The notes under the pieces were generated by a model. The model was not told where the DNA came from. It saw only the letters and a list, made by a program, of their open reading frames with translations, and ran no database searches. 64,000 nucleotides of DNA from an uncultured Desulfosoma sp. (lineage in GTDB: Bacteria > Desulfobacterota > Syntrophobacteria > Syntrophobacterales > DSM-9756), in the NCBI GenBank assembly GCA_937960435.1, contig CALGPN010000003.1, forward strand, positions 62,001-126,000, read 5' to 3'. The translations under genes and the position numbers were made by a program. Of this stretch, positions 1 to 64,000 are shown piece by piece; positions within the stretch are counted from its first letter, which is position 1, and every line of letters starts with the position of its first letter.

Positions 1-1406
1 GGATGCTTGAGGATGGCTTCTTCCACTTCCGCAGGCCCGATGCGGTAACCCGAGCTCTTGATCATGTCGTCTTCGCGCGACACAAAGAAGATGTTGCCGT
101 CCTCGCGCATGTAAACGGCGTCGCCCATCTGGTTCCAGCCGTTCTTGACCCCCTTTTGCTGGGATTTGAGGAGCCGCTCCCCGTCCACATAAGGCTTCCA
201 GTACAGGGTGCCCGAAGGTCCCTTGATGATCATGCTGCCCACTTCGTTGGGCTTGCAGTCGTTCCACTCAGAATCCACGACGCGCACCAGTACGCCGGGC
301 AGGGCCTTGCCGATGCTATTGGGCACGGGCTCGGGGTTCAGGGTGTTGGAGGTCAGCAGGTGCAGCATTTCGGTGCCGCCCAAGCCTTCCCAGATGGGCT
401 GCCCCGTGAGTTTGATCCAGCCCTCCAGAGTTTCGGCGCCCAGGGCGTCACCGCCGGAGGTGCACAAACGGACGCTGCTGAAATCGTATTTCTTGAAGTC
501 GGGGAATTTCATCAAAGCTCGATAGGCCGTCGGAAGCCCCGTGAGCACCGTGATCTTGTGCTTTTGGATAAGTTCCATCATGTCGGCCGGGGCGAATTTA
601 GGCAGGAGGGAGATCCCCGCGCCGCCTTCGAACGGGATCAGCGTGAACGTGCCGAAGCCTGCGGCAAAGGACACCGGAGCAGCGCCGCCCAAAATGTCCC
701 CGGGTTTAAGATTGTAGACGTATTTGTTGACCAGCCTGGATTCGATGATCACAGGCCGGACGAAATGGACACAGCCTTTGGGCATGCCCGTAGTTCCCGA
801 CGTGTAGAGAATGACCCCGATGTCGTTGGCCTTGAGCATGGTCGCTTGAAGGTCGGGGGAGCCTTGCTGGAGCATTTCCTCGTAAACCAAATGCCCTTGG
901 GCTTTCACTTCATCCGGATTGCCCCCGATGACGATGACCTTCGTCCCGTATTCGAAATCCTGTTTGGCTTCTTCCACGGGGCCCATGAGCGGCGCGTTGA
1001 CCACGAAGAATTTCATTTCGGCGTTGTTGACGACGAAGGCCACCTCCTCCTTGGACCACAAGGGAGAGGTGGGAATCGGGATGGCCCCGATCTTTTCGAT
1101 GGCAAAGATGGTGACGAGAGCTTGCGGCGAATTGACCAAGCGGATGCCGATGCGGTCTTGAGGTTCCACACCGGCGGCTTTGAGGGCGTTGCCGAACTTG
1201 TTCACCATTTGCTGGAGCTGGGCGTATGTGAACTCCTTGTCCATAAACTTGATGGCAATGTTGTTCCCCCGCCCTTCCCGCACATGCCTGTCGAGCAAAT
1301 AATCGGCCAGGTTCAGTTCCATGGGGGTGTCGGCAAATTCGTCCGGCACGATGTATTCGGGCCACATGTCTTTGGGGGGGAGATAGTTTTCCGGTATTTT
1401 CGCCAT
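1..1406 (-). CDS. Acyl-CoA ligase, benzoate-CoA ligase family (3' end cut by window)
   Basis: The minus-strand frame is open from the ATG at 1406 to the window edge, giving 468 residues without the C-terminus. It is an ANL-superfamily enzyme that activates a carboxylate with ATP and loads it on CoA. The P-loop-like motif YTSGTTGMPKG and the hinge motif DDMIKSSGYRIGPAEVEEA are both visible, and the frame stops just after the hinge, so only part of the small C-terminal domain is missing. The start is supported by the ribosome site AAGGAGGAAAG. The sequence resembles benzoate/2-aminobenzoate-CoA ligases more than acetyl-CoA synthetases, but the substrate cannot be read from sequence. The AcuB-like CBS gene lies upstream on the same strand. 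Confidence 0.88.
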   Translation of the reverse strand, partial: MAKIPENYLPPKDMWPEYIVPDEFADTPMELNLADYLLDRHVREGRGNNIAIKFMDKEFTYAQLQQMVNKFGNALKAAGVEPQDRIGIRLVNSPQALVTIFAIEKIGAIPIPTSPLWSKEEVAFVVNNAEMKFFVVNAPLMGPVEEAKQDFEYGTKVIVIGGNPDEVKAQGHLVYEEMLQQGSPDLQATMLKANDIGVILYTSGTTGMPKGCVHFVRPVIIESRLVNKYVYNLKPGDILGGAAPVSFAAGFGTFTLIPFEGGAGISLLPKFAPADMMELIQKHKITVLTGLPTAYRALMKFPDFKKYDFSSVRLCTSGGDALGAETLEGWIKLTGQPIWEGLGGTEMLHLLTSNTLNPEPVPNSIGKALPGVLVRVVDSEWNDCKPNEVGSMIIKGPSGTLYWKPYVDGERLLKSQQKGVKNGWNQMGDAVYMREDGNIFFVSREDDMIKSSGYRIGPAEVEEAILKH

Positions 1407-1767
1407 GCTCTTTCCTCCTTGACCTGCACGTTGGACATGGATGCCGCATTGAAGCTTCCGCACGGCATCGAATGGGACTCATTGGGGCACGGATCCGTCC
1501 TGCGCATCACCTCCTTTGGCAAACCGATGACCTCATCGGGGATGGGAAAATGCATCCGCCGGGATGGCCCCGAGCGGCGGCAAATTCAAGGTTCTGGGCA
1601 TTCAGAGAAACGGAAGAGCCCGTGGCGCGGGGGCGCGTGCGATGGGAAGAGGGAGGAGGAAGAGGAGGCGAGCGCGGAAGATTTTCAGTAGCAAAGGGTG
1701 GCAAGAGTTATCCACTAAGGAAAATGTCGTGGGCTCGACCGGTGAGCCTCTCCGGCGTCGCTGTCAT
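1407..1767. other. Intergenic region upstream of the acyl-CoA ligase
   Basis: These 361 bases separate the ligase start from the end of the CBS gene. The short frames here have no recognisable product. It should hold the ligase promoter, but I see no convincing -35/-10 pair, long hairpin or riboswitch-like element. Confidence 0.5.
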
Positions 1768-2376
1768 TTAGGCTTCCGCGGAAACGACCTCAATGCCTTC
1801 CTCCTTCAGGGATCCAATGAGGGGGTCCATGGGACACTTCTTGATCCGAAAGGAATACACGGCCTCATCGGCAGCCGTGGGCTGCAGGTAGCATATGCTG
1901 ATGATCTCGGCCCCTTTGTTCTGCAGGAGCCGCGTGACGCCGTCCAAGCTCTGTTTGGGGCCCGCAAGCTTGACGTCCAACCGGCTGGAACTTTGCATGA
2001 GGCCCAACATGGAAATAAACGCCGACAGAATGTCGACCACGGTGATCACGCCGACAAGTTTTTGTCCTTCCACGACAGGAAGCCCGCCGATGCGGTTCTC
2101 CAAAGTCCGCTGGGCCGCCGTTTCCAGGCTATCCTCGGGACTGACCGTAATGGGACGCCGCACCATGACGTCCTCGACGGAAAGCTCTTCCAACATGGAC
2201 GCAATAAGGACACTGCGCAGGTCCGCATCGGTCACCCAGCCCACCAACGTGCCGTCCGACTGCACCACGGGAAGATGCCGAATGGAATGGCGCTTCATTA
2301 GCTTTAAAGCATCCTGAACGGATGCCTCCTTCGTGGTGGTCACCACATCCGTGGTCATCCAGTGGCGAACGATCAT
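1768..2376 (-). CDS. CBS-pair protein with C-terminal ACT-like region (AcuB-like)
   Basis: A 202-residue soluble protein. Two CBS motifs occupy about residues 1-120 (MIVRHWMTTDVVTT at the start, VEDVMVRRPITVSPED in the second), each with the IRHLPVV / IGGLPVV core that forms the adenine-nucleotide pocket. Residues 130-200 look like an ACT-type fold. This architecture is that of AcuB-type proteins, usually adenylate-sensing regulators of acyl-CoA or acetate metabolism. The acyl-CoA ligase downstream on the same strand fits that role, though the 361-base gap argues against tight coupling. The ligand and partner are inference. Confidence 0.85.
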   Translation of the reverse strand: MIVRHWMTTDVVTTTKEASVQDALKLMKRHSIRHLPVVQSDGTLVGWVTDADLRSVLIASMLEELSVEDVMVRRPITVSPEDSLETAAQRTLENRIGGLPVVEGQKLVGVITVVDILSAFISMLGLMQSSSRLDVKLAGPKQSLDGVTRLLQNKGAEIISICYLQPTAADEAVYSFRIKKCPMDPLIGSLKEEGIEVVSAEA

Positions 2377-2546
2377 TCCAGGAACCTATCCGGTCGACGA
2401 GATAAGATCGGCTGATTGGTGCACTGTGCGCTGCGGCGGCCTTTACCCTAACCTGGGCAGCCTCCCCACAAAAGCCTAAGAAAAGTGCCGGAGGATTGCA
2501 AGAGAAAAATCGTACATGCTCCTGGGCACCGACCCCAGAGGCCGCG

Positions 2547-2574
2547 TTGACTTGAGGTGTCCTTAGGCTATACT
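2547..2574 (+). promoter_or_regulatory. Sigma-70 type promoter for pyrG
   Basis: TTGACT at 2547-2552 and TATACT at 2569-2574 are separated by 16 bases, giving five of six matches in each hexamer. It lies about 78 bases ahead of the preferred pyrG start and is oriented toward it. Confidence 0.7.
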
Positions 2575-2576
2575 AA

Positions 2577-4328
<1,752 letters not shown>

Positions 4329-4358
4329 GGGGCTCAGGCAAGAGAGTAAGCCTTCGTG

Positions 4359-5228
4359 ATGGACGCGGCTTGTCCCATTTGGATTCACGGTGTTCCTTTC
4401 GGCAAGGACCGTTTTTTCGTCATCGCGGGACCTTGCGTTTTGGAAAGCGCGGGGTTGGCCCTGTGCGTGGCGTCGACTTTGGCCCGAATCTGCCGGGATC
4501 TCGATATCCCTTATATTTTCAAGAGTTCGTACGACAAGGCCAATCGGACCTCCGTCGATTCCTACCGAGGGCCGGGCATGGCGGAGGGGTTGAAAATTTT
4601 GGAGCGGGTCCGCGCTGAAGTGGGGGTGCCGGTGATCACGGACGTTCATTCGGTGGAGGAGACGGCCCCGGTGGCTCGGGTGGCGGATGTGCTTCAAATC
4701 CCGGCTTTTCTCGCCCGGCAGACGGATCTGGTGGTGGCCGCCGCCAAGACGGGCAAACCCCTCAATTTGAAAAAGGCCCAGTTTCTTGCCCCATGGGACA
4801 TGTTCCAGGTGGTTCGAAAAGCGGAAAGCGCGGGAAACCGAAAGATTTTCATTACGGAACGGGGAACCTGCTTCGGGTACAATACCTTGGTGGTGGACAT
4901 GCGCTCGGTGGCCCTGCTGAGCCGTTCCCCCTATCCTCTGGTCTTCGATGCGACCCATAGCGTCCAGATCCCCGGCGGTCAGGGCACGGCCTCGGGAGGA
5001 GAACGACGGTTTGTGGAGAGTTTGGCTCGGGCGGCCGTAGCGGCGGGAGCAGACGGCATTTTCATGGAAATCCATGAAGATCCGGACAGAGCCCTCTGTG
5101 ACGGCCCCAATTCCTTGCCTCTCGACGAGGCTTTCGCCGTTTTGAGTGCACTTAAAGACGTTTATGAAATCACCCGAAAGCATCCTTTTCGGCTTCAGGA
5201 TGCTTCGCCTTTCCCCTTCGGGAAGTGA
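4359..5228 (+). CDS. kdsA: 3-deoxy-D-manno-octulosonate 8-phosphate synthase
   Basis: Condenses PEP with arabinose 5-phosphate to Kdo-8-phosphate for the LPS inner core. The 289-residue TIM barrel shows FFVIAGPCVLES near the N-terminus, KSSYDKANRTS and TERGTCFGYNTLVVD. The Cys in GPC replaces the Asn of the E. coli metal-independent enzyme, so this should be the metal-dependent class; this is inference from known family differences. A GTG at 4356 immediately precedes the ATG chosen here, and GAGAG lies just upstream. It follows pyrG by 30 bases. Confidence 0.95.
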   Translation: MDAACPIWIHGVPFGKDRFFVIAGPCVLESAGLALCVASTLARICRDLDIPYIFKSSYDKANRTSVDSYRGPGMAEGLKILERVRAEVGVPVITDVHSVEETAPVARVADVLQIPAFLARQTDLVVAAAKTGKPLNLKKAQFLAPWDMFQVVRKAESAGNRKIFITERGTCFGYNTLVVDMRSVALLSRSPYPLVFDATHSVQIPGGQGTASGGERRFVESLARAAVAAGADGIFMEIHEDPDRALCDGPNSLPLDEAFAVLSALKDVYEITRKHPFRLQDASPFPFGK

Positions 5229-5298
5229 CGAATCCCCCATGCGTTGGCCGTCGGCTGGAGGCGTCAAGTGCGTCGGGACCTTAGGAGGGAAGGGAGAA

Positions 5299-5340
5299 AT
5301 GAAAGAAAAACATCCGCCGGGGTTTCATCATGAGACATGA
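5299..5340 (+). CDS. Possible 13-codon leader peptide of kdsC
   Basis: ATG at 5299 is preceded by a purine-rich stretch, GGAGGGAAGGGAG, and the frame encodes MKEKHPPGFHHET before TGA. Its stop overlaps the kdsC start by 11 bases. It may serve only to load ribosomes for kdsC; nothing shows that the peptide itself has a function. Confidence 0.3.
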   Translation: MKEKHPPGFHHET

Positions 5341-5896
5341 ATCCAGTGTCCATGCGGTGGACGAGGCCCTCAGGGAGCGCATTCTTCCTGTGCGGATGGT
5401 GATCTTCGATGTGGATGGGGTGCTGACCGACGGGGGCATCACGATCCACGACGATGGGTCCGAATCCAAGACCTTCGACGTCAAAGACGGCCACGGGATC
5501 AAGCTCCTCCAACGTTCCGGCCTTCAGGTCGCGCTGATTTCCGGACGTTTTTGCGTTTCCGTCCTCCATCGTGCCAAGGGATTGGGGATCGAGCACGTCT
5601 ACCAAGGCATCCACCGCAAGGTGGAAGCGTACGAACAAATTAAGGCGGCCACCGGGTTGGAAGACCGGCAGATGGCCTACGTGGGAGACGATTTGATCGA
5701 CATCCCGGTGATGCGGCGTGTGGGCTTTGCCGTCTGTGTCCAGGACGCCGTGGAGCACGTGAAGCCTTTCGCCCATTATGTGACGAGCCGCCCCGGCGGC
5801 AGAGGCGCCGCCCGGGAGGTCTGCGAGCTCATCCTCCAGGTTCAAGGCCTCTGGGAAGGCGTCACCACCCGGTATTTTTCCGAAGACCCTGCCTGA
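5330..5896 (+). CDS. kdsC: Kdo-8-phosphate phosphatase (HAD family)
   Basis: Hydrolyses Kdo-8-phosphate to Kdo, the step after KdsA. A compact 188-residue HAD phosphatase without a cap domain. Motif I is VIFDVDGVLTDG (both catalytic Asp), motif II is LISGR, and motif IV is VGDDLIDIPVM. The ATG at 5330 has only a poor ribosome site of its own. A 13-codon frame with a strong site (ATG 5299, stop ending at 5340) overlaps it, which suggests coupled translation. The 3' end overlaps the convergent FAD reductase gene by 35 bases. Confidence 0.93.
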   Translation: MRHESSVHAVDEALRERILPVRMVIFDVDGVLTDGGITIHDDGSESKTFDVKDGHGIKLLQRSGLQVALISGRFCVSVLHRAKGLGIEHVYQGIHRKVEAYEQIKAATGLEDRQMAYVGDDLIDIPVMRRVGFAVCVQDAVEHVKPFAHYVTSRPGGRGAAREVCELILQVQGLWEGVTTRYFSEDPA

Positions 5897-7001
5897 GCCT
5901 GTCCAGCAGGAATCGCTTGTAGGTTGTTTCGCCCATGGGGATGCCGAGAAAATCGCGGGCCCATGAGGGTCTTTCGGCGAAAAGGGAGACGAAAAACCCG
6001 GGAAACCGATAGACCCAGCGGGCGAAAAAAGCGGCATATTGAAGGTTGTCCCCCAGAGTCTGAAGGCACCGGGATCGAAAGATCCGGTGGAGACGTCCAC
6101 GGAGCGTTCCCTCGAGGGCGTCGGCGATGGTGTCCGCAGCCAGTTGGCCAGAGCGAACCGCATAGAAAATCCCCTCCCCGGAAAAGGCTTCCCCAAAACC
6201 GCCGGCATCGCCCGCGTAAAGGATTCGTTCGGAGCCGAGCACGGGGGCGATGCCGCGGCACGGGATGGGGCTGCCGCTATAGCGGTCTTCTTCGGGACCT
6301 CCTAGCCTCTTGAGAAAGGTGCGGAAAGTGGCGCCGGTCGGCACCCGGCCCCGGTGGAGTCCCCCCACCCCGATGGAGAAGGCCCCCCGAAGGGGAAAGA
6401 CCCAGCCGTAGCCGTCGGGGTGGGCGTCAAAATAAAATTCCAGGACCCCGTCTTGCGGTCGGGTGGAAAGCCACGCCGCCGAGGCGTCGAAGCGGCGCGT
6501 GACGGCCTTCCATCGTCGCCCTTCGGTTCCCGGGCCGGGATGCCGCTGATGCAAGACGCCGCCGGCCCCATGGGCAAGAATCACGTATCGGCTCTGATAC
6601 ACACTGGCGGAGGTCTGTATCGTGACGGAGGATTGGGTCTCTTCGAGGCGCAGGACCTTTTCCCCCATGTGGAACGCGGCGCCGGATTCCCGAGCTTTTT
6701 CCATGAGTAGCGCATCGAAGGCTTCGCGGCGCACCATCACGGCGATGGGACGGGATCGGCGGGCTTCCATCCGCCGACGGCCGTAGACGGCTCGGATGCC
6801 GTACACAAAGCCTTCTTGGACTGTTTCCGTCAGAGGAAAGTCCAAGGCATTGACCCCATTCATGGATAAAGCGCCGCCGCAGGGCTTGTGCCGGGGGAAT
6901 CGCTCCTTTTCGAAACACAGGGTCTTCAATCCTCGTTGGGCCGCCCTTCGGGCGGCGCAGGCTCCCGCAGGGCCGCTTCCCACAATGATGCAATCCATCA
7001 T
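5862..7001 (-). CDS. FAD-dependent oxidoreductase, geranylgeranyl reductase-like family
   Basis: A flavoprotein of about 380 residues. The N-terminal dinucleotide fold is CIIVGSGPAGACAARRAAQ, followed by the FAD-contact segment PRHKPCGGALS. A GDAGGF motif about two thirds along is the second FAD-binding signature of this group. Relatives reduce isoprenoid double bonds or act as monooxygenases; a role on a menaquinone or lipid prenyl chain is possible, but the substrate is unknown. The longer frame from 7076 adds 25 low-quality residues; the ATG pair at 7001/6998 sits right at the Rossmann motif. It is the only minus-strand gene between kdsC and lptC and interrupts an otherwise continuous LPS cluster. 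Confidence 0.8.
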   Translation of the reverse strand: MMDCIIVGSGPAGACAARRAAQRGLKTLCFEKERFPRHKPCGGALSMNGVNALDFPLTETVQEGFVYGIRAVYGRRRMEARRSRPIAVMVRREAFDALLMEKARESGAAFHMGEKVLRLEETQSSVTIQTSASVYQSRYVILAHGAGGVLHQRHPGPGTEGRRWKAVTRRFDASAAWLSTRPQDGVLEFYFDAHPDGYGWVFPLRGAFSIGVGGLHRGRVPTGATFRTFLKRLGGPEEDRYSGSPIPCRGIAPVLGSERILYAGDAGGFGEAFSGEGIFYAVRSGQLAADTIADALEGTLRGRLHRIFRSRCLQTLGDNLQYAAFFARWVYRFPGFFVSLFAERPSWARDFLGIPMGETTYKRFLLDRLRQGLRKNTGW

Positions 7002-7115
7002 CTTCTTCGACCTTGGCTCAAATCTCTGAAGATCCACCTCTCGTCCCAAACATCCACCACCGACTCGTAAAGGCAAAAGCCGGGCCTGTCAATCCTTGGG
7101 TGTCGGGCATGATCC

Positions 7116-7144
7116 TTTACAGTGCAAAAGAGCGCGTGTTAAAT
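7116..7144 (+). promoter_or_regulatory. Candidate sigma-70 promoter for the lptC operon
   Basis: TTTACA at 7116-7121 and TTAAAT at 7139-7144 are spaced by 17 bases, between the divergent FAD reductase and lptC. The -10 matches only four of six positions, so confidence is moderate. Confidence 0.45.
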
Positions 7145-7187
7145 AGCCTAGGAATTCGGTAGAAAGGCGAAAGGAGACGGGCGCTTC

Positions 7188-7772
7188 ATGAAAGGAACCG
7201 GGAAGGTGGTCCCATGGCTGTTGGTGACGGCGGCCGTCGGAGTCACGGCGATTTTCTCATACGCCTTCATGAAGGCGCACAAGGAGAAGACCTCGGCTGG
7301 AATCGTGCCCCCGACGTCGGTCGATTCGGATATCCGCCTGACCGATATGGATTATACGGAAATCCAGGAAGGCAAGCCCATGTGGCGCATCAAGGCCCAT
7401 GAGGCGAAATACTATGAGGGTGAACAAAAGACCTTGCTGAGCCAAGTGGACCTCACGCTTTTTATGGAAAACGAGCGCGAAGTGCGCCTGGTGAGCGACC
7501 ACGGCCTCCTCCACACCGGCCGCAAGGACATCGAACTGTGGGGTCGTGTGACGGCTCGCGTGCCGCAAGGCTATGAGGTTCAAACCGACAAGGTCTATTA
7601 CGAACACGAGGCCCAGAAAATACGGTCTCCTTCTCCTGTGCGCCTCACAGGACCTCAGGTGGATCTTCAAGGCAACCAATGGCATTATGATTTGGCGACC
7701 TCCACGGTGTCCGTGGAAGGAGAGGTTCGCGCCTTTGTCCGGGGGCTCTCTTTGGTGGGGACGGGAAAGTAA
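7188..7772 (+). CDS. lptC: LPS export periplasmic protein LptC
   Basis: A 194-residue protein with one N-terminal membrane segment (about residues 7-27) and a periplasmic beta-jellyroll region. In the Lpt bridge it passes LPS from LptBFG to LptA. AAGGAG lies 12 bases before the ATG. The stop and the lptA start overlap (TAATG), and lptA and lptB follow in the usual order. lptF/lptG are not in the window. Confidence 0.88.
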   Translation: MKGTGKVVPWLLVTAAVGVTAIFSYAFMKAHKEKTSAGIVPPTSVDSDIRLTDMDYTEIQEGKPMWRIKAHEAKYYEGEQKTLLSQVDLTLFMENEREVRLVSDHGLLHTGRKDIELWGRVTARVPQGYEVQTDKVYYEHEAQKIRSPSPVRLTGPQVDLQGNQWHYDLATSTVSVEGEVRAFVRGLSLVGTGK

Positions 7773-8380
7773 TGAGCGAGCTTGAAAAGGCCTCGACAAT
7801 TTTTCCGGCGGCCGGTAGGCGCAGGGCGCGCTGGCTTTTGGCGTTCTTGTGCCTCATGGCGACGCTCGGAACCGACCCCACGGGGCTTCGGGGGCAGAGC
7901 CAAAGTGCTGTTCCGACGCGTTCCGGGCAGGAGGGCGCAAAGCCCATCAACATCGCCAGTGACCGGATGGTGGCGGATCAAAAAAGTCGGACGGTGGTCT
8001 TCCAAGGCCATGTGACGGTGCAGCAGGGCGCCATGACCATGACCGGGCAGACACTCACCGTTTATGGCTCGGAAAAGACCAAAGGCGCCGGAAGTGCTTC
8101 GGGTGAAGTGACGGGAGAGCAGATCGAACGGATCGAGGTGGAAGGCAACGTGGTCATTTCCGAAGGAGACCGTGTGGCCACGTGTCAGAAGGCCGTGTTC
8201 TACAACAAAGAGCAAAAAATTGTGCTCATGGGCGCTCCTGTGCTCGTCCAAGGCAAGGACAGGGTGCAAGGTGACCTTATCACCCTTTACCTTGAAGATC
8301 AGAGAAGCGTGGTGGAAGGTCGGGCCGGCAATCCTGTCCAGGCGGTTTTTCATCCTAAAGAAGCGCCCAAGAAACCATGA
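7772..8380 (+). CDS. lptA: LPS export periplasmic protein LptA (OstA domain)
   Basis: A 202-residue secreted protein. A hydrophobic segment at residues 20-33 (WLLAFLCLMATLG) is probably the signal sequence. The mature part shows the repeated OstA pattern: INIASDRMVADQKSRTVVFQ, then VEGNVVISEGDRVATCQKAV. It forms the periplasmic filament that carries LPS to LptDE. Start and stop overlap both neighbours (TAATG with lptC, ATGA with lptB), so translation is coupled. Confidence 0.9.
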   Translation: MSELEKASTIFPAAGRRRARWLLAFLCLMATLGTDPTGLRGQSQSAVPTRSGQEGAKPINIASDRMVADQKSRTVVFQGHVTVQQGAMTMTGQTLTVYGSEKTKGAGSASGEVTGEQIERIEVEGNVVISEGDRVATCQKAVFYNKEQKIVLMGAPVLVQGKDRVQGDLITLYLEDQRSVVEGRAGNPVQAVFHPKEAPKKP

Positions 8381-9111
8381 CGGCTTCGGGACGCGTTTTG
8401 CGCACGGAGGGCCTGGTCAAACAATACGGCGGGCGGATCGTTGTCGATCGCGTGAGTCTGGAGGTGCATCAGGGAGAAGTTGTGGGGCTCCTCGGCCCCA
8501 ACGGGGCGGGGAAATCCACCACCTTTTACAGTGTCATCGGCATCATCCGACCGGACGCGGGGGCGGTTTACCTGGATGACGAGAACATCGTCGAGGACCC
8601 CATGTACCTTCGGGCGCGCAAAGGGATCACGTATCTTCCTCAAGAACCGTCCGTGTTTCGGAAGTTGACCGTCGAAGAGAACCTCTTGGCCATCATGGAA
8701 ACGTTGAAGATCGGCCGAGAAGAGCGAAAACAACGGGTTCAAGAGTTGTTGCGCGACCTCCACATTGATCATCTAGGGCGCAGCCGAGCGGATAGACTGT
8801 CGGGAGGAGAACGGCGTCGTCTGGAAATCTGCCGGGCTTTGGTCACGCAGCCCAGCTTCATTTTGTTGGACGAACCTTTTGCGGGCATCGATCCGATCGC
8901 CGTTGTGGAGATCCAAGGCTTGATCCGTTCCTTGAGAGACCGCGGGATCGGTGTGTTGATTTCCGATCACAATGTCCGAGAGACGCTCAGAGTCTGCGAT
9001 CGCGCGTACATCATGCACGAGGGGCGGATCCTGGAACAGGGGCCTCCGCAAGTGCTCGCCCAGAGCGAGCTGGCCCGCAGAACCTACCTCGGACAGGAAT
9101 TCAGCCTTTAG
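8377..9111 (+). CDS. lptB: LPS export ABC transporter ATPase LptB
   Basis: A 244-residue cytosolic ATPase that powers LPS extraction from the inner membrane. Walker A is GPNGAGKST, the Q-loop is in TYLPQEPSVF, the ABC signature is LSGGERRRLEI, and Walker B is FILLDEPFAGIDP followed by the H-switch in SDHNV. The FAGIDP form is typical of LptB. Its ATG overlaps the lptA stop and rpoN follows by 15 bases, the classic lptCAB-rpoN order of proteobacteria. Confidence 0.95.
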   Translation: MTASGRVLRTEGLVKQYGGRIVVDRVSLEVHQGEVVGLLGPNGAGKSTTFYSVIGIIRPDAGAVYLDDENIVEDPMYLRARKGITYLPQEPSVFRKLTVEENLLAIMETLKIGREERKQRVQELLRDLHIDHLGRSRADRLSGGERRRLEICRALVTQPSFILLDEPFAGIDPIAVVEIQGLIRSLRDRGIGVLISDHNVRETLRVCDRAYIMHEGRILEQGPPQVLAQSELARRTYLGQEFSL

Positions 9112-9126
9112 GGACGGGAAGACGTT

Positions 9127-10578
9127 ATGGCTTTGGAACTCAAGCAACACATGAAACTGACGCAGCAACTGATCATCACCCCGCAGTTGCAGCAAGCCAT
9201 CAAACTCTTGCAACTCTCTCGGTTGGAGCTCCTGGAGACGATCCAGCAGGAGTTGGAGGTCAACCCGGTTCTGGAGGAAGCCGCAGAAGCGGTGGAAGAC
9301 GTTGGGATGAAGGGCGAAACGGAACCGGAAGCCCCGAGGGCGGAAGAACGCTACGAGGAAGTGGAGATTACGGAAAAGGTTCGGGACGATTTCGACTGGG
9401 AAAGCTTTCTTGAGGATTACAGCACGTACGCCCCGGTGACCAACGAAAGGGATCCCAACCAGGAGCAGCCGTCTTTCGAGCAGCGGCTGACCTCCAAGCC
9501 GTCCTTGGAAGACCACTTGATGTGGCAGCTGTGCCTGTCGGACTTTACGGAAGAGGAGCGAGAGATCGCCATTCAGATCATCGGCAACCTCAACTCCGAC
9601 GGCTATCTTCTGGCGAGCGTCGATGAAATCGCCCAGCTCACGGGCGTTTCGGCGCATCGTGTGGAGCATGTTTTAAGGAAAGTCCAGGGGTTTGATCCAC
9701 CGGGGGTGGCCGCCCGGAGTCTTCAAGAATGCCTCCTGATTCAGGCGCAGACCCTGGAGCCTCGCAATGGGCTGGTGGAGACCATCATCGAGCGCTACTT
9801 GCCCTATTTGGAAAACAAGAACTACCAGGGGTTGGTGAAGATTCTTCGACGGCCCAAGGAAGAAGTGCGGGCGGCTGTGGAGGTCATCCTGAGCTTGGAC
9901 CCGAAGCCGGGACGGGTTTACAGTGAAGAAGAGGTTCATTATGTCAGTCCCGACATTTATGTGCTCAAGGTGGACGATGAATTTGTGGTGGTGCTCAACG
10001 AGGACGGCATGCCTAAACTGAGGATCAACCCGTATTATAAGGAGGCCTTACGCCGGGATTCCGCGGTGCCGGAAGAGGCCAAAGAGTACATACAAGGAAA
10101 GCTTCGCTCCGCGGCGTGGTTGATCAAAAGTATTCATCAGAGACAGCGGACTTTATACAAAGTGGCCCAGAGTATCGTCAACTTTCAAAGGGACTTTTTC
10201 GAAAAGGGGATCGCTTACCTTAAACCCATGGTCCTGAGGGATGTGGCGGAAGATGTGGGCATGCATGAATCCACCATTAGTAGGGTCACCACCAATAAGT
10301 ACATGCACACACCCCAGGGGATTTTTGAGTTGAAATATTTCTTTAACAGTTCCATAAATAGCGTGGTGGGGGAAGCTGTCGCTTCAGAAAGCGTCAAAGA
10401 ACGCATTCGTCAGCTGATTCGCGAGGAAGACCCGGCCAACCCCTACAGTGATAAGGACTTGGTCGATCTTCTTCAAAAAGAGAACATCCGGATCGCACGC
10501 CGAACGGTCGCCAAATATCGGGAGATGCTCGGCATTCTTCCTTCCCATAAGAGAAAGCGCGTGCTCTGGGGGGCGTGA
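9127..10578 (+). CDS. rpoN: RNA polymerase sigma-54 factor
   Basis: 483 residues. Region I is the Gln/Leu-rich MKLTQQLIITPQLQQAIKLL, which contacts activators. An acidic region II follows, then the core-binding region, a helix-turn-helix, and the RpoN box ARRTVAKYREMLGI near residue 460, which reads the -24 element. It directs transcription only with AAA+ activators; one such activator is encoded at 31.6-33.8 kb, with a candidate -24/-12 promoter beside it. It is followed by hpf and ptsN as in many proteobacteria. Confidence 0.96.
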   Translation: MALELKQHMKLTQQLIITPQLQQAIKLLQLSRLELLETIQQELEVNPVLEEAAEAVEDVGMKGETEPEAPRAEERYEEVEITEKVRDDFDWESFLEDYSTYAPVTNERDPNQEQPSFEQRLTSKPSLEDHLMWQLCLSDFTEEEREIAIQIIGNLNSDGYLLASVDEIAQLTGVSAHRVEHVLRKVQGFDPPGVAARSLQECLLIQAQTLEPRNGLVETIIERYLPYLENKNYQGLVKILRRPKEEVRAAVEVILSLDPKPGRVYSEEEVHYVSPDIYVLKVDDEFVVVLNEDGMPKLRINPYYKEALRRDSAVPEEAKEYIQGKLRSAAWLIKSIHQRQRTLYKVAQSIVNFQRDFFEKGIAYLKPMVLRDVAEDVGMHESTISRVTTNKYMHTPQGIFELKYFFNSSINSVVGEAVASESVKERIRQLIREEDPANPYSDKDLVDLLQKENIRIARRTVAKYREMLGILPSHKRKRVLWGA

Positions 10579-10630
10579 TTTGTCGGGGCCGGCGAGGATC
10601 CACAGAGGAACAAAGACAAGGAGTGTGCCT

Positions 10631-11170
10631 ATGCAGATAAATGTGGCGTTTCGACACACGGAACCTTCGGACGCATTGAAAATGTACGCGGAAGATAAGG
10701 TATCTAGGATCAAAAAATACCTGGAGGAGCCCATCGAGGCCAATGTGGTGCTGCAGGTGGAAAAATTTCGCCATATCGCCGACGTCACCGTGGAATCCAA
10801 CGGCGTTCGTATTAATGCGAGAGAAGAGACGGAAGATATGTATTCCGCCATTGACATGGTGGTGGACAAGTTGGAAGGACAGGTGAAAAAGTACAAAGAA
10901 AAACTTCGAAACCGCAAACCGTCCGCGTCGGAACGCGCCCAGAAACTCATGATGAACGTTCTGGAATGGCCTGCCGAAGAGGCTGGGGAGCCTCGAGTGG
11001 TGACGAGTCAGCAGATTTACGCCAAGCCCATGGACGTGGATGAGGCGGTGATGCAGCTCAATCTGTCCAACGGAGATTTCTTGGTTTTTACCAACCGTGC
11101 CACCATGAGCGTCAACGTTTTGTATCGCCGCAAAGACGGCAACTACGGTTTGATCGAACCCGTGCAATGA
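10631..11170 (+). CDS. hpf: Ribosome hibernation promoting factor, long form
   Basis: A 179-residue protein. The N-terminal S30AE domain (MQINVAFRHTEPSDALKMY through about residue 100) binds the ribosome decoding area. The C-terminal domain (about 120-179) has the dimerisation core of long HPFs that form 100S particles, including DVDEAVMQL and FTNRATMSVNVLYRRKDG. AAGGAG at 10618-10623 precedes the ATG by seven bases, so the upstream 61 codons of the open frame, which overlap rpoN, are not used. Placement after rpoN is standard. Confidence 0.93.
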   Translation: MQINVAFRHTEPSDALKMYAEDKVSRIKKYLEEPIEANVVLQVEKFRHIADVTVESNGVRINAREETEDMYSAIDMVVDKLEGQVKKYKEKLRNRKPSASERAQKLMMNVLEWPAEEAGEPRVVTSQQIYAKPMDVDEAVMQLNLSNGDFLVFTNRATMSVNVLYRRKDGNYGLIEPVQ

Positions 11171-11244
11171 CCCGCGGCAGAGGGCTTTGAGACCATGATC
11201 CCCGCGAAGGGGAAAAGGCATCGAGGGAGGATCCCGAAGGGTTG

Positions 11245-11706
11245 ATGAAGATTGTGGACATCTTGCCCAAAGAGGCGATTATTGCCGAACTGGAAGCGAA
11301 GACGAAAAAAGAGGTTTTGGAGGAGCTGACGGATGCGCTGCTCCGGCACAAACCTCAATTGGATCGCGCTCGTTTGCTGGAAGTGCTCCTGGAGCGGGAA
11401 AAACTGGGGAGCACGGGCATTGGGGAAGGAATCGCCATTCCTCACGGCAAAATCGAAAACTTGGACCAACTGGTGCTTTCCTTCGGACGGTCGACCCGAG
11501 GGATCGACTTTGAATCCATGGACGGCAAGCCCGCGCACCTTTTCTTCCTGCTGGTGGCTCCGGAAAACTGTGCGGGCATCCATTTAAGGGCCCTGGCGAA
11601 AATCGCCCGGTTCCTGAAAAGCGCCGCCGTGCGTCGCCGCTTGGGGCTTGCGGCGTCTCAAGAAGAGATCTTCGAAATCATCAAACAGGAAGACGATGAT
11701 TTTTGA
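11245..11706 (+). CDS. ptsN: PTS IIA-like nitrogen regulatory protein
   Basis: A 153-residue EIIA of the fructose/nitrogen PTS type. The phosphorylatable His is in GEGIAIPHGK (H67). It normally accepts phosphate from the NPr/EI-Ntr chain and acts by protein contacts rather than sugar transport. A TTG at 11242 immediately precedes the ATG chosen here. It sits in the rpoN-hpf-ptsN order seen in many proteobacteria. No HPr or enzyme I gene is encoded nearby, so its phosphate donor is not visible in this window. Confidence 0.92.
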   Translation: MKIVDILPKEAIIAELEAKTKKEVLEELTDALLRHKPQLDRARLLEVLLEREKLGSTGIGEGIAIPHGKIENLDQLVLSFGRSTRGIDFESMDGKPAHLFFLLVAPENCAGIHLRALAKIARFLKSAAVRRRLGLAASQEEIFEIIKQEDDDF

Positions 11707-11951
11707 CCCGCGGACCGATACGGTTTTCTGGGGAGTTGGGCGATGCCCCGACTCCCCCTTTTGTTTCTCGCAGAAGCTGGAAAAGAGCCTAATCCAAAGA
11801 CTCGAGCGCCCCATGTGATGAGAGTTGGGGACTCCTTTTCTGGTCGCAGAAACGGCGGGGACGGGCAACGGCCTGTCTCTGCAAATCCTCCCCCCCCACG
11901 CAACGGATTCTGGGCGTCCAGGGCGGCCAAAAGACTCAAGGGCGGGTGAAA

Positions 11952-12830
11952 ATGCCGAAAAGGGACACACATCTTGTGATTGTCACAGGGCTTTCGGGCT
12001 CGGGTAAAAGCACGGCCATCAAAGCTTTTGAAGATATCGGGTATTTTTGTATCGATAACCTGCCGGTGCCTTTGCTGCCGCATTTTCTCCAGTTGTGTGA
12101 GCAGGACAAGCCCGATCTCAAAAAGGTGGCTCTTGGAATCGATATCCGGGGGCGAAGTTTCCTCCATGACTGCGATCGACTGTTTCATCATGTGGAATCT
12201 GCCGGTTACGCCTTGGAAATTCTCTTTTTCGAAGCCGCCACGGAGGTGCTCCAAAGGCGTTTCAGCCAAACGCGCCGCCTCCATCCCATGAGCACCCAAG
12301 AATCTTCTTTGCTCACGGCGATCCAAGAAGAACGGGAGGAATTGGCGTCCTTGCGGGCTCGATCGACCCGCATCGTGGATACCAGCGAGTTTTCCGTGCA
12401 CCAGCTCAAAGCGCTTATCACCCGAACGTATTCCATGGTGAGCGATCGGGAAAGGATCAGCGTGCAGGTCTTGTCCTTTGGTTTTAAGTACGGCTTGCCT
12501 TTTGAGGCCGATCTGGTGATGGATGTGCGGTTTTTGCCGAACCCGTTCTTTGTGGACGCTCTGAAGCCTCTCAGCGGCTGTGAGGCGCCGGTGCGGGATT
12601 GGGTCTTGAGCCATCCCCAAGCCGCGCAGTTTCTCGACGATTACGCCGCACTTTTGCTCAAATTGCTGCCTCAATACGTGCAGGAAGGCAAGCGTTACCT
12701 CACGGTGGCCGTAGGCTGTACGGGAGGCAAGCACCGCTCTGTGGTCATTGCCGAGCGCCTTGCTGACAGGGTGCGCGCTGCAGGTTATTATACAGTATTA
12801 TTTCATCGCGACGTGCACCTGGACGGGTGA
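11952..12830 (+). CDS. rapZ: RNase adapter RapZ, P-loop NTPase
   Basis: A 292-residue protein. Walker A is VTGLSGSGKSTAIKAFED at the N-terminus. The C-terminal domain has the conserved signature VAVGCTGGKHRSVVIAERL. In enteric bacteria it binds small RNAs and RNase E to control GlmS. In other phyla it binds nucleotides and its target is unclear. A GTG at 11946 is an alternative start. A 239-base gap after ptsN shows no clear promoter. The EIIA(Man) gene follows, the usual neighbourhood. Confidence 0.93.
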   Translation: MPKRDTHLVIVTGLSGSGKSTAIKAFEDIGYFCIDNLPVPLLPHFLQLCEQDKPDLKKVALGIDIRGRSFLHDCDRLFHHVESAGYALEILFFEAATEVLQRRFSQTRRLHPMSTQESSLLTAIQEEREELASLRARSTRIVDTSEFSVHQLKALITRTYSMVSDRERISVQVLSFGFKYGLPFEADLVMDVRFLPNPFFVDALKPLSGCEAPVRDWVLSHPQAAQFLDDYAALLLKLLPQYVQEGKRYLTVAVGCTGGKHRSVVIAERLADRVRAAGYYTVLFHRDVHLDG

Positions 12831-12880
12831 ACGGTGTTTCGGCCCGGAATGTGGCCGAAGAGCAGGAGACAACACCGAAT

Positions 12881-13339
12881 ATGGCAAGGCTCGGTTTGGT
12901 CGTCGCCGCTCACTGTCGTGTGGCCCAGGAGATGGTCAAAGCGGCTGAACTCATCTTGGGGCCGATGGAAGCCGCTCGGGCCGTTTCCATGGACCCGCAC
13001 ACTCCTGTGGAAGAAATGGTGCGTGCGCTCTCGGAGGCTATCAAAGAGGTGGATGCCGGGCACGGGGTCATTGTCCTCACGGACCTTTTCGGCGGTACCC
13101 CTTCCAATATCGCCCTTTCCTTCGCCGGGACCCGGGTGGAGGTTCTGAGCGGCTTCAATCTTCCCATGTTGATCAAGTTTGCGGAAATTCGAGACACCCT
13201 CTCTGTCCGCAAAGCCGCCGAAGTGCTAAGGGATTACGGGCGTCGCCACGTGTCTTTGGCGAGTGAGATTTTATCTGCCGGATCGGAGGCGAAGGGACGG
13301 GAGTCGAACCATGAGCGTTCATCTGCCCCTTCTCATTGA
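12881..13339 (+). CDS. PTS mannose-type EIIA domain protein
   Basis: A 152-residue EIIA(Man)-like protein. The N-terminus MARLGLVVAAHCRVAQEM carries the candidate phosphorylated His (H11), and VLTDLFGGTPSNIAL is the conserved second motif. In deltaproteobacteria this gene usually lies after rapZ and before HPr and enzyme I, forming an incomplete regulatory PTS. Here rimI comes next instead. The ATG at 12881 is chosen because the family begins there and AGGAG lies upstream; a GTG at 12827 overlapping rapZ would add 18 poor residues. Confidence 0.88.
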   Translation: MARLGLVVAAHCRVAQEMVKAAELILGPMEAARAVSMDPHTPVEEMVRALSEAIKEVDAGHGVIVLTDLFGGTPSNIALSFAGTRVEVLSGFNLPMLIKFAEIRDTLSVRKAAEVLRDYGRRHVSLASEILSAGSEAKGRESNHERSSAPSH

Positions 13340-13838
13340 GCCCATGCAGCTCGAAGACCTTCCGGCCGTTTTGGATATCGAAAGGGCCAGTCATGTGGAT
13401 CCGTGGAAGGAATCTTTTTTCGCGGAGGAGCTGACCCGGCCCCACGCCGTCAATTTGGTGGCGCGACTGAGAGACGACAGGCGTCGGATTGTCGGATACA
13501 TCTGCGTGTGGCTTGTGGCCGATGAGGTGCAGATCTTCAATCTGGCCGTGGATCCCGCCGTAAGACGGCGAGGTGTGGGGCGACGATTGCTCCTGACGGC
13601 GCTGCAAAAGGCCTGCACACAAAACGCCCGGATGGCCTTTTTGGAAGTGCGCCGCAGCAACCTCGCGGCCCAAAAGCTTTACGAAACCATCGGGTTTCGC
13701 CCCTCAGGGCTGCGGCCCGATTATTACGATGGGATTAGAGAACCGGCGGTGCTCATGGAATTGGAGATGGACCGCGGGTGGCGGTCCCGGTGGTTGCTCT
13801 CCGAAGCCGGTTGGATGGATGGAGAGAGGTCGTGTTGA
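13311..13838 (+). CDS. rimI: Ribosomal protein S18-alanine N-acetyltransferase family (GNAT)
   Basis: A 175-residue GNAT acetyltransferase. The acetyl-CoA-binding motif is VDPAVRRRGVGRRLL, and the C-terminal motif is RSNLAAQKLYETIGF, with the SHVDPWKESFF segment typical of RimI. Known family members acetylate the N-terminal Ala of S18; some act on other proteins. The ATG at 13311 lies inside the end of the preceding gene (29-base overlap), and its stop overlaps the start of the PPDK-like gene by seven bases, so the three are translationally linked. The C-terminal tail of about 15 residues is extra. Confidence 0.88.
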   Translation: MSVHLPLLIEPMQLEDLPAVLDIERASHVDPWKESFFAEELTRPHAVNLVARLRDDRRRIVGYICVWLVADEVQIFNLAVDPAVRRRGVGRRLLLTALQKACTQNARMAFLEVRRSNLAAQKLYETIGFRPSGLRPDYYDGIREPAVLMELEMDRGWRSRWLLSEAGWMDGERSC

Positions 13839-16800
13839 CGCAAAGCCCCACAAGCGCGAGCGTGCAATCGGAGGCGCTCCTGAAGAATCTCATGGTGACG
13901 AACGTCCCGGTGACAGTGCACCCCGGCCATGAGGTGTTGGTGGATGCGGTGCGGGGTTACGCCGGCAAGGAGAAACAAGCCCGGGATCTTCTTGTGGAAT
14001 ACCACCACCGGTACCGCAACTGGACGTATGTGCTTCAGGAAGCATGGCGTTACGCCACAGGCAATCTTCGCTTGTACAGACACTACCATGACAGCGCCGG
14101 GGTGGTGGTTCTATTGTGCCGCATTTTTCTTCACGCTCTCTCCGATGCGGGAAACCCCAAGACCCAAGCTACGGCCGCGGATCACCTCATCGCTCTGTGG
14201 CTGAAGATCGTTGAGGAAGCTCCCGAGTTGTGCCGTGAAGTTGAGATCGACATGACGGCGCACTGGGATGAGGATCCGCTGCCGCACGGGGCGGCCCATG
14301 GGGGCATCTTGCGATGGTGTTTTGCGAGATTGCAGGATCTGGAACCGCCCTGTTTCGAGTGGGTCGTTCGCAGTTTCTACCAGCCCAAGAAGCTCTTGAC
14401 CCGGTGCCTCGCCTTGTGGTCTTCCTCTGCGTCCTTCGAGGAGGGACGTCTCCTGCTCGAGCGGCTTCTCACGGTCACGCACTCCTTTTGGGCCGAACGA
14501 GAGGACCCTTTGGCGTGGCTGAGCCGGCAGCTCCACGAAGAGGAAGACGTGGAGGCATGGCGGGGTCTCTTTTCGCCGCTGCTTAAGGAGGACCACGAGT
14601 GGGCTCTGCGTCGTGTGCGGCGCATCGCCGCAGAAAAGGACCCGCGGCGTGCCGTTGAGCAATTGTGCGATCTTCCCGATTTTCGAGATGTGGTCCGAGC
14701 CTACCAGCAGCTTCCGGACAAGGTGGGTCGAGCCGTATCGCCGGAGCACGCGGGCCATGTGAGCATGTTGCTGCGATTGCGGATCATGGAAACCAAGGGG
14801 TTGGAGCCCATCCATGAAGAGACTTTGCGCGCCATGAACATGGACGTAGGGCGGTGGATTCGCGAAGAATCCCAGGAAACGCTTCGGCCCAGACTCACCC
14901 GGTTCCTTCAGGTTCTCCGAGGTTGCCTGAACAATTACCCGGAGGCGGCCTTGCACTGCGTGCGCACCGTCGGGTTGGAAATCCTGTCGACCGACGATCG
15001 GGACCTCATCGAGTTTTTTATCCGCCATGTGATCTGGTTGGGGTTTCAGACGCCGAAACTGAAAGGGGTTTCCCAATACTGGCAGGTCCAGGTCAATCCG
15101 GCGCATTTGACCAACATCCGCGTGTGGTTGGACCTCATCCGCAAGAGTCCGCGCCGCACTCGAAATCTGCTTTCCGCGCTCATTGTCAATCTGTTTCTCG
15201 GCGGCATCTATGTCCGGGACACGGACCTTTTTCAAAAGGACGTCAGCCTGCTCCTGCACGCGCCCATTGGGCCTCTCTACAACCTGGTCAAACAGCTGAC
15301 CAAGCTCTTCCCCGTGTATTTCAATGAAGTGGGGGCGGAGGGTCTGCTCCGGGCGGTTTCCACGGACGTGGACGAGATCACCCAACGGGGGGACCCGCTC
15401 ATTCATTTCCTGCGCAAACAAAGCCACGTGGAAAGTAACAACCTGATCGTGCTCTTTATCGAAGCCATCTTTCACTTCTGGCACACCTTGGACAAGGAGC
15501 CGCTGAAAAAATTCGTCCCCCCCGAAGTTTTCCGGGACGTTGCCGAATCCGGGCCTTTTGTCGATGAGATGCATCGCATCTTTTGTCGGATCTTTTCCGG
15601 TGAAGACGGCGTTCACCACGTCAAGGACCTTTTGGACCTCCCCGAGGAAAACATCCGAAGGAAAATCGAAAACATCGATGGCGTCTCAGGGCGAGAAAAA
15701 CAGCGGGCCTTCCTCATGATTCGGTTCTATCAGCTGCTGCACGAAAAGTACGCCCTGAGTTTTAAAGATATTCAAATCCATTTGCGGCGGGCCATCCAGT
15801 TGGGATTGCCGGATCCCAGACCTCTAGAGGAAGCCCTCCAAAGCCAAGACCCCCTGACCAAGCTCGAAGCGATTTTGGACTACCTGGAGGAGCTCAAGAA
15901 GATTATTCTCACTGAGGAAGAAATGACCTATGTGGAAAATATATATCTTAAACGACATATCGCCGTGGATATTCCTTCCATGTACGGTTCCTACAGCGAG
16001 CGGAAATTCGACGCCCTGGGGTTGACTTTCCGGTTGGAAAACTTGGCGAACGTTCTTTTCGAGGAGATCATCCTGTCCTTCAACCTGAGTTTCATCACAC
16101 GGGCGACCTTTTTTCGCATCCGCCGCATTCTGCCTCTTTTCATTAAAGCTTTGGCCCTCGATGGGATCACGTCCCGGAGGCTGGACCGTCAGGAGGAACT
16201 TTTCCAGCGGGCTTTGCAAATCCGCAGGTTTTCCCACTCGCAATACATGGACATTTTTCGAGGTTTTTCGGAAGCCATCAAGCAGATCATCCAGACCTTT
16301 TACAATGCGGTCCACGAAGACAATCTTGCGGTCATTATTCGGCAACTGAGTCAGTCGGGAGACCTTTTGCCGCGGTATCGCCCCCGAGACATGGGGGAGC
16401 GGGCCGACGAGCGGGTCCACCGCATTTCGGAAACCTTCCTGCGGGATCTCGTAGCGCGCACTTTCGGTTTGCAGTATTTCGACCACTTCATCAGCAGTAT
16501 TCTCACGACATTGGCAACCCAAAAGGAAGAGCTGACAACGGAAAAGCTCGATCTTCTGCTGAGCTACGATCCAGAAAAAACCATATCTCGTATTTATGCC
16601 CCTGATGAAACCACGTACGATCTCATTCACCTGGGCAACAAAGGTTATAACCTCACCCAACTTCATGAACTCGGCATTCGTGTGCCCCCGGGCTTCATCA
16701 TCACCACGGAGTATTTCCGATGCCAGGACGTGATCGATAGCCTTCCCCAGTCCAAAGAGGATTTCAAGGCGCGCGTGTTGGCGCACATCGCCGATCTGGA

Positions 16801-18109
16801 AGAAAAGTCCGGGCGGCGGTTCGGAGATCCTCGGGATCCTTTGTTGCTGTCCGTGCGCAGTGGTTCGGCCGTCTCCATGCCCGGGATGATGAATACGTTC
16901 CTCAATGTGGGGATCAATGAACGTATCGTGGAGGGGCTCATCCGGCAAAGCGGGCAACCGTGGTTCGCCTGGGACAACTACCGGCGTTTCGTCCAATCGT
17001 GGGGCATGTCTTTCGGCTTGGATCGAGACCATTACGACGCGATCATGAGATTTTACAAGAAGAAGTACGGACGGGTGTTTAAAAGGGAGTTCACGCCTGA
17101 AGAAATGCGGGACGTGGCCCTCGCCTATCGCGACTACACGCGCCAGTCCAAGATCGAAATCACAGACGACCCTCAGGAACAGTTGTTTACGGCGATCCGT
17201 CAGGTCATGGAATCGTGGTTCTTCCCCAAGGCCATCACGTACCGGCAGATCATGGGACTTTCGGAAAACTGGGGGACGGCGGTCACCATTCAAACCATGA
17301 TTTTCGGCAACCTGGACCTGGAATCGGGTTCCGGCGTCATGTTCACGCACAATCCCTGGACCTCGGAAGACGAGATCGATCCCAGAGGGGACTTTACGTT
17401 GGGCAACCAAGGCGAAGACGTGGTGGGCGGCTTGGTGGAGACCTTGCCGCTGTCGGAAAAGCAGCGTCTGGCGGCGGCGGAGCGCAAAGAGCACTCCTTG
17501 GAGTCGTTGTTCCCCCAAGTTTTTCAACGCTTGACCGACATCGCGAAAGAACTCATTTACAGGCAGAAATGGGGTCCTCAGGAAATCGAATTCACGTTTC
17601 AGGGTGGGGACGGCGATGGGCTTTACATCTTGCAGTCCCGCAACATGGCTCCGCGCACCCGCCGGCGCTACCCATGTTTCAAGGTGACAGAGGAACTGGA
17701 AAAAAGTTACCTTGGCAGCGGCATCGGGGTGAGCGGCGGGGCGTTGTGTGGGCGTGTGGCTTTCGAACTCAACGATATCGTGCGTTTGAAAAAGGACTAC
17801 CCGGGCGAATCCATCATCCTGATCCGATCGGACACCGTGCCAGATGACATCCACGAGATTTCCATCGCCGACGGCCTTCTGACCGGCAAAGGCGGGGCGA
17901 CCTCCCATGCGGCCATTGTCGCCCACCGTTTGGGCAAGACCTGCGTCGTGGGCTGTTCTAAAATGCGGGTCTGGGAACGGGACGGCCGATGCCTCATTGG
18001 GGGGCGGTTTCTGAGAACAGGGGACGTGATCGGTATCGATGGGCGCAGCGGAGGCATCTATTTCGGGTTCCATGTCACGGAAAAACCGGAAGAAGACACG
18101 GCTCCGTGA
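13832..18109 (+). CDS. Giant PPDK-like phosphotransferase: ATP-grasp and phosphohistidine domains, no PEP/pyruvate barrel
   Basis: 1425 residues from GTG 13832 (GAGAGAGG just upstream); the ATG-less extension to 13778 lies within rimI. Residues 1 to about 930 are predicted mostly helical and match no family I know. From about 931 the sequence is the N-terminal nucleotide-binding domain of pyruvate phosphate dikinase: LGNKGYNLTQLHELGIRVPPG, SVRSGSAVSMPGMMNTFLN, then GSGVMFTHNPWTSEDE and EIEFTFQ. A phosphohistidine swivelling domain follows, GKGGATSHAAIVAHRLGKT with catalytic His at about 1359. The protein ends there: the C-terminal TIM barrel that binds PEP/pyruvate in PPDK is absent. So it can be expected to move phosphate from ATP to its own His, with an unknown final acceptor. 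Neighbours are EIIA proteins, rimI and glycolytic genes. Confidence 0.85.
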   Translation: MLTQSPTSASVQSEALLKNLMVTNVPVTVHPGHEVLVDAVRGYAGKEKQARDLLVEYHHRYRNWTYVLQEAWRYATGNLRLYRHYHDSAGVVVLLCRIFLHALSDAGNPKTQATAADHLIALWLKIVEEAPELCREVEIDMTAHWDEDPLPHGAAHGGILRWCFARLQDLEPPCFEWVVRSFYQPKKLLTRCLALWSSSASFEEGRLLLERLLTVTHSFWAEREDPLAWLSRQLHEEEDVEAWRGLFSPLLKEDHEWALRRVRRIAAEKDPRRAVEQLCDLPDFRDVVRAYQQLPDKVGRAVSPEHAGHVSMLLRLRIMETKGLEPIHEETLRAMNMDVGRWIREESQETLRPRLTRFLQVLRGCLNNYPEAALHCVRTVGLEILSTDDRDLIEFFIRHVIWLGFQTPKLKGVSQYWQVQVNPAHLTNIRVWLDLIRKSPRRTRNLLSALIVNLFLGGIYVRDTDLFQKDVSLLLHAPIGPLYNLVKQLTKLFPVYFNEVGAEGLLRAVSTDVDEITQRGDPLIHFLRKQSHVESNNLIVLFIEAIFHFWHTLDKEPLKKFVPPEVFRDVAESGPFVDEMHRIFCRIFSGEDGVHHVKDLLDLPEENIRRKIENIDGVSGREKQRAFLMIRFYQLLHEKYALSFKDIQIHLRRAIQLGLPDPRPLEEALQSQDPLTKLEAILDYLEELKKIILTEEEMTYVENIYLKRHIAVDIPSMYGSYSERKFDALGLTFRLENLANVLFEEIILSFNLSFITRATFFRIRRILPLFIKALALDGITSRRLDRQEELFQRALQIRRFSHSQYMDIFRGFSEAIKQIIQTFYNAVHEDNLAVIIRQLSQSGDLLPRYRPRDMGERADERVHRISETFLRDLVARTFGLQYFDHFISSILTTLATQKEELTTEKLDLLLSYDPEKTISRIYAPDETTYDLIHLGNKGYNLTQLHELGIRVPPGFIITTEYFRCQDVIDSLPQSKEDFKARVLAHIADLEEKSGRRFGDPRDPLLLSVRSGSAVSMPGMMNTFLNVGINERIVEGLIRQSGQPWFAWDNYRRFVQSWGMSFGLDRDHYDAIMRFYKKKYGRVFKREFTPEEMRDVALAYRDYTRQSKIEITDDPQEQLFTAIRQVMESWFFPKAITYRQIMGLSENWGTAVTIQTMIFGNLDLESGSGVMFTHNPWTSEDEIDPRGDFTLGNQGEDVVGGLVETLPLSEKQRLAAAERKEHSLESLFPQVFQRLTDIAKELIYRQKWGPQEIEFTFQGGDGDGLYILQSRNMAPRTRRRYPCFKVTEELEKSYLGSGIGVSGGALCGRVAFELNDIVRLKKDYPGESIILIRSDTVPDDIHEISIADGLLTGKGGATSHAAIVAHRLGKTCVVGCSKMRVWERDGRCLIGGRFLRTGDVIGIDGRSGGIYFGFHVTEKPEEDTAP

Positions 18110-18151
18110 ACGCATGAAACGGTTTTGCATGATGTGTTATAGGAGGAGGCC

Positions 18152-19477
18152 ATGAGCGAACAGGAAACGATGGTTCCTCAAAAGCTGGGCATCAACGGTT
18201 TGGGGCGGATCGCCAAACTGAGCATTTGGCACCATGTGGAACGCCGGTATTTTTCCGAACTCGTGGTGAACATCGGTCGAGACGTGGGCCAGAGCCTAGA
18301 TGACATCGCTCTTTTTATCGAAAAAGATTCCACCTATGGACGCCTTCACCATTTCCTTTACGGTTGCCGCGCCTCCCGCGTCATCGAAGAAATCAACGAC
18401 AAAGAAGGATCCATGCGCATCAACGGGGTGAAGGCGACCTTTCTTCGAAAACACCGCAATCCCGCCGACATCGGATGGAAGGACCACGGTGTGGAAATCG
18501 TGGTGGATGCGACGGGGGCTTTCTTGGACCCGACGGTGCCTGCCGAGGATCCCAAGGGATCGGTTCGAGGGCACTTGGCGGCCGGAGCGCGGAAAGTGAT
18601 CGTTTCGGCGCCGTTTAAGATCAAGGACAAATCCAAAGAAATGCCGGCGGACGCGGTGACCACCGTCATGGGCATCAACGATGCGGATTTCGATCCCAAG
18701 CGCCACGTGATTGTGTCTCATGCGTCGTGTACCACCACGTGTCTGGCCTATATGGTGAAGCCCCTCTTGGACTATTTCGGTCCCATGCGCATCCTGTCGG
18801 CGTCCATGGCCACGGTCCACGCCGCCACGCCCTCCCAGCAGGTGCTGGACCGAGCTCCCAAAGCCAAAGCGGACGATCTGAGAAAAACCCGCTCCGTTTT
18901 CAATAACATCATCCTCACCACGACGGGTGCCGCCAAGGCCTTGGGGTTGGTCATCCCGGAAATGAAGGAAATCGGCTTTATCGCCGAGTCGGTTCGGGTG
19001 CCCGTGACCACGGGTTCCTTGATCATTTTGGTGGTCTTGATCCAAGATGAAAGCATGAAGAATCCCATCAACCGCCGCCTCATCAACGACATCTACCGCA
19101 AGGCCCAGGCGCACTTTCCCGAAGGCTACCTGCGCTATACGGACGAACAGAACGTGTCGTCGGACATCATCGGACTGCCGAGGGCGGCCGCGGTCATCGA
19201 AGGCCATGAGACCCACACTCGCACGGCGGCCGTGCGCTTCGACCTGAACCATGTGCTCAGCGTCTGCGCGGCCCTTTCTTCTGAACAAGGACCTTCTTTC
19301 GATGTGGACACGGCGCTCAAGAACGTGGACAAGACTCTGGATGCGGACCAAAAGGCGAGGATCATCCAAATTCCGGTGACGCAAGCGGTCATTTACGGCT
19401 GGTACGATAACGAGTTGGGAAGCTACACGAACATGTTGGGGGACCGAACGGTCAGTATTGCCAAGATGCTGCGCTAA
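18152..19477 (+). CDS. Divergent long glyceraldehyde-3-phosphate dehydrogenase
   Basis: A 441-residue GAPDH-family protein, about 100 residues longer than the enzyme encoded next door. The NAD-binding start is GINGLGRIAKLSIWHH. The catalytic Cys lies in SHASCTTTCLAY, where the usual Asn after CTT is Thr. The partner His is kept in ATVHAATPSQQ and the C-terminal WYDNELGSY motif is intact, so activity is likely. The extra length is mainly an insertion in the first third (HHFLYGC to about HRNPADIGW) and one before the Cys. AGGAGGAGG precedes the ATG. Cofactor or substrate preference may differ from the classical copy. Confidence 0.9.
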   Translation: MSEQETMVPQKLGINGLGRIAKLSIWHHVERRYFSELVVNIGRDVGQSLDDIALFIEKDSTYGRLHHFLYGCRASRVIEEINDKEGSMRINGVKATFLRKHRNPADIGWKDHGVEIVVDATGAFLDPTVPAEDPKGSVRGHLAAGARKVIVSAPFKIKDKSKEMPADAVTTVMGINDADFDPKRHVIVSHASCTTTCLAYMVKPLLDYFGPMRILSASMATVHAATPSQQVLDRAPKAKADDLRKTRSVFNNIILTTTGAAKALGLVIPEMKEIGFIAESVRVPVTTGSLIILVVLIQDESMKNPINRRLINDIYRKAQAHFPEGYLRYTDEQNVSSDIIGLPRAAAVIEGHETHTRTAAVRFDLNHVLSVCAALSSEQGPSFDVDTALKNVDKTLDADQKARIIQIPVTQAVIYGWYDNELGSYTNMLGDRTVSIAKMLR

Positions 19478-19500
19478 CTGTGGGGACAAAGGAGAAGAGC

Positions 19501-20508
19501 ATGGCCATCAAAGTCGCGATTAACGGTTTCGGTCGCATCGGGCGGATGGTGTTTCGAGCCAACGTGGAGCGGGGGAATCCCCTGGATGTGGTGGCGCTGA
19601 ACGATTTGGGGAGCCCCGCCGAACTGGCGTATTTGCTGCGCTACGATTCCGTACACGGCACATGGAATCGGGACATTTCGGCGGATGAGCAACACATTTA
19701 CGTGGACGGCAAGGCCTACAAATGCCTCAAGGTCGGCGATCCAAGCCAAGCTCCGTGGAAAGACTTGGGCGTGGACATCATCCTGGAGACCAGCGGTCGG
19801 TTTCGAGACAAGGCAAGCTGTCTCAAGCACCTGGACTCCGGGGCTCGCAAGGTCATCGTCGGCGCTCCTGGCAAGGGCATGGACGCGACCTTTGTCATGG
19901 GCGTCAATGAAGACCAGTACGATCCCATGAAGCACCACATCGTCTCCAACGCCTCGTGCACCACGAACTGTTTGGCGCCCATCGTCCGCGTGCTCCACGA
20001 CCGTTTCGGCATCGAACACGGCCTCATGACCACCATCCATTCTTACACCATGGACCAAAGGCTCTTGGACGCTCTGCACAAGGATCTCCGGCGGGCGCGA
20101 GCGGCGGCCTTGTCCATGGTGCCTACGACGACCGGAGCAGCGACGGCGGTGGCCGAAGTCATTCCGGAACTCAAAGGCAAACTGGACGGCATGGCCATCC
20201 GCGTTCCCACGCCCAATGTCTCCATTGTGGATCTGGTCTGCCGTGTGGAAACCGAGGCCACGGTGGAAACGGTAAACCGGGCTCTCAAGGAAGCCGCCGA
20301 AGGGCACATGAAAGGCATCTTGCGATACGTAGATGAAGAGCTTGTTTCGGTGGATTTCAATCACACTTCGCACTCTTCGTGCGTGGACGCGCCGCTCACC
20401 AAGGTCATCGAAGGTCGGATGGTGAAGGTGCTCAGCTGGTACGACAACGAATACGGGTACTCCAACCGCCTGGTGGATTTGGCGTTGCACATGGGCAGGC
20501 AACTCTAG
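19501..20508 (+). CDS. gap: Glyceraldehyde-3-phosphate dehydrogenase, type I
   Basis: A 335-residue canonical enzyme converting glyceraldehyde 3-phosphate to 1,3-bisphosphoglycerate. It starts AIKVAINGFGRIGRMVFRA (NAD fold). The active-site Cys is in SNASCTTNCLAP, the His in TIHSYTMDQ, and the C-terminus has SWYDNEYGYSNR. AAAGGAG lies eight bases ahead of the ATG at 19501. It follows the divergent GAPDH by 23 bases and precedes pgk and tpiA in one glycolytic/gluconeogenic operon. Confidence 0.96.
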   Translation: MAIKVAINGFGRIGRMVFRANVERGNPLDVVALNDLGSPAELAYLLRYDSVHGTWNRDISADEQHIYVDGKAYKCLKVGDPSQAPWKDLGVDIILETSGRFRDKASCLKHLDSGARKVIVGAPGKGMDATFVMGVNEDQYDPMKHHIVSNASCTTNCLAPIVRVLHDRFGIEHGLMTTIHSYTMDQRLLDALHKDLRRARAAALSMVPTTTGAATAVAEVIPELKGKLDGMAIRVPTPNVSIVDLVCRVETEATVETVNRALKEAAEGHMKGILRYVDEELVSVDFNHTSHSSCVDAPLTKVIEGRMVKVLSWYDNEYGYSNRLVDLALHMGRQL

Positions 20509-20583
20509 AGGGCGATCGGCGCGGCGTCCGGATTGGCATTGAGGCCGTTTTCGCCGTGCGCGCAGACACAGGAGGGGCGAGCC

Positions 20584-21780
20584 ATGAAAACGCTGGATCA
20601 CGTGAACGTTTCGGGGAAACGAGTATTTATCCGCGTGGATTTTAACGTTCCCCTGGACAAGAAGGACGGCCGGGTGGCCGATGACGCTCGGATTCAGGCC
20701 ATCTTGCCTACCCTGAACAAGGTCGTGAACTCGGGAGGCAAAGCCGTTTTGGCGTCCCATCTGGGACGGCCCAAGGGAAAGGTGGTGCCGGAGATGAGTT
20801 TGGCGGCTGTGGCGCGGCACCTGTCAGGCCTCCTGGGAAAGGACGTGCCGCTAGCCCCCGATTGCATTGGGGGCGCCGTGCGATCCATGGTGGAATCCCT
20901 TAGGGAAGGCGGGGTGATCCTTTTGGAAAACCTGCGTTTTCATCCCGAAGAGGAAAAAAACGATCCCGATTTCTCCAGAGAACTGGCTTCCCTGGCCGAC
21001 GTCTACGTCAACGATGCCTTTGCCGTGTCCCATCGGGCCCATGCCTCGGTCCACGGGATCACGCGCTTTGTGGGCGAGTGCGCTGCGGGTTATCAGCTGG
21101 CGAAAGAAGTGGAATATTTCAAGAGATCCGTCGAAACCCCCGAGCGGCCTTTGGCGGTGGTGATCGGTGGTGCCAAGGTGTCCACGAAGATCGGGGTTTT
21201 GGAAAACCTGATTCCCAAGGTGGATCTCCTGGTGATCGGCGGGGCCATGGCCAACACGTTTCTCAAGGCCCAAGGCTATCCTGTGGGAAAATCCCTTGTG
21301 GAAGACGACTTTATCGCGAAGGCTCAAGAGCTTTTGGATTTGGCCAAGAACCGGGGTGTTCGGGTGATTCTGCCCGTCGACGTGGTGGTGGCCCCCAATT
21401 TGGATTCGACTGGACAAGCCCGTTCGGTGGAGCTGAAGGAGGTTCCGGAGGACGCCGGCATCTACGACGTCGGGGAGCGAACGGTTGAGGCCATCAAAGA
21501 GGCTTTGAGCCGGTGCGCCACCATCGTGTGGAACGGCCCTTTAGGGGCTTTTGAAACGCCACCCTTTGAAAAAGCAACGTTTGCCTTGGCCGAGTTTTTG
21601 GGCGCATCCAAGGCCCTTACGGTCATCGGCGGGGGCGATTCCGCCAGTGCCGTGAAAAAAGCCGGGGTGGATCGCAAGGTGAGTTATGTTTCCACCGGAG
21701 GCGGGGCTTTTCTGGAAATGATGGAAGGGAAAATCCTCCCCGGCATCGAAGCTCTGGAAGCCTGCATGGGCAAGGAGTAA
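20584..21780 (+). CDS. pgk: Phosphoglycerate kinase
   Basis: A 398-residue enzyme that transfers phosphate between 1,3-bisphosphoglycerate and ADP. N-terminal signature RVFIRVDFNVPLD, triphosphate-side motif SHLGRPKGK, then VVIGGAKVSTKIGVLENL, and the nucleotide loop GGGDSASAVKKAG near the C-terminus. GGAGG precedes the ATG at 20584; the open frame begins earlier but without family similarity. tpiA starts two bases after its stop. Confidence 0.97.
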   Translation: MKTLDHVNVSGKRVFIRVDFNVPLDKKDGRVADDARIQAILPTLNKVVNSGGKAVLASHLGRPKGKVVPEMSLAAVARHLSGLLGKDVPLAPDCIGGAVRSMVESLREGGVILLENLRFHPEEEKNDPDFSRELASLADVYVNDAFAVSHRAHASVHGITRFVGECAAGYQLAKEVEYFKRSVETPERPLAVVIGGAKVSTKIGVLENLIPKVDLLVIGGAMANTFLKAQGYPVGKSLVEDDFIAKAQELLDLAKNRGVRVILPVDVVVAPNLDSTGQARSVELKEVPEDAGIYDVGERTVEAIKEALSRCATIVWNGPLGAFETPPFEKATFALAEFLGASKALTVIGGGDSASAVKKAGVDRKVSYVSTGGGAFLEMMEGKILPGIEALEACMGKE

Positions 21781-21782
21781 GC

Positions 21783-22565
21783 ATGACGACCAGCGTGCGC
21801 ATACCCCTTATGGCGGCCAATTGGAAGATGCATCTCAGCATCGCGGAAGGTGTGGCGTTCATTGCCAAGCTCCATGAGCTCTTAGGAAATCCCCAAGACC
21901 GCGAGGTGCTCATCGCTCCCCCGTTCACGCACCTGTGGCCTCTACGGGAACCCATGGCAGCGGCGGGTTTTTCTCTGGCCGCTCAAAACTGCCATTGGGA
22001 AACCCAAGGCGCCTTCACGGGGGAAGTGTCTTTGACCATGATTGCGGAAACGGGGTGCCGCTACGTCATCGTGGGCCATTCGGAAAGACGCCATATCTTC
22101 GGGGAATCGGACGCATGGATCGGCCGCAAAACGGCCGCCGCCCTCTCCCGGGGGGTGGTCCCTATTGTGTGTATCGGCGAAAAGATCGAGGAGCGGGAGG
22201 CGGGTTTGACGGAGGAGGTCTTGCGCCGACAGCTCACGGCGGGCTTGGAAGGGCTCCGGGTGGACACGCCGGAGAAATTGGTCATTGCCTACGAGCCGGT
22301 GTGGGCCATCGGAACCGGTCGAACAGCGACGCCGGGCCAAGCCCAGGACGCTCACGCGTTTGTTCGAGGATGGCTTGCGCAGCGCTTTGATAAAGCGGTT
22401 GCAAACGGCATTCGGATATTGTATGGAGGCTCCGTGAAACCGGACAATGTGGACGATCTTATGGCCCAACCGGATATCGACGGGGCCTTGGTCGGCGGAG
22501 CGAGCCTGCAGGCGGACTCCTTCGCGCGGATCGTCCAGTATAAAAAAAGTGGGAAGAGTCCCTGA
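21783..22565 (+). CDS. tpiA: Triosephosphate isomerase
   Basis: A 260-residue TIM barrel interconverting the triose phosphates. It keeps the substrate Asn-Lys (MAANWKMH), the electrophilic His in IVGHSERR, the catalytic Glu in AYEPVWAIGTG (followed by the flexible loop), and ILYGGSVKPDN for phosphate binding. The stop overlaps the secG start (TGATG). Confidence 0.97.
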   Translation: MTTSVRIPLMAANWKMHLSIAEGVAFIAKLHELLGNPQDREVLIAPPFTHLWPLREPMAAAGFSLAAQNCHWETQGAFTGEVSLTMIAETGCRYVIVGHSERRHIFGESDAWIGRKTAAALSRGVVPIVCIGEKIEEREAGLTEEVLRRQLTAGLEGLRVDTPEKLVIAYEPVWAIGTGRTATPGQAQDAHAFVRGWLAQRFDKAVANGIRILYGGSVKPDNVDDLMAQPDIDGALVGGASLQADSFARIVQYKKSGKSP

Positions 22566-23032
22566 TGCAAGCCATTCTGATTACCTTTCATATACTTGCC
22601 TGCTTGGCGCTGATCTTCATCGTCTTGTTGCAGACGGGTCGAGGTGCGGAAATCGGGGCCGTTTTCGGCGGGAGTTCCCAGACCCTGTTCGGCAGCACGG
22701 GGGGAACGACATTCCTGGGCAAATTGACCACCCTGGCCGCCGTGGTCTTTATGCTCACCTGTTTGGGGCTGACCTATATGTCCGGCCAAGTGCACACCAA
22801 GTCCATCATGGACAAGGCTCCGGTCAAGGAACAGCCCGTGTTGCCGGAAGCAAAGCCGGTTCAGACGGCGCCGCCGCCGGTGACCGTGGAGACGCAGCCG
22901 GTGGTTCCGGCACCCCAAGGCCAAGAAGCAGCCCAGCCCAAGGCGGAATCCGCTCCGGCGGATTCAGGGAAAGCCTCGGTGCCGCAGCAACAGCCGAGTG
23001 GAGTCAAACCGCAGGGGAAAGCCGCACAATGA
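22565..23032 (+). CDS. secG: Preprotein translocase subunit SecG with long C-terminal tail
   Basis: The first 75 residues are SecG: two membrane segments (about 3-22 and 53-72) flanking LLQTGRGAEIGAVFGG. SecG assists the SecYEG channel. About 80 further residues are rich in Pro, Gln, Ala and Val, much longer than in E. coli SecG, and look disordered. The tpiA-secG-tRNA-Leu order is common in proteobacteria. Confidence 0.9.
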   Translation: MQAILITFHILACLALIFIVLLQTGRGAEIGAVFGGSSQTLFGSTGGTTFLGKLTTLAAVVFMLTCLGLTYMSGQVHTKSIMDKAPVKEQPVLPEAKPVQTAPPPVTVETQPVVPAPQGQEAAQPKAESAPADSGKASVPQQQPSGVKPQGKAAQ

Positions 23033-23035
23033 CCC

Positions 23036-23063
23036 TTGCATCGGCTTGGAAAACCGTTATAAT
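23036..23063 (+). promoter_or_regulatory. Sigma-70 promoter for tRNA-Leu
   Basis: TTGCAT (23036-23041) and a perfect TATAAT (23058-23063) with 16 bases between. The -10 ends 21 bases before the mature tRNA 5' end. It starts just after the secG stop. Confidence 0.75.
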
Positions 23064-23084
23064 TCACTGTCGCCTTGAAGGCGT

Positions 23085-23170
23085 GCCGAAGTGGTGGAAT
23101 TTGGTAGACACGCCATCTTGAGGGGGTGGTGGGGAGACCCGTGCCGGTTCGAGTCCGGCCTTCGGCACCA
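23085..23170 (+). tRNA. tRNA-Leu (anticodon GAG)
   Basis: A class II tRNA of 86 bases including encoded CCA. The acceptor stem is GCCGAAG with CTTCGGC, discriminator A. The anticodon stem is CCATC/GGTGG enclosing loop TTGAGGG, with anticodon GAG at 23120-23122. A long variable arm follows, and the T arm is GCCGG-TTCGAGT-CCGGC. The long variable arm and A discriminator fit leucine. Confidence 0.96.
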
Positions 23171-23185
23171 ATGAGGATTTTATCG

Positions 23186-23225
23186 AAGCCGTAATCCCTT
23201 CCCAGGGCTTACGGCTTCTTCTTTT
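23186..23225 (+). terminator. Rho-independent terminator after tRNA-Leu
   Basis: Inverted repeat AAGCCGTAA (23186-23194) and TTACGGCTT (23209-23217) followed by CTTCTTTT. It should end the tRNA transcript and probably the glycolytic operon. Confidence 0.8.
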
Positions 23226-23304
23226 GGGTGGTCGCGGCGCCGCTTCTTGGGAGGCTTTGAAGGGGCATTGGACTTGTCGGTAGGATCACGGTGGAGGACA
23301 AAAG

Positions 23305-23790
23305 ATGAGAAGCGTTCGGCGCTTGTTGTGTGCCGTCAGTTTTCTTTTGCTCACGAACGCTTTTGAAGCCCGCGGGGAGAAGGTCGGGGAAGTGTCCACG
23401 GTTTGGAAGCTCATCGGGCCGAATCACAAAATTGTTGTGGAGGTGTTCGACGATCCGCGAGTCGAAGGCGTCTCCTGCTACGTGTCCCGCGCCAAGACGG
23501 GCGGGATCAAGGGCGCCGTCGGTGTGGCCGAAGACCCTTCCGATGCCTCCATTTCATGTCGGCAGACGGGGCCGATTCGCTTTCGGTCGGAAGTGCCTGA
23601 CAAAGAGGAAGTCTTTTCCGAGAAAGCCTCCCTGGTTTTCAAAAAAGTCCAAGTGGTGCGTATGGTGGATCCCGCTCGAAACGTCCTTGTCTATCTCACC
23701 TACTCGGACCGGCTCATCGAGGGCAGCCCGAAAAACAGCGTCACCGCCGTCGCCGTTCCCAAAGAGACGCCCATCCCGTTGAAGCGCTGA
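23305..23790 (+). CDS. creA: CreA family periplasmic protein
   Basis: A 161-residue secreted protein with signal sequence MRSVRRLLCAVSFLLLTNAFEA cut (cleavage near residue 24). The mature part has the family pattern VGEVSTVWKLIGPNHKIVVE, CYVSRAKTGGIKGAVG and a Cys pair (CY..., SCRQTGPI). CreA proteins are widespread and their biochemical role is unknown. The gene stands alone, with a terminator on its 5' side and the convergent molybdopterin-binding gene on the other. Confidence 0.88.
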   Translation: MRSVRRLLCAVSFLLLTNAFEARGEKVGEVSTVWKLIGPNHKIVVEVFDDPRVEGVSCYVSRAKTGGIKGAVGVAEDPSDASISCRQTGPIRFRSEVPDKEEVFSEKASLVFKKVQVVRMVDPARNVLVYLTYSDRLIEGSPKNSVTAVAVPKETPIPLKR

Positions 23791-23873
23791 GGTCGGCTCG
23801 TTCCCCCGCTCAGACAAACCTTTCCGTTCAGCCCCTCGGACCGGGCGGTGGCGCGCGCTGGGCTTTCCTTTCT

Positions 23874-24908
23874 TCAGGCGCCTTTGCCGAAAGGACAGTG
23901 AGGATAGGTGCATTGCGGGCAGTCTCGGCAAAGGCCCCCATGGCCCATGAGGGCGAGGTGCGTTTTGCCTATTTCCTCTCCGGCCAGGATTCTCGGCAGG
24001 ATCAGGTCGAAGACGGTCACTTTGTGATGCAAGGCGCAGGCGGGAACACCAAGAATCGGGACGGTGCCGATGCGACCGGTCAGGATCATGGCGCCCGGCA
24101 ACACCGCCGACCCGTAATGGATGGCCTGAGCGCCGGCGGCGGCGATGGCGTTCCGGGTCACGTCGTCGGGATCCACACTCATTCCGCCCGTGACCAGCAG
24201 GAGGTCGCAGCCGTTTCCCAACGCCTGGAGGATCGCGTCGCGAATCGCGGAGGTGTCGTCCGGCGCATAGCAGACCTCTTGGATGGACGATCCGAGCGCC
24301 TCCAGCTTTCGAGCCAGGATCGGCGCAAAGCGATCTTGAATGAGTCCGTGAAAGACTTCGCTTCCGGTAATGATGGCACCGGCTCGAGCCCGCCGTAATG
24401 GCCGCACCGACACCACACCGCCATGGGCCTGGGCGATGGCCGCGGCTTTTTCGATGACCCCCCGCTTCATCACCAGGGGAATGGCGCGTGTGGCCGCCAC
24501 CAGGTCGCCCCGTTGGACCAACGTCCCTGTGTGGAGGGTGGCGCACATCACTTCGTCGACCATATTGAAAGCGGCCAGGGCCGGGACGTTCACCGACAAA
24601 AGACCGTCTAAGGCCGCTTTGAGCTTGATTTTCCCCTCACGGGGCCCTTCATCCCAGAACACGTTTTCGCCCGCCAATGCACGGGCTAAGACAGCCGCCG
24701 CTTCATCCTCGTGAATTTCATCTTCATCGAGTTCGATCACATACAGGCGGTTCTTTCCCAGTTTCTGCAAATGACAAATATCGTGGTCGCACACTGTATG
24801 GCCGCGGCGAAAAGCCGCTCCTTTGAATTCTCCCGGCCGAATCTCCGTAATGTCGTGGGCCAGCTTGAGGCCTACGGCTTTTTCCACAGGAATCGTCTCC
24901 AACTTCAT
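23874..24908 (-). CDS. Molybdopterin-binding protein (MoeA/MogA-type domain) with C-terminal Cys cluster
   Basis: 344 residues from the ATG at 24908 (AAGGGGA upstream). The central part is a MoCF-type domain: AGAIITGSEVFHGLIQDRFA, then LLLVTGGMSVDPDD and VPILGVPACALHH. This fold binds molybdopterin or its adenylated form during cofactor completion. The C-terminus adds CRDCPQCTYPHC, four Cys that could bind Zn or Fe-S, not found in classical MoeA. It is the last gene of the ttr-type operon, 13 bases after the FmdE-like gene, so it probably serves the molybdoenzyme encoded upstream. Confidence 0.83.
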   Translation of the reverse strand: MKLETIPVEKAVGLKLAHDITEIRPGEFKGAAFRRGHTVCDHDICHLQKLGKNRLYVIELDEDEIHEDEAAAVLARALAGENVFWDEGPREGKIKLKAALDGLLSVNVPALAAFNMVDEVMCATLHTGTLVQRGDLVAATRAIPLVMKRGVIEKAAAIAQAHGGVVSVRPLRRARAGAIITGSEVFHGLIQDRFAPILARKLEALGSSIQEVCYAPDDTSAIRDAILQALGNGCDLLLVTGGMSVDPDDVTRNAIAAAGAQAIHYGSAVLPGAMILTGRIGTVPILGVPACALHHKVTVFDLILPRILAGEEIGKTHLALMGHGGLCRDCPQCTYPHCPFGKGA

Positions 24909-24921
24909 GCGGCTCCCCTTA

Positions 24922-25575
24922 TCATGGTCTTCCCGCCGTAGCTCCACTCCTCGAAGGCGCCGCGGAGAGAGCCTCCCTCACGGTCACATCCCGAAGGGCA
25001 ATGAAATACGCTCCTCGAGCACAGGGAATGCACAGAGGCCCTTGATCCGTTTCCACTTCTTTGCCATCTCGCACAATCTGGCCGCATCGCGTGCATGCCG
25101 TCTTGCGCCGGGTCGGCCCCGGGAGATCCAAGGCGCTGATGGGAACGGTGACTTCCTGAAGCTGAAACAAAACCTCATCGGGCATTCGCCGATAGGCTTC
25201 CAATTGTTGAGCCGCCTTTCCCGCCACTTCCGGGGCGTACACCGCCGCCAGATCCCGTGCCTCTTCCTTGGACACCACTCGAAAAGCCAGACCGTTTTCC
25301 AGGTGGACGAAAGTTGCCGCCATGATGCCGTAGTCCATGAATTTCAGGCTTCGTCGACCCAATTTGGCCCCAGTGACATGGGCGACGGCGTCGGCGGCAC
25401 ACCGGTCCATTTCCACATAGACGATAAGTTTTTTGATCTGCGCGGGACTCCGCGGATCGTCCAAACCGATCAAAGCGCACCCCAGCATAGCCATGCGCAC
25501 GCCGATCACTTGGCCGGGACACAGATGGCCGTGGGCTTCGGCCGAGGATCTAAGTAACGATTCAAAATCTTCCAT
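24922..25575 (-). CDS. FmdE family protein with C-terminal zinc-ribbon
   Basis: A 217-residue protein of the FmdE family, named after a formylmethanofuran dehydrogenase-associated subunit. The N-terminal domain has AEAHGHLCPGQVIGVRMAM with the conserved His-Cys pair and VEMDRCAADAVAHVTGAKLG. The C-terminus is a zinc-ribbon, CTRCGQIVRDGK then GPLCIPCARGA. FmdE proteins recur beside Mo/W enzymes, but their reaction is unproven. A TTG at 25593 is an alternative start overlapping the end of the catalytic subunit gene. Confidence 0.83.
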   Translation of the reverse strand: MEDFESLLRSSAEAHGHLCPGQVIGVRMAMLGCALIGLDDPRSPAQIKKLIVYVEMDRCAADAVAHVTGAKLGRRSLKFMDYGIMAATFVHLENGLAFRVVSKEEARDLAAVYAPEVAGKAAQQLEAYRRMPDEVLFQLQEVTVPISALDLPGPTRRKTACTRCGQIVRDGKEVETDQGPLCIPCARGAYFIALRDVTVREALSAAPSRSGATAGRP

Positions 25576-25585
25576 GGAGACAGCC

Positions 25586-28500
25586 TTAAGCAACTTTGAC
25601 CAGCTTCACCCGACTTTGGTAAAAGACGGCGCTTCCCCCGACTGTATCCACAAGGCCGGTGTTTTTCAACACGGGATCAACGCGCATGCCGGCGTTTCCG
25701 TGGAAACCTGTGGCGCGTCGAGGGTCCGCCGGGATCCTCTTGCCGTCGATGACCGTTTCCGAGGCCCCATAGGCCCAGTGGCCGTGTCCCAAGGAAAAAG
25801 CGATGACCCCTGGGCGGATGCCTTCCATGATGCGGACGCGTCCGATCATGGGCTTGCGCTGTCCATGACCCAGGTCCCACACCCCTTCAGGGTTCGTAGG
25901 GGAGAGAATCTGGACCCGATCCCCTTCACGTAGCCCTAGGCGCTGGGCGTCTACGGTGGATATATCTACCATGTTTTCGGGGTAAATGGCTTGGAGCCAG
26001 TAGTTGCCGACGGTTCGAGACTTGGTCTGCGTAATGGTTTTGTACGTGATCATGACCAAATCGTAACCCCCAGCGGCATCGTTCAGCAGGTTCCCACGAC
26101 AATCTCGAGGTCCTTCCACAAAGGCCGCATGAGGAATATACGTCTCACCCGTCATGGAATGCCGTGTGGTGGCCAACTTGTCAAAATAAATTCCTACCAT
26201 TTTTCCGTACTTGTTCGTCAATTTTCCGTCCTTGTAGGCGGCATGGTAGCTTTGGAAGCGTCCGCCTCGATTGAGCACGTAGACCACGTGCGGCCAGAGA
26301 TCTTCTCCGACGACCTTTTTCCATCGGTCCCGCTGAAAAACCGTTTCGGGAAGATGTCGACGCGCCTGCTCAAAGATGCGCATTTCTTCCGCATCGGCCT
26401 TGGGCACCCGTTCTGAGCCGTCTTCCTTGTCGCCGTAAGCGATGTTAGCCACCATGCGCAAATACATGTCCTCGTCCCGTTTCAAATGCAGTCCCGGCCC
26501 AAAGGCGTTTTCGCCGAATCCGGGGAGCTGAAGCTTTTCGGCCAAACCCAGCACCAGGGATTCCATGGACAAAGGCATTTTTTCGCCAAAGACCGTGACG
26601 GTATCGGTCAAGGGAGCCGAGGCGGGCTGACGGATCGGGGCCACCTTAGGGGTGACGGAAGGGTGCGAACCGGAAAATTCCCAACGTTCGAGATAGGTCA
26701 AATCCGGGAAGATGTAGTCGGCGTACATGGAGGTTTCCCCGATGACGATATCCGAAACGAAGAAAAGGGGAAGTTTTTTAGGATCGGAAAGAATCTCCAC
26801 CAGCTTGTGGCCTGCCGGAAGAGAGTAAACAGGAGAGCCCATGTAGAGAAAGAGCGCTTTGATAGGGTAGGGGTAAGCGTCCCCGATGCTGGGAATCACC
26901 TCCTGATAAATGTCGCTGGAGAACGGATACCAGACCCTCTTGGAAGGGTAACCTTCGAAGAGGGTGGTCTTGTCATAGACCTTTTCGTGGCGAATGATGG
27001 AAATTCCCCAAGGTTTCAAGCTTCCTTCGTGAGCGTTCAGATTGAAAGGTTTGCCCGGCTTGTCGCCCGTGATGTCATAAGTGGTCGCCTGAGCCAATCC
27101 GCCCATGTAGTCATGGTTGCCGATGAGGGTGTTCAGGGTCATCCAGGCGAGCACGTTGTAGAAGCCTGAAGTGTGCTGGGAGACGCCGCGATGGCAGTCG
27201 GCCACGGCGCGTTTGCCGTGGCTGGTGAATTCCTGAGCGAGCTCTACGATGTCCTTTTCGGGAACTCCCACCTTTTCGGCCCATTGAGAAAGAGAAAATT
27301 GGCCGGCCGTTTCCCGAAGGATCGTGAGGACGCTTTTGACGCGGATGCCATTGACTTCCGTGTCCACAAAGAGGTCGCCTTCCACGGGCATTTTGGCGTC
27401 GTTGGGGTCAAAGGGAAGAAGGGCCTCCCCTTTCATGACGACGAAGGGATCCAGGTCCCATTCGCCTGATCCGTCCTTTTTCGGCCGCTTTTCCGGCGCG
27501 ATGCCCACATCGGAGCCGCGCAAAAAAGTCCCCAGCTTACCGTCGGGGCGAACCTTGACGAGCCAAGCGGCTTGAGTCCACGTGGGTTCGCCGTCTTCGA
27601 CGGCGGCAGCCTTGTTGGCGTTGGCCAGATAGCGCGCATCGAAGCGTTGGTTCTCCAGAACCCAATGAATCATCGCCATGGCCAACGCCCCTACCGCGTT
27701 GGGTTCTATGGGCAGCCACTTCCATGCCCGTGAGGCCGTTTTGGAACACCGAGGATCCACGACGGCGATTTTGAGCCGGCCGTCGATAAGCCCTTCCGTG
27801 ACCTTTTGAGCCCGCAACGGCGGGCCGTAGTTCGCCTCAAAAGGATTGGAACCCACGAAGATAATGAACTCAGCGTTTCCCGTATCCGCTTGCCAGTAAA
27901 ATTTTTTCCCGCCTCCCCATTTGCCTTCCTCGAACTGATCGCTCATGGCCTTACAGGTGAAGTACAAAGAGCCCTGACAGACGGTGGTGTGGCCGTGGGT
28001 ATTGACGGAGCCGAGAGCGTTGTTCACGAATCTTTTAAGAAGCTCGCTGCGGCCGGATTTGAGACGCCCCCAGTTGAGGCAAAATTGATTGTTTTTGGGA
28101 CCCAGGTCGGGATGGTCGGGGTCGATAAGATGGTGCAGGTGGGCCGCGTGTTTGGTTTTGAACTCCTCGAGGGTCATTTTCTTTGAGGCCACCAATTCGG
28201 CGTCTTGAGCCAAGGCTTTTGAAAGCTTGGGGTCTCGAAGAGTACAGATGTCCTTGAGCCCCTCCACATGACCTTCTCCGAAGAGATCTCCACCATTAAC
28301 GATTTCGTCCAGCGCCTGTTCAAAGGAGATGGTTTTCCACTTGTTTTCCCCACGCTTGCCGGCTCTCTTAAGAACTTTGACGATGCGGTAAGGATCGTAG
28401 AGGGTCTGAATGCCCGCTTGTCCCTTGGGACAAATGCCGCCTTCTACGGTTCCTGTTTGCCCGATGGGGGTGTCGTAGGCAATGTGGGGGGTCAAGGTCC

Positions 28501-28819
28501 AGGGGTTGTAAGGGTTGCCGTCGATTTTGGCCACGACGCCGTCCACGAACTTTACCTTGATCCCACAGTTGGTATTGCATTGTTGGCACACGGAATAGAT
28601 TTGATTTTCCGGCAAATAATGGCTGTAGGCATTGTCTTGCAGCCCGGTAGGGCCGGTTCCGGCCCAGCTGTCGTCGGCGAGCTCCGGGATCCACCGACCC
28701 AAAGTCAGAACCGCCGCGGCCGATCCGCCGAGAAGGGCCGAGCATTTGAGGAATTGGCGCCGTTCCATGGGGCATTCCAGCAGATGACTTTTCTTTGGGG
28801 ACGATGTCTCAGTGCGCAT
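25586..28819 (-). CDS. ttrA: Molybdopterin oxidoreductase, tetrathionate reductase TtrA type
   Basis: A 1077-residue catalytic subunit. The Tat signal is ERRQFLKCSALLGGS (RR at 20-21), so it is exported folded. [4Fe-4S] ligands are C78, C81, C85 and C130, the wide last gap being as in TtrA. The segment KRAGKRGENKWKTISFEQAL followed by GGDLFGEGHVEGL closely matches Salmonella TtrA as I remember it. C281 in HTTVCQGS may bind Mo; this is inference. The C-terminal cap has REGDRVQILSPTNP and SLGHGHWAYGASE. Substrate could be tetrathionate or a related oxyanion. GGAGGG precedes the ATG, which overlaps the ttrC stop by 11 bases. Confidence 0.85.
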   Translation of the reverse strand: MRTETSSPKKSHLLECPMERRQFLKCSALLGGSAAAVLTLGRWIPELADDSWAGTGPTGLQDNAYSHYLPENQIYSVCQQCNTNCGIKVKFVDGVVAKIDGNPYNPWTLTPHIAYDTPIGQTGTVEGGICPKGQAGIQTLYDPYRIVKVLKRAGKRGENKWKTISFEQALDEIVNGGDLFGEGHVEGLKDICTLRDPKLSKALAQDAELVASKKMTLEEFKTKHAAHLHHLIDPDHPDLGPKNNQFCLNWGRLKSGRSELLKRFVNNALGSVNTHGHTTVCQGSLYFTCKAMSDQFEEGKWGGGKKFYWQADTGNAEFIIFVGSNPFEANYGPPLRAQKVTEGLIDGRLKIAVVDPRCSKTASRAWKWLPIEPNAVGALAMAMIHWVLENQRFDARYLANANKAAAVEDGEPTWTQAAWLVKVRPDGKLGTFLRGSDVGIAPEKRPKKDGSGEWDLDPFVVMKGEALLPFDPNDAKMPVEGDLFVDTEVNGIRVKSVLTILRETAGQFSLSQWAEKVGVPEKDIVELAQEFTSHGKRAVADCHRGVSQHTSGFYNVLAWMTLNTLIGNHDYMGGLAQATTYDITGDKPGKPFNLNAHEGSLKPWGISIIRHEKVYDKTTLFEGYPSKRVWYPFSSDIYQEVIPSIGDAYPYPIKALFLYMGSPVYSLPAGHKLVEILSDPKKLPLFFVSDIVIGETSMYADYIFPDLTYLERWEFSGSHPSVTPKVAPIRQPASAPLTDTVTVFGEKMPLSMESLVLGLAEKLQLPGFGENAFGPGLHLKRDEDMYLRMVANIAYGDKEDGSERVPKADAEEMRIFEQARRHLPETVFQRDRWKKVVGEDLWPHVVYVLNRGGRFQSYHAAYKDGKLTNKYGKMVGIYFDKLATTRHSMTGETYIPHAAFVEGPRDCRGNLLNDAAGGYDLVMITYKTITQTKSRTVGNYWLQAIYPENMVDISTVDAQRLGLREGDRVQILSPTNPEGVWDLGHGQRKPMIGRVRIMEGIRPGVIAFSLGHGHWAYGASETVIDGKRIPADPRRATGFHGNAGMRVDPVLKNTGLVDTVGGSAVFYQSRVKLVKVA

Positions 28820-30044
28820 GTTGCATCCCTCCTCGATGATCTGAAGAAATGACCGGAAGCCATCGGGATCCCAGGAGAAAAGCAAGGAGTCCCAGGGAAA
28901 CCACCCAGAGGCTGACCAGCCATTCGTTCAAATTGGGGGTGTAGTGTGTGCGAAGACGCGCGTGGTAGAAGGTGTGTTCCAGACCTTCCAGTTTGTAAAC
29001 AGCCAAATCAGGGATGATGAAATTGAAGCGAACGGCAAGGAAGGTGAGGACGATAAGGGCACAAGCCCAGGTGACGGCCCGGGGAGAGTTCTTGGAAAAG
29101 ATCAAAATCAGCAAAGGGATGAGGCCGCCCAATCCCAGGTGGACGATCCAGAAAGTCCACCAGTAATCCCCTAAAGCGATGAGATCGAGAGCTGCCACCA
29201 CACGAGGATTATCGCCCAGATAGCCGACGAAAAATTGCAAGATTTCTAAAAAGACTAAGATCACGAGGTTGTAGAGAACGGCTTTGCCCAGTGAGGTCAC
29301 CAGCTCATCGTCACGGAGAAAGACATGGGTCAAAAAGGCGATGAGGGCGCCTCCGGAAAGCACGGCCGCCACGATGAAAAGAAGCGGCGTAAGGGCGCTG
29401 TTCCAGATGGGGCGATTCATGAGAATGGCAAAAAAAGCCCCATTAGTTCCGTAAAACAAAAGCCCTACCGGAAGACTGATGAGAGAAAGGCCGTGAACCG
29501 TTTTGTGGTCTCGAGCCCGATCAGCGGGGCTGTAGTCCGATTTCCCCAGAGCCAAGAGTCTGTAAAGGTTGCGGCCCTTGCGCTGAGGGTCTTGAGACCA
29601 GGCAACCAAGTCTTCTCGAATGAGAAAGAAAGTTTTCAGGGCATAGATGATGAGCATGGCGTTGAAAAGGATGAACATCCAGGTCATGAGGGAAGTGAAA
29701 CTGGGGGAGATGAGAAAGCGGTAAATGCGGCTCATGCGGCCGAGGTCCAAAGTGATGAAAAGCACCTCACACAGAAGCACGATAAGCACCGTGTAAGCCG
29801 CCAGACGTCCCAGACGATGAAACCGTTCCATCTCGAAGACGTAAGCCAGAGTGGTGACCAAAAAGGCGCCGGCGGAAAGCCCGAGGAACAGGAGATAAAA
29901 AGCCACCCACAGGCCCCACGGCACGTACGATCCAAAGGCCACGGGGTTGAGGCCGTAAAGCAACCGTTGGACCATGCCCCAACTTCCCACAAGCAGGCCC
30001 AAAACAGCCAAGCCGATGAAGAAATAAAAACTTGTGCGTTGCAT
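28809..30044 (-). CDS. ttrC: NrfD/PsrC-type membrane quinone-binding subunit, TtrC-like
   Basis: A 411-residue integral membrane protein with about nine or ten hydrophobic segments, starting at residues 5-25. SYVPWGLWVAFYLLFLGLSA and the conserved GxxxG-type helices mark the NrfD family. It would exchange electrons with menaquinol and pass them to the TtrB-like Fe-S subunit. AAAGGAG lies before the ATG. Position between ttrB and ttrA matches the known ttrBCA order. Confidence 0.88.
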   Translation of the reverse strand: MQRTSFYFFIGLAVLGLLVGSWGMVQRLLYGLNPVAFGSYVPWGLWVAFYLLFLGLSAGAFLVTTLAYVFEMERFHRLGRLAAYTVLIVLLCEVLFITLDLGRMSRIYRFLISPSFTSLMTWMFILFNAMLIIYALKTFFLIREDLVAWSQDPQRKGRNLYRLLALGKSDYSPADRARDHKTVHGLSLISLPVGLLFYGTNGAFFAILMNRPIWNSALTPLLFIVAAVLSGGALIAFLTHVFLRDDELVTSLGKAVLYNLVILVFLEILQFFVGYLGDNPRVVAALDLIALGDYWWTFWIVHLGLGGLIPLLILIFSKNSPRAVTWACALIVLTFLAVRFNFIIPDLAVYKLEGLEHTFYHARLRTHYTPNLNEWLVSLWVVSLGLLAFLLGSRWLPVISSDHRGGMQHAH

Positions 30045-30057
30045 TGCGGCTCCTTTC

Positions 30058-30810
30058 TTATTTCAAGTAATAGACCGCAGGCTGTGTTCCCAATTCGGGC
30101 TTGAGTACAAAGATTCTAGGCGATCCCAAAAGCTGATACACAAGGCTTTCGGGGTCGTTTCTGTCTCCGAAAAAGGTGGCCCGTGCCGTACATGTGGTCA
30201 CGCAGGCGGGAAGCATTCCCACGGCGAGACGATGCAAGCAAAAGTGACATTTTCGGGCATTGCCGATGGGGGATCCCGTGCCCCGCTGTGGCCACTTGCG
30301 GCCGTATTCCGTTGCGGGCTGGAGTTCATAGCCCTGTGCGGCTTTAGTGCGGCCCACAAGAATGGATGGGGCTTCCGGGGTATTGCGCGTGTACCATTCT
30401 CCGAAATCCGAGGTGCGCGCGGAGTAAGGACACGCCACCAGACAATACCGGCACCCGATGCAGCGGTTGTAATCCACTACCACGACGCCTTGATTGTTGA
30501 TGTAGGTCGCTGTGACCGGACAGACTTTGGTACACGGAGGGTTCTGACAGTGCATGCAGGGTCGGGGAAGAAACCGGCGGCGAACGGCGGGATAGCGGCC
30601 GATCTCCTCTTCGATGACCAGGCGGTAAACCACCCCCGGTGGCAACTTGTTTTCGGCGACACATCCCAGAGTGCAGGAATGACACCCCGTACATTTGCCC
30701 TGGTCGATGACCATGGTCCAACGAACCTTTTTGGGGTCTCTTTGAAGCGCCCTTTTCAGGTCGCGCTGCATGCGTATGAGCACATCCTCTGAGGGCAAAA
30801 TCTTTCCCAT
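30058..30810 (-). CDS. ttrB: Four-cluster ferredoxin subunit, TtrB-like
   Basis: A 250-residue electron-transfer subunit. Four Cys groups for [4Fe-4S] clusters: [35 protein letters not shown], and [20 protein letters not shown]. It links the membrane quinone subunit to the catalytic subunit. The ATG at 30810 has an excellent site (AGGAGAAGG); the long extension to 31200 is unrelated. No Tat signal is visible, unlike enterobacterial TtrB, so it would have to be co-exported with TtrA or act on the other side of the membrane. Confidence 0.88.
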
Positions 30811-30866
30811 ACCTTCTCCTTTCGCTGCGAGGTCAAAAGTCCTGTCGATGCTCGGCAAGATCGGGT

Positions 30867-31220
30867 TCAACGCGTAAAAGAACGAAGCCAAAAGCTCAGT
30901 TCGTCTAGGTCCACGGGCTTTCTCAAACACACGCGAATATGCTGGGCGAAAGCCTTGGTCAATTCGGGGTGAAAAGAACGGTGGGAGAGAGCAATAAGTG
31001 TGGAGTGGGGAGAGAGACCGGCAATGTGAAGGATCTCGTTTTCGGATATGGAGGAACTGTCCAGATCTAAGAGGATGATAGAGGGGACTTCCCGAGAGAG
31101 CGCCTTGAAGAGGGTTTCCGGATTCGGAAAAGACTCCGCCTGCAACCCCAGGTCCCCCACCGTTCGATGGAGCATCTGCGCAAACCCTTGATCGTTGCAA
31201 ACGACCAAAACCTTTTTCAT
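30867..31220 (-). CDS. Stand-alone response-regulator receiver domain
   Basis: 117 residues, a single CheY-like domain with no output domain. It begins [17 protein letters not shown], has the candidate phospho-acceptor in IILLDLDSS, and the conserved Lys in [10 protein letters not shown]. One acidic-pocket residue is Asn-Asp rather than Asp-Asp. It is the first gene downstream of the candidate sigma-54 promoter and is followed 56 bases later by ttrB. No histidine kinase gene is nearby, so its partner is unknown. Confidence 0.75.
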
Positions 31221-31310
31221 GCCTTTATCCTTACAAGATGCCTGGAATGGCAAAGAATTTCTCCCCGCAGCCTAAGAAGCGCTCTGAGACGACTGTGGCT
31301 CATAGGAGGC

Positions 31311-31326
31311 AGCAAAGAGCATGCCC
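31311..31326 (-). promoter_or_regulatory. Candidate sigma-54 (-24/-12) promoter for the ttr-type operon
   Basis: On the minus strand the sequence GGGCATGCTCTTTGCT matches the consensus TGGCACG-N4-TTGCW: GG and GC are separated by exactly ten bases, and GGCA and TTGCT are intact. The expected start of transcription is near 31300, about 80 bases before the receiver gene. A sigma-54 activator is encoded immediately upstream. Confidence 0.65.
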
Positions 31327-31585
31327 AAAGCGTTTAGACGCCGAAAGAAGGCAAGTGTCCCGGTGGCGCTGTCGCCATTGCGGCGAAGGCGCCAATGCAT
31401 GGGGATTCGAGCACTTCAAAACCTCCGGGTTCCTCCAAGCGGTCCCTTGGCAGGCTCCTCTCGGGGGGCGGAGGGGAAGTTCAAAAAAGGCGGGAAGGAG
31501 CCGCGAAGAGGGGCTAAGACGTCCACTTTGCAGACACTCGGCGAGGCTGGATGGGGTGATTTCGAAGGACTTCAATGGTTTGACT

Positions 31586-31602
31586 TGTCCATCATGTGGA
31601 CA
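31586..31602. promoter_or_regulatory. Palindrome, candidate activator binding site
   Basis: TGTCCA-TCATG-TGGACA, a perfect 6-bp inverted repeat with a 5-base spacer, centred about 280 bases from the candidate -12 element. The distance and symmetry suit an upstream activating sequence for a Fis-type HTH protein. It could instead be a weak hairpin after the activator gene, but there is no T-run. Confidence 0.4.
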
Positions 31603-31616
31603 CGATCGAAGGAGCC

Positions 31617-33815
31617 TCAGGGCATGAGCCCGTGTTTTTTCATTTTGTTGTACAGGGCGCTGCGACTGATGCCCAGTTTTTGAGCGGCTTTTTTCTTGTT
31701 TCCTTGGGCAGTTTTGAGGGCTTCCACGATCGCTTGCTTTTCCCTTTCTTCCATGGTCGCGAGATTTTCGGCTTCGGGCGAAGGCATGCGGGCACGGAAG
31801 GTGGCAGGGAGATCCCAGACGTAGATCATGTCGTTTTTGGACATGAGCACGGCGTGTTCCACGGTGTTTTCCAGTTCTCGAACGTTGCCCGGCCAAGAAT
31901 GCTCTAAAAAAAGGCGAAGAACGTCTCGATGGAAATCGCCCGCTTCCTTATTGTGGAGACGACGAAACTTTTGGAGAAAATGATCGGCGAGGAGAGGAAT
32001 ATCCATGGGACGGTTTCTTAAAGGAGGCAGCACGACGGGAATCACATTGAGCCGATAAAAGAGATCTTCGCGAAAGCGGCCCTGTTTCACTTCCTCAAGA
32101 AGGTTTCGGTTCGTGGCGGCCACCACGCGCACGTTGGCCGTGAGAGTCTTTTCGCTGCCGACTCTCTCAAATTGATGGGTTTGAAGGACGCGCAAGAGCT
32201 TCACTTGAACAGAGGCCGGGATATCTCCAACCTCGTCGAGAAAGACGGTACCGCCTTCGGCTTGCTCGAAACGCCCCTGCCGGAATCGGTCGGCTCCCGT
32301 GAAAGCTCCCTTTTCATGTCCGAACAATTCGCTTTCGATGAGGGTGGGGGGGTAAGCGGCGCAATTGATGACCACGAAGGGGTAGGCGTTTCGAGGACTG
32401 AGCTGGTGGATGGCCTGGGCCACCAGTTCTTTGCCCGTGCCGCTCTCTCCTTGAATGAGCACGGTCGCCTCCGAGGCGGCGACGTTCTCGATGAGTCGAA
32501 ACACGTTTTGCATGGCAGGGTCTCGGCCCACCATGCCGCAAAAGGAAGCTCGAGGGTTGACAAGGCGTTGCATCGAAAGAATTTCCATCTCGTGGCTGAC
32601 GGCGCGTTGAAGCACTCTTGAGGCTTCATGGATCATAGCGCCGATCAGTTCCAGGGCTTCTCGAGGGCATTGGCAACGCCCGTGACAATGAACGAGAAAG
32701 ATTCCGAAAGGCGATGGGCCTTCGGCATAAACAGGCACAAAGGCGCATGAGACGTTTTCGTCCCAAAGGGTGCGAAGAAGGGCTTCAGGAGGAGGCGGAT
32801 GGAGAGCGGGACGATGACCGGGAATCTTCACGCTCTCCAGGAAGAGCGAAAACCATTCCAAAACTTCAAGGTCACCTATGGTTTTCAGGCTCTTTTCTTG
32901 AAGGACGATGACCGTTTCCCGCGAGTCGTCAAACAGAAGAAGAGCCGCCTTCTCGAAATGGAGCATATCTCGAAAGCGGCTGATGAGAAAGGCACCGATG
33001 TCCTGCAACGAATGGAGTGCTCCGATATTTTGTACGATTTCGCAAAAGGCGCTTGTCTGCTGTTGAGCCGCGGCCAGATCCTGCGCCTGCTTCTCGAGAC
33101 GTTGAGTCGACTCTTGCAATCGCTCCATCATTTGGTTGAAAGACCGCGCCAGAGCGAAGATTTCGGCATCCCCTTGTTCCTGAACCCTCACCGTAAGTTC
33201 CCCTCGGCTGGCGCGATTCGCGGCGTGGGTCAAGCGACGCAGCGGCTCCAGAAGCTTCCTCATCATCAGCGAAATGGCGACGACGGCCATCAAAACAATC
33301 ACGGCCGTGATGGCGCCGATTTGAATCCACAGGCGTTTGATCCGAGTTTCATAGGCTTTTTCACTAAAGCCCAGGCGAAGGAATCCGGCCCGGCCTTCAA
33401 AAATGGGCACCGCTAGGTCCAAGAACCGATCTCCCGTCTCCGATACCACCTCTTGGGCACTGATGGACTGCTGTCGCTCAAGGTCGTGCACGTGGAGAAG
33501 ATGGACCGGGAACCCCCCGTCGAAGCTGTGGGCAAGAACCTTGCCGTCCTTTTGCACAAAAAGATAGGCCAGGTCGGGATGGATGACTTTTTGGTGTTGG
33601 ACCATTTTTTGAAGGGCGACAACGTCGTGGGTCAGAATGAGATCCGTCGCATCTGCTGCCAAGGAGTGGCCTAAAAGAAAACACTGATCCCTAAAGGATT
33701 GCCTGAGACTTTGGCTGTAATGATAGGTGGCCCATGAGGCGACGGCCAAAGCGCTGATGACCACGAGGCCGATGGCGCCTGCGAGCAATTTAGTGCTGAG
33801 CCGGTTCCTGGCCAT
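31617..33815 (-). CDS. Membrane-bound sigma-54 activator: periplasmic sensor, HAMP, GAF-like, AAA+, Fis HTH
   Basis: 732 residues from ATG 33815. TM1 is at about 9-32 and a Cache-like external domain at 33-163. TM2 is at 165-185, HAMP at 186-238, a short coiled coil, then a GAF-like domain at 260-400. The sigma-54 AAA+ domain is complete: Walker A GESGTGKE (456-463), GAFTGA (503-508) and Walker B VFLDEVGD (524-531). The Fis-type HTH is at about 690-728. It can therefore sense outside and activate sigma-54 polymerase directly, with no kinase or receiver. The start lies 26 bases inside the PhnD-like gene, so the two are coupled. The ttr-type operon next to it is the probable target. Confidence 0.88.
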
Positions 33816-34737
33816 CGATACGGATCCCGTTATCTTGCAAAAATCGAACAAGCATTTCCGTGCTTTGATACCAGGTGACATCGGGAACGACAAATCGGTC
33901 TATGCGCAAGGCCTCCAAAATGCTTCGCCCTTCCGCGTCCTGGTGCATGGCGAGGAAAATGTCGCGCAGCTTTTCTTTGTCTTCAAAGGGAAGCTCTCGG
34001 GAGACGACCACGGGTGGGATTCCATAGGGTTCGGAGCGGCGAAGGATTTTTGTCTTGGAGGTCCAGACGGGGTCTCGAGCGTGCTCATATTCCCAGACCA
34101 GGCTGTCCACGGCGGCGCCGTCCACAAGGCCTTTGGCTACCGCAAGGATGGAGTTGTCGTGGCTGTAGGTGTAGATGATTTCAGAAAAAAATTCTTCAGG
34201 TATAAAGCCTTTTTCAATTACCCACGCGGTGGGGACCAGGCGTCCGGTGTTGGAATGGGGGTCCGTAAAGGCAAAGGTCTTGTGGTGCAGATCATCGAGG
34301 GTTTCAAAGGGGGCGTCTTTATGGACGATCAGGTAGGAATGGTAAGTGGTCCGTCCCATGATCTGGGGAGCGGCCAGCAGTTCCCACTGCGTCCGGTTTC
34401 GGTGCAGGACGTAGGATCCCGTGCACACAAAAGCCAGATCCACCTCTCCCTGTTCGAAGAGACGGCTGAGCTGGGCATAAGTCTTCTTTTGCACAAGGAG
34501 GACGTTGCGGGCCATGTGGCGGCTCACATAATTCAGCAGCTGCCGGTAATGACGAAGGCTTTCCTTGGGAGAGACCATGGCGGCCACGGCGACGGAGAGC
34601 TTGTGGGAAGATTCCGGCACCGCTTGGACGGCAGGAACGATTGAGCGCACGGAAAAATCCACAAAAACCGATTTGTTGTCGTCGGAACAACCCCCGAGGA
34701 AACCAAGCAGGCACAAAAGGCTCAACACCCGCCGCAT
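33790..34737 (-). CDS. PhnD-like periplasmic binding lipoprotein
   Basis: 315 residues. The signal ends in lipobox LGGC (Cys17), so the protein should be membrane-anchored in the periplasm. The body is a type II substrate-binding fold of the phosphate/phosphonate group: [32 protein letters not shown], and [20 protein letters not shown]. There is no ABC permease or ATPase nearby. It overlaps the transmembrane sigma-54 activator instead, so a sensory role is likely. The sensor kinase TtrS of the tetrathionate system also has a PhnD-like periplasmic domain, which agrees with the molybdoenzyme operon next door. Confidence 0.85.
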
Positions 34738-35174
34738 GGGCCTTCCTTAAACGGCGTCCCATGGCTTAAGCGAGACCCCTGAAAAGGATTTCCCGACGCG
34801 CTCCACATCATGGGTCGTTTCCGCCGTTTGCGGGAAATGGTTTGATATAGGCATGATCTTTTTAATCCGGCCTCAGGAGAAAAGCAAGGACGGCCCCAAG
34901 CAGCCTGCCCGCAGCCGGAAGGATCTGCTTCTTGGGGGATGGGATCCCCCTCAACAGCTAAGTAGTGTCCGAAGGGTTTCTTAATTTCACAGAATAGACT
35001 CTAATGAGTTTTCGGGCATTTAAAGCCGATGTGAATAAGTACATTTGTATATCCTGAAGTATATATTTAATGGTTGTCGGAGAAGATTTCAGCGTTATAG
35101 AAATACCATGGCGGCTAGCTAGGAGGACAAGCAAAATGAATGAGCCGACCAGAAAGTCTGAAGAGTAAACTCTT
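34738..35174. other. Intergenic region, partly AT-rich, with a short orphan ORF
   Basis: 437 bases between the PhnD-like gene and the pseudouridine synthase. An inverted repeat GGGGGAT-GGG-ATCCCCC lies at 34934-34950. From about 34970 the sequence becomes AT-rich and holds a ten-codon frame with a strong ribosome site (35136-35168). I see no recognisable gene. Confidence 0.5.
35136..35168 (+). pseudogene. Orphan 10-codon ORF with strong ribosome site (possible gene remnant)
   Basis: AGGAGG lies nine bases ahead of an ATG that encodes only MNEPTRKSEE before TAA. The good initiation signal with no body suggests either a small peptide or the preserved 5' end of a lost gene. An inverted repeat (AAGAG-TAAA-CTCTT) overlaps its end. 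Confidence 0.25.
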
Positions 35175-35981
35175 TTAGAAAAGATTTTCTAAGGACATCA
35201 AACCTTTCAAAAAAACCTGGTCTAAAAAAAGGCGTCCATGTAATGGGGGCTCTTTGAACTCATAATGGATACCCTTGTAAGAAAAAGCCAGAGAATAAGC
35301 GTGTAGATAGGTTCGGTCCGCAGTAGCCAAGGCCTGAGACTTTGCGTGTCCGTAGAGAGGGTCTCCGAGAACGGGAGCTCCGAGGCATTTCATGGCAACG
35401 CGAATTTGGTGGGTTTTCCCCGTTTCGGGAAACAGAACGAAAAGGCGCAGTCCCGGCGCAATGGAGCGGCTGAAGAAACGAGTGATGGCCGGCGCCTTTC
35501 GAGACAGGCACATTTTCCATCGGCCGTTTCGCGTGCGGATCATGTCTCCGATGACGAGCCCTTGTTTCTTGCTCGGCTTGCGATCGGAAAGGGCCACGTA
35601 ACATTTTCGAACCGCGTGCTCTCGAAACAAAGCGGTCAAGGAGCGCGCGGCTTCGGCGCTTTTGGCGAGAAGCCATAAGCCCGAAGTGACCTTGTCTAAC
35701 CGGTGCACAGGAATCACTCCGGCCCAGCCGTTCTGTCGGCGCACCCAAGCAAGCAGCCCTTCGTTTTCTTCGTTCCTGTGAACGGTATAATTCGGGGGTT
35801 TGTGCACGACCAGAAAATGCTCATCTTCAAAAACAATCGGAACGACAAGATCTTCAAGGCCTTTTTGTGGCACAGTCTGTTTTCCCGAAAAGGAAGAGAT
35901 ACTTTTTCTTTTGTATAAAGCTTTTTTTTTTAAAAGCCCCCAGGGACGTTTACCGGGAGGCTCTTTTAACATGGCTTTCAC
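35175..35981 (-). CDS. RluA-family pseudouridine synthase
   Basis: A 268-residue RNA-modifying enzyme. The catalytic Asp is in VHRLDKVTSGLWLLAKS, and the C-terminal part has FPETGKTHQIRVAMKCLGAP, the RluA signature. A short basic N-terminal extension (GKRPWGLLKKKALYKRK) precedes the core and no S4 domain is visible. It isomerises a uridine in tRNA or rRNA, but the target cannot be read. The GTG at 35981 has GGAGAG eight bases upstream; an ATG at 35972 is the alternative. Confidence 0.88.
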   Translation of the reverse strand: MKAMLKEPPGKRPWGLLKKKALYKRKSISSFSGKQTVPQKGLEDLVVPIVFEDEHFLVVHKPPNYTVHRNEENEGLLAWVRRQNGWAGVIPVHRLDKVTSGLWLLAKSAEAARSLTALFREHAVRKCYVALSDRKPSKKQGLVIGDMIRTRNGRWKMCLSRKAPAITRFFSRSIAPGLRLFVLFPETGKTHQIRVAMKCLGAPVLGDPLYGHAKSQALATADRTYLHAYSLAFSYKGIHYEFKEPPLHGRLFLDQVFLKGLMSLENLF

Positions 35982-36015
35982 CCGTCAAGCTCTCCAAGCT
36001 TTACATTCTGCCGAT

Positions 36016-36034
36016 CTTTACGGTATCTGTAAAG
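36016..36034. promoter_or_regulatory. Inverted repeat upstream of the efflux operon
   Basis: CTTTAC-GGTATCT-GTAAAG, 6-bp arms, about 80 bases before the tolC-like start and inside the region where its promoter should lie. Possible operator for a local repressor; none is encoded beside the operon. Confidence 0.3.
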
Positions 36035-36116
36035 GCATGGGGAATGATGGGCTGACAACGGGTTGTTCATGATGGGGCTTGTCCCCGTGGATCGAGTGCG
36101 CAAGGGGCGAATCGGC

Positions 36117-37526
36117 ATGAAGTCATGTTGGAACGGGCCCGAGTTTCTCGCCATGTTCTTTTGTCTTCTCTGCATTATTCCAGGGACGGGGAAAGCCTCG
36201 GACCCTCAGGCTGAGGTGGCGCCTGCGGCCGAACCCCCGGCTGGAGCCCCATTGGGAAGTCTTGCCCATGCCCTGCAGACAGCCTTGGCTCAACACCCGA
36301 AAGTGTCTTTTGCCGCCTCGGGAACACAGGCCGCCACAGCCGGCCACGAATCGGCCCGAGCCGGATATTTTCCCAAAATCACGCTATCCCACAAAGTCCT
36401 GCGGAGCAATAACCCTGTCTTTGTTTTCGGCTCCCTTTTGGAACAAGCGCGCTTCGGCGTCGAACATTTCGATCCCGCCTTTTTGAACGATCCTAGCCCC
36501 ATGACCAATAGACGCAGTGAAGCCTTCGCGGCCATGCCGGTGTTTGATCAGTTGTTTACGGCTACCCGCGTCGCCGAAGGCAAAGGAGCGCAAAATAAGG
36601 CCCGCCTTTTGGAAGACTGGGTGAAACAGGAAATTCTTTTGGGGGTGGTCCGAAGCTACTATGGCGTCATTGTGGCTCGGGAACGAGTGCGCGTGGCGGA
36701 GGATGCGGTCCGTGAGGCGGAAGCCCAGATGCGTCGGATTCAGGACTTTTATGAACACGGACAGGTTGTGCGGTCCGATCTTTTGGCTGCGCAAGTGCAA
36801 CAGCTTGAATTTTCCCAGCAACTGGTGGACGCTCAAGGCCGCTACCGCACCGCTCAGGTGGCCTTTCAGACCGCCTTGGGGCGCCCGACACCGCCCTATC
36901 CCGAACCCGACGGCGGCATTCCGAACGTCCTGATCTCTTTAGATCCCTTGGAAAAATATGCGGGGGAGGCTCTGGGGCATCGACCCGATGTGGCCATGGT
37001 CCGCGAGGATCTTCGCATGGCCCGGCTTCGGTTGCGGGAAGCCCAAGCCCGTTTTCTTCCCAGGTTGGACGCTTTTTCCTCGTACGGAGTGAGCGGGCGG
37101 GATTGGGAAAGCGGCAGTTCGGATTATACCCTGGGCATGGCTCTGAGCTGGGATCTTTACGACGGGAAACGCTTTCCTGGCATGGCCCAGGCCCGTGCTC
37201 TCGTGGCTGGAGCGGAAGCTCAGCTGCAGGAAGCCGAAGATCAGGTCCGCCTTCAGGTGGCGGACGCCTATGAAGCTCTCCATGCGGCTCGAGAACGGCT
37301 GAAGATGTCCCAAAAAGCCGTGGTGCAGGCTCGAGAAGCGCTACGCATCGTCAAAGACCGCTATGCCGAAGGGTTGACGACCATCACGGAGGTCTTGAGG
37401 GCGGAGACGACCTATCGCAGGGCTCAATGGATGGAACTGGGCGCACGCTACGATCACGTGGTCGGTTATGCCGAACTGTTGTTCCGGACCGGGAAACTTC
37501 GTGATACCGCCCCCTTTGAAGGATGA
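36117..37526 (+). CDS. TolC-like outer membrane efflux protein
   Basis: 469 residues from ATG 36117 (AAGGGG upstream), beginning with a signal sequence that ends near GTGKAS. Two repeats of long helices typical of the TolC/OEP family follow, with patterns such as LLAAQVQQLEFSQQLVDAQG and YAEGLTTITEVLRAETTYRR. It forms the outer-membrane channel for the adaptor and RND pump encoded next; the three genes are spaced by 6 and 10 bases. Confidence 0.9.
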   Translation: MKSCWNGPEFLAMFFCLLCIIPGTGKASDPQAEVAPAAEPPAGAPLGSLAHALQTALAQHPKVSFAASGTQAATAGHESARAGYFPKITLSHKVLRSNNPVFVFGSLLEQARFGVEHFDPAFLNDPSPMTNRRSEAFAAMPVFDQLFTATRVAEGKGAQNKARLLEDWVKQEILLGVVRSYYGVIVARERVRVAEDAVREAEAQMRRIQDFYEHGQVVRSDLLAAQVQQLEFSQQLVDAQGRYRTAQVAFQTALGRPTPPYPEPDGGIPNVLISLDPLEKYAGEALGHRPDVAMVREDLRMARLRLREAQARFLPRLDAFSSYGVSGRDWESGSSDYTLGMALSWDLYDGKRFPGMAQARALVAGAEAQLQEAEDQVRLQVADAYEALHAARERLKMSQKAVVQAREALRIVKDRYAEGLTTITEVLRAETTYRRAQWMELGARYDHVVGYAELLFRTGKLRDTAPFEG

Positions 37527-37532
37527 GGGCCC

Positions 37533-38783
37533 ATGAGCGTGTTTTTTCGGCAACGATTTTTTTCGAAATGTCCGAAAAGGTTCTTCATTTTGCTTGCATC
37601 CTTGGCGGCATACGGGGTGATCGTCACCGCCTGCCACGAAAAACCCTCGGCCAAGGGCCCACCTTCCCAAAGCATCGAGGGGGCCGTGACGATGGTGCAT
37701 GAGGAAAGAATTCCCGTGACCGTAGAACTTTCCGGCACCGTTCGCGCGGCGCATGTCTCCGTGCTGGCTTCGAAAGTGCCCGGCCGGATCATCTCCATCG
37801 ATGTTCGGGAAGGGGATCGCGTCCGCAAGGGACAGGTGCTGGCTCGTATCGATGATCGAGAGACGGCGGCGGGGGTGGCGCAGGCCGAAGCTTCCGTGCG
37901 TCAGGCGCGATTTGCCTTAGAGGAGGCGGAAAAAGCCCTCAAGATGGCCCAAGCCGAGGCGCGAGCCGCAGAAGCTCGGCGTCAGGTGGCTCAAGCTACT
38001 TATCGAAGGTTCCACGCCTTGTTGGCCAGGGAATCGGTGAGCCGGCAGGAATTCGATGAAATCAAAGCCAGGCATGAGTCCGCGGCGGCCGATGCGGATC
38101 GAGCCCGCCAATCCATCCAAGCCATGCAGGCCAAAAAGGAACAGGCTTTGGCCGCACTTGAGGCTGCGAAAGCCGCGTTGGAAGCTGCTTTAGCTCTCAA
38201 GGACTATACCGTTGTCAGAGCCCCCATGGACGCTTTGGTGACGTACAAACACGCCGAAGTGGGTCAAATGGCCACGCCGGCCCTTCCCCTGCTGACGGTG
38301 GAAGATTTCTCTGCCTATCGGCTGGAAGTTCCGGTTCCCCAAGAACTGCTTTCCGGGGTGCGGGTCGGAGAAACGGCGTTGGTGTTTGCGGAGCCGGATA
38401 AAGAGCCGTGGGCCGGGCGAGTGGTGGAAGTTCTTCCCTCCGTGGACCCTCAGACCCGATCCGGTCTGGTCAAGATCCAGCTGCCGGCACTCGAAGTGAA
38501 GGAGCGCGGTGTGCCGTGGCGGACCGGGACTTTCGCTCGAGCCCGTTTTGTCACGGGTTTTCGGGAAACCTTTTTGGTGCCGACGTCCGCTGTGGCGTCA
38601 CGGGGTCAATTGACGGGGGTTTATGTGGTGGATGAAAACCAAGTGTGCCGTTGGCGCTTGGTTCGCACGGGGCGCACCGTGGAAAACCGGGTGGAAATCC
38701 TCTCAGGGTTGCAGGACGGGGAACGGATCGTGGTTCGAATCGTGCCGGAACTGAAAGACGGCATCCGCATCATCGCCAACTGA
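37533..38783 (+). CDS. RND efflux periplasmic adaptor (membrane fusion lipoprotein)
   Basis: 416 residues. The leader ends in a lipobox VTAC (Cys at about 34), so it is lipid-anchored. The lipoyl-like domain has [27 protein letters not shown], split around a long Ala/Glu/Gln-rich coiled-coil hairpin (about 110-220). A beta-barrel and a membrane-proximal domain complete the MFP fold. It would join the RND pump to the TolC-like channel. Confidence 0.9.
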
Positions 38784-38793
38784 GAGTGCCTTC

Positions 38794-41700
38794 ATGACTA
38801 CCCCGCATTTGGGACTGGCCGGTCGCGTCGCGAAAGCCTTTATCGACTCCAAACTGACCCCTTTGGTCATTCTCGCTTCCTTGCTTTTGGGCATGGGGGC
38901 CGTGCTGCTGTTGCCTCGGGAAGAGGAACCGCAAATTGTGGTGCCCATGCTGGACATTTTCGTGTCCATGCCCGGGGCTTCGGCCAAGGAAGTGGAAGAG
39001 CGCATTACCAAGCCCATGGAAAAGCTTTTATGGGAAATTCCGGGGGTGGAATATATTTATTCCACGTCTTCTCCGGAACGTTCCTTTGTGGTGGTGCGCT
39101 TCAAGGTGGGGGAAGACGAGGAAAAGAGCATCGTTCGGCTCAACCAGAAGATGTTCGCCAATTTCGATCTGATTCCCCCCGGGGCCAGTCCCCCTTTGAT
39201 CAAGCCTCGCTCCATCGACGATGTGCCCATCTTGGCTTTGACCCTGTGGAGCGCCGAACTGGATTCGCTGGCGTTGCGCCGCCTTGCGGCTCAACTTCAT
39301 GACCATGTGAAGCAAGTGCCCAATGTCTCTGAAGTGCACATCATTGGGGGACAACGCCGTCAGATTCGAGTCCTTCCCGATCCGGCAAAAATGGCCGCTC
39401 ACGGAGTGGCCGCCGACGGGCTTCTGCACAGCCTGAGCGGGGCGAATCGGTCTTTGGCTTCGGGCCGAATGGTTTCCAACAACAGAGAAGTCCTTTTGGA
39501 AACCGGCGAGTTCCTGAGATCGGCGGAGGATGTGGCGGCACTGGTGGTGGCCGTCCATGGGGGGCGCCCGGTATACGTGAAGGATGTGGCCGACGTGGTT
39601 GACGGGCCTGAGGACCCGGCCGAGTACGTGTTTTTCGGAAGCGGCCCGGCCTTTCACGGGGAGCCTTCCCGGGAACTCCATCCGGCGGTGACCTTATCCA
39701 TTGCCAAACGCAAAGGGACCAACGCCATCGATGTGGCCCACGCCGTCTTGAAAAAGATCGAAACCCTCAAAGGCCGTCTGATTCCTGAAAACGTTCATGT
39801 GACGGTCTCGAGGGATTATGGGGAAACCGCTCGGGAAAAGTCCGATGAGCTCCTGTGGCACATGACCATCGCCGTCATTTCCGTAACCCTTTTGATTTTG
39901 CTTACCTTAGGGGTCCGGGAGTCCGCCATTGTGGCCATAGCCATTCCCGTGACCTTGGCGCTCACTTTGACAGTGTTTTACCTCGGCGGCTACACCCTCA
40001 ACCGAGTCACGCTTTTTGCGTTGATTTTTTCCATCGGCATTTTGGTCGATGACGCCATTGTGGTGGTGGAAAACGTGGTGCGCCACTACCGCATGCCGCA
40101 CAACCATGGTCGCAATCCTCTGGATGTGGCCGTGGAAGCTACGGCCGAGGTGGGAAATCCCACGATCCTGGCCACCTTCGCGGTGATTGCGGCGATTTTA
40201 CCCATGGCCTTTGTCCGCGGCCTGATGGGTCCTTACATGCGCCCCATTCCGGTCGGGGCCACGGCAGCCATGCTGTTTTCGTTGGCCGTGGCCTTCGTGG
40301 TGACGCCGTGGGCCAGCGTGCGCCTGATTCGTGCGGAGGCCGAGGCCAAGCATGAAGCCGAAGGGTGGACCACCCGTCTTTATCGCCGTGTCATGCGTCC
40401 TTTGATCCACCATCCCTTATGGCGCACCGGGTTTTTGGTTTTTGTCGTAGTGTTGCTTTTGGGGGCCATGAGCCTTGTGGCTTTCAAGGCCGTGCGGGTA
40501 AAGATGCTGCCCTTCGATAACAAGAGCGAATTCCAGGTGGTTATCGACATGCCTGAAGGGAGCACTTTGGAACAAACGGCCGCGGCCACGCGGCACATGG
40601 CTCAAGTCATCGCCGAGGCGCCGGAAACCACCCACTACCAGCTTTATATCGGCACAGCGGCGCCGCACAATTTCAACGGGCTAGTGCGGCACTATTTTCT
40701 GCGCCGAGGTCCCACGGTGGCCGACATTCAGGTGAACCTGGTGCCCAAAGGGGACCGAAAAGATCAAAGCCATGATATCGCCAAAAGGCTGCGGCCGGCC
40801 ATTCAGGAGATTGCTCGGCTCTACGGGGCCGATGTGAAGATCGCCGAAATTCCTCCGGGCCCTCCGGTGCTTCAGACTCTGGTGGCGGAAATCTACGGCC
40901 CGGAAGAAGCCGGCCGATTGGCCGTGGCGCGACAGGTGAAAGAGATCTTTGAAAAAACCGACGGTGTAGTGGATGTGGATTGGTATGTGGAAGACGACCA
41001 ACCCAAGTTCGTTCTCAAGGTCGACAAGGAAAAAGCCGCTTTGAACGGGATCTCGACGGGGACGATCGTCGAGAGTGTCACGGCCCTGGTGCAGGGGCGC
41101 GGGGTCGGGTTGGCTCATCTTCCTGAAGAAAAAGAGGACGTGCCCATCTGGGTGCAGCTTCCATTGGCCTTGCGATCGCGCCTGGACGATTTGCTGAGCC
41201 TGAAAGTGCAGGGCGCTGGCGGTTCGTTGGTTCCCTTGTCGACGCTGGTTCAGGTTCGGGAAGTGGTCGAGGACCGAAGTATCTATCATAAAAACCTCAT
41301 GCCTGTGGTCTATGTCACGGGCGATGTGGCGGGAAGCGAAGAAAGTCCCGTCTACGCCATTCTCAAGATGAACAAGGCTCTGGACAAGCTGGTGGTGCCG
41401 GAGGGGTATCGTCTGGAACGGTACGTGGCGAGCCTTCCTTCTACGACGGAGCGCTACGCCATGAAGTGGGACGGGGAATGGCACATCACCTATGAGGTGT
41501 TTCGGGATTTGGGAATCGCCTTCGCGGCGGTTTTGGTCTTGATCTACGTTTTGGTGGTGGGATGGTTTGAATCCTTTCTGACGCCCTTGACCATCATGGC
41601 CGCCATTCCCTTTTCGCTGGTGGGGATTCTTCCGGCCCACGGGCTTTTCGGCATCTTTTTCACCGCCACATCCATGATTGGCTTTATTGCCGGAGCCGGC

Positions 41701-41982
41701 ATCGTGGTGCGCAATTCCATCATCCTCGTCGATTTTGTGGAGCTGCGGCTCAAGGAAGGCATGCCTCTGGAAGATGCCGTGGTGGATGCCGGAGCGGTGC
41801 GCTTTCGGCCCATGGTCCTCACGGCTGCGTCCTTGATCGTTGGCGCCGCCCCCATGCTTCTGGATCCCATTTTTCAGGGGCTGGCCCTTGCCCTCATGTC
41901 CGGGGAAGTGGCTTCCTTGCTCTTGTCCCGGGTGGCCGTGCCCATTCTCTATTTCCTGAGTCGGCGCAGGGTGAGGCTGTAA
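38794..41982 (+). CDS. RND efflux pump permease
   Basis: A 1062-residue inner-membrane transporter. One TM lies near the N-terminus, a first periplasmic loop follows ([20 protein letters not shown]), then a helix bundle with [18 protein letters not shown], the RND signature in TM4. The second half repeats the pattern, with [20 protein letters not shown]. The sequence is nearer to the drug/solvent exporters than to heavy-metal CzcA, but the substrate is unknown. Last gene of the three-gene efflux operon. Confidence 0.92.
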
Positions 41983-42437
41983 AAAATTCGTCCAAGGCCT
42001 CCCCATGGCCGCCGTTGCGGACTGGGTGACTGGTTTTGAAACGCTTCCGGCTGGAATTTAATGAAGCGTTTCATCGCTCAGTACACTTTCCGAACCGGAC
42101 TCAACGCTGCGCAATCCGTGCCTGAGCTTGGCGCCAACCGGGTTGGTGCGACCGACGAGCCCCTTTCCCCGAATCTCACAGCAACCGCTTGAAGTGCGGC
42201 AACATTGGCCTGGAATGGGGTGAAGAGGCTTGGAATCCTTGGGGCAAACTTGGGCGCTCGGACCTGACCAATACCAATAAAGGCAATTTTCGCTTCGAGA
42301 TCACCCTTTCCACCGAGTATGCGCTTGAACGGCGTTTCGTCCATTGGGACCGCTTGTTGCGGTCGTGTCCACGGGTTCGCGGGGCCCATGAGTTTTTGCA
42401 AAAGACCATGGGCCTAGCCATCATTGGTTACGTTTGA
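41983..42437. other. Intergenic region after the efflux operon
   Basis: 455 bases. Contains a strong inverted repeat at 42037-42073 and then several overlapping short frames on both strands, none of which I recognise. It may be decayed coding sequence. It leads into the AT-rich flavin reductase gene. Confidence 0.4.
42037..42073. repeat. Inverted repeat, possible terminator of the efflux operon
   Basis: Arms TGAAACGCTTC and GAAGCGTTTCA (11 bp, perfect) around a 15-base loop, 55 bases after the RND stop. There is no T-run on either side, so it may be a factor-assisted terminator or the trace of an element end. Confidence 0.45.
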
Positions 42438-42998
42438 TTATTTTAAGGTCTTTCCGACATTCCATGCTTTTCCGAGATTTTCACCGACCGACCAGTAATG
42501 GTTGTCGGGCATTGTCAATGTGAAAGGCTGTATTTTTTTAATATCCAGCATGTTGTTGGACATGTACTTCTCTTCTGTAAAAACCTCTCTCGGCTCCCCT
42601 ATGTAGAGAGTATTAAAGGGAAGCTTAACTGTTTCATGTAAAGTTAGTGAAATACAGATCGGACATTCTTCGATCAACGGCGCGTTGGTCAATTCACCAT
42701 AGAAGACGTTAAAGACTCGAGATTTGTCTGTTTTACTTCCCGAAACCAAACCGCAATAATCGGTTTTCTCTATTAAAGAGACATCGGGAATATTAATGCT
42801 GAATTCCTTATTTTCCTCAATCCCTTTATTTGTGTAATGGGGTCCCAATGCTACTGCGAACAAAGGAGGCTTGTAATTGACTCTTGACACCCAAGCGACT
42901 GCCATAAAATTTGCTTTTCCTTCAACAACAGACCCTACCAACACCATGGGCATTGGATATAGAAAAGAAGACGTTCTATCGATTTTAATTTTTTTCAT
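42438..42998 (-). CDS. Flavin reductase-like (flavoredoxin-type) protein, AT-rich
   Basis: A 186-residue FMN-binding split-barrel protein. Family motifs are LYPMPMVLVGSVVEGKANFM, AVALGPHYTNKGIEENKEFS and KTDYCGLVSGSKTDKS. Relatives bind FMN and act as flavoredoxins or NAD(P)H:flavin reductases, mostly in anaerobes. AAAGGAG precedes the ATG. Base and codon use are clearly AT-richer than in every neighbour (many AAA, ATT, TTA codons), and it sits alone in a gene-poor patch, so recent transfer is likely. Confidence 0.85.
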   Translation of the reverse strand: MKKIKIDRTSSFLYPMPMVLVGSVVEGKANFMAVAWVSRVNYKPPLFAVALGPHYTNKGIEENKEFSINIPDVSLIEKTDYCGLVSGSKTDKSRVFNVFYGELTNAPLIEECPICISLTLHETVKLPFNTLYIGEPREVFTEEKYMSNNMLDIKKIQPFTLTMPDNHYWSVGENLGKAWNVGKTLK

Positions 42999-44154
42999 AA
43001 TGTTTTCTCCTTTGTTTCACAATAATTATGGCGGAATGTGTCAACGACTTTATGACATCTGGTTCAGAAACAGACAGCGGCCGTTGTTGAAAAGCGTGGC
43101 GGAAATCTCCTGGGTGGCCTCGTCCAGGAGCCGGTCGCTGGGCATGAGCCCCGAAATCTCCTTTTATTCTTCAGAGCTGAGGGGCCGTGAAGAAGGTGGG
43201 TCTCCTCGGGCAGATTCAGGCCCGGCATTTGGGAGTCTTTTTGGGGTCCTACATAATGAGCTCGATTCCTTTCAAGCGCTTCTCCAAGCGTTGATTATCC
43301 GTGCGCAGCCTGCCCCCCACCAAGAGATTCGGTAGGATAGCTTTCCGTCCTCGTCCAGCGGGCGTCAGTCCTCTGAAGATGCCCTTATCAGGCCCGCGGC
43401 GTCAAGGGGTCAAATTCGAGAATAAAAAAGTCCTCCTTGGTGTGGAAGCCTTTCCAGGCTGCCGGGCTCAGAAAAGCTTCAAAAGGGCTTGAGGAAGCAC
43501 CGGTTGTCTTTCGCGGCGAACTTACGCCGTGGGGAGTTCTCCAAATCTTAAGGCTCGGGCGTGCCACTCGCCCTGAGGTTTTCCTCGGATCGGCAAGTGT
43601 GCCTCTCTCACCATCAGGATGCCCGAACCCCGTGAGCCATCAGGGCTCCGTGAAGCCTCTTCCATGCCGGCTTCTTCCCGCATGCTCGACAATCATCGAG
43701 CCAAAGGGGAGGTCTCTCGGTCACATTGGCACAGAGGGACACGCAGGGGAAAACGGCACAATTGTTGGGCCGTCGGCAATCAAAACCGTGCGGTTTGTGA
43801 CGGACTCAGCCTTTTGCCTGCCACTCGTTGCCTAATGACGCCGCCCCAATCGCTGTCCCCAAGGCCGTTTTCTCGGGCTCCAGTGCTCGGGCGAGGCTTT
43901 TCGGCACCAAATTTCTTTACTTGTATGGAGCGCAGGAGCCGGCGTGTTTTCAAAACCCAACGCCCATCCCCGCATGAGAGCGATAAATTTCTTGGCGTTC
44001 GGCGCTGAGGCGGACGCAAAAGGTCCTGTCCGCATGGTAGCCGAAAAGAGGCTGCCTCCGGGACCCGGCCGTAACCGTCGAAGTCAATTTTCGGGATCGC
44101 CGCATGGGCGCAGTGCTCAAAGTCGCCGGAGGGGCCGGGCTTTTCTCAGATCGC
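42999..44154. other. Gene-poor region of 1.15 kb
   Basis: No frame here has a recognisable product. The longest (plus strand 43437-43835, 132 codons; 43619-44008) lack good ribosome sites and overlap each other. A 31-codon minus-strand frame at 43050-43145 follows AAAAGGAG at a long distance and is the best small candidate. The composition returns to high GC after about 43100. It may be decayed genes left beside the transferred flavin reductase. Confidence 0.45.
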
Positions 44155-45267
44155 TTACAAAAAGTTTTCCACGGGGACATATTCCAGCCCGAAGGCTTCG
44201 GCGACCCCGGGATGCGTGACCGCGCCATGGACGACGTTGGCCCCTTTGGCGATTTCAGGGTTTTCTTTCATGGCCCGTCGCCACCCCTTATCGGCGATTT
44301 CCAGGGCGTAGGGGAGTGTGGCGTTTGTCAGGGCCAAAGTCGACGTCTTGGGGACAGCTCCCGGCATGTTGGCGACACAATAATGGACCACCCCATCCAC
44401 AGTATAGATCGGGTTTTTGTGGGTCGTCGGTCTGGAGGTCTCGAAGCAGCCCCCTTGATCGATGGCCACATCGATGAGGACGGCCCCTTCTTTCATGGTG
44501 GCGAGCATATCTCGCGTGACAAGCTTGGGGGCTTTGGCTCCCGGGATAAGCACACCGCCGATGACTACGTCCGCTTTTTTTACCAGTTCGCGTACGGCTG
44601 CGGGCGACGAAGCGAGAAGGAAGCAGTTTCGGGGCATGATGTCGCTAAGATAACGCAGACGTTCCAGACTCTTGTCGAGGACGAAGACCTTGGCGCCCAG
44701 GCCGCAGGCCATCTTGGCCGCATTGGTTCCCACAACTCCGCCTCCGATAATGACCACGGTCGCGGGTTCCACCCCCGGCACTCCGGCAAGAAGAATCCCT
44801 TGGCCGCCGTAAGTCCTTTCCAAGTATTTGGCGGCCTGCTGAATAGCCATCCGCCCCGCCACTTCACTCATGGGGATGAGTAAAGGCAATGTGCCGTCGG
44901 CCTTTTGAATGGTTTCATAGGCGATATTGACCGACCGGCGTTCCATGAGCACCCGGGTGAGCGCTTCATTGGCGGCCAAATGCAGGTATGTAAAAATGAT
45001 TTGGTCCGCTCGGATGAGGTCGTATTCCGGAGGCAGGGGCTCTTTAACGTGCAGAATCATATCGGCGCGTTCGTATATCTCCCGAGGTGAGTCGACAACG
45101 TGGGCGCCGGCGAGACGGTAGGCGTCATCAGAAAAGCCGCTGCCCGTTCCCGCCTGGGTTTCGACAAGGACCGTATGCCCGTGATGAACAGCCACTTCCA
45201 CCCCGGTGGGGGTCATGGCCACCCGGTTTTCTTCCTCTTTGATTTCTTTGAGAACCCCAATGATCAT
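44155..45267 (-). CDS. ald: Alanine dehydrogenase
   Basis: A 370-residue NAD-dependent enzyme converting alanine to pyruvate and ammonia, or the reverse. It begins MIIGVLKEIKEEENRVAMTP, the pyruvate-binding start. HVKEPLPPEYDLI follows, then the NAD fold VVIIGGGVVGTNAAKMACGL, and DVAIDQGGCFETSRPTTH. Length is typical. The ATG overlaps the lipA stop (ATGA), so it is translated with lipB-lipA. The longer frame up to 45408 lies inside lipA. Confidence 0.95.
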   Translation of the reverse strand: MIIGVLKEIKEEENRVAMTPTGVEVAVHHGHTVLVETQAGTGSGFSDDAYRLAGAHVVDSPREIYERADMILHVKEPLPPEYDLIRADQIIFTYLHLAANEALTRVLMERRSVNIAYETIQKADGTLPLLIPMSEVAGRMAIQQAAKYLERTYGGQGILLAGVPGVEPATVVIIGGGVVGTNAAKMACGLGAKVFVLDKSLERLRYLSDIMPRNCFLLASSPAAVRELVKKADVVIGGVLIPGAKAPKLVTRDMLATMKEGAVLIDVAIDQGGCFETSRPTTHKNPIYTVDGVVHYCVANMPGAVPKTSTLALTNATLPYALEIADKGWRRAMKENPEIAKGANVVHGAVTHPGVAEAFGLEYVPVENFL

Positions 45268-46196
45268 CGGATTCCACTCCCTTTCTCTGTCTCGAATGAT
45301 TGTCGACTCGAGAGATTCCGGTAAAGCTGATGGGCCCGATAGGAACTGCGGACCCAAGGTCCGCTGACCACTTGGCGAAAGCCCAAAGTCATGGCTTTTT
45401 CCCGCCACGCCTGGAATTCTTCAGGGGGAACATAGCGGACCACGGGGAGAAGATGGGCGGCGGGCCGCAAGTATTGGCCGAGGGTCAGAAGCGTACACCC
45501 TGAGGCCAAAAGATCGTCGAGCGTATGCAAGATTTCGTCGTCCGTTTCCCCGAGTCCCAACATGATGCCTGATTTGACAGGGATATTCCATGCCGAAGCG
45601 GATCGAAGCAGGGATAATGATCTGCGGTAATCGGCGCCGGGACGTACCCTGGCGTAAAGGCGGGGGACCGTTTCCACGTTGTGGTTGAAAACGCTGGGGG
45701 CAGCTCGGAGCACCGTTTCGAGAGACGACGCCCTGCCTTGGAAATCCGGCACGAGAACCTCCACCTCCGTGAAGGGCGCCGCCCTGCGGATCGCCTCGAT
45801 GGTTTCGGCGAAGACCGAGGCGCCTCCATCGGAAAGATCGTCGCGTGTTACGGATGTGACCACGGCATAGCGAAGACCTAAGGCAGAAACGGCTCGAGCG
45901 ATGCGGTTCGGTTCGTCCGGATCGGATGGAGCCGGCGCACCGTGACTGACCGCACAAAAGTTGCACCGGCGTGTGCACTGGTTCCCCAGGATGAGGAACG
46001 TGGCTGTTTTTTGAGAAAAGCATTCCCATTGGTTGGGGCACCGGGCCTCTTGGCATACGGTGTGGATCCTCCCGTGGCGCAAAAGAGCACGGACTTCGTG
46101 GTAGGGTTCCGAGAAGATAAGGCGCTTGCGAAGCCATGGCGGTTTGCCTTGCATTGAGGCGGCTGCTGGATCAGAAATGGGCATGGGCTTTGCCAT
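45264..46196 (-). CDS. lipA: Lipoyl synthase (radical SAM)
   Basis: About 310 residues. Auxiliary cluster ligands CQEARCPNQWEC (CX4CX5C), the radical SAM motif CTRRCNFC (CX3CX2C), and the C-terminal VRSSYRAHQ whose Ser completes the auxiliary cluster. It inserts two sulfurs into octanoyl groups on lipoyl domains. ATG 46196 overlaps the lipB end by 26 bases; ATG 46184 is an alternative. The partner lipB is immediately upstream. Confidence 0.94.
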   Translation of the reverse strand: MAKPMPISDPAAASMQGKPPWLRKRLIFSEPYHEVRALLRHGRIHTVCQEARCPNQWECFSQKTATFLILGNQCTRRCNFCAVSHGAPAPSDPDEPNRIARAVSALGLRYAVVTSVTRDDLSDGGASVFAETIEAIRRAAPFTEVEVLVPDFQGRASSLETVLRAAPSVFNHNVETVPRLYARVRPGADYRRSLSLLRSASAWNIPVKSGIMLGLGETDDEILHTLDDLLASGCTLLTLGQYLRPAAHLLPVVRYVPPEEFQAWREKAMTLGFRQVVSGPWVRSSYRAHQLYRNLSSRQSFETEKGSGIR

Positions 46197-46878
46197 CCGC
46201 TTCTGTAAGGAGGATCTCCAGGGAGGTCGGGTCCAGTTGAAGCTGAAGAACGGCCTCCGCGCTGGCAACAAAAACTTTTTTCACTTCATTCATAAATAGC
46301 ACGGAATGCGTCTCGAAAGCGAGCGATGTCATGGCGACATCGGAAAGGCCGCAGGGGCGGATCCATTGAAACGGCTCCAGGGCGTTGTTCACGTTGAGGG
46401 CCAATCCGTGAAAAGAGATGCCGTGGCGGACGGCGATGCCGAGACTTCCCAGCTTTTTGTCGCCTACCCAAACGCCGCGGCTGCGGGGATTTCGGCAGGC
46501 ATCGACACCGAAATGGCGGGCGGTGCGGATCATCACCTCTTCCAGGGCGTTGACCCAATCCACTACCTTCCAGCCAGCCGAAGGGAGGTGGACCAGGGGA
46601 TAAGCGACCAGTTGCCCGGGCCCGTGGTAGGTCACCGATCCGCCTCGTTCCACGGCAAACACGGCGATCCCTTGATTCTCAAGGAATTCTCGGGACACGC
46701 GAAGATGCTCCGCTCCGCTGCGGCGCCCGTAGGTCAAGACGGGAAAATGTTCGACAAGGAAAAACACGTCTCGATCCAGAAGGGCATCACGGCGCAGAGC
46801 CAGGCAACGGTGTTGCAGGGCCAAGGCGGCCTTGTAATCCAGAAGGCCCAGATCCACAAGCCGACATGAACGGGCCAT
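46171..46878 (-). CDS. lipB: Octanoyl-[acyl carrier protein]:protein octanoyltransferase
   Basis: 235 residues. Transfers octanoate from ACP to lipoyl domains. Signature RGGSVTYHGPGQLVAYPLV, the catalytic Lys in GDKKLGSLGIAVR and the catalytic Cys in WIRPCGLSDVAMTS. GAAGGAA precedes the ATG. First gene of lipB-lipA-ald, beginning 23 bases after the palindrome that ends the dsr operon. Confidence 0.94.
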   Translation of the reverse strand: MARSCRLVDLGLLDYKAALALQHRCLALRRDALLDRDVFFLVEHFPVLTYGRRSGAEHLRVSREFLENQGIAVFAVERGGSVTYHGPGQLVAYPLVHLPSAGWKVVDWVNALEEVMIRTARHFGVDACRNPRSRGVWVGDKKLGSLGIAVRHGISFHGLALNVNNALEPFQWIRPCGLSDVAMTSLAFETHSVLFMNEVKKVFVASAEAVLQLQLDPTSLEILLTEADGKAHAHF

Positions 46879-46900
46879 ATGTGTTCCTTCGGCAAGAGAC

Positions 46901-46930
46901 AGTAAAGGCGCGGCATGCCGCGCCTTTACT
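46901..46930 (-). terminator. Perfect 30-bp palindrome after dsrP, probable terminator
   Basis: The sequence from AGTAAAGGCGCGGCA is followed directly by its exact reverse complement, giving a 15-bp GC-rich stem whose 3' arm contains TTT. It lies between the dsrP stop and the lipB start and should separate the two operons on the minus strand. A long T-run is missing. Confidence 0.65.
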
Positions 46931-46973
46931 CAAATAACGAGAAATTCGTGAAAAGGAAACGATTCGATCGGCC

Positions 46974-48131
46974 CTAGGCCCGGATTTCCTCCTTGACGCC
47001 GATGGCGACCTTGTAAAGGATAGCCATGATCAAGAATCCGGTGGCCCAAACCCCCAGAGTGATGGCCAGCTCAGGAACCGTCGGGATGTAAGGGGTCACT
47101 TTATCGAACACGTTGGGAATAAAGCCGGTGACCACCAAGCCGACGCCTTTTTCGAGATAAAGCCCAAAGAAAACGGTGATGCAGGCGATCTTCAGAAGCT
47201 TCTCGTTGTTTCGGAACTGGGGCGGGATGAGCAAGATCAGGGCCGTCACCGAAAGGATCACCGAAAGCCACATAAACGGCACCAGTTCGGCGTGTCCTTC
47301 ATAGCCGGCAAACTGGTAAATGAAACCGTGCATATGCCCGGGAATCTTGCTGTAGAACGCCGTAAAAACTTCCAGGAGCAGGAAGAAAACGCTGGTGATC
47401 ATGGCATAGGTGACAATCTTGGAAAGCTTCTCGATGGCCGCCGTCCCCGGATCGAAGTTGGTGCGCTTGCGAATGAGGAAGCTCAACAGGATCAAAAGGG
47501 ACGGACCGGAGGCGAAGGCCGAAGCGAGAAAGCGGGCGGCCATGATGGCCGTGAGCCAGAAGTGACGGCCCGGAAGACCGGCGTACAAAAAGGCCGTGAC
47601 CGTGTGAATGCTCACAGCCCAGGGGATCGAAACGTAAATCAGGGGTTTGACCCATTTAGGCGGGGGCATTTCCTTGCGTTCCGCGCTGAGCACCGTCCAG
47701 CCGATGACGGCATTCAGGAACAAATAGCCGTTCAAGACCACCATGTCCCAAAAGAGAATGGAGTTCGGTGTCGGGTGAAGCAAAACGTTTAGGAGGCGCA
47801 TGGGTTGGCCGAGATCCACGACGATGAACAAAAGACACATGGTGACGGCACTGACCGCCAGGAACTCCCCGAGGATGGTGATGCGGCCGAATTCCTTCAC
47901 ATGGTGCAGATAATACGGGAGAACCACCATCACGGCCGAAGCGGCGACCCCGACGAGGAAGGTGAACTGGGCGATGTAAAAGCCCCAGGACACATCGCGG
48001 CTCATGCCGGTTATTCTTAGGCCTTGGTTGAGCTGGAGCATGAAGCAGGCAAAGCCGATCCCCGAAAGGATCGCCAAGCCCAGCAGGAGGCTCCAGTACT
48101 TCTGTCCGCCTTTGAGTGCTTTTTCAAGCAT
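46974..48131 (-). CDS. dsrP: Sulfite reduction complex membrane subunit DsrP
   Basis: A 385-residue NrfD-family protein with about ten membrane segments (first at about 13-35). It is the menaquinone-interacting subunit of DsrMKJOP, which links the quinone pool to DsrC trisulfide reduction. GAGGGG precedes the ATG. It is the last of five dsr genes and ends 44 bases before the palindromic terminator. Confidence 0.92.
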   Translation of the reverse strand: MLEKALKGGQKYWSLLLGLAILSGIGFACFMLQLNQGLRITGMSRDVSWGFYIAQFTFLVGVAASAVMVVLPYYLHHVKEFGRITILGEFLAVSAVTMCLLFIVVDLGQPMRLLNVLLHPTPNSILFWDMVVLNGYLFLNAVIGWTVLSAERKEMPPPKWVKPLIYVSIPWAVSIHTVTAFLYAGLPGRHFWLTAIMAARFLASAFASGPSLLILLSFLIRKRTNFDPGTAAIEKLSKIVTYAMITSVFFLLLEVFTAFYSKIPGHMHGFIYQFAGYEGHAELVPFMWLSVILSVTALILLIPPQFRNNEKLLKIACITVFFGLYLEKGVGLVVTGFIPNVFDKVTPYIPTVPELAITLGVWATGFLIMAILYKVAIGVKEEIRA

Positions 48132-48143
48132 GTCGTCCCCTCA

Positions 48144-48935
48144 TCAGATCAGGTAGTAAACATTGGGCCCTGTGCCCAACTCGATCTTGCGGCGCAAACT
48201 GTAATGGCCGGAGAGAATCTTGCGCACTTCGGAGTTGGGATTGGTGATGTCGCCGAAAATCAGGGCCTTGACCTTGCACGCTTCCACACACGCCGGTTGC
48301 AGTCCTTCATCGATTCGCTCGTAGCAGAAGGTGCATTTTTCCACGACGCCTTTGCGGCGCGTCGGGTATGTCATGTTGATGTCTTCGGGTTTGAGATAGG
48401 GTCGAGGGTCTCCCCAGTTGAAGCTTCGAGCGCCGTAAGGGCAGCCCGCCATGCAGTATCGGCAGCCGATGCACCGATGGAAGTCCATCATGACGATGCC
48501 GTCCGGTTTGCGTTTGAACGTGGCTTTGGTGGGGCACACGCGCACACAGGGCGGGTTGCTGCAGTGGTTGCACAAGAGCATGAACGGGTTTTCCTTCACT
48601 TTCTCAGGAGCGTATTCGTGAGCCTGATCGGGAAAGGCGTGTTTGTACTCTTCCAGCCAGATCCATTTGATTTCCCGTTTTTGGTCGGGGATGTCCGGCA
48701 CGTTATGGATTTTGTGGCACGCAAGGATGCAGTCTCGGCATTGACGCTTGTCCTGCTGTTCCCAGCATTTTTTCATATCCACGATCATGGCCCACTGGGC
48801 CCCTTTCAAGGCCTTGGGGTCAGGTTTATATCGAGGCCCTTTCTCTTGGGCGAGCGCCTGAAAGACAGGCAGAGCACTCAGCCCCAAGACGGAAATCCCG
48901 CCTATCTTCAGGAATTCACGGCGATCCTTTTCCAT
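48144..48935 (-). CDS. dsrO: Sulfite reduction complex periplasmic ferredoxin DsrO
   Basis: 263 residues. Tat signal DRREFLKIGGISVLG, so it works in the periplasm. Cys groups CRDCILAC, CNHCSNPPCVRVC, CIGCRYCMAGC and CTFCYERIDEGLQPACVEAC fit several [4Fe-4S] clusters. It connects DsrP with the cytochrome DsrJ. ATG 48935 overlaps the dsrJ stop (TGATG) and has AAGGAG upstream. Confidence 0.93.
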   Translation of the reverse strand: MEKDRREFLKIGGISVLGLSALPVFQALAQEKGPRYKPDPKALKGAQWAMIVDMKKCWEQQDKRQCRDCILACHKIHNVPDIPDQKREIKWIWLEEYKHAFPDQAHEYAPEKVKENPFMLLCNHCSNPPCVRVCPTKATFKRKPDGIVMMDFHRCIGCRYCMAGCPYGARSFNWGDPRPYLKPEDINMTYPTRRKGVVEKCTFCYERIDEGLQPACVEACKVKALIFGDITNPNSEVRKILSGHYSLRRKIELGTGPNVYYLI

Positions 48936-49312
48936 CACATGTTCTCCTTAGGCTCGATGTGACACTGCCAGCAATAAGGCTTCACCCCCGCGTAGTTGTG
49001 GCACTGGTCGCAGAATTTGACCTTGCTGGAATGGCATTTCATGCAGGAATTCTGGAGGCTCATGAAATGCTCCTTGCCGTCGGGCCCCACCCACAGTCGG
49101 TTGGCGTCGCGCACTACCAGATCCCGCCATTGGTTGAGGAGCACCATGTGCTCGGTTTTCATATATGCCGTGTCCATCACACAGACCTTCTCGGTCTTGG
49201 GCAGCTCAGGCTTGGGTGCCGGCGCCGCCTTCCCCATGTTGGACCACAAGGGGAAGGTGAACAGCACGACAAAAATCAAGATTCCCGGGACGATCTTCTT
49301 TGCGTCATACAT
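48935..49312 (-). CDS. dsrJ: Sulfite reduction complex triheme cytochrome c DsrJ
   Basis: 125 residues with an uncleaved-looking N-terminal membrane anchor (about 8-27). Three CXXCH haem sites are in the C-terminal third: CMKCH, CDQCH and CWQCH. DsrJ is the periplasmic haem subunit of DsrMKJOP. ATG 49312 overlaps the dsrK stop by eight bases; the frame upstream of it belongs to dsrK. Confidence 0.93.
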   Translation of the reverse strand: MYDAKKIVPGILIFVVLFTFPLWSNMGKAAPAPKPELPKTEKVCVMDTAYMKTEHMVLLNQWRDLVVRDANRLWVGPDGKEHFMSLQNSCMKCHSSKVKFCDQCHNYAGVKPYCWQCHIEPKENM

Positions 49313-50930
49313 CTTCAGCCTCCTCCTCTTCTTCCATCCCCGGCAAAGGTTCGTATCGGAGGTCCGTGGTGCGTTTCTTTTCACCCTTCATGACCAGGGC
49401 GTTGCCGACAAGCTCATGAAGTCCGGTGACGTTCACCCCCGGAACCCAGTAGTTCATCAATGGCGGCAGGACGGCGCGGTCGATGGCGCAAATGCACGCC
49501 AGCATGTTCACACCGTACTTTTCATGGACATACCGCACGGCGTTGGCTCGAGGCAACCCGCCGCGCATCCGCATTTCCATGAACTCATCGGTGTTCAGGC
49601 CCGATCCGGAGCCACAGCAGAACGTCTTTTCGCGGATGGTGTTCTCGGGCATGTCGTAGAAATGGTTGCACACGGCCTTGAGCACGTATCGCGGCTCTTC
49701 AAAGAATCCCATGGCTCGTGAGGGGTTGCACGAGTCGTGGAAGGTCACAATCTTGTTGTCGTTTCGGCTGGGATCCAGATTGAGTTTGCCGTGCCGGATA
49801 AGGTCCGCCGTAAATTCGGCGATATGAACCATCTTGGTGCTTTTGGCGTTTTCGAACACCGTGCCGGTGATGGGGGATTTGGGCACTTCAAGGAAATCCG
49901 CCGGGCCGTTCATGGTGTCCATGTACTGGTTGATGACACGCCACATGTGGCCGCATTCGCCGCCGAGGAGCCATTTCACCTTGAGGCGCTTGGCTTCCGC
50001 GTACATTTTGGCGTTCAGGCGCTTCATCATTTCATGGGAGGTGAAAAGCCCGAAATTGCCGCCTTCCGAGGCGTACGTGCTCCACGTGTAGTCCAACCCG
50101 ATTTCATGGAAGAGCATCATATAGCCCATGAGGGTGTACGTGCCGGGATCGGCGAAGACGTCCCCTGAAGGGGTGATAAAGAGCACTTCGGCGCCCTTGC
50201 GGTTGAAAGTGGGTTCCACCCGCACCCCTGTGACCGCCTCGATTTCGTCCACAAAGAACATGATCATGTCTTTGAAGGCATGAGGCTGGATGCCCAGGTG
50301 GTTGCCGTTCATGTAGCAGTTGGCCACGGGTCCCATGATCCAGTCGATGCCGCAGCCCAGCTCGTTCAACAGTTCGCGGCCCATCATGGTGATTTCGGCC
50401 GTGTCGATGCCGTATGGGCAAAACACGGAGCATCGCCGACACTCGGTGCATTGGTAATAGTAGTAGAACCATTCCTTGATGATCTGTTCCGTCAATGCGC
50501 GGGCCCCGGCGTACTTGCTGAAAATCTTGCCGCTTCCGGTAAAGTATTTGCGGTAAATGGATCGGATCAGTTCCGCGCGCAGCACGGGCATGTTCTTGGG
50601 ATCCCCTGAGCCGATGAAGTAATGGCATTTGTCGGCACAGGCCCCGCAGCGCACGCAAATATCCATAAAAAGCTTGAAGGATCGGAACTTGTTGAGCCGG
50701 TCCTCCATCCCTTTGAGGGTGATGTCTTTCCAATCGTCGGGCAGCTTCCAATCTTCATCCGCGGGGTTCCACTCACGCGGGTTGGGCATCCCCACAACGT
50801 CCAAGTTTTTCGCCTTAGCGCCGTAACAGAAAGTGCCGGGCCGAAACTCGGGGGTCGTTTCGGTCCACGGCCTCTGCGGCGGCCGATGGTCCACCTTTCC
50901 AAGTTCACTGGGTTTCGGGACGGTAGCCAT
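49305..50930 (-). CDS. dsrK: Sulfite reduction complex HdrD-like subunit DsrK
   Basis: 541 residues, cytosolic face. Two [4Fe-4S] motifs, CVRCGACADKCHY and CTECRRCSVFCPYG, are followed by two CCG-type segments (HDSCNPSR and FCCGSGSG) that form the unusual catalytic cluster related to heterodisulfide reductase. It is thought to reduce the DsrC trisulfide. The acidic C-terminus (EEEEEAEDV) is unremarkable. GAAGGAG precedes the ATG; it starts two bases after dsrM ends. Confidence 0.95.
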   Translation of the reverse strand: MATVPKPSELGKVDHRPPQRPWTETTPEFRPGTFCYGAKAKNLDVVGMPNPREWNPADEDWKLPDDWKDITLKGMEDRLNKFRSFKLFMDICVRCGACADKCHYFIGSGDPKNMPVLRAELIRSIYRKYFTGSGKIFSKYAGARALTEQIIKEWFYYYYQCTECRRCSVFCPYGIDTAEITMMGRELLNELGCGIDWIMGPVANCYMNGNHLGIQPHAFKDMIMFFVDEIEAVTGVRVEPTFNRKGAEVLFITPSGDVFADPGTYTLMGYMMLFHEIGLDYTWSTYASEGGNFGLFTSHEMMKRLNAKMYAEAKRLKVKWLLGGECGHMWRVINQYMDTMNGPADFLEVPKSPITGTVFENAKSTKMVHIAEFTADLIRHGKLNLDPSRNDNKIVTFHDSCNPSRAMGFFEEPRYVLKAVCNHFYDMPENTIREKTFCCGSGSGLNTDEFMEMRMRGGLPRANAVRYVHEKYGVNMLACICAIDRAVLPPLMNYWVPGVNVTGLHELVGNALVMKGEKKRTTDLRYEPLPGMEEEEEAEDV

Positions 50931-50932
50931 GT

Positions 50933-51937
50933 CTACTCCTTCTTTTCCACTGGGAGACCAGCTTCAATCATTTTTTCCCTGAACTCGTCTTCATACTCTT
51001 CATAAGTATGGACTTTGACGGGGTAGTTCCACGGATTGATATGGCGCACCATGCGACTGTTGTTGGGAAGATTCCGCGTCGGACTCAGGAAGACTCCGGC
51101 CATGTGCACCAATTTGCTGAACGGAAAATAAGCGAACAGCACACTGACAAGGAATAGGTGAATATAAAAAAGGACGCCGATCCCTTTCGGGACTACGGGA
51201 TGGAAGGTGGCCAGCCCGAAGGTCAGTTCTTTCACGCCCACGATGTCGACTTTGAAGACGTACCGCATGAGCAGACCCGTCGCGGTGATGGCGAAGATGA
51301 GAAAAAGAGGGAAATAGTCTGAAGGGAGGGAAATGTATTTGAGTTGTGGAATGCTTACCCGGCGAAGGAAAAGATAAGTGACGCCGGCCAGCAAGGCCAG
51401 CCCGGAAATATAAAGCCTGGGCAGGCCTACTTCGAGAAAGCCGTCGACGCTTTCCAAAAGGGTGACCAGGGGCGTGACCGGTTCGGTGAAGAACCGCAGA
51501 TGCCGCAAGAAGACCACAAGAAAGCTGTAGTGAAAAACAATGGCCCCCAGCCACAGCCATTTGGCGGAGGCGTACCGGATTTTGGGGCCGTCGTAGAATT
51601 CAAGCCGCGTGTTGCGGAAAAGGGACCTGAACAGCAACACTTCGAGGATCATGCGCAGGACCACCCCTTTGGTGTCGGAGGGGTTGTCCAGATTGTCCGC
51701 CTTGATCCATGGAAAGCTCTTCTGCTGTCCGCACGTGGTCGGGATGCGGAACGGCACCGGAGACCGGGCCCATCGTACCACGCGCGCCACAATCCCCACG
51801 AAGAACACGACGACGGCCGCATAGGGGATGATCACGCCGAAAAGGGATGTCATCCCGGCCGTGACGCCGATCAGTGGGAGGCACACGAGGATCCCGACGG
51901 CGACAAGGGAAAAAACCATAGATTGTGATGCATTCAT
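50933..51937 (-). CDS. dsrM: Sulfite reduction complex cytochrome b subunit DsrM
   Basis: 334 residues with six or so hydrophobic segments, NarI-like. Membrane His residues such as in WLGAIVFHYSFLVV and YIHLFLVSVLFAY are candidates for haem b ligation. It passes electrons from menaquinol to DsrK. ATG 51937 is preceded by GAGGTGGGG. The RsbRD-type gene lies 33 bases upstream. Confidence 0.93.
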   Translation of the reverse strand: MNASQSMVFSLVAVGILVCLPLIGVTAGMTSLFGVIIPYAAVVVFFVGIVARVVRWARSPVPFRIPTTCGQQKSFPWIKADNLDNPSDTKGVVLRMILEVLLFRSLFRNTRLEFYDGPKIRYASAKWLWLGAIVFHYSFLVVFLRHLRFFTEPVTPLVTLLESVDGFLEVGLPRLYISGLALLAGVTYLFLRRVSIPQLKYISLPSDYFPLFLIFAITATGLLMRYVFKVDIVGVKELTFGLATFHPVVPKGIGVLFYIHLFLVSVLFAYFPFSKLVHMAGVFLSPTRNLPNNSRMVRHINPWNYPVKVHTYEEYEDEFREKMIEAGLPVEKKE

Positions 51938-51970
51938 AACCACCCCACCTCGTTTTGGTTAATAAAAGTT

Positions 51971-52510
51971 TTATGATTCCTCCCGGGAGCCGTCCTCCGC
52001 ACGGCGGCTCTCCCATATGGCATTGGCCCGTTCCAGGAGTCGCCCTGTTCGATTCTTGATTTCGTCGATGCGCAGCTGATAGAGTTTTTCGCGGCATTCC
52101 ATGAAAATGTTGAAAGCCATGAGGGCCGCCCGGTCCACCGTGCGGTCGAAAGCGACCAAATCGGCCGTGTAGCGGTCCAAGAGGCCGTCCTTTTCCATGC
52201 GGGATCGCACGACGTCCTTCAAGGAAAACATGAACGAGACCGCTTGGGCGGGCGTAAAGTCCTGGATGGCCCGAACCCGCACGATGCGGTCCAAAAAAGG
52301 CAGCACGTCATCGGACGGCAGTCCCCCCAAAATCTGCGTAAAGATGCCCTGAATGCCTTCCAGGATGGAACTGCCCACAGGATTGGCGAAGGGATCCTTT
52401 TCTTTCTTAAGGAACTTGGCGGTTTCCTCGGGGTAGGTTTCCACCACCGATTGAAACCAGGCTTGAAGGATCGGCTTTTGGTTGCGCTGGAGGTATTCCG
52501 TGAGGTTCAT
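51971..52510 (-). CDS. RsbRD N-terminal domain protein at the head of the dsr operon
   Basis: A 179-residue soluble, all-helical protein. NQKPILQAWFQSVVETYPEE opens the RsbRD-type N-terminal domain and FTPAQAVSFMFSLKDVVRS is its conserved middle. These domains are sensory modules of stressosome proteins, but here the STAS domain is absent. It is the first gene after the dsr promoter and 33 bases before dsrM. I recall similar genes ahead of dsrMKJOP in other sulfate reducers. Its function is unknown; a regulatory or assembly role is inference. Confidence 0.78.
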   Translation of the reverse strand: MNLTEYLQRNQKPILQAWFQSVVETYPEETAKFLKKEKDPFANPVGSSILEGIQGIFTQILGGLPSDDVLPFLDRIVRVRAIQDFTPAQAVSFMFSLKDVVRSRMEKDGLLDRYTADLVAFDRTVDRAALMAFNIFMECREKLYQLRIDEIKNRTGRLLERANAIWESRRAEDGSREES

Positions 52511-52594
52511 GTGACCACCACTGTGCCCGAGGCCGGTTCGGCCGACGCACCACGGCCCCGCATCACGGCCGCAAGGGGCACGTCGGCGTTGATC

Positions 52595-52612
52595 TTGTGA
52601 AGTATCTCACTA
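52595..52612. promoter_or_regulatory. Rex-like operator over the dsr promoter
   Basis: TTGTGAA-GTAT-CTCACTA matches the Rex consensus TTGTGAA-N4-TTCACAA at 12 of 14 defined positions. It overlaps the -10 element and the expected start site, where an NADH-responsive repressor would block transcription. No rex gene is in the window, so the assignment is a prediction. Confidence 0.5.
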
Positions 52613-52637
52613 TAAATGGCGCCAAAATCTGTGTCAA
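52609..52637 (-). promoter_or_regulatory. Sigma-70 promoter of the RsbRD-dsrMKJOP operon
   Basis: On the minus strand a perfect TTGACA (52637-52632) and TATAGT (52614-52609) are spaced by 17 bases. The start should be near 52602, leaving a leader of about 92 bases. The -35 also lies within an imperfect repeat TGTCA-GCGCT-TGACA. Confidence 0.8.
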
Positions 52638-52833
52638 GCGCTGACAAGCAAAGCGGAAAAGCCGCCACCGCGAATGCCGCCGGTCCCTTGAAGCCGAAGC
52701 CTTCCGGCGGGCCAAACGATCGACGCGATTATAGAAACGGCCTTTTCTCAGGGTCAAGAACTTTCGGGAGCTCCTTCGGCTTGCGTGTGAAAGAGGGCGC
52801 GAAGTCACAGGATGCCTAGGGATCGCTGTCTTC

Positions 52834-54159
52834 TTAGAGGAGGATTGAGCGCAGCGCCTGCTCAAAGATTTCCACACAGCAGTCCACTTCCTCGGCCGTC
52901 ACGGTCAGAGCCGGACAAAACCGCACGGTGTTTTCCCCACAGCCAAGGAGCAACAGACCCCGCTGGAACGCTTCCTGAATGAGCCGGTTTCGCCAATCGG
53001 TGGCCCGTTCCTTGGTGTGCCGGTCCTTGACCAGTTCGACGCCGACCATGAGGCCCAGACCGCGCACATCGCCCATGCATTCCCATCGCTGCTGAAGTCC
53101 ACGCAAGCCCGCAAGAAGCCGATCCCCCATGGCGGCCGCATTGGCCATGAGGTGGGATTCCACGAGGGCCAAGGTTTCCAAGGCCGCTTGGCAGGACAGG
53201 GGGTTTCCCCCAAAGGTGGAGGCATGCGAACCCGCCTCCCAGTCCATGATGCGTGCCGGGGCCATCATGGCCCCGAGAGGCAGCCCTGAAGCGATGCCTT
53301 TAGCCAAGGCGATGATGTCCGGCACGACGCCGAAATGATCCATGGCAAACATTTTTCCCGTGCGCCCGATGCCCGTCTGGACCTCGTCGGCCACGTAAAG
53401 AATCCCGTACTTCCGCGCGATGGCCTGCAGGCGCCGATGAAATTCCGGTGGAGGGACGATGTAGCCCCCTTCGCCTTGAATGGGTTCCACAAAGATGGCC
53501 GCCACTTCTTCCGGCGGCACCGTGGTTCGAAAGAGCGTTTCTTCAACCCACCGTGCACATTCCACGTCACAGGACGGATAGGTGAGGTTGTACGGACACC
53601 GGTAACAATACGCATACGGGATGTGGGTGATGCCGGGAACGAAAGGGTTGTAATGGCGCTTTTGAATGGTCTTGCTGGCCGTCAAGGACAAGGCACCCAT
53701 GGTGCGGCCGTGAAAGGCCCCGAAAAAGGCAATGTTCAATTCTCTTCGAGTGTGCCAGCGGGCCAGCTTGAAAGCCGCTTCCACGGCTTCCGCTCCGGAA
53801 TTGCCGAAGTAGACCTTATAAACGTCGTCTCCGGGGATGAGGGACGAGAGCTTTTCCGCCAGAAGAATTTGCGGCGTGTAGTAAAAATCCGTGCCGGACA
53901 TGTGAAGCAACCGCTGCGCCTGATCCTGCACGGCCCGGACCACCCGGGGGTGACAATGCCCCGTGGCGCAGACGGCGATCCCCGCCGTAAAATCCAGAAA
54001 CACGTTGCCGTCCACGTCCTCAACCCACACACCTTGGGCCTTTTCCGCCACCAGCGGATAAATGCGCGTGTAGGACGGAGAGACGTACATGTGATCTTTG
54101 GCCGTGAGAACCCGGGCCTTGGGTCCGGGAAGGGGCCCGTGAATAACGGGGCGACGCAT
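52834..54159 (-). CDS. Class III aminotransferase, 4-aminobutyrate/acetylornithine type
   Basis: A 441-residue PLP enzyme. GNSGAEAVEAAFKLAR binds the PLP phosphate, FVEPIQGEGGY is the substrate side, VADEVQTGIGRTGKMFAMD holds the PLP-contacting Asp, and the Schiff-base Lys is in IIALAKGIASGLPLGA. Substrate (GABA, ornithine, or another omega-amine) is not clear. A Cys-rich insert (CYRCPYNLTYPSCDVECARW) sits in the middle and is known in part of this family. ATG 54159 has GGAG upstream; the 54210 start is not preferred. Confidence 0.9.
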   Translation of the reverse strand: MRRPVIHGPLPGPKARVLTAKDHMYVSPSYTRIYPLVAEKAQGVWVEDVDGNVFLDFTAGIAVCATGHCHPRVVRAVQDQAQRLLHMSGTDFYYTPQILLAEKLSSLIPGDDVYKVYFGNSGAEAVEAAFKLARWHTRRELNIAFFGAFHGRTMGALSLTASKTIQKRHYNPFVPGITHIPYAYCYRCPYNLTYPSCDVECARWVEETLFRTTVPPEEVAAIFVEPIQGEGGYIVPPPEFHRRLQAIARKYGILYVADEVQTGIGRTGKMFAMDHFGVVPDIIALAKGIASGLPLGAMMAPARIMDWEAGSHASTFGGNPLSCQAALETLALVESHLMANAAAMGDRLLAGLRGLQQRWECMGDVRGLGLMVGVELVKDRHTKERATDWRNRLIQEAFQRGLLLLGCGENTVRFCPALTVTAEEVDCCVEIFEQALRSILL

Positions 54160-54228
54160 GCCACATCTCCGTAATTGAGGTCCAGTTTCCTCTATATCCG
54201 AGACCCCCATCGCCCTTCAAGGGATCGG

Positions 54229-54256
54229 TTGACAAAATCACAGGGCGTCCGATAAA
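54229..54256 (+). promoter_or_regulatory. Promoter of the tetR-mqn operon
   Basis: TTGACA (54229-54234) and GATAAA (54251-54256) with 16 bases between. The palindromic operator begins at the next base, so a bound repressor would cover the start site. Confidence 0.6.
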
Positions 54257-54274
54257 AATGACCACCTGGTCATT
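54257..54274. promoter_or_regulatory. Palindromic operator for the TetR-type regulator
   Basis: AATGACCA-CC-TGGTCATT, a perfect 8-bp inverted repeat with a 2-base spacer, immediately after the -10 and 36 bases before the regulator start. Size, symmetry and place suit a TetR dimer; related fatty-acid regulators use similar TGACC...GGTCA sites. Confidence 0.7.
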
Positions 54275-54309
54275 CGGCTCGCTGGCGGGTTCGAGGGGGC
54301 AAAAGATCC

Positions 54310-55029
54310 ATGGGCATCGATCGTTTCATGAGGCTGAAGGAGCCGAAGCGAGAAAAAATCGTTGAGGGCGCCGTCGAAGAGTTTTCCCGCTACGGCTTTC
54401 GTCAGGCGAGCCTCAATCGTCTGGCTCAATCCCTCGGGATTTCCAAGGGATCGCTCTTCCAGTATTTCGGCAACAAAGAAGGTCTTTTCCTCTTCATCTT
54501 CGACCAGGCCGTCGCCTTGGTCCGCAAGCGTCTGGCCCAGGTCAAGCAGGAAACGGCGGAAAAGGATTTCTTTGAAAAAATCCGCCGGAGCCTTGCGGCG
54601 GGGGTGGATTTTCTCCGGCGCCACCCCCGAGTCTACCGCATTTATCTCAAGATGCTTTTTCAGGAGGATTTTCCGCTGCGCACCGAACTCCTCCATCGGG
54701 TGCGTCTCTTTTCCGCTGAATACTTGCGCCCCATGGTGCTCAAAGGCATGGCCCAGGGCGAAGTGCGCTCGGATATGGATCCGGATTTTGTGGTCTTCTT
54801 GTTGGACGCCGTCATGGATCGTTTCCTCCAGGCCCAATGCGTCTCTTTCCTGGACGGGGGCACGGGTCTGTATGAGGGTTCTGCGGAAGTGACGGGGCGT
54901 TTGATCGATGCCTTGGTCGAGGTATTGCGCAATGGATTGGCCGGCGACGGCATGGGTCACGCCGGGAGTCGGTCAAGGGGAGGGGCTCACGATGATTCCG
55001 GTCTCGGTGTACAAGTCCCTGGGGCTTGA
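54310..55029 (+). CDS. TetR family transcriptional regulator
   Basis: 239 residues. The N-terminal HTH is EEFSRYGFRQASLNRLAQSL then GISKGSLFQYFGNKEGLF. The C-terminal ligand domain is helical and variable, and the last 30 residues are low complexity where the gene overlaps mqnE by 38 bases. It probably represses its own promoter through the palindrome just upstream and with it the menaquinone genes. Its ligand is unknown. Confidence 0.9.
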   Translation: MGIDRFMRLKEPKREKIVEGAVEEFSRYGFRQASLNRLAQSLGISKGSLFQYFGNKEGLFLFIFDQAVALVRKRLAQVKQETAEKDFFEKIRRSLAAGVDFLRRHPRVYRIYLKMLFQEDFPLRTELLHRVRLFSAEYLRPMVLKGMAQGEVRSDMDPDFVVFLLDAVMDRFLQAQCVSFLDGGTGLYEGSAEVTGRLIDALVEVLRNGLAGDGMGHAGSRSRGGAHDDSGLGVQVPGA

Positions 55030-56104
55030 ACGGATTTTCCACAAGGTTGCCGAAGGGCGGCGTTTGGACCTTGACGACGGGTTTCGACTTTTCCAGTGTC
55101 CGGATCTGGTCGCCTTGGGGGCTCTTGCTCACCGGGTGAGGCTTCGTTGGCACGGGCGCACAACCTTTTACGTGGTTAACCAGCACATCAACTATTCCAA
55201 TATTTGCGTCAATGGCTGCCTCTTTTGTGCGTTTCGGCGGCGCAAGGGAGAACCCGGATCGTTTGAACTGAGTGTTGCGGACGTCGTGGAAAAGGTCCGG
55301 GAGCGGCTTCACGAGCCCATCACGGAAATTCACATCGTGGGAGGCTGCCACCCGGAGCTGCGTCTGGAAACCTTTGAATCCATGCTAGCGGCGATTCGAA
55401 AAATTCGACCTGAGGTGCACCTCAAGGCGTTCACGGCGGTGGAAATCGCTCATTTCGCGCGGCTCGAAGGACTCACCACCCGGGACGTGCTCCTGAGGCT
55501 TCAAGCGGCGGGTTTAGAAATGTTGCCGGGTGGCGGGGCGGAGGTTTTCAGCCCTCGTGTGCGACGGCTCCTGTGCCCGAACAAACTGGACGGTGACGGA
55601 TGGCTGCGCATCATGCGCGAAGCCCACGAACTGGGGATCAAGAGCAACGCCACCATGCTTTTCGGCCATAAGGAAACTCTCGAGGAACGCCTGGAACACT
55701 TAGACGCCTTGCGCCGCCTCCAGGACGAAACGGGAGGATTTGTGTGTTTCATTCCTTTGCCGTTCCAACCGGGCAATACAGAAGTGGAGAACGCCCGTGA
55801 GCCTACGGGGGTGGACGCCCTAAAAACCATCGCCGTCTCGCGCCTCATGCTGGATAACATTCCTCACATCAAGGCCTACTGGGTCATGTTGGGGGTCAAG
55901 CTCGCCCAAGTGGCCCTCCATTTCGGTGCAGACGACCTGGACGGCACGGTGGTGGAGGAAAAGATCGGGCACATGGCGGGAGCCGAATCGGAAGATTTCT
56001 TGTCGCGGGAGACTTTGGAAAACCTCATTCGGGAGGCGGGTTTCGATCCCGTGGAACGGAACTGTTTTTTCGAAACCCTGCCGGCATCGGCCCGGTCGTG
56101 CTGA
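54992..56104 (+). CDS. mqnE: Aminodeoxyfutalosine synthase (radical SAM)
   Basis: 370 residues. Joins 3-carboxyvinyloxybenzoate and SAM-derived adenosine in the futalosine route to menaquinone. Radical SAM motif CVNGCLFCAF (CX3CX2C), preceded by NQHINYSNI, and GGGAEVFSPRVRRLLCPNKL, all typical of MqnE. AAGGGGAGGGG lies before ATG 54992, within the end of the regulator gene. A 207-base gap separates it from mqnC. Confidence 0.92.
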   Translation: MIPVSVYKSLGLERIFHKVAEGRRLDLDDGFRLFQCPDLVALGALAHRVRLRWHGRTTFYVVNQHINYSNICVNGCLFCAFRRRKGEPGSFELSVADVVEKVRERLHEPITEIHIVGGCHPELRLETFESMLAAIRKIRPEVHLKAFTAVEIAHFARLEGLTTRDVLLRLQAAGLEMLPGGGAEVFSPRVRRLLCPNKLDGDGWLRIMREAHELGIKSNATMLFGHKETLEERLEHLDALRRLQDETGGFVCFIPLPFQPGNTEVENAREPTGVDALKTIAVSRLMLDNIPHIKAYWVMLGVKLAQVALHFGADDLDGTVVEEKIGHMAGAESEDFLSRETLENLIREAGFDPVERNCFFETLPASARSC

Positions 56105-56311
56105 TGGGAACTGGGGTTTCTTGGTTAGCGGGGCTGAGGGGCCGCTCATCGGCATGGGTTGGGAGCGCTGGGGAAGCGAAGGTGTCGTCATCATCGCGTG
56201 CACGACGCTCCCCCGCCGAGCTCCCGATCTCTAGTGGCGCTCTCGGTCGGATCCCTTCGTGGACAAGGGGACGAAGGCCCTTGGAACGCCATGATCGTTC
56301 AGGGGGGAGTG

Positions 56312-57385
56312 ATGAAACCGGGGCGTGAGGATTTCTTCGACGGGGTGCTGCAAGAGGGAAGACGCCTGAGTTGGGATGAGGCGCGAAGGATCTATCGGGA
56401 CGCCGACCTTCACTGGTTGGGTTACGCCGCCCACACGATCCGGCAGAGGAAGCATCCGGAGAACGTGGTCACCTATGTGGTGGACCGCAACATCAATTAT
56501 TCCAACATTTGCGTCTGCGGATGTCGATTCTGCGCCTTCTTCCGCCCTCCCGGACATCCGGAAGGATATGTCCTGGGAAAGGACGTCCTCGCCCAAAAGA
56601 TAGAAGAAACTTTGGCTCTTGGGGGCACCCAGATTCTCTTGCAGGGAGGACATCACCCGGACCTACCCCTCGGTTTTTACGAGGACATGCTGCGCTTCGT
56701 TAAGGAACGCTATCCCGTTCACATCCATGCCTTTTCTCCACCGGAGATCGTTTTCTTCGCCCGCCGGGAAGGCCTTGATGTGGCGACGGTCATCGCCCGC
56801 CTGAAAGAGGCCGGCTTGGATTCCATTCCCGGGGGCGGAGCGGAAATCCTGGTGGACGCGGTCCGCCGCAAAGTGTCGCCGAACAAATGCTCGGCCGGGG
56901 AATGGCTGGGCGTCATGGAAGAGGCCCATCGGCAGGGACTGCGCACGACGGCCACCATGATGTTCGGCCACGAAGAATCTTCCGACGACCGGCTGGCGCA
57001 CCTCTTCGCCCTTCGGGACTTGCAGGACCGTACGGGCGGCTTTACGGCATTCATTCCGTGGACCTTCCAACCGTGGCACACGGCCATGGAAAGACGCCCG
57101 GAAACCGCGGTGGGTTATCTGCGCCTCTTGGCCCTCTCACGTCTCGTCTTGGACAATTTCGACAATATTCAGGCGTCTTGGGTCACCATGGGCCCTAAAG
57201 CGGCCCAAACGGCACTGTTTTTCGGCGCCAACGATTTTGGATCCACCATGATCGAAGAAAATGTGGTGGCGGCGGCGGGGGTTCATTTTCGGCTGTCATT
57301 GGAAGAAATTCATCGGATCATCAAAGACGCCGGCTTTGTCCCGAAGCAGCGGACCATGGCCTATGAGTGGATTGACAGACCTTAA
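56312..57385 (+). CDS. mqnC: Cyclic dehypoxanthinylfutalosine synthase (radical SAM)
   Basis: 357 residues. Cyclises dehypoxanthine futalosine in the futalosine pathway. Radical SAM motif CVCGCRFCAFF after VDRNINYSNI, then LQGGHHPDLPLGFYEDML and GGGAEILVDAVRRKVSPNKC. Similar to MqnE in fold but with the MqnC-specific FIPWTFQPWHTAM. GGGGGGAG precedes ATG 56312; longer starts (56291, 56159) fall in sequence without family similarity. Confidence 0.92.
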   Translation: MKPGREDFFDGVLQEGRRLSWDEARRIYRDADLHWLGYAAHTIRQRKHPENVVTYVVDRNINYSNICVCGCRFCAFFRPPGHPEGYVLGKDVLAQKIEETLALGGTQILLQGGHHPDLPLGFYEDMLRFVKERYPVHIHAFSPPEIVFFARREGLDVATVIARLKEAGLDSIPGGGAEILVDAVRRKVSPNKCSAGEWLGVMEEAHRQGLRTTATMMFGHEESSDDRLAHLFALRDLQDRTGGFTAFIPWTFQPWHTAMERRPETAVGYLRLLALSRLVLDNFDNIQASWVTMGPKAAQTALFFGANDFGSTMIEENVVAAAGVHFRLSLEEIHRIIKDAGFVPKQRTMAYEWIDRP

Positions 57386-58625
57386 GGCGACCCCTTCAGA
57401 TCCGGTCCGGATTTACCGGGCGCCCTGGGTGTTCCCTGCCATCGGCCCGGCCATCGCCGACGGTGCCGTGGCGGTGTGCAAGGATCGGATTTTGGCAGCG
57501 GGTGAAGCGCAAGAAGTCGTAGAGCGTTTTGGCGGTCCCGGGGTTCGCCTTTGGGATCACGAGGACACGGCCCTGCTGCCGGGTGCCGTCAATGCGCATA
57601 CCCATTTGGATTTCAGCGGCCTTTCCTTCAAAAAACCGGAGAGGTCTCCGGGATTTGCACGCTGGGTTCTTTCAGTTTTCGAAGCCAAAGGGGCTTTGAG
57701 CCCTTCAAATCGCCTAGAGGCTCAAAACAAGGGCCGTGCGGAAGCCGCCGCAAGCGGGACCATCTGGTTGGGCAATGTCGTCAATCCGCCGGTGGACGGA
57801 ATGTCCGGGGTCGGCGGAGTTCCCTATGAATGCCGGTTCGTAGAACTTTTGGGGTTTTCGACCAAAAATCTTGAAGAGAATCTTTCCGCACTGCACGACG
57901 TGGACACGCTGCCTTGGGCGCTCGCGGCCCATTCGCTCTACGGGACTTCTTGGGAGGTGATCCGTCAAGCCAAAGATTGGACGCGAGCCCGGGGCCGGCC
58001 TTTTTCCATCCACGCAGCCGAACATCGAGAAGAGATGCAGTTCGTTAGGTTGGGCGCAGGGTTTTGCCGCGACCTTCTTTTCTCCTTAGGCCGATGGGAC
58101 CCCGCATGGCGCCCTTCCGGGCTATCGCCTGTGAAAACTCTGGAGGCCTTGGGGGTTCTCGACCCAAGGACTCTTCTTGTCCATATGGTGCATGTCGATG
58201 CGGAAGACTGGGACATTGCGGCCCGGCGCGGCGCCAGTGTGTGTTTTTGTCCTCGAAGCAACCGGTGGATCGAGGGGACACTGCCCAAGATTGAGGAAGC
58301 GGTCCGAAGAGGAATTTCCTGTGCTTTGGGCACAGACAGCCGTGCCAGCAATGAAGATCTGAATCTTTTTCGTGAGGCCGCCGCGGTCTTGGACGCTTAT
58401 CATGGGCTGGAACCTGCGGCGGTGCTTCGCATGATGACCCTTGGGGGGGCACGAGCTCTCGGTTTGGACCGAACGTGGGGCTACTTGGGTCCCAAAGCGG
58501 GGACCCCTTTCCTGGCCGTCCCCGTTACGGGACATCCCGCATCGGAAAACGAGTTGGCGGAAGCCATCATCCGTCAGGGGGCTCTCGGGCGTGTGGCGTG
58601 GATCGGTGGAGAAATTTCATGCTGA
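57363..58625 (+). CDS. Amidohydrolase, probable aminodeoxyfutalosine deaminase (MqnX-like)
   Basis: 420 residues. Metal-dependent hydrolase of the adenosine/cytosine deaminase branch: GAVNAHTHLDFSGL (two metal His), PFSIHAAEHREEMQF (third His and Glu), and CALGTDSRASNEDLNLF (metal Asp). In futalosine pathways such an enzyme deaminates aminodeoxyfutalosine. Its place between mqnC and mqnA, overlapping both (23 and 7 bases), supports that job. Nucleoside hydrolase MqnB and MqnD are not in the window. Confidence 0.82.
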   Translation: MSGLTDLKATPSDPVRIYRAPWVFPAIGPAIADGAVAVCKDRILAAGEAQEVVERFGGPGVRLWDHEDTALLPGAVNAHTHLDFSGLSFKKPERSPGFARWVLSVFEAKGALSPSNRLEAQNKGRAEAAASGTIWLGNVVNPPVDGMSGVGGVPYECRFVELLGFSTKNLEENLSALHDVDTLPWALAAHSLYGTSWEVIRQAKDWTRARGRPFSIHAAEHREEMQFVRLGAGFCRDLLFSLGRWDPAWRPSGLSPVKTLEALGVLDPRTLLVHMVHVDAEDWDIAARRGASVCFCPRSNRWIEGTLPKIEEAVRRGISCALGTDSRASNEDLNLFREAAAVLDAYHGLEPAAVLRMMTLGGARALGLDRTWGYLGPKAGTPFLAVPVTGHPASENELAEAIIRQGALGRVAWIGGEISC

Positions 58626-59518
58626 GACTCGGAAAAATCGACTATCTCAATGTCTGGCCCGTCTATTACGCCATGGAACATGGGCACACACCCAATCCGT
58701 GCCGCATCACGGCTCGATGCCCATCCGAGCTGAATGCCATGATGTGTCGAGGGGATTTGGACATGAGCGCCGTCTCCTCGGTGATGTACGCCCGGTATCC
58801 GAAGCTCTTCAAGATCATTCCGGGGTTGGCCATCGCCTGCGACGGGCCGGTGCATAGTGTGCTCCTTCTGAGCAAAAAACCCATGGAGGCGCTTGAAGGA
58901 GAGGATGTTCTGCTCACGAGCCATTCCGACACTTCCGTGGTTTTGCTGAAGGTGCTTGTGGAAAAGTATTGGGGGTTGCGGGGTGTGCGATATCATCGGG
59001 GCGCTCTGAGCGAGGCTCTGGCTAACGGGTCGTCCCCTGCCGCTTTCTTGGCCATCGGGGATGAGGCCTTGGTGTGGGCGACTCATCCCGAATATCCTTA
59101 TCGGTGGGACTTGGCGGAAGTGTGGAACCGATGGACTGGCCTTCCCTTCGTGTTTGCCTTGTGGGTTGTGCGCCGGGATGTGGCCGCCCGAGAGCCGCAA
59201 TGGGTTCGCGAGGTGGTGCGATGCCTATGGGAATCCAAGGCATGGGGGCTGCGTCACCTGGACGTGCTGTGTCGGGAAGCCGGTCGTTTGGGGATCTTGG
59301 ATGCGGAGGGACTGCGCCGCTATTACCAAACATTCACCTTCGACCTGCACGAAAAGGCGCTCGAAGGACTAAGCCTTTTCTATCGAGAAATGGTCGGCAT
59401 TGGAGACATCGCCGCGTTTCCGGTGTTGGATGTGTTTGGGGACTCCGTCCACGGTGGGGACGGAGCATGGATGGGGCGGCCCGGGGGGGAAAATGGGAGA
59501 TGGGCGGCAAGACTTTAA
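58619..59518 (+). CDS. mqnA: Chorismate dehydratase
   Basis: 299 residues of the periplasmic-binding-protein-like fold. Removes water from chorismate to give 3-carboxyvinyloxybenzoate, the first step of the futalosine route. LGKIDYLNVWPVYYAME at the start, CPSELNAMMCRGDLDMSAVSS and LLTSHSDTSVVLLKVL are family features. ATG 58619 overlaps the preceding stop; the longer frame from 58475 is not family-like. The aldolase gene starts 19 bases before its end. Confidence 0.9.
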   Translation: MLRLGKIDYLNVWPVYYAMEHGHTPNPCRITARCPSELNAMMCRGDLDMSAVSSVMYARYPKLFKIIPGLAIACDGPVHSVLLLSKKPMEALEGEDVLLTSHSDTSVVLLKVLVEKYWGLRGVRYHRGALSEALANGSSPAAFLAIGDEALVWATHPEYPYRWDLAEVWNRWTGLPFVFALWVVRRDVAAREPQWVREVVRCLWESKAWGLRHLDVLCREAGRLGILDAEGLRRYYQTFTFDLHEKALEGLSLFYREMVGIGDIAAFPVLDVFGDSVHGGDGAWMGRPGGENGRWAARL

Positions 59519-60300
59519 GGCTGAGGCGTTTCTTTTGGAGGCAGGACGGACGCCTGGTGCTCTTTCCCTTGGACCACGGCGTCAGTTGCGGTCCCGTGCA
59601 CGGCATCGCGCAGATGGAAACCGTTCTTCGCTACGGGGCCTCTTCCGGCGCCGACGGGTTCGTGCTGCATAAAGGGATGATGACCTATCTGGAGCGGGTT
59701 TCGGGCCGTCTACCGGGTGTCTTTATGCATCTTTCGGCCAGCACGCAGATCGGCCCCTCTTTTCATCGGAAGGTTTTGGTCGGGTCCGTGGAGGAGGCCA
59801 TCCGACGCGGAGCCGACGGTGTTTCTGTGCATATCAACCTAGGGGATGAGGCGGAGCCGCAGATGCTTTCCGATCTCGGCCTTGTGGGGGAGGCGTGTGC
59901 CCGGTGGCACATGCCTTTTCTGGTGATGATCTACGTGCGGGGTGCTCACGCGCCCAAGCCCGTCACGGACGAGTCCGTGGAACATGCCGCCCGTGTGGCG
60001 GCCGAATTGGGTGCAGATCTCATCAAGATTCCTGCCCCGCAGCGAATCGAGAGCATGGAGCGGATCGCCCGAAGCGTCCCCGTGCCGGTGGTCATGGCCG
60101 GCGGGACCAAGGAAGCCGATGAGCGAGCTTTCCTGGGAAGAGTTCGCCTAGGGTTGGAAGCGGGACTGGCCGGGGTGGCCGTGGGCCGAAACGTCTTTCA
60201 GCACGAGTGTCCGGATCGTTTTCTGGCGGCTATCGTGGACTTGGTCCATGAAGGACGCGGTGTGGAGGAAGTGTGGGACAGGTGGATAGCCTCCCGGTGA
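59500..60300 (+). CDS. DhnA-type class I aldolase, possible ADTH synthase
   Basis: 266 residues of the DeoC/FbaB/LacD barrel family. RLVLFPLDHGVSCGPVHG opens the barrel; the Schiff-base Lys is probably in GADLIKIPAPQ, and VPVVMAGGTK binds phosphate. Relatives are archaeal-type fructose-1,6-bisphosphate aldolase and 2-amino-3,7-dideoxyheptulosonate (ADTH) synthase, an alternative entry to chorismate. Placed directly after mqnA, whose substrate is chorismate, the second reading is attractive but is inference. Confidence 0.8.
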   Translation: MGGKTLRLRRFFWRQDGRLVLFPLDHGVSCGPVHGIAQMETVLRYGASSGADGFVLHKGMMTYLERVSGRLPGVFMHLSASTQIGPSFHRKVLVGSVEEAIRRGADGVSVHINLGDEAEPQMLSDLGLVGEACARWHMPFLVMIYVRGAHAPKPVTDESVEHAARVAAELGADLIKIPAPQRIESMERIARSVPVPVVMAGGTKEADERAFLGRVRLGLEAGLAGVAVGRNVFQHECPDRFLAAIVDLVHEGRGVEEVWDRWIASR

Positions 60301-60848
60301 TTGTCGCCGTGACCGGAGCCAGCGGCGCGCCCTATGCGCGGCGTCTCTTCAGGTTCCTTGCAGAGCGTGCCGTTCCCGTCCATGGGGTGGTTTCTTCGGC
60401 CGGCCGCCTCGTCTATCGCCTGGAAACCGGCAGAAATCTGGAGGAGGACCTGCCGGCGGGGATCCCTCTTTATGCCGAAGACGAGTTCACGGCTCCCATC
60501 GCCAGCGGTTCTTTTCGGACACGTGGCATGGTCATCGTGCCGTGCACCATGGGCACTTTGTCGGCTGTGGCCAACGGATTGGCCAATAATTTGATCCACC
60601 GAGCCGCCGACGTGTGCCTCAAGGAAAGGCGGCGGCTCATTGTGGTGCCCCGGGAGACGCCGCTGAGCGCTGTGCATTTGAAAAACATGTTGGCCCTCAC
60701 CGAAGCCGGAGGCATTGTGTTGCCTCCTGCCCCCGGTTTCTATCATCACCCCCGCGTCCTCGACGACCTCATCGACTTCGTTGTGGCGCGCATCTTGGAT
60801 CACCTGGGGATTCCTCACGACCTCATGGCCCCCTGGCAGGGGCTGTAG
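60273..60848 (+). CDS. ubiX: UbiX-family flavin prenyltransferase (MqnM role likely)
   Basis: 191 residues. Makes prenylated FMN, the cofactor of UbiD-type decarboxylases. IVAVTGASGAPYARRLFRFL binds FMN, MVIVPCTMGTLSAVANGLANN and VVPRETPLSAVHLKNML are the signature motifs. In the futalosine pathway a UbiX homologue activates the UbiD-like MqnL; its place at the end of the mqn operon agrees. No ubiD-like gene is in the window. GTG 60273 overlaps the aldolase end; GTG 60282 is an alternative. Confidence 0.92.
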   Translation: MGQVDSLPVIVAVTGASGAPYARRLFRFLAERAVPVHGVVSSAGRLVYRLETGRNLEEDLPAGIPLYAEDEFTAPIASGSFRTRGMVIVPCTMGTLSAVANGLANNLIHRAADVCLKERRRLIVVPRETPLSAVHLKNMLALTEAGGIVLPPAPGFYHHPRVLDDLIDFVVARILDHLGIPHDLMAPWQGL

Positions 60849-60966
60849 AGCATCCGTCTCGCTTCACGAAAGAAATGGACCGAATCCCCTTCGTGGGCAG
60901 CTGTCGGGTCTGCATTGGGCGAAAAGGCCCGCCCCTTCAAGCTGACGCCCCTGCGCGGACGACTCC

Positions 60967-62256
60967 CTAATGTTTAAAAGCCCTTTGGCCGGTGAAGACC
61001 ATGGTTACCCCCGCTTCGTTGCAGGCTTCGATGACTTCCCAATCCCTGAGAGATCCTCCGGGTTGCACCACGGCGGTGATGCCTTGGCGAATGCCGACGT
61101 CCACACCATCCCGAAAAGGGAAGAAAGCGTCGGAAACCATGGTGGATCCCACCAGACCGGCGCGCACTTCGCGCACGGCGGCGTCAATGGCTTCTCGATC
61201 GTCCCGGGGCCTTCGGCCCGTCTCCACGGCCCGCTCAAGTTCTTTGTACGACAGTCCGTATTTTTCGAAGCAGAGCGCATCGCCGTAGTTGCGATAGGCT
61301 TTGTAGACGGCCAATTCCGCCACCCCGACACGGTCCTGTTCGCCTGTGCCGATGGCGACCGTGCACAGGTCCTTGACATAAAGAACCGAGTTGGACGTAA
61401 CACCTTGTTCCACATACCAGCCGAAAAGAAGATCCTCCATTTCCTTTTCCGTAGGGGGTCTGTGGATCCGGTAGGTTTTGCCCTCGTGGACCGTTTCGGC
61501 CAGCTTCAAGTCTTGAGGTCCTTTGACACGGCACAAGGGGGATTGCTGCACGATGAGGCCGCCGTCTATCAGAGACTTGAAATCCACGAAGCGAAGGTCT
61601 CGATATTCATGAAGCCGATCCATTCGCCGAATTTGAATGATGCGCAGATTGGCCCGTTTCCTGACGATATCCAGAGTCCCTTCTTCAAAGTCGGGGGCCG
61701 CCAAGACTTCCAAATAGTTTTGGGCGGCCAGCTCGGCCGTGTCTTTATCCAAAGGCCGGTTCACCACCAGGCAGCCTCCGAAGGCGGCGATACGGTCCGC
61801 CCGGTTCGCTCGAAAGTAGGCTTCTGCCAACGTGGACCCGATGGCGGCCCCGCACGGGTTGTTGTGCTTGAGGATCACGGCGCATGGGCGGTCCATAAGG
61901 TATTTGATGATATTGAGGCCGTTATCCAAGTCGGTGAGGTTGATTTTCCCAGGGTGCTTGCCTGCCTGGACCATGTCCTCTTCCGTAATGGCACTCACCA
62001 GTCCGCGGCCCGGTTCAATGAAACGGCAGTCGCCCAGGCTGAGGTTTCCTGACACCAGCTCATAGAGGGCCGCCTCCTGGCCCGGGTTTTCCCCGTAGCG
62101 GAGGCCCTTTTCAATGAGCTCCCCGGTTTTTTCATCCGGAAATTTCCACGTGCGCTTTCGGTAGACCAGTTCCTGGTCGCCGAATCGGATTGTCAAGTCC
62201 TCCGGGAAATGGTCGTCCATCACGGTCCGGTACATTTTTTTCAAATCCTGTGCCAT
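60967..62256 (-). CDS. purH: Stand-alone AICAR transformylase (PurH C-terminal domain only)
   Basis: 429 residues. Formylates AICAR in purine synthesis. LRYGENPGQEAALYEL, the catalytic KHNNPCGAAIG with Lys-His, and AFGGCLVVNRPLD are AICAR transformylase motifs, and it ends TMVFTGQRAFKH as in PurH. The N-terminal IMP cyclohydrolase (MGS-like) domain of bifunctional PurH is missing, so IMP formation must come from another gene. The short basic start (MAQDLKKMYRTVM) differs from PurH. Convergent with the mqn operon. Confidence 0.92.
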   Translation of the reverse strand: MAQDLKKMYRTVMDDHFPEDLTIRFGDQELVYRKRTWKFPDEKTGELIEKGLRYGENPGQEAALYELVSGNLSLGDCRFIEPGRGLVSAITEEDMVQAGKHPGKINLTDLDNGLNIIKYLMDRPCAVILKHNNPCGAAIGSTLAEAYFRANRADRIAAFGGCLVVNRPLDKDTAELAAQNYLEVLAAPDFEEGTLDIVRKRANLRIIQIRRMDRLHEYRDLRFVDFKSLIDGGLIVQQSPLCRVKGPQDLKLAETVHEGKTYRIHRPPTEKEMEDLLFGWYVEQGVTSNSVLYVKDLCTVAIGTGEQDRVGVAELAVYKAYRNYGDALCFEKYGLSYKELERAVETGRRPRDDREAIDAAVREVRAGLVGSTMVSDAFFPFRDGVDVGIRQGITAVVQPGGSLRDWEVIEACNEAGVTMVFTGQRAFKH

Positions 62257-62298
62257 GCGTCTCCTCCTGCTCTGGTGCGGGGTGCTCCATGCTGGTTT

Positions 62299-63267
62299 CT
62301 AAGGTCGCGTCTTCGGAACGACTGGGGGCGGTTGGTCCTTGAGGTCCCTCTGATTCAGGAGAACTCGAGATTTGGAGGGAGCCATGATCCGGAGGGTCGG
62401 CCCCACGTATCGCAAGGCGTTCAAATCTTCGGGGCTGACCTGGTCCAAAGCTTCAAAGACTTCGGAAATCTTGAAAAAGACGATAAGATCGTTGGGGTGG
62501 AGGAAATCGAGATCTTCCAACAACCGATTTTCCCGCACGTTGTAAACGTAGACGACGCTTTCGAGGAATTTGAGAATGCGGCCGATGCCGCTGCTGCGCC
62601 CGCCGGGTCGCGGCTGATCGGCACGGGGTGGCAGCTCGATGCCGCGCCGGGCGAAATACTCCCGCACAATTCCCTCGTGGATCACCCAAAGGTTCTCCCC
62701 GGGGCGTACCGAACGAACGCCGTAGTAAACCGTCGGCCGTTTGGGAGCCGCATCGGCGGACTTCCCCGGGGAAAGCTTTCGGGGGATCCCTCCGGGGGTT
62801 TCTCCTTCCCCGGTTTCGGGCAATCCGTGGGGCTCGCGGCCGGCCAGTCGCCTTCGGATTTCCTCAATGGTCCATTGGCGGCCGTGCGCCGTGAAGGGTT
62901 CTTGAGCCTGGACCACATGATCCACGCTGGATTTAAGCCCGAAAGCGTTCTTACGTTCGTCTTGGGACGCCTGAGGCGGCACGTCGGGATAGGACGGACC
63001 GGAGACGACCGGGGCGCTTTGGGTGGGCTGTGGTTCCGGCGGCGGTATCGGCCGTCGAACCTGCTCAGGGACGACGGTTTCGGGCACATGGGTCCTGCCT
63101 TCAGGCTTTTCGGAAGGTGGAGTCGGGGTACCGAAAGGAAGCTTTCCCATGTGCATGAGAAGGTAGAGGACGCCCACGGTCAGGACCAACAGCACAACCA
63201 AAAGCATCCAAGGGAGTCTTTTATTTTTGGAGTCGGGGTCTTGGGGATCGCGGGGCCTTGCCGCCAT
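62299..63267 (-). CDS. One-TM protein with Pro-rich linker and possible LysM-like domain
   Basis: 322 residues; no family is certain. A short Arg/Asp-rich cytosolic start is followed by one membrane helix (about 20-40, MLLVVLLVLTVGVLYLLMH), then a long Pro-rich spacer to about 105. A C-terminal domain begins with YYGVRSVRPGENLWVIHEGI, which looks like a LysM or similar wall-binding start, and ends with a Pro-rich tail. It is probably an envelope protein. GGAGGG precedes ATG 63267. It is 42 bases upstream of the AICAR transformylase gene on the same strand. Confidence 0.7.
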   Translation of the reverse strand: MAARPRDPQDPDSKNKRLPWMLLVVLLVLTVGVLYLLMHMGKLPFGTPTPPSEKPEGRTHVPETVVPEQVRRPIPPPEPQPTQSAPVVSGPSYPDVPPQASQDERKNAFGLKSSVDHVVQAQEPFTAHGRQWTIEEIRRRLAGREPHGLPETGEGETPGGIPRKLSPGKSADAAPKRPTVYYGVRSVRPGENLWVIHEGIVREYFARRGIELPPRADQPRPGGRSSGIGRILKFLESVVYVYNVRENRLLEDLDFLHPNDLIVFFKISEVFEALDQVSPEDLNALRYVGPTLRIMAPSKSRVLLNQRDLKDQPPPVVPKTRP

Positions 63268-63299
63268 GCCGCCCTCCACCGAAGGTCGTCTGGGATGTA

Positions 63300-63335
63300 C
63301 CGGAAGGGCCGACCAAACCGTAGCGTGCCTTCCGG
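63300..63335. repeat. Inverted repeat in the divergent spacer
   Basis: CCGGAAGG (63300-63307) and CCTTCCGG (63328-63335), perfect 8-bp arms with a 20-base loop, between the one-TM gene and the MetE/UROD-like gene. It could be a leader hairpin or operator; no T-run follows. Confidence 0.35.
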
Positions 63336-63465
63336 AGCTCCATTTGACGAGGGAGCCGCGCTATGATAGAGGGAGCATGGGATGAAAAGAACTGTGACAC
63401 GCGGCCCCGATTCTTTAAAGATATACGGAACATAAAAACCATACCTTCCTCGAGGGGACTTTGCA

Positions 63466-64000
63466 ATGGGACTTTTCGAACCCGCGGGACAGGCTACCCT
63501 TGTGGGGAGTCTCCCGCACACGGACCCGGAACATGCCGTCTCCGTCGTTTTGGACACCATGACGGATATTCCCGTGTGGCCGCAGCTGACCCAATACCCG
63601 GCCGAGCAAATGATGGTTCAATACTTGGAAGGTTTGCCCGGTGTCAGACGCGAAGCCGGCCGGATTTGGGTAGACACGGAAGATCTGGAGCAGGACATCC
63701 TTGATTTCTATGAAGATTATCTGGACGTTGAGAGCTCGCCGTCTCTGTTGGATCAGTCCCGATTCGCCATGGGGGAAGAAGCGGGTCGAACGTTGCGCCT
63801 GTTCTTGGATCGCCTGGATACCCGGCCTGCTCGCTGGAATGCCGTCAAGGGACAAATCGTCGGGCCGTTCACATTGCTCAGCGGCTTGACGGACCAAAAT
63901 CGACGGGCGCTCCTTTTCGATGAAAGGATGCGCGATGTTGTGGTTAAACACCTGGCCATGAAGGCGCTGTGGCAGGTTCGTCGTCTGGCTCGATGGGGGA
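63466..64000 (+). CDS. UROD/MetE-like protein (3' end cut by window)
   Basis: ATG 63466, with GAGGGG upstream, opens a frame that runs off the window (178 codons). The start GLFEPAGQATLVGSLPHTD and the segment VKGQIVGPFTLLSGLTD resemble the uroporphyrinogen decarboxylase / cobalamin-independent methionine synthase fold. In anaerobes these barrels are often methyltransferases or core methionine synthases. The Zn-binding residues would be in the missing part, so the exact role is open. Confidence 0.72.
   Translation, partial: MGLFEPAGQATLVGSLPHTDPEHAVSVVLDTMTDIPVWPQLTQYPAEQMMVQYLEGLPGVRREAGRIWVDTEDLEQDILDFYEDYLDVESSPSLLDQSRFAMGEEAGRTLRLFLDRLDTRPARWNAVKGQIVGPFTLLSGLTDQNRRALLFDERMRDVVVKHLAMKALWQVRRLARWG

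Follow-up and report, generated by a model that had tools for sequence, protein, structure and literature searches.

A dikinase-like protein without the PEP/pyruvate barrel, paired with a divergent glyceraldehyde-3-phosphate dehydrogenase in Desulfobacterota

The window analyzed here, a whole stretch of 64,000 nt, encodes a dikinase-like protein (hereafter DIK) with gapA1 as the gene directly downstream of it, followed by further genes of lower glycolysis (Table 1). The DIK frame is open from 13778 to 18109, and counting residue 1 from the GTG at 13832 gives a complete ORF of 1425 codons. Because the TTG at 13835 is better spaced from GGAGAGAGG than this GTG is, the start is uncertain by one codon. 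Upstream, the genes lptA-lptB-rpoN-hpf-ptsN-rapZ-EIIA(Man)-rimI (window 7188-13838) run into the glycolytic block in an order that is kept in several families and that joins nitrogen-PTS and triose-phosphate genes.

Table 1. Features of the DIK locus, in positions of the window
Feature	Position	Strand	Remarks
DIK, dikinase-like protein, 1425 aa	13832..18109	+	GTG start; TTG at 13835 possible
Residues 1-401, predicted HEAT-like alpha-solenoid, variable	13832..15034	+	AlphaFold2 model; 6 positions invariant among 76 sequences
Residues 402-926, helical core, conserved; proposed as acceptor module	15035..16609	+	model pLDDT 84.0, pTM 0.79
Conserved block 1, residues 402-560	15035..15511	+	R507, D514, R519, D521, R528, K529, H532, E534 invariant
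Conserved block 2, residues 691-830	15902..16321	+	beta-hairpin 700-723 with invariant K707-R708-H709, IPS, Y718, Y721, E723; then R734, E736
PPDK-type ATP-grasp domain, residues 927-1290	16610..17701	+	K937, R1009, E1251, E1253, Q1268, R1270 invariant
Phosphohistidine swivel domain, residues 1291-1414	17702..18073	+	GGATSHAA, His1359 (codon 17906-17908)
gapA1, divergent GAPDH paralog, 441 aa, near-obligate DIK partner	18152..19477	+	Cys193, His223 kept
gapA2, canonical type I GAPDH	19480..20508	+	
pgk, phosphoglycerate kinase, same apparent operon	20533..21780	+	start from ORF list
tpi, triose-phosphate isomerase, same apparent operon	21783..22565	+	sequence reading and synteny

Pfam searches matched only PPDK_N (2.4e-36) and PEP-utilizers (3.6e-17) in DIK, with no significant match upstream of residue 934. 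Among solved structures, the best match was PPDK over residues 934-1272, and a plant PPDK matched over 934-1418. Both SVRSGSAVSMPGMMNT (residues 1007-1022) and GGATSHAA (1354-1361, including His1359) are present; the swivel domain comes directly after the ATP-grasp domain, and the protein ends 11 residues past it. An alignment with the PPDK of the same genome showed that the Lys, Arg, Glu, Gln and His positions of both half-reactions are kept, except that Glu replaces Asp at one of them (E1251). Moreover, none of the 76 full or near-full sequences of our conservation set departs from the GGxTSH motif or from the main catalytic residues of a dikinase, which indicates that this engine is under selection. 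The completeness of the ATP-grasp and phosphohistidine domains, claimed by a first-pass annotation of this DNA, is thus borne out by Pfam, motifs and alignment.

The same annotation had stated that the PEP/pyruvate barrel is missing, and no barrel was indeed matched by Pfam, NCBIfam or PDB sequence search. The match of the C-terminal third to the NCBIfam PPDK model TIGR01828 (6e-116) is what one would expect if DIK were simply a PPDK or PEP synthase with an odd N-terminus. However, this match reaches 388 bits, far below the cut-off of 843, since DIK has no counterpart to the barrel half, and the model of the N-terminus described below is helical. In addition, most of the DIK genomes examined have a separate enzyme for making PEP, so that this is not the task of DIK there: a full PPDK is encoded elsewhere in four of them (G000, G132, G177 and G254) and a PEP-synthase-sized relative (about 815-830 aa) in four more (G028, G065, G029 and G269). 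The ordinary-enzyme reading is refuted on architecture, and we give it almost no credence. Outside the window, G000 also encodes another PPDK-like protein (contig C56, about 1856-3307, L171), which has about 984 aa and is very divergent (tree branch 2.2).

The N-terminus was modelled by AlphaFold2 using an alignment of 35 natural relatives. The model is confidently helical (pLDDT 84.1, pTM 0.77), as the first reading of the sequence had proposed, and contains only two strands of three residues or more (700-708 and 715-723), which form a single beta-hairpin. This rules out a TIM barrel that is hidden or permuted, including the circularly permuted PEP/pyruvate barrel that had been raised as a possible objection. 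The N-terminus had been described as one 930-residue region of no known kind, but it is composed of at least two segments, namely a solenoid that varies and a core that is conserved. In the model, residues 1-401 resemble a solenoid of the HEAT type. VIA matches of residues 1-400 to importin/VPS35-type proteins (Z 8-9.7) are as high as the helical-repeat background, and the Foldseek TM values are about 0.1-0.2. The core (525 residues), when modelled alone, is predicted with confidence equal to that of the whole N-terminus.

Further examination of conservation revealed 60 invariant residues in the N-terminus across the 76 sequences, 54 of which are located in the core. The density of invariant residues is 0.19 in residues 402-560 and 0.18 in the ATP-grasp domain, compared with 0.01 in the solenoid. 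Judged from the sequences, such a pattern would be expected of an active site rather than of a scaffold, and the idea that the N-terminus provides a swapped acceptor module appears plausible, with the core holding most of the invariant positions. The hairpin tip (707-716) is modelled with low confidence, yet its sequence is largely invariant; it could be a mobile active-site loop. Foldseek found no match to the core with E below 0.001, and VIA gave only short helical matches, such as those to TTYH channels, which cover about 100 residues with Z up to 9.5. We read these TTYH-type matches as helical background, and a missing match is no proof of a new fold. Structure searches of the N-terminus and the core gave no acceptor-site ligand or fold homology. 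In the single-contig, 1.8-Mb genome G065, DIK is split into two overlapping frames of 652 and 809 aa (L110, about 6430-10600), the break falling between conserved blocks 1 and 2. In its close relative L107, DIK is unbroken (1391 aa); the split may represent a frameshift, a sequencing error or a real fission.

Like type I GAPDH, the protein encoded by gapA1 keeps the catalytic Cys and His together with the phosphate-site Thr and Arg residues. It differs from type I GAPDH in its length, in its family-specific insertions, in its N-x-G-R motif at the cofactor site and in its score against TIGR01534 (321.9 bits, under the equivalog cut-off of 367.2). GAPDHs normally have N-D at this site, which selects NAD, and its replacement by N-x-G-R suggests NADP as the cofactor of gapA1. 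It is worth noting that gapA1 is the sole protein with the GAPDH C-domain (PF02800) in three genomes (G028, G065 and G227), in which no archaeal-type GAPDH was found and DIK directly follows rimI, a spot held by gapA2 in relatives. These three carriers appear to have lost the ordinary GAPDH while keeping the gapA1 version. As the only PF02800 protein there, gapA1 very likely carries out the GAPDH reaction in them, unless a ferredoxin-linked or non-phosphorylating enzyme does so.

To describe the distribution of DIK, we used a sample of 297 Desulfobacterota genomes. Full-length relatives with the same architecture were found in 84 of them, which shows that the protein is no local artefact. gapA1 was present in 85 genomes, 83 of which have both genes (Fisher p = 2e-70, phylogeny not corrected for); the exceptions are one genome with DIK only (76% complete) and two with gapA1 only (79% and 62% complete). 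The pairing spans 32 families, genomes with unlinked genes included, and it does not reflect one inherited event because several families mix carriers and non-carriers. In most linked loci gapA1 comes directly after DIK, and in one clade the two genes are convergent. Unlinked gapA1 genes in several families lie elsewhere in the genome, often adjoining pgk. Linkage of DIK to gapA1 or gapA2, often with pgk-tpi, recurs in many families, gapA2-DIK-gapA1-pgk-tpi-secG being a frequent gene order. Where DIK stands apart from gapA1, its neighbours (P-type ATPase, ferredoxin-like, cation efflux and other genes) share no theme. The evolutionary-distance correlation with DIK is 0.90 for gapA1 versus 0.92 for gapA2, and so does not single out gapA1 as the partner. 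Outside Desulfobacterota, DIK was detected in one of 251 Chloroflexota genomes, a MAG labelled Chloroflexi that has the DIK-gapA1 pair (L031, 10001-15400); the other 250 have no pair. The DIK tree and the gapA1 tree place this pair in the same clade of Desulfobacterota, and it was therefore transferred, or mis-binned, as a unit.

The process, which the first-pass annotation had left blank, can be narrowed to triose-phosphate/phosphoglycerate metabolism because of the co-occurrence with gapA1 (83 of the 84 carriers) and the gapA2, pgk and tpi neighbourhood; for the acceptor there is still only a candidate. The conserved engine, the active-site-like core and the near-inseparability from an enzyme handling 1,3-bisphosphoglycerate point to a metabolite of this node as the compound that DIK phosphorylates. 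We thus lean, with slightly less than even confidence, towards a small-molecule dikinase that has a new acceptor module and works with gapA1. Given the conserved catalytic set, the ATP-grasp domain would phosphorylate His1359 from ATP, leaving AMP (plus PPi if Pi is a co-substrate, as in PPDK). The swivel domain would then deliver the phosphoryl group to a site in the core, where invariant polar residues are dense, and the acceptor would be a metabolite made or used by gapA1. Our first guess is 3-phosphoglycerate, because its phosphorylation would feed GAPDH directly at this node: the product, 1,3-bisphosphoglycerate, would be reduced by gapA1 to glyceraldehyde 3-phosphate, probably with NADPH. 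Taken on its own, this choice of acceptor is rather unlikely to be the right one. Since ATP would be split to AMP, the route would be one-way towards sugars and would offer a gluconeogenic alternative to the reversible PGK/GAPDH pair. Unlikely, too, is this picture in its complete form, namely a phosphoglycerate dikinase that forms AMP, has a helical acceptor fold of a new kind and feeds 1,3-bisphosphoglycerate to a dedicated NADPH-dependent GAPDH, so that many anaerobes would have an irreversible gluconeogenic route parallel to PGK/GAPDH. A point against the main reading is that PGK is present in all 62 genomes tested, including every DIK genome tested, so that no replacement is forced. The proposal that DIK replaces PGK in PGK-free genomes was rejected for the same reason; DIK does not fill in for a missing PGK.

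The co-occurrence fits a regulator of gapA1 equally well, and the strongest rival to a metabolite dikinase is regulation of the VadK type. VadK (Rv1127c), which derives from PPDK but lacks the barrel, autophosphorylates on His422; it binds the enzymes of the methylcitrate cycle whose genes adjoin its own and limits the flux through them (PMC13400623). It is the closest published precedent for DIK: both have the nucleotide and His domains of PPDK, both have lost the barrel, and both genes adjoin those of metabolic enzymes, which in the case of VadK are the enzymes acted on. VadK differs from DIK in lacking a large N-terminal module and in its role, which is in the methylcitrate cycle of actinobacteria. 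A regulatory DIK would autophosphorylate on His1359, dock on gapA1 (perhaps also on other glycolytic enzymes) through its helical N-terminus, and tune flux by binding or protein phosphorylation, with no metabolite turnover. Besides the precedent of VadK itself, this would agree with the near-strict pairing with a single enzyme, with the family-specific insertions in gapA1, and with the solenoid, as HEAT-like solenoids are typically protein-docking surfaces. However, the invariant residues cluster in the core rather than in the solenoid, and many of them are polar residues of the type used in catalysis. When DIK, PPDK and a single VadK-like sequence (L036) are placed in one tree by the domains they share, the DIK sequences form one clade apart from both PPDK and L036 (branch length 0.90, split support 100). 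Moreover, a 1400-aa enzyme would be costly as a regulator, yet it is kept in genomes of 1.6-1.8 Mb. We regard regulation of this type as possible but somewhat doubtful. The conserved core speaks for catalysis and the solenoid, like the pairing with a single partner, for docking; both could hold.

A strong match to dsrA was found in 73 of the 84 carriers and in 71 of the 213 non-carriers (Fisher p = 9e-18, phylogeny not corrected for). This enrichment would suit an ATP-forming direction, in which an acyl phosphate produced by gapA1 would phosphorylate His1359 and AMP plus PPi would be converted to ATP plus Pi. AMP and PPi arise in sulfate activation by sulfate reducers, and both would be recycled in this manner; PPDK-type chemistry is reversible (PMC5371819). 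However, the 11 carriers without a strong dsrA match include some near-complete genomes, the 71 non-carriers have dsrA and no module, and gluconeogenesis would be the direction required in cells that have no supply of sugar. We consider the ATP-forming direction improbable. Restriction of the module to sulfate reducers was also rejected, dsrA being enriched but not strict.

Another role to be weighed is that of a substitute for enzyme I, in which DIK would use ATP to phosphorylate PTS proteins, either HPr or the EIIA proteins of the same operon. This idea derives from the ptsN, rapZ and mannose-type EIIA genes that lie just upstream of DIK here and in several other families. However, HPr and PTS_EIIA_2, the two proteins searched for, were absent from all seven f32 carriers tested, whose genomes measure 1.6-1.8 Mb and in four cases consist of a single contig, and from the single-contig carrier G014. 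Because these genomes carry DIK without either protein, PTS proteins are not the general acceptor; a general role of this kind is refuted, and any such function appears very improbable.

The first-pass annotation had also compared DIK with glucan water dikinase. This is a poorer fit, as the His domain of glucan water dikinase is N-terminal to the ATP-grasp domain, opposite to the order in DIK. PPDK itself has the order and the conserved catalytic residues of DIK, whereas DIK has no PEP/pyruvate barrel, has about 930 extra N-terminal residues and forms its own clade. Dikinases with swapped acceptor modules acting on small molecules are established (PMC4844700, PMC12167813). In rifampin phosphotransferase (PMC4844700), the same engine is combined with another acceptor module in place of the barrel, and the order is ATP-grasp, acceptor and His; in DIK it is acceptor candidate, ATP-grasp and His. 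The model of this family (NF041857) scores 42.8 bits against DIK, with a cut-off of 999, and DIK has no RIF-binding domain between ATP-grasp and His. The phenolic dikinases HpeHI, CreHI and PpsAB (PMC12167813) act on small molecules and use an acceptor domain that is not the PPDK barrel, an arrangement only proposed for DIK. Unlike DIK, they consist of two separate subunits, have an RPH-like acceptor domain and occur in the context of aromatic catabolism.

Our literature searches found no published description of the DIK/gapA1 pair. As far as these searches show, the acceptor module, the domain order and the GAPDH partnership are undescribed, whereas the engine and acceptor swapping are already known. 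Lower glycolysis is viewed as near-invariant across life, and this two-gene module, for which we found no database family or paper, sits exactly there in 84 of the 297 Desulfobacterota genomes sampled. For many sulfate-reducing bacteria it suggests that central sugar metabolism has a step or a point of control not yet described; a new phosphoryl-transfer reaction and a new control of GAPDH would each add genuinely to what is known. Being small and clearly delimited, the pair is testable with purified proteins.

On the reverse strand, the window also encodes a large molybdopterin oxidoreductase of 1099 aa (25586-28885), located beside FmdE-like and MoCF_biosynth proteins.

Follow-up and report, generated by a model that had tools for sequence, protein, structure and literature searches.

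The element that overlaps the promoter P1 of the RsbRD-dsrMKJOP genes in the window (the whole DNA stretch of 64,000 nucleotides that was analysed) is very probably an operator of the redox repressor Rex, extending over the end of the -10 hexamer and over the transcription start. The first-pass annotation had proposed a Rex-like operator at this place from the sequence itself, and the results of our analysis support this reading by the presence of a canonical rex gene in the genome, by kindred sites upstream of qmoA and dsrD, and by the in-place conservation of the element in all eight genomes of the family. For the lineage as a whole we consider it likely, if with less assurance, that Rex serves as the redox switch of sat-aprBA, qmoABC, dsrD-dsrAB, and dsrMKJOP, with operators located at or just after the -10 hexamers, and that the -10 hexamer of dsrMKJOP, in which base 5 is always G, shares bases with the operator.

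The near-ideal sigma-70 promoter that had been described here was found on the minus strand, where the two hexamers of P1 are separated by a spacer of 17 nucleotides and agree with the consensus in 11 of 12 bases (Table 1). Reading of the sequence and counting of mismatches likewise bore out the claim of a Rex-consensus match over the -10 hexamer and the start, as 12 of the 14 defined bases of TTGTGAA-N4-TTCACAA are present in the 18-mer. The operator comprises one intact half, TTCACAA, while the second, GTGA, has its bases in common with the -10 hexamer of P1, of which bases 3-6, i.e., the last four, are overlapped together with the expected start. A protein bound in this position would be able to block transcription, and the same layout is seen in relatives, among them Desulfacinum infernum and Desulfacinum hydrothermale (L220 and L221). 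About 100 bp upstream of P1 there is a second promoter-like site, P2, with no Rex-type site. Since P2 is conserved without such a site, Rex may govern only a part of dsr transcription; possibly, P2 allows a bypass of Rex or gives rise to a separate small transcript. No small RNA was found at P1, and no Rfam family matches the region, which is weak evidence only.

Table 1. Promoter elements and genes of the RsbRD-dsrMKJOP region, in window positions
Feature	Position	Strand	Remarks
Operator, Rex-type (putative)	52595-52612	.	TTGTGAAGTATCTCACTA on the plus strand, TAGTGAGATACTTCACAA on the minus strand
-35 hexamer of P1, TTGACA	52632-52637	-	found in 8/8 family members
-10 hexamer of P1, TATAGT	52609-52614	-	base 5 is G, common to the operator half-site
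Transcription start of P1 (predicted)	about 52602	-	placed by promoter geometry, ~7 nt after the -10 hexamer, within the operator
Promoter-like site P2, TTGACC-N18-TATAAT	52728-52757	-	kept in 6/8 family members
RsbRD_N-domain protein, 179 aa	51971-52510	-	first gene of the transcript; Pfam PF14361
dsrM	50933-51943	-	NF038037, 559.6 bits
dsrK	49305-50930	-	NF045796, 757.2 bits
dsrJ	48935-49384	-	NF038038, 171.3 bits; listed reading frame, the actual start being probably more internal
dsrO	48144-48938	-	NF045797, 308.6 bits
dsrP	46974-48131	-	NF045798, 488.3 bits

The promoter had been ascribed to dsrMKJOP. The genes dsrM, dsrK, dsrJ, dsrO, and dsrP do lie downstream of it, each above the cut-off of its NCBIfam model, but the first gene of the transcript is not dsrM but the one encoding the RsbRD_N-domain protein. 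Homologues of this protein are encoded in 52 of the 59 genomes of the relatives set. Of the 30 larger loci that were checked, 29 have the DsrM gene beside the RsbRD_N gene.

The first-pass annotation had made its reading depend on a rex gene, and the genome does encode a canonical Rex (contig G000:C5), with the DNA-binding domain PF06971 at positions 89297-89440 (78 bits) and a score of 310.7 bits with the equivalog model NF003993, the cut-off of which is 217. The best match of the product in the PDB is Rex of entry 5zz5. Its recognition region, QIRKDLAYFGEFGVRGVGY, which we take to hold the DNA-touching residues, and its Rossmann glycine motif, VGLGNIGSS, align with 5zz5 and 3ikv. The gene is located downstream of atpB-atpE-like frames (atp names assigned by eye), and its own upstream region contains ATGTGAAGAGCGGCACAA. 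A motif of the form GTGAA-N5-KCAC is present upstream of rex in 25 of 30 loci (the own locus and 29 others, with 27 further listed matches left out), as compared to 0.06 expected from shuffling, and the distance between these sites and the start codon, ~40 to 120 nt, would fit autoregulation. The position of this motif upstream of rex suggests that it is the autoregulatory Rex motif of the clade.

By itself, the match of the dsr site to the textbook consensus is not significant beyond chance. In the window, a scan with up to two mismatches gave one match, with 0.20 expected per window and at least one match in 19 of 100 shuffles, and with up to three mismatches it gave 3 matches vs. 2.33 expected. 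Throughout the genome, up to two mismatches are found in 7 places, of which the six others, insofar as they were read, are located in open reading frames, and up to three mismatches yield 81 matches vs. 51 in the reversed control, so that the scanning of the own genome with the textbook consensus is of little use. The stricter palindrome TTGTGMA-N4-TKCACAA with one mismatch shows a modest excess (16 vs. 6; 15 rex genomes among the 19 searched). It is the comparison, i.e., the rex gene, the matrix, and the conservation, that makes the site convincing. An independent test was provided by a symmetric matrix trained on the 25 rex-upstream sites, none of which is a dsr site. With this matrix, the dsr site reaches 15.8 bits, the top score in the window, while scores of at least 15.8 bits occur ~10 times per 3 Mb of random sequence from a Markov model with the dinucleotide composition of the window, i.e., ~0.001 times per 300-bp upstream region. 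The bare core GTGAA-N5-KCAC has 15 and 24 strand matches in the own genome vs. 7 and 6 in the control; the sites of dsr, qmo, rex, and dsrD are among them, and of the other matches that were read (26 loci read), most are in long reading frames or are low-scoring.

A search for the motif at the other sulfate-respiration promoters of the genome, which had been proposed as a check, gave positive results for qmoA and dsrD-dsrAB and a weaker pair of sites at sat, whereas aprB has no such site. The genes sat, aprB, aprA, and qmoABC form one co-directional cluster (qmo and aprA names assigned partly by eye). Upstream of qmoA, GGGTGAAGAATCTCACAA directly follows an extended -10 hexamer; it is aligned in seven of seven family genomes, in five of which the upstream sites score at least 10 bits. 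Upstream of dsrD, GAGTGAATAAGTTCACTT is located downstream of a TTGACA/TATAGA promoter, and GTGAA-N4-TTCAC precedes dsrD in 17 of 19 genomes, a count from which four further loci with a start not at the expected place were dropped; in the 11 aligned sequences this site follows a TTGACA promoter. In the case of sat, a weaker repeat covers the -35 hexamer and another weaker one follows the -10 hexamer, and the sat sites of the own genome score below 10 bits with the rex-trained matrix. No Rex-type site was found in the aprB upstream region in any of the seven genomes; aprB follows sat and precedes qmoABC. Little was found in the ~450 bp upstream of dsrA, and the site is located upstream of dsrD instead. 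The dsrD gene (PF08679; locus L103, 1098-1334) is itself upstream of dsrA, while in Desulfovibrio it is presumably downstream of dsrB.

Among relatives, 29 of the 52 regions of 300 bp preceding the RsbRD gene contain a site of at least 10 bits (three matches were left out, one of them weak and two truncated where the contig ends). The corresponding frequencies are 3.8% after shuffling and 7.5% for 300-bp pieces drawn at random from these loci, a control in which some pieces contain true sites. By family (f1, f2, etc. are labels of the tool used), such sites are present in 8/8 regions of f1, to which the window belongs, 4/4 of f2, 3/3 of f6, 12/27 of f3, 2/6 of f5, and 0/4 of f4, f7, and f10 together. 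In the alignment of the eight f1 sequences, TTGACA, TAnnGTG, and TTCACAA are in register and invariant or nearly so, while most flanks diverge. Base 5 of the -10 hexamer is G, the base that the operator half-site requires, in all 24 promoters of the P1 layout, which were selected by TTCACAA, a -35 match, and A at base 2, with base 5 left free, and of which six come from three f6 genomes with tandem promoters. The sat promoters, in which the operator lies clear of the -10 hexamer, are different: 14 out of 29 could be parsed, by a pattern that leaned towards A, and 13 of these 14 have TATAAT. This difference is why we read the -10 hexamer of the dsr promoter as sharing bases with a putative operator half-site.

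The three f6 loci (L056, L064, and L065) have two tandem TTGACA promoters before the RsbRD gene; a separate TTCACAA operator accompanies each of the two, with equal spacing from the -10 hexamer. In six f5 loci (L024, L028, L031, L045, L046, and L049) there is another conserved stretch, around TAGAAATAAGTTTCACAAAGT, a little after the -10 hexamer, in which only one operator half is recognisable.

The site is not universal among dsrM upstream regions. Several relatives that do have rex are without it, namely in 8 of the 11 such regions of genus g13 and, among other f3 genomes, in G011, G013, G015, G017, G022, and G031, which score under 10 bits at dsrM, although G013 and G015 retain TTCACAA at the same place. 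The dsrM loci of Nitrospirota, Moorella, and most Desulfobacterales are without the site (15 of 80 reach at least 10 bits vs. 11 in coding controls). In the genomes without a detected rex, none of four upstream regions (three genomes) contains the site vs. 29 of 48 in the others (Fisher p 0.03, a value based on small numbers that ignores kinship and incomplete assemblies), yet in one genome in which rex was not found (G035) there are Rex-like sites elsewhere. The co-occurrence of rex and the site is weak.

The most serious competitor for the ownership of the dsr site is a regulator of the CRP/FNR family such as HcpR, although we consider it improbable. According to PMC545781, an earlier prediction had made HcpR of Desulfovibrio a repressor of sat and apsAB that acts through sites over their -10 hexamers with the consensus TTGTGAnnnnnnTCACAA (for sat and apsAB see also PMC1274295). 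The palindrome read by this regulator, TGTGA-N6-TCACA, has the same geometry as the dsr site and lies similarly over the -10 hexamer, and the sites of HcpR1 and Rex have been called identical (PMC5701242). Moreover, CRP-family genes are present in all eight family genomes searched. However, the sole CRP-family protein of the present genome over the Pfam cut-off (two matches are under it) has GTIPETLSR in its recognition helix, with Pro at the position of Arg180, a specificity position at which it differs from HcpR, and the same Pro occurs in all seven helices parsed from the family genomes, the own one included. In PMC545781, the reading of TGTGA is tied to Arg180, and that of an FNR-like TTGAC site to Ser or Pro. 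By this published rule, the CRP-family protein is predicted to bind an FNR-like TTGAC site, which argues for Rex as the owner of the palindrome. The fact that the palindrome is kept upstream of rex itself points in the same direction, and the CRP/HcpR explanation appears weakened.

Still less likely is the explanation that TTCACAA belongs to the promoter itself or to the initially transcribed sequence, with a role in start choice, promoter escape, or the RNA 5' end, and is no repressor site at all. This half is indeed more constant than the other one, and in f5 genomes TTCACAA occurs ~20 nt after the -10 hexamer, as part of TAGAAATAAGTTTCACAA, and lacks a good partner half. Nevertheless, the GTG half is kept too, despite the preference of -10 hexamers for A at base 5, and the palindrome recurs at other distances from the -10 hexamer upstream of qmoA and dsrD, as well as before rex. 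The lack of an Rfam family in the region speaks, if weakly, against a function in RNA. That the dsr site is a chance match to a degenerate consensus, as 0.20 expected matches per window and the location in open reading frames of those other genomic sites with up to two mismatches that were read might suggest, is hardly credible, as it is contradicted by the in-register conservation in 8/8 f1 and 3/3 f6 genomes and by recurrence at functionally linked promoters.

Rex-like sites were also observed elsewhere. Genes of TauE/SafE-type transporters in G004, G007, and G001 (loci L174, L175, and L176) have a strong Rex-like site upstream, TCGTGAAGGATTGCACAA and similar, which in L175 is located directly after the -10-like TTAAAAT; the Pfam match to TauE/SafE is based on the L176 gene only. 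The search with the stricter palindrome also pointed to a TauE-type transporter. In Desulfovibrio, the nitrate-resistance genes identified along with rex include one of TauE (PMC4001038). In the own genome, GTGAATGGGTTCAC occurs twice, 122 bp apart (G000:C10:8833 and 8955; L205 and L206), with low matrix scores, downstream of a frame that, judged by eye, resembles cytochrome bd oxidase subunit II. In L177 and L183 (G002 and G001), TTGTTAAGAAATGCACAA, or a sequence closely related to its complement, precedes the gene of an MFS transporter, which looks by eye like one of the oxalate/formate antiporter type.

The repression of sat by Rex and its relief by NADH are established in Desulfovibrio vulgaris. 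In strain Hildenborough (DVU_0916), Rex acts via a binding site known from the mutant strain IR1and2, and high NADH relieves the repression (PMC7531388, citing Christensen 2015). A rex deletion is also available in this species (PMC7531388, PMC4001038). That system resembles the one proposed here in the Rex site at a sulfate-reduction promoter with release at high NADH, and its site mutant is named for two repeats, just as sat of the present genome has two. In Desulfovibrio, Rnf and many sulfate-reduction genes have been described as co-regulated by Rex (PMC4215793, citing Ravcheev 2012), and this regulon is similarly one of Rex over sulfate-reduction genes. Unlike in the case of D. vulgaris sat, the target here is RsbRD-dsrMKJOP of a Desulfacinum relative (Desulfacinum infernum belongs to the class Syntrophobacteria), the site is one asymmetric repeat fused to the -10 hexamer, and our evidence is that of sequence. 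Features that would be distinctive of the present system are thus the other class, the pathway-wide reach, and the operator fused to the -10 hexamer. Our literature search found no mention of a Rex site at dsrMKJOP, by which absence from print is not claimed.

In the mechanism that we propose, NAD+-bound Rex would occupy the operator when NADH is scarce and would block RNA polymerase, whereas a rise in NADH would cause Rex to release the operator, and the membrane complex would be made. The binding of Rex, the repression, the release by NADH, and the shares of P1 and P2 in transcription are what we infer from the nucleotide patterns. Rex probably also controls qmoABC, dsrD-dsrAB, and its own gene, as well as sat via the weaker sites, and most of the sulfate respiration pathway would then respond to the NADH/NAD+ ratio. 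How the levels of sulfate-respiration enzymes are naturally set is poorly known, and the species in which direct control by Rex has been demonstrated is a single one, with sat as the target. Should the proposed control hold, the NADH/NAD+ ratio would set most of the pathway at once in the sulfate reducers of this lineage, and the reach of Rex would include DsrMKJOP, a complex with a debated electron route.
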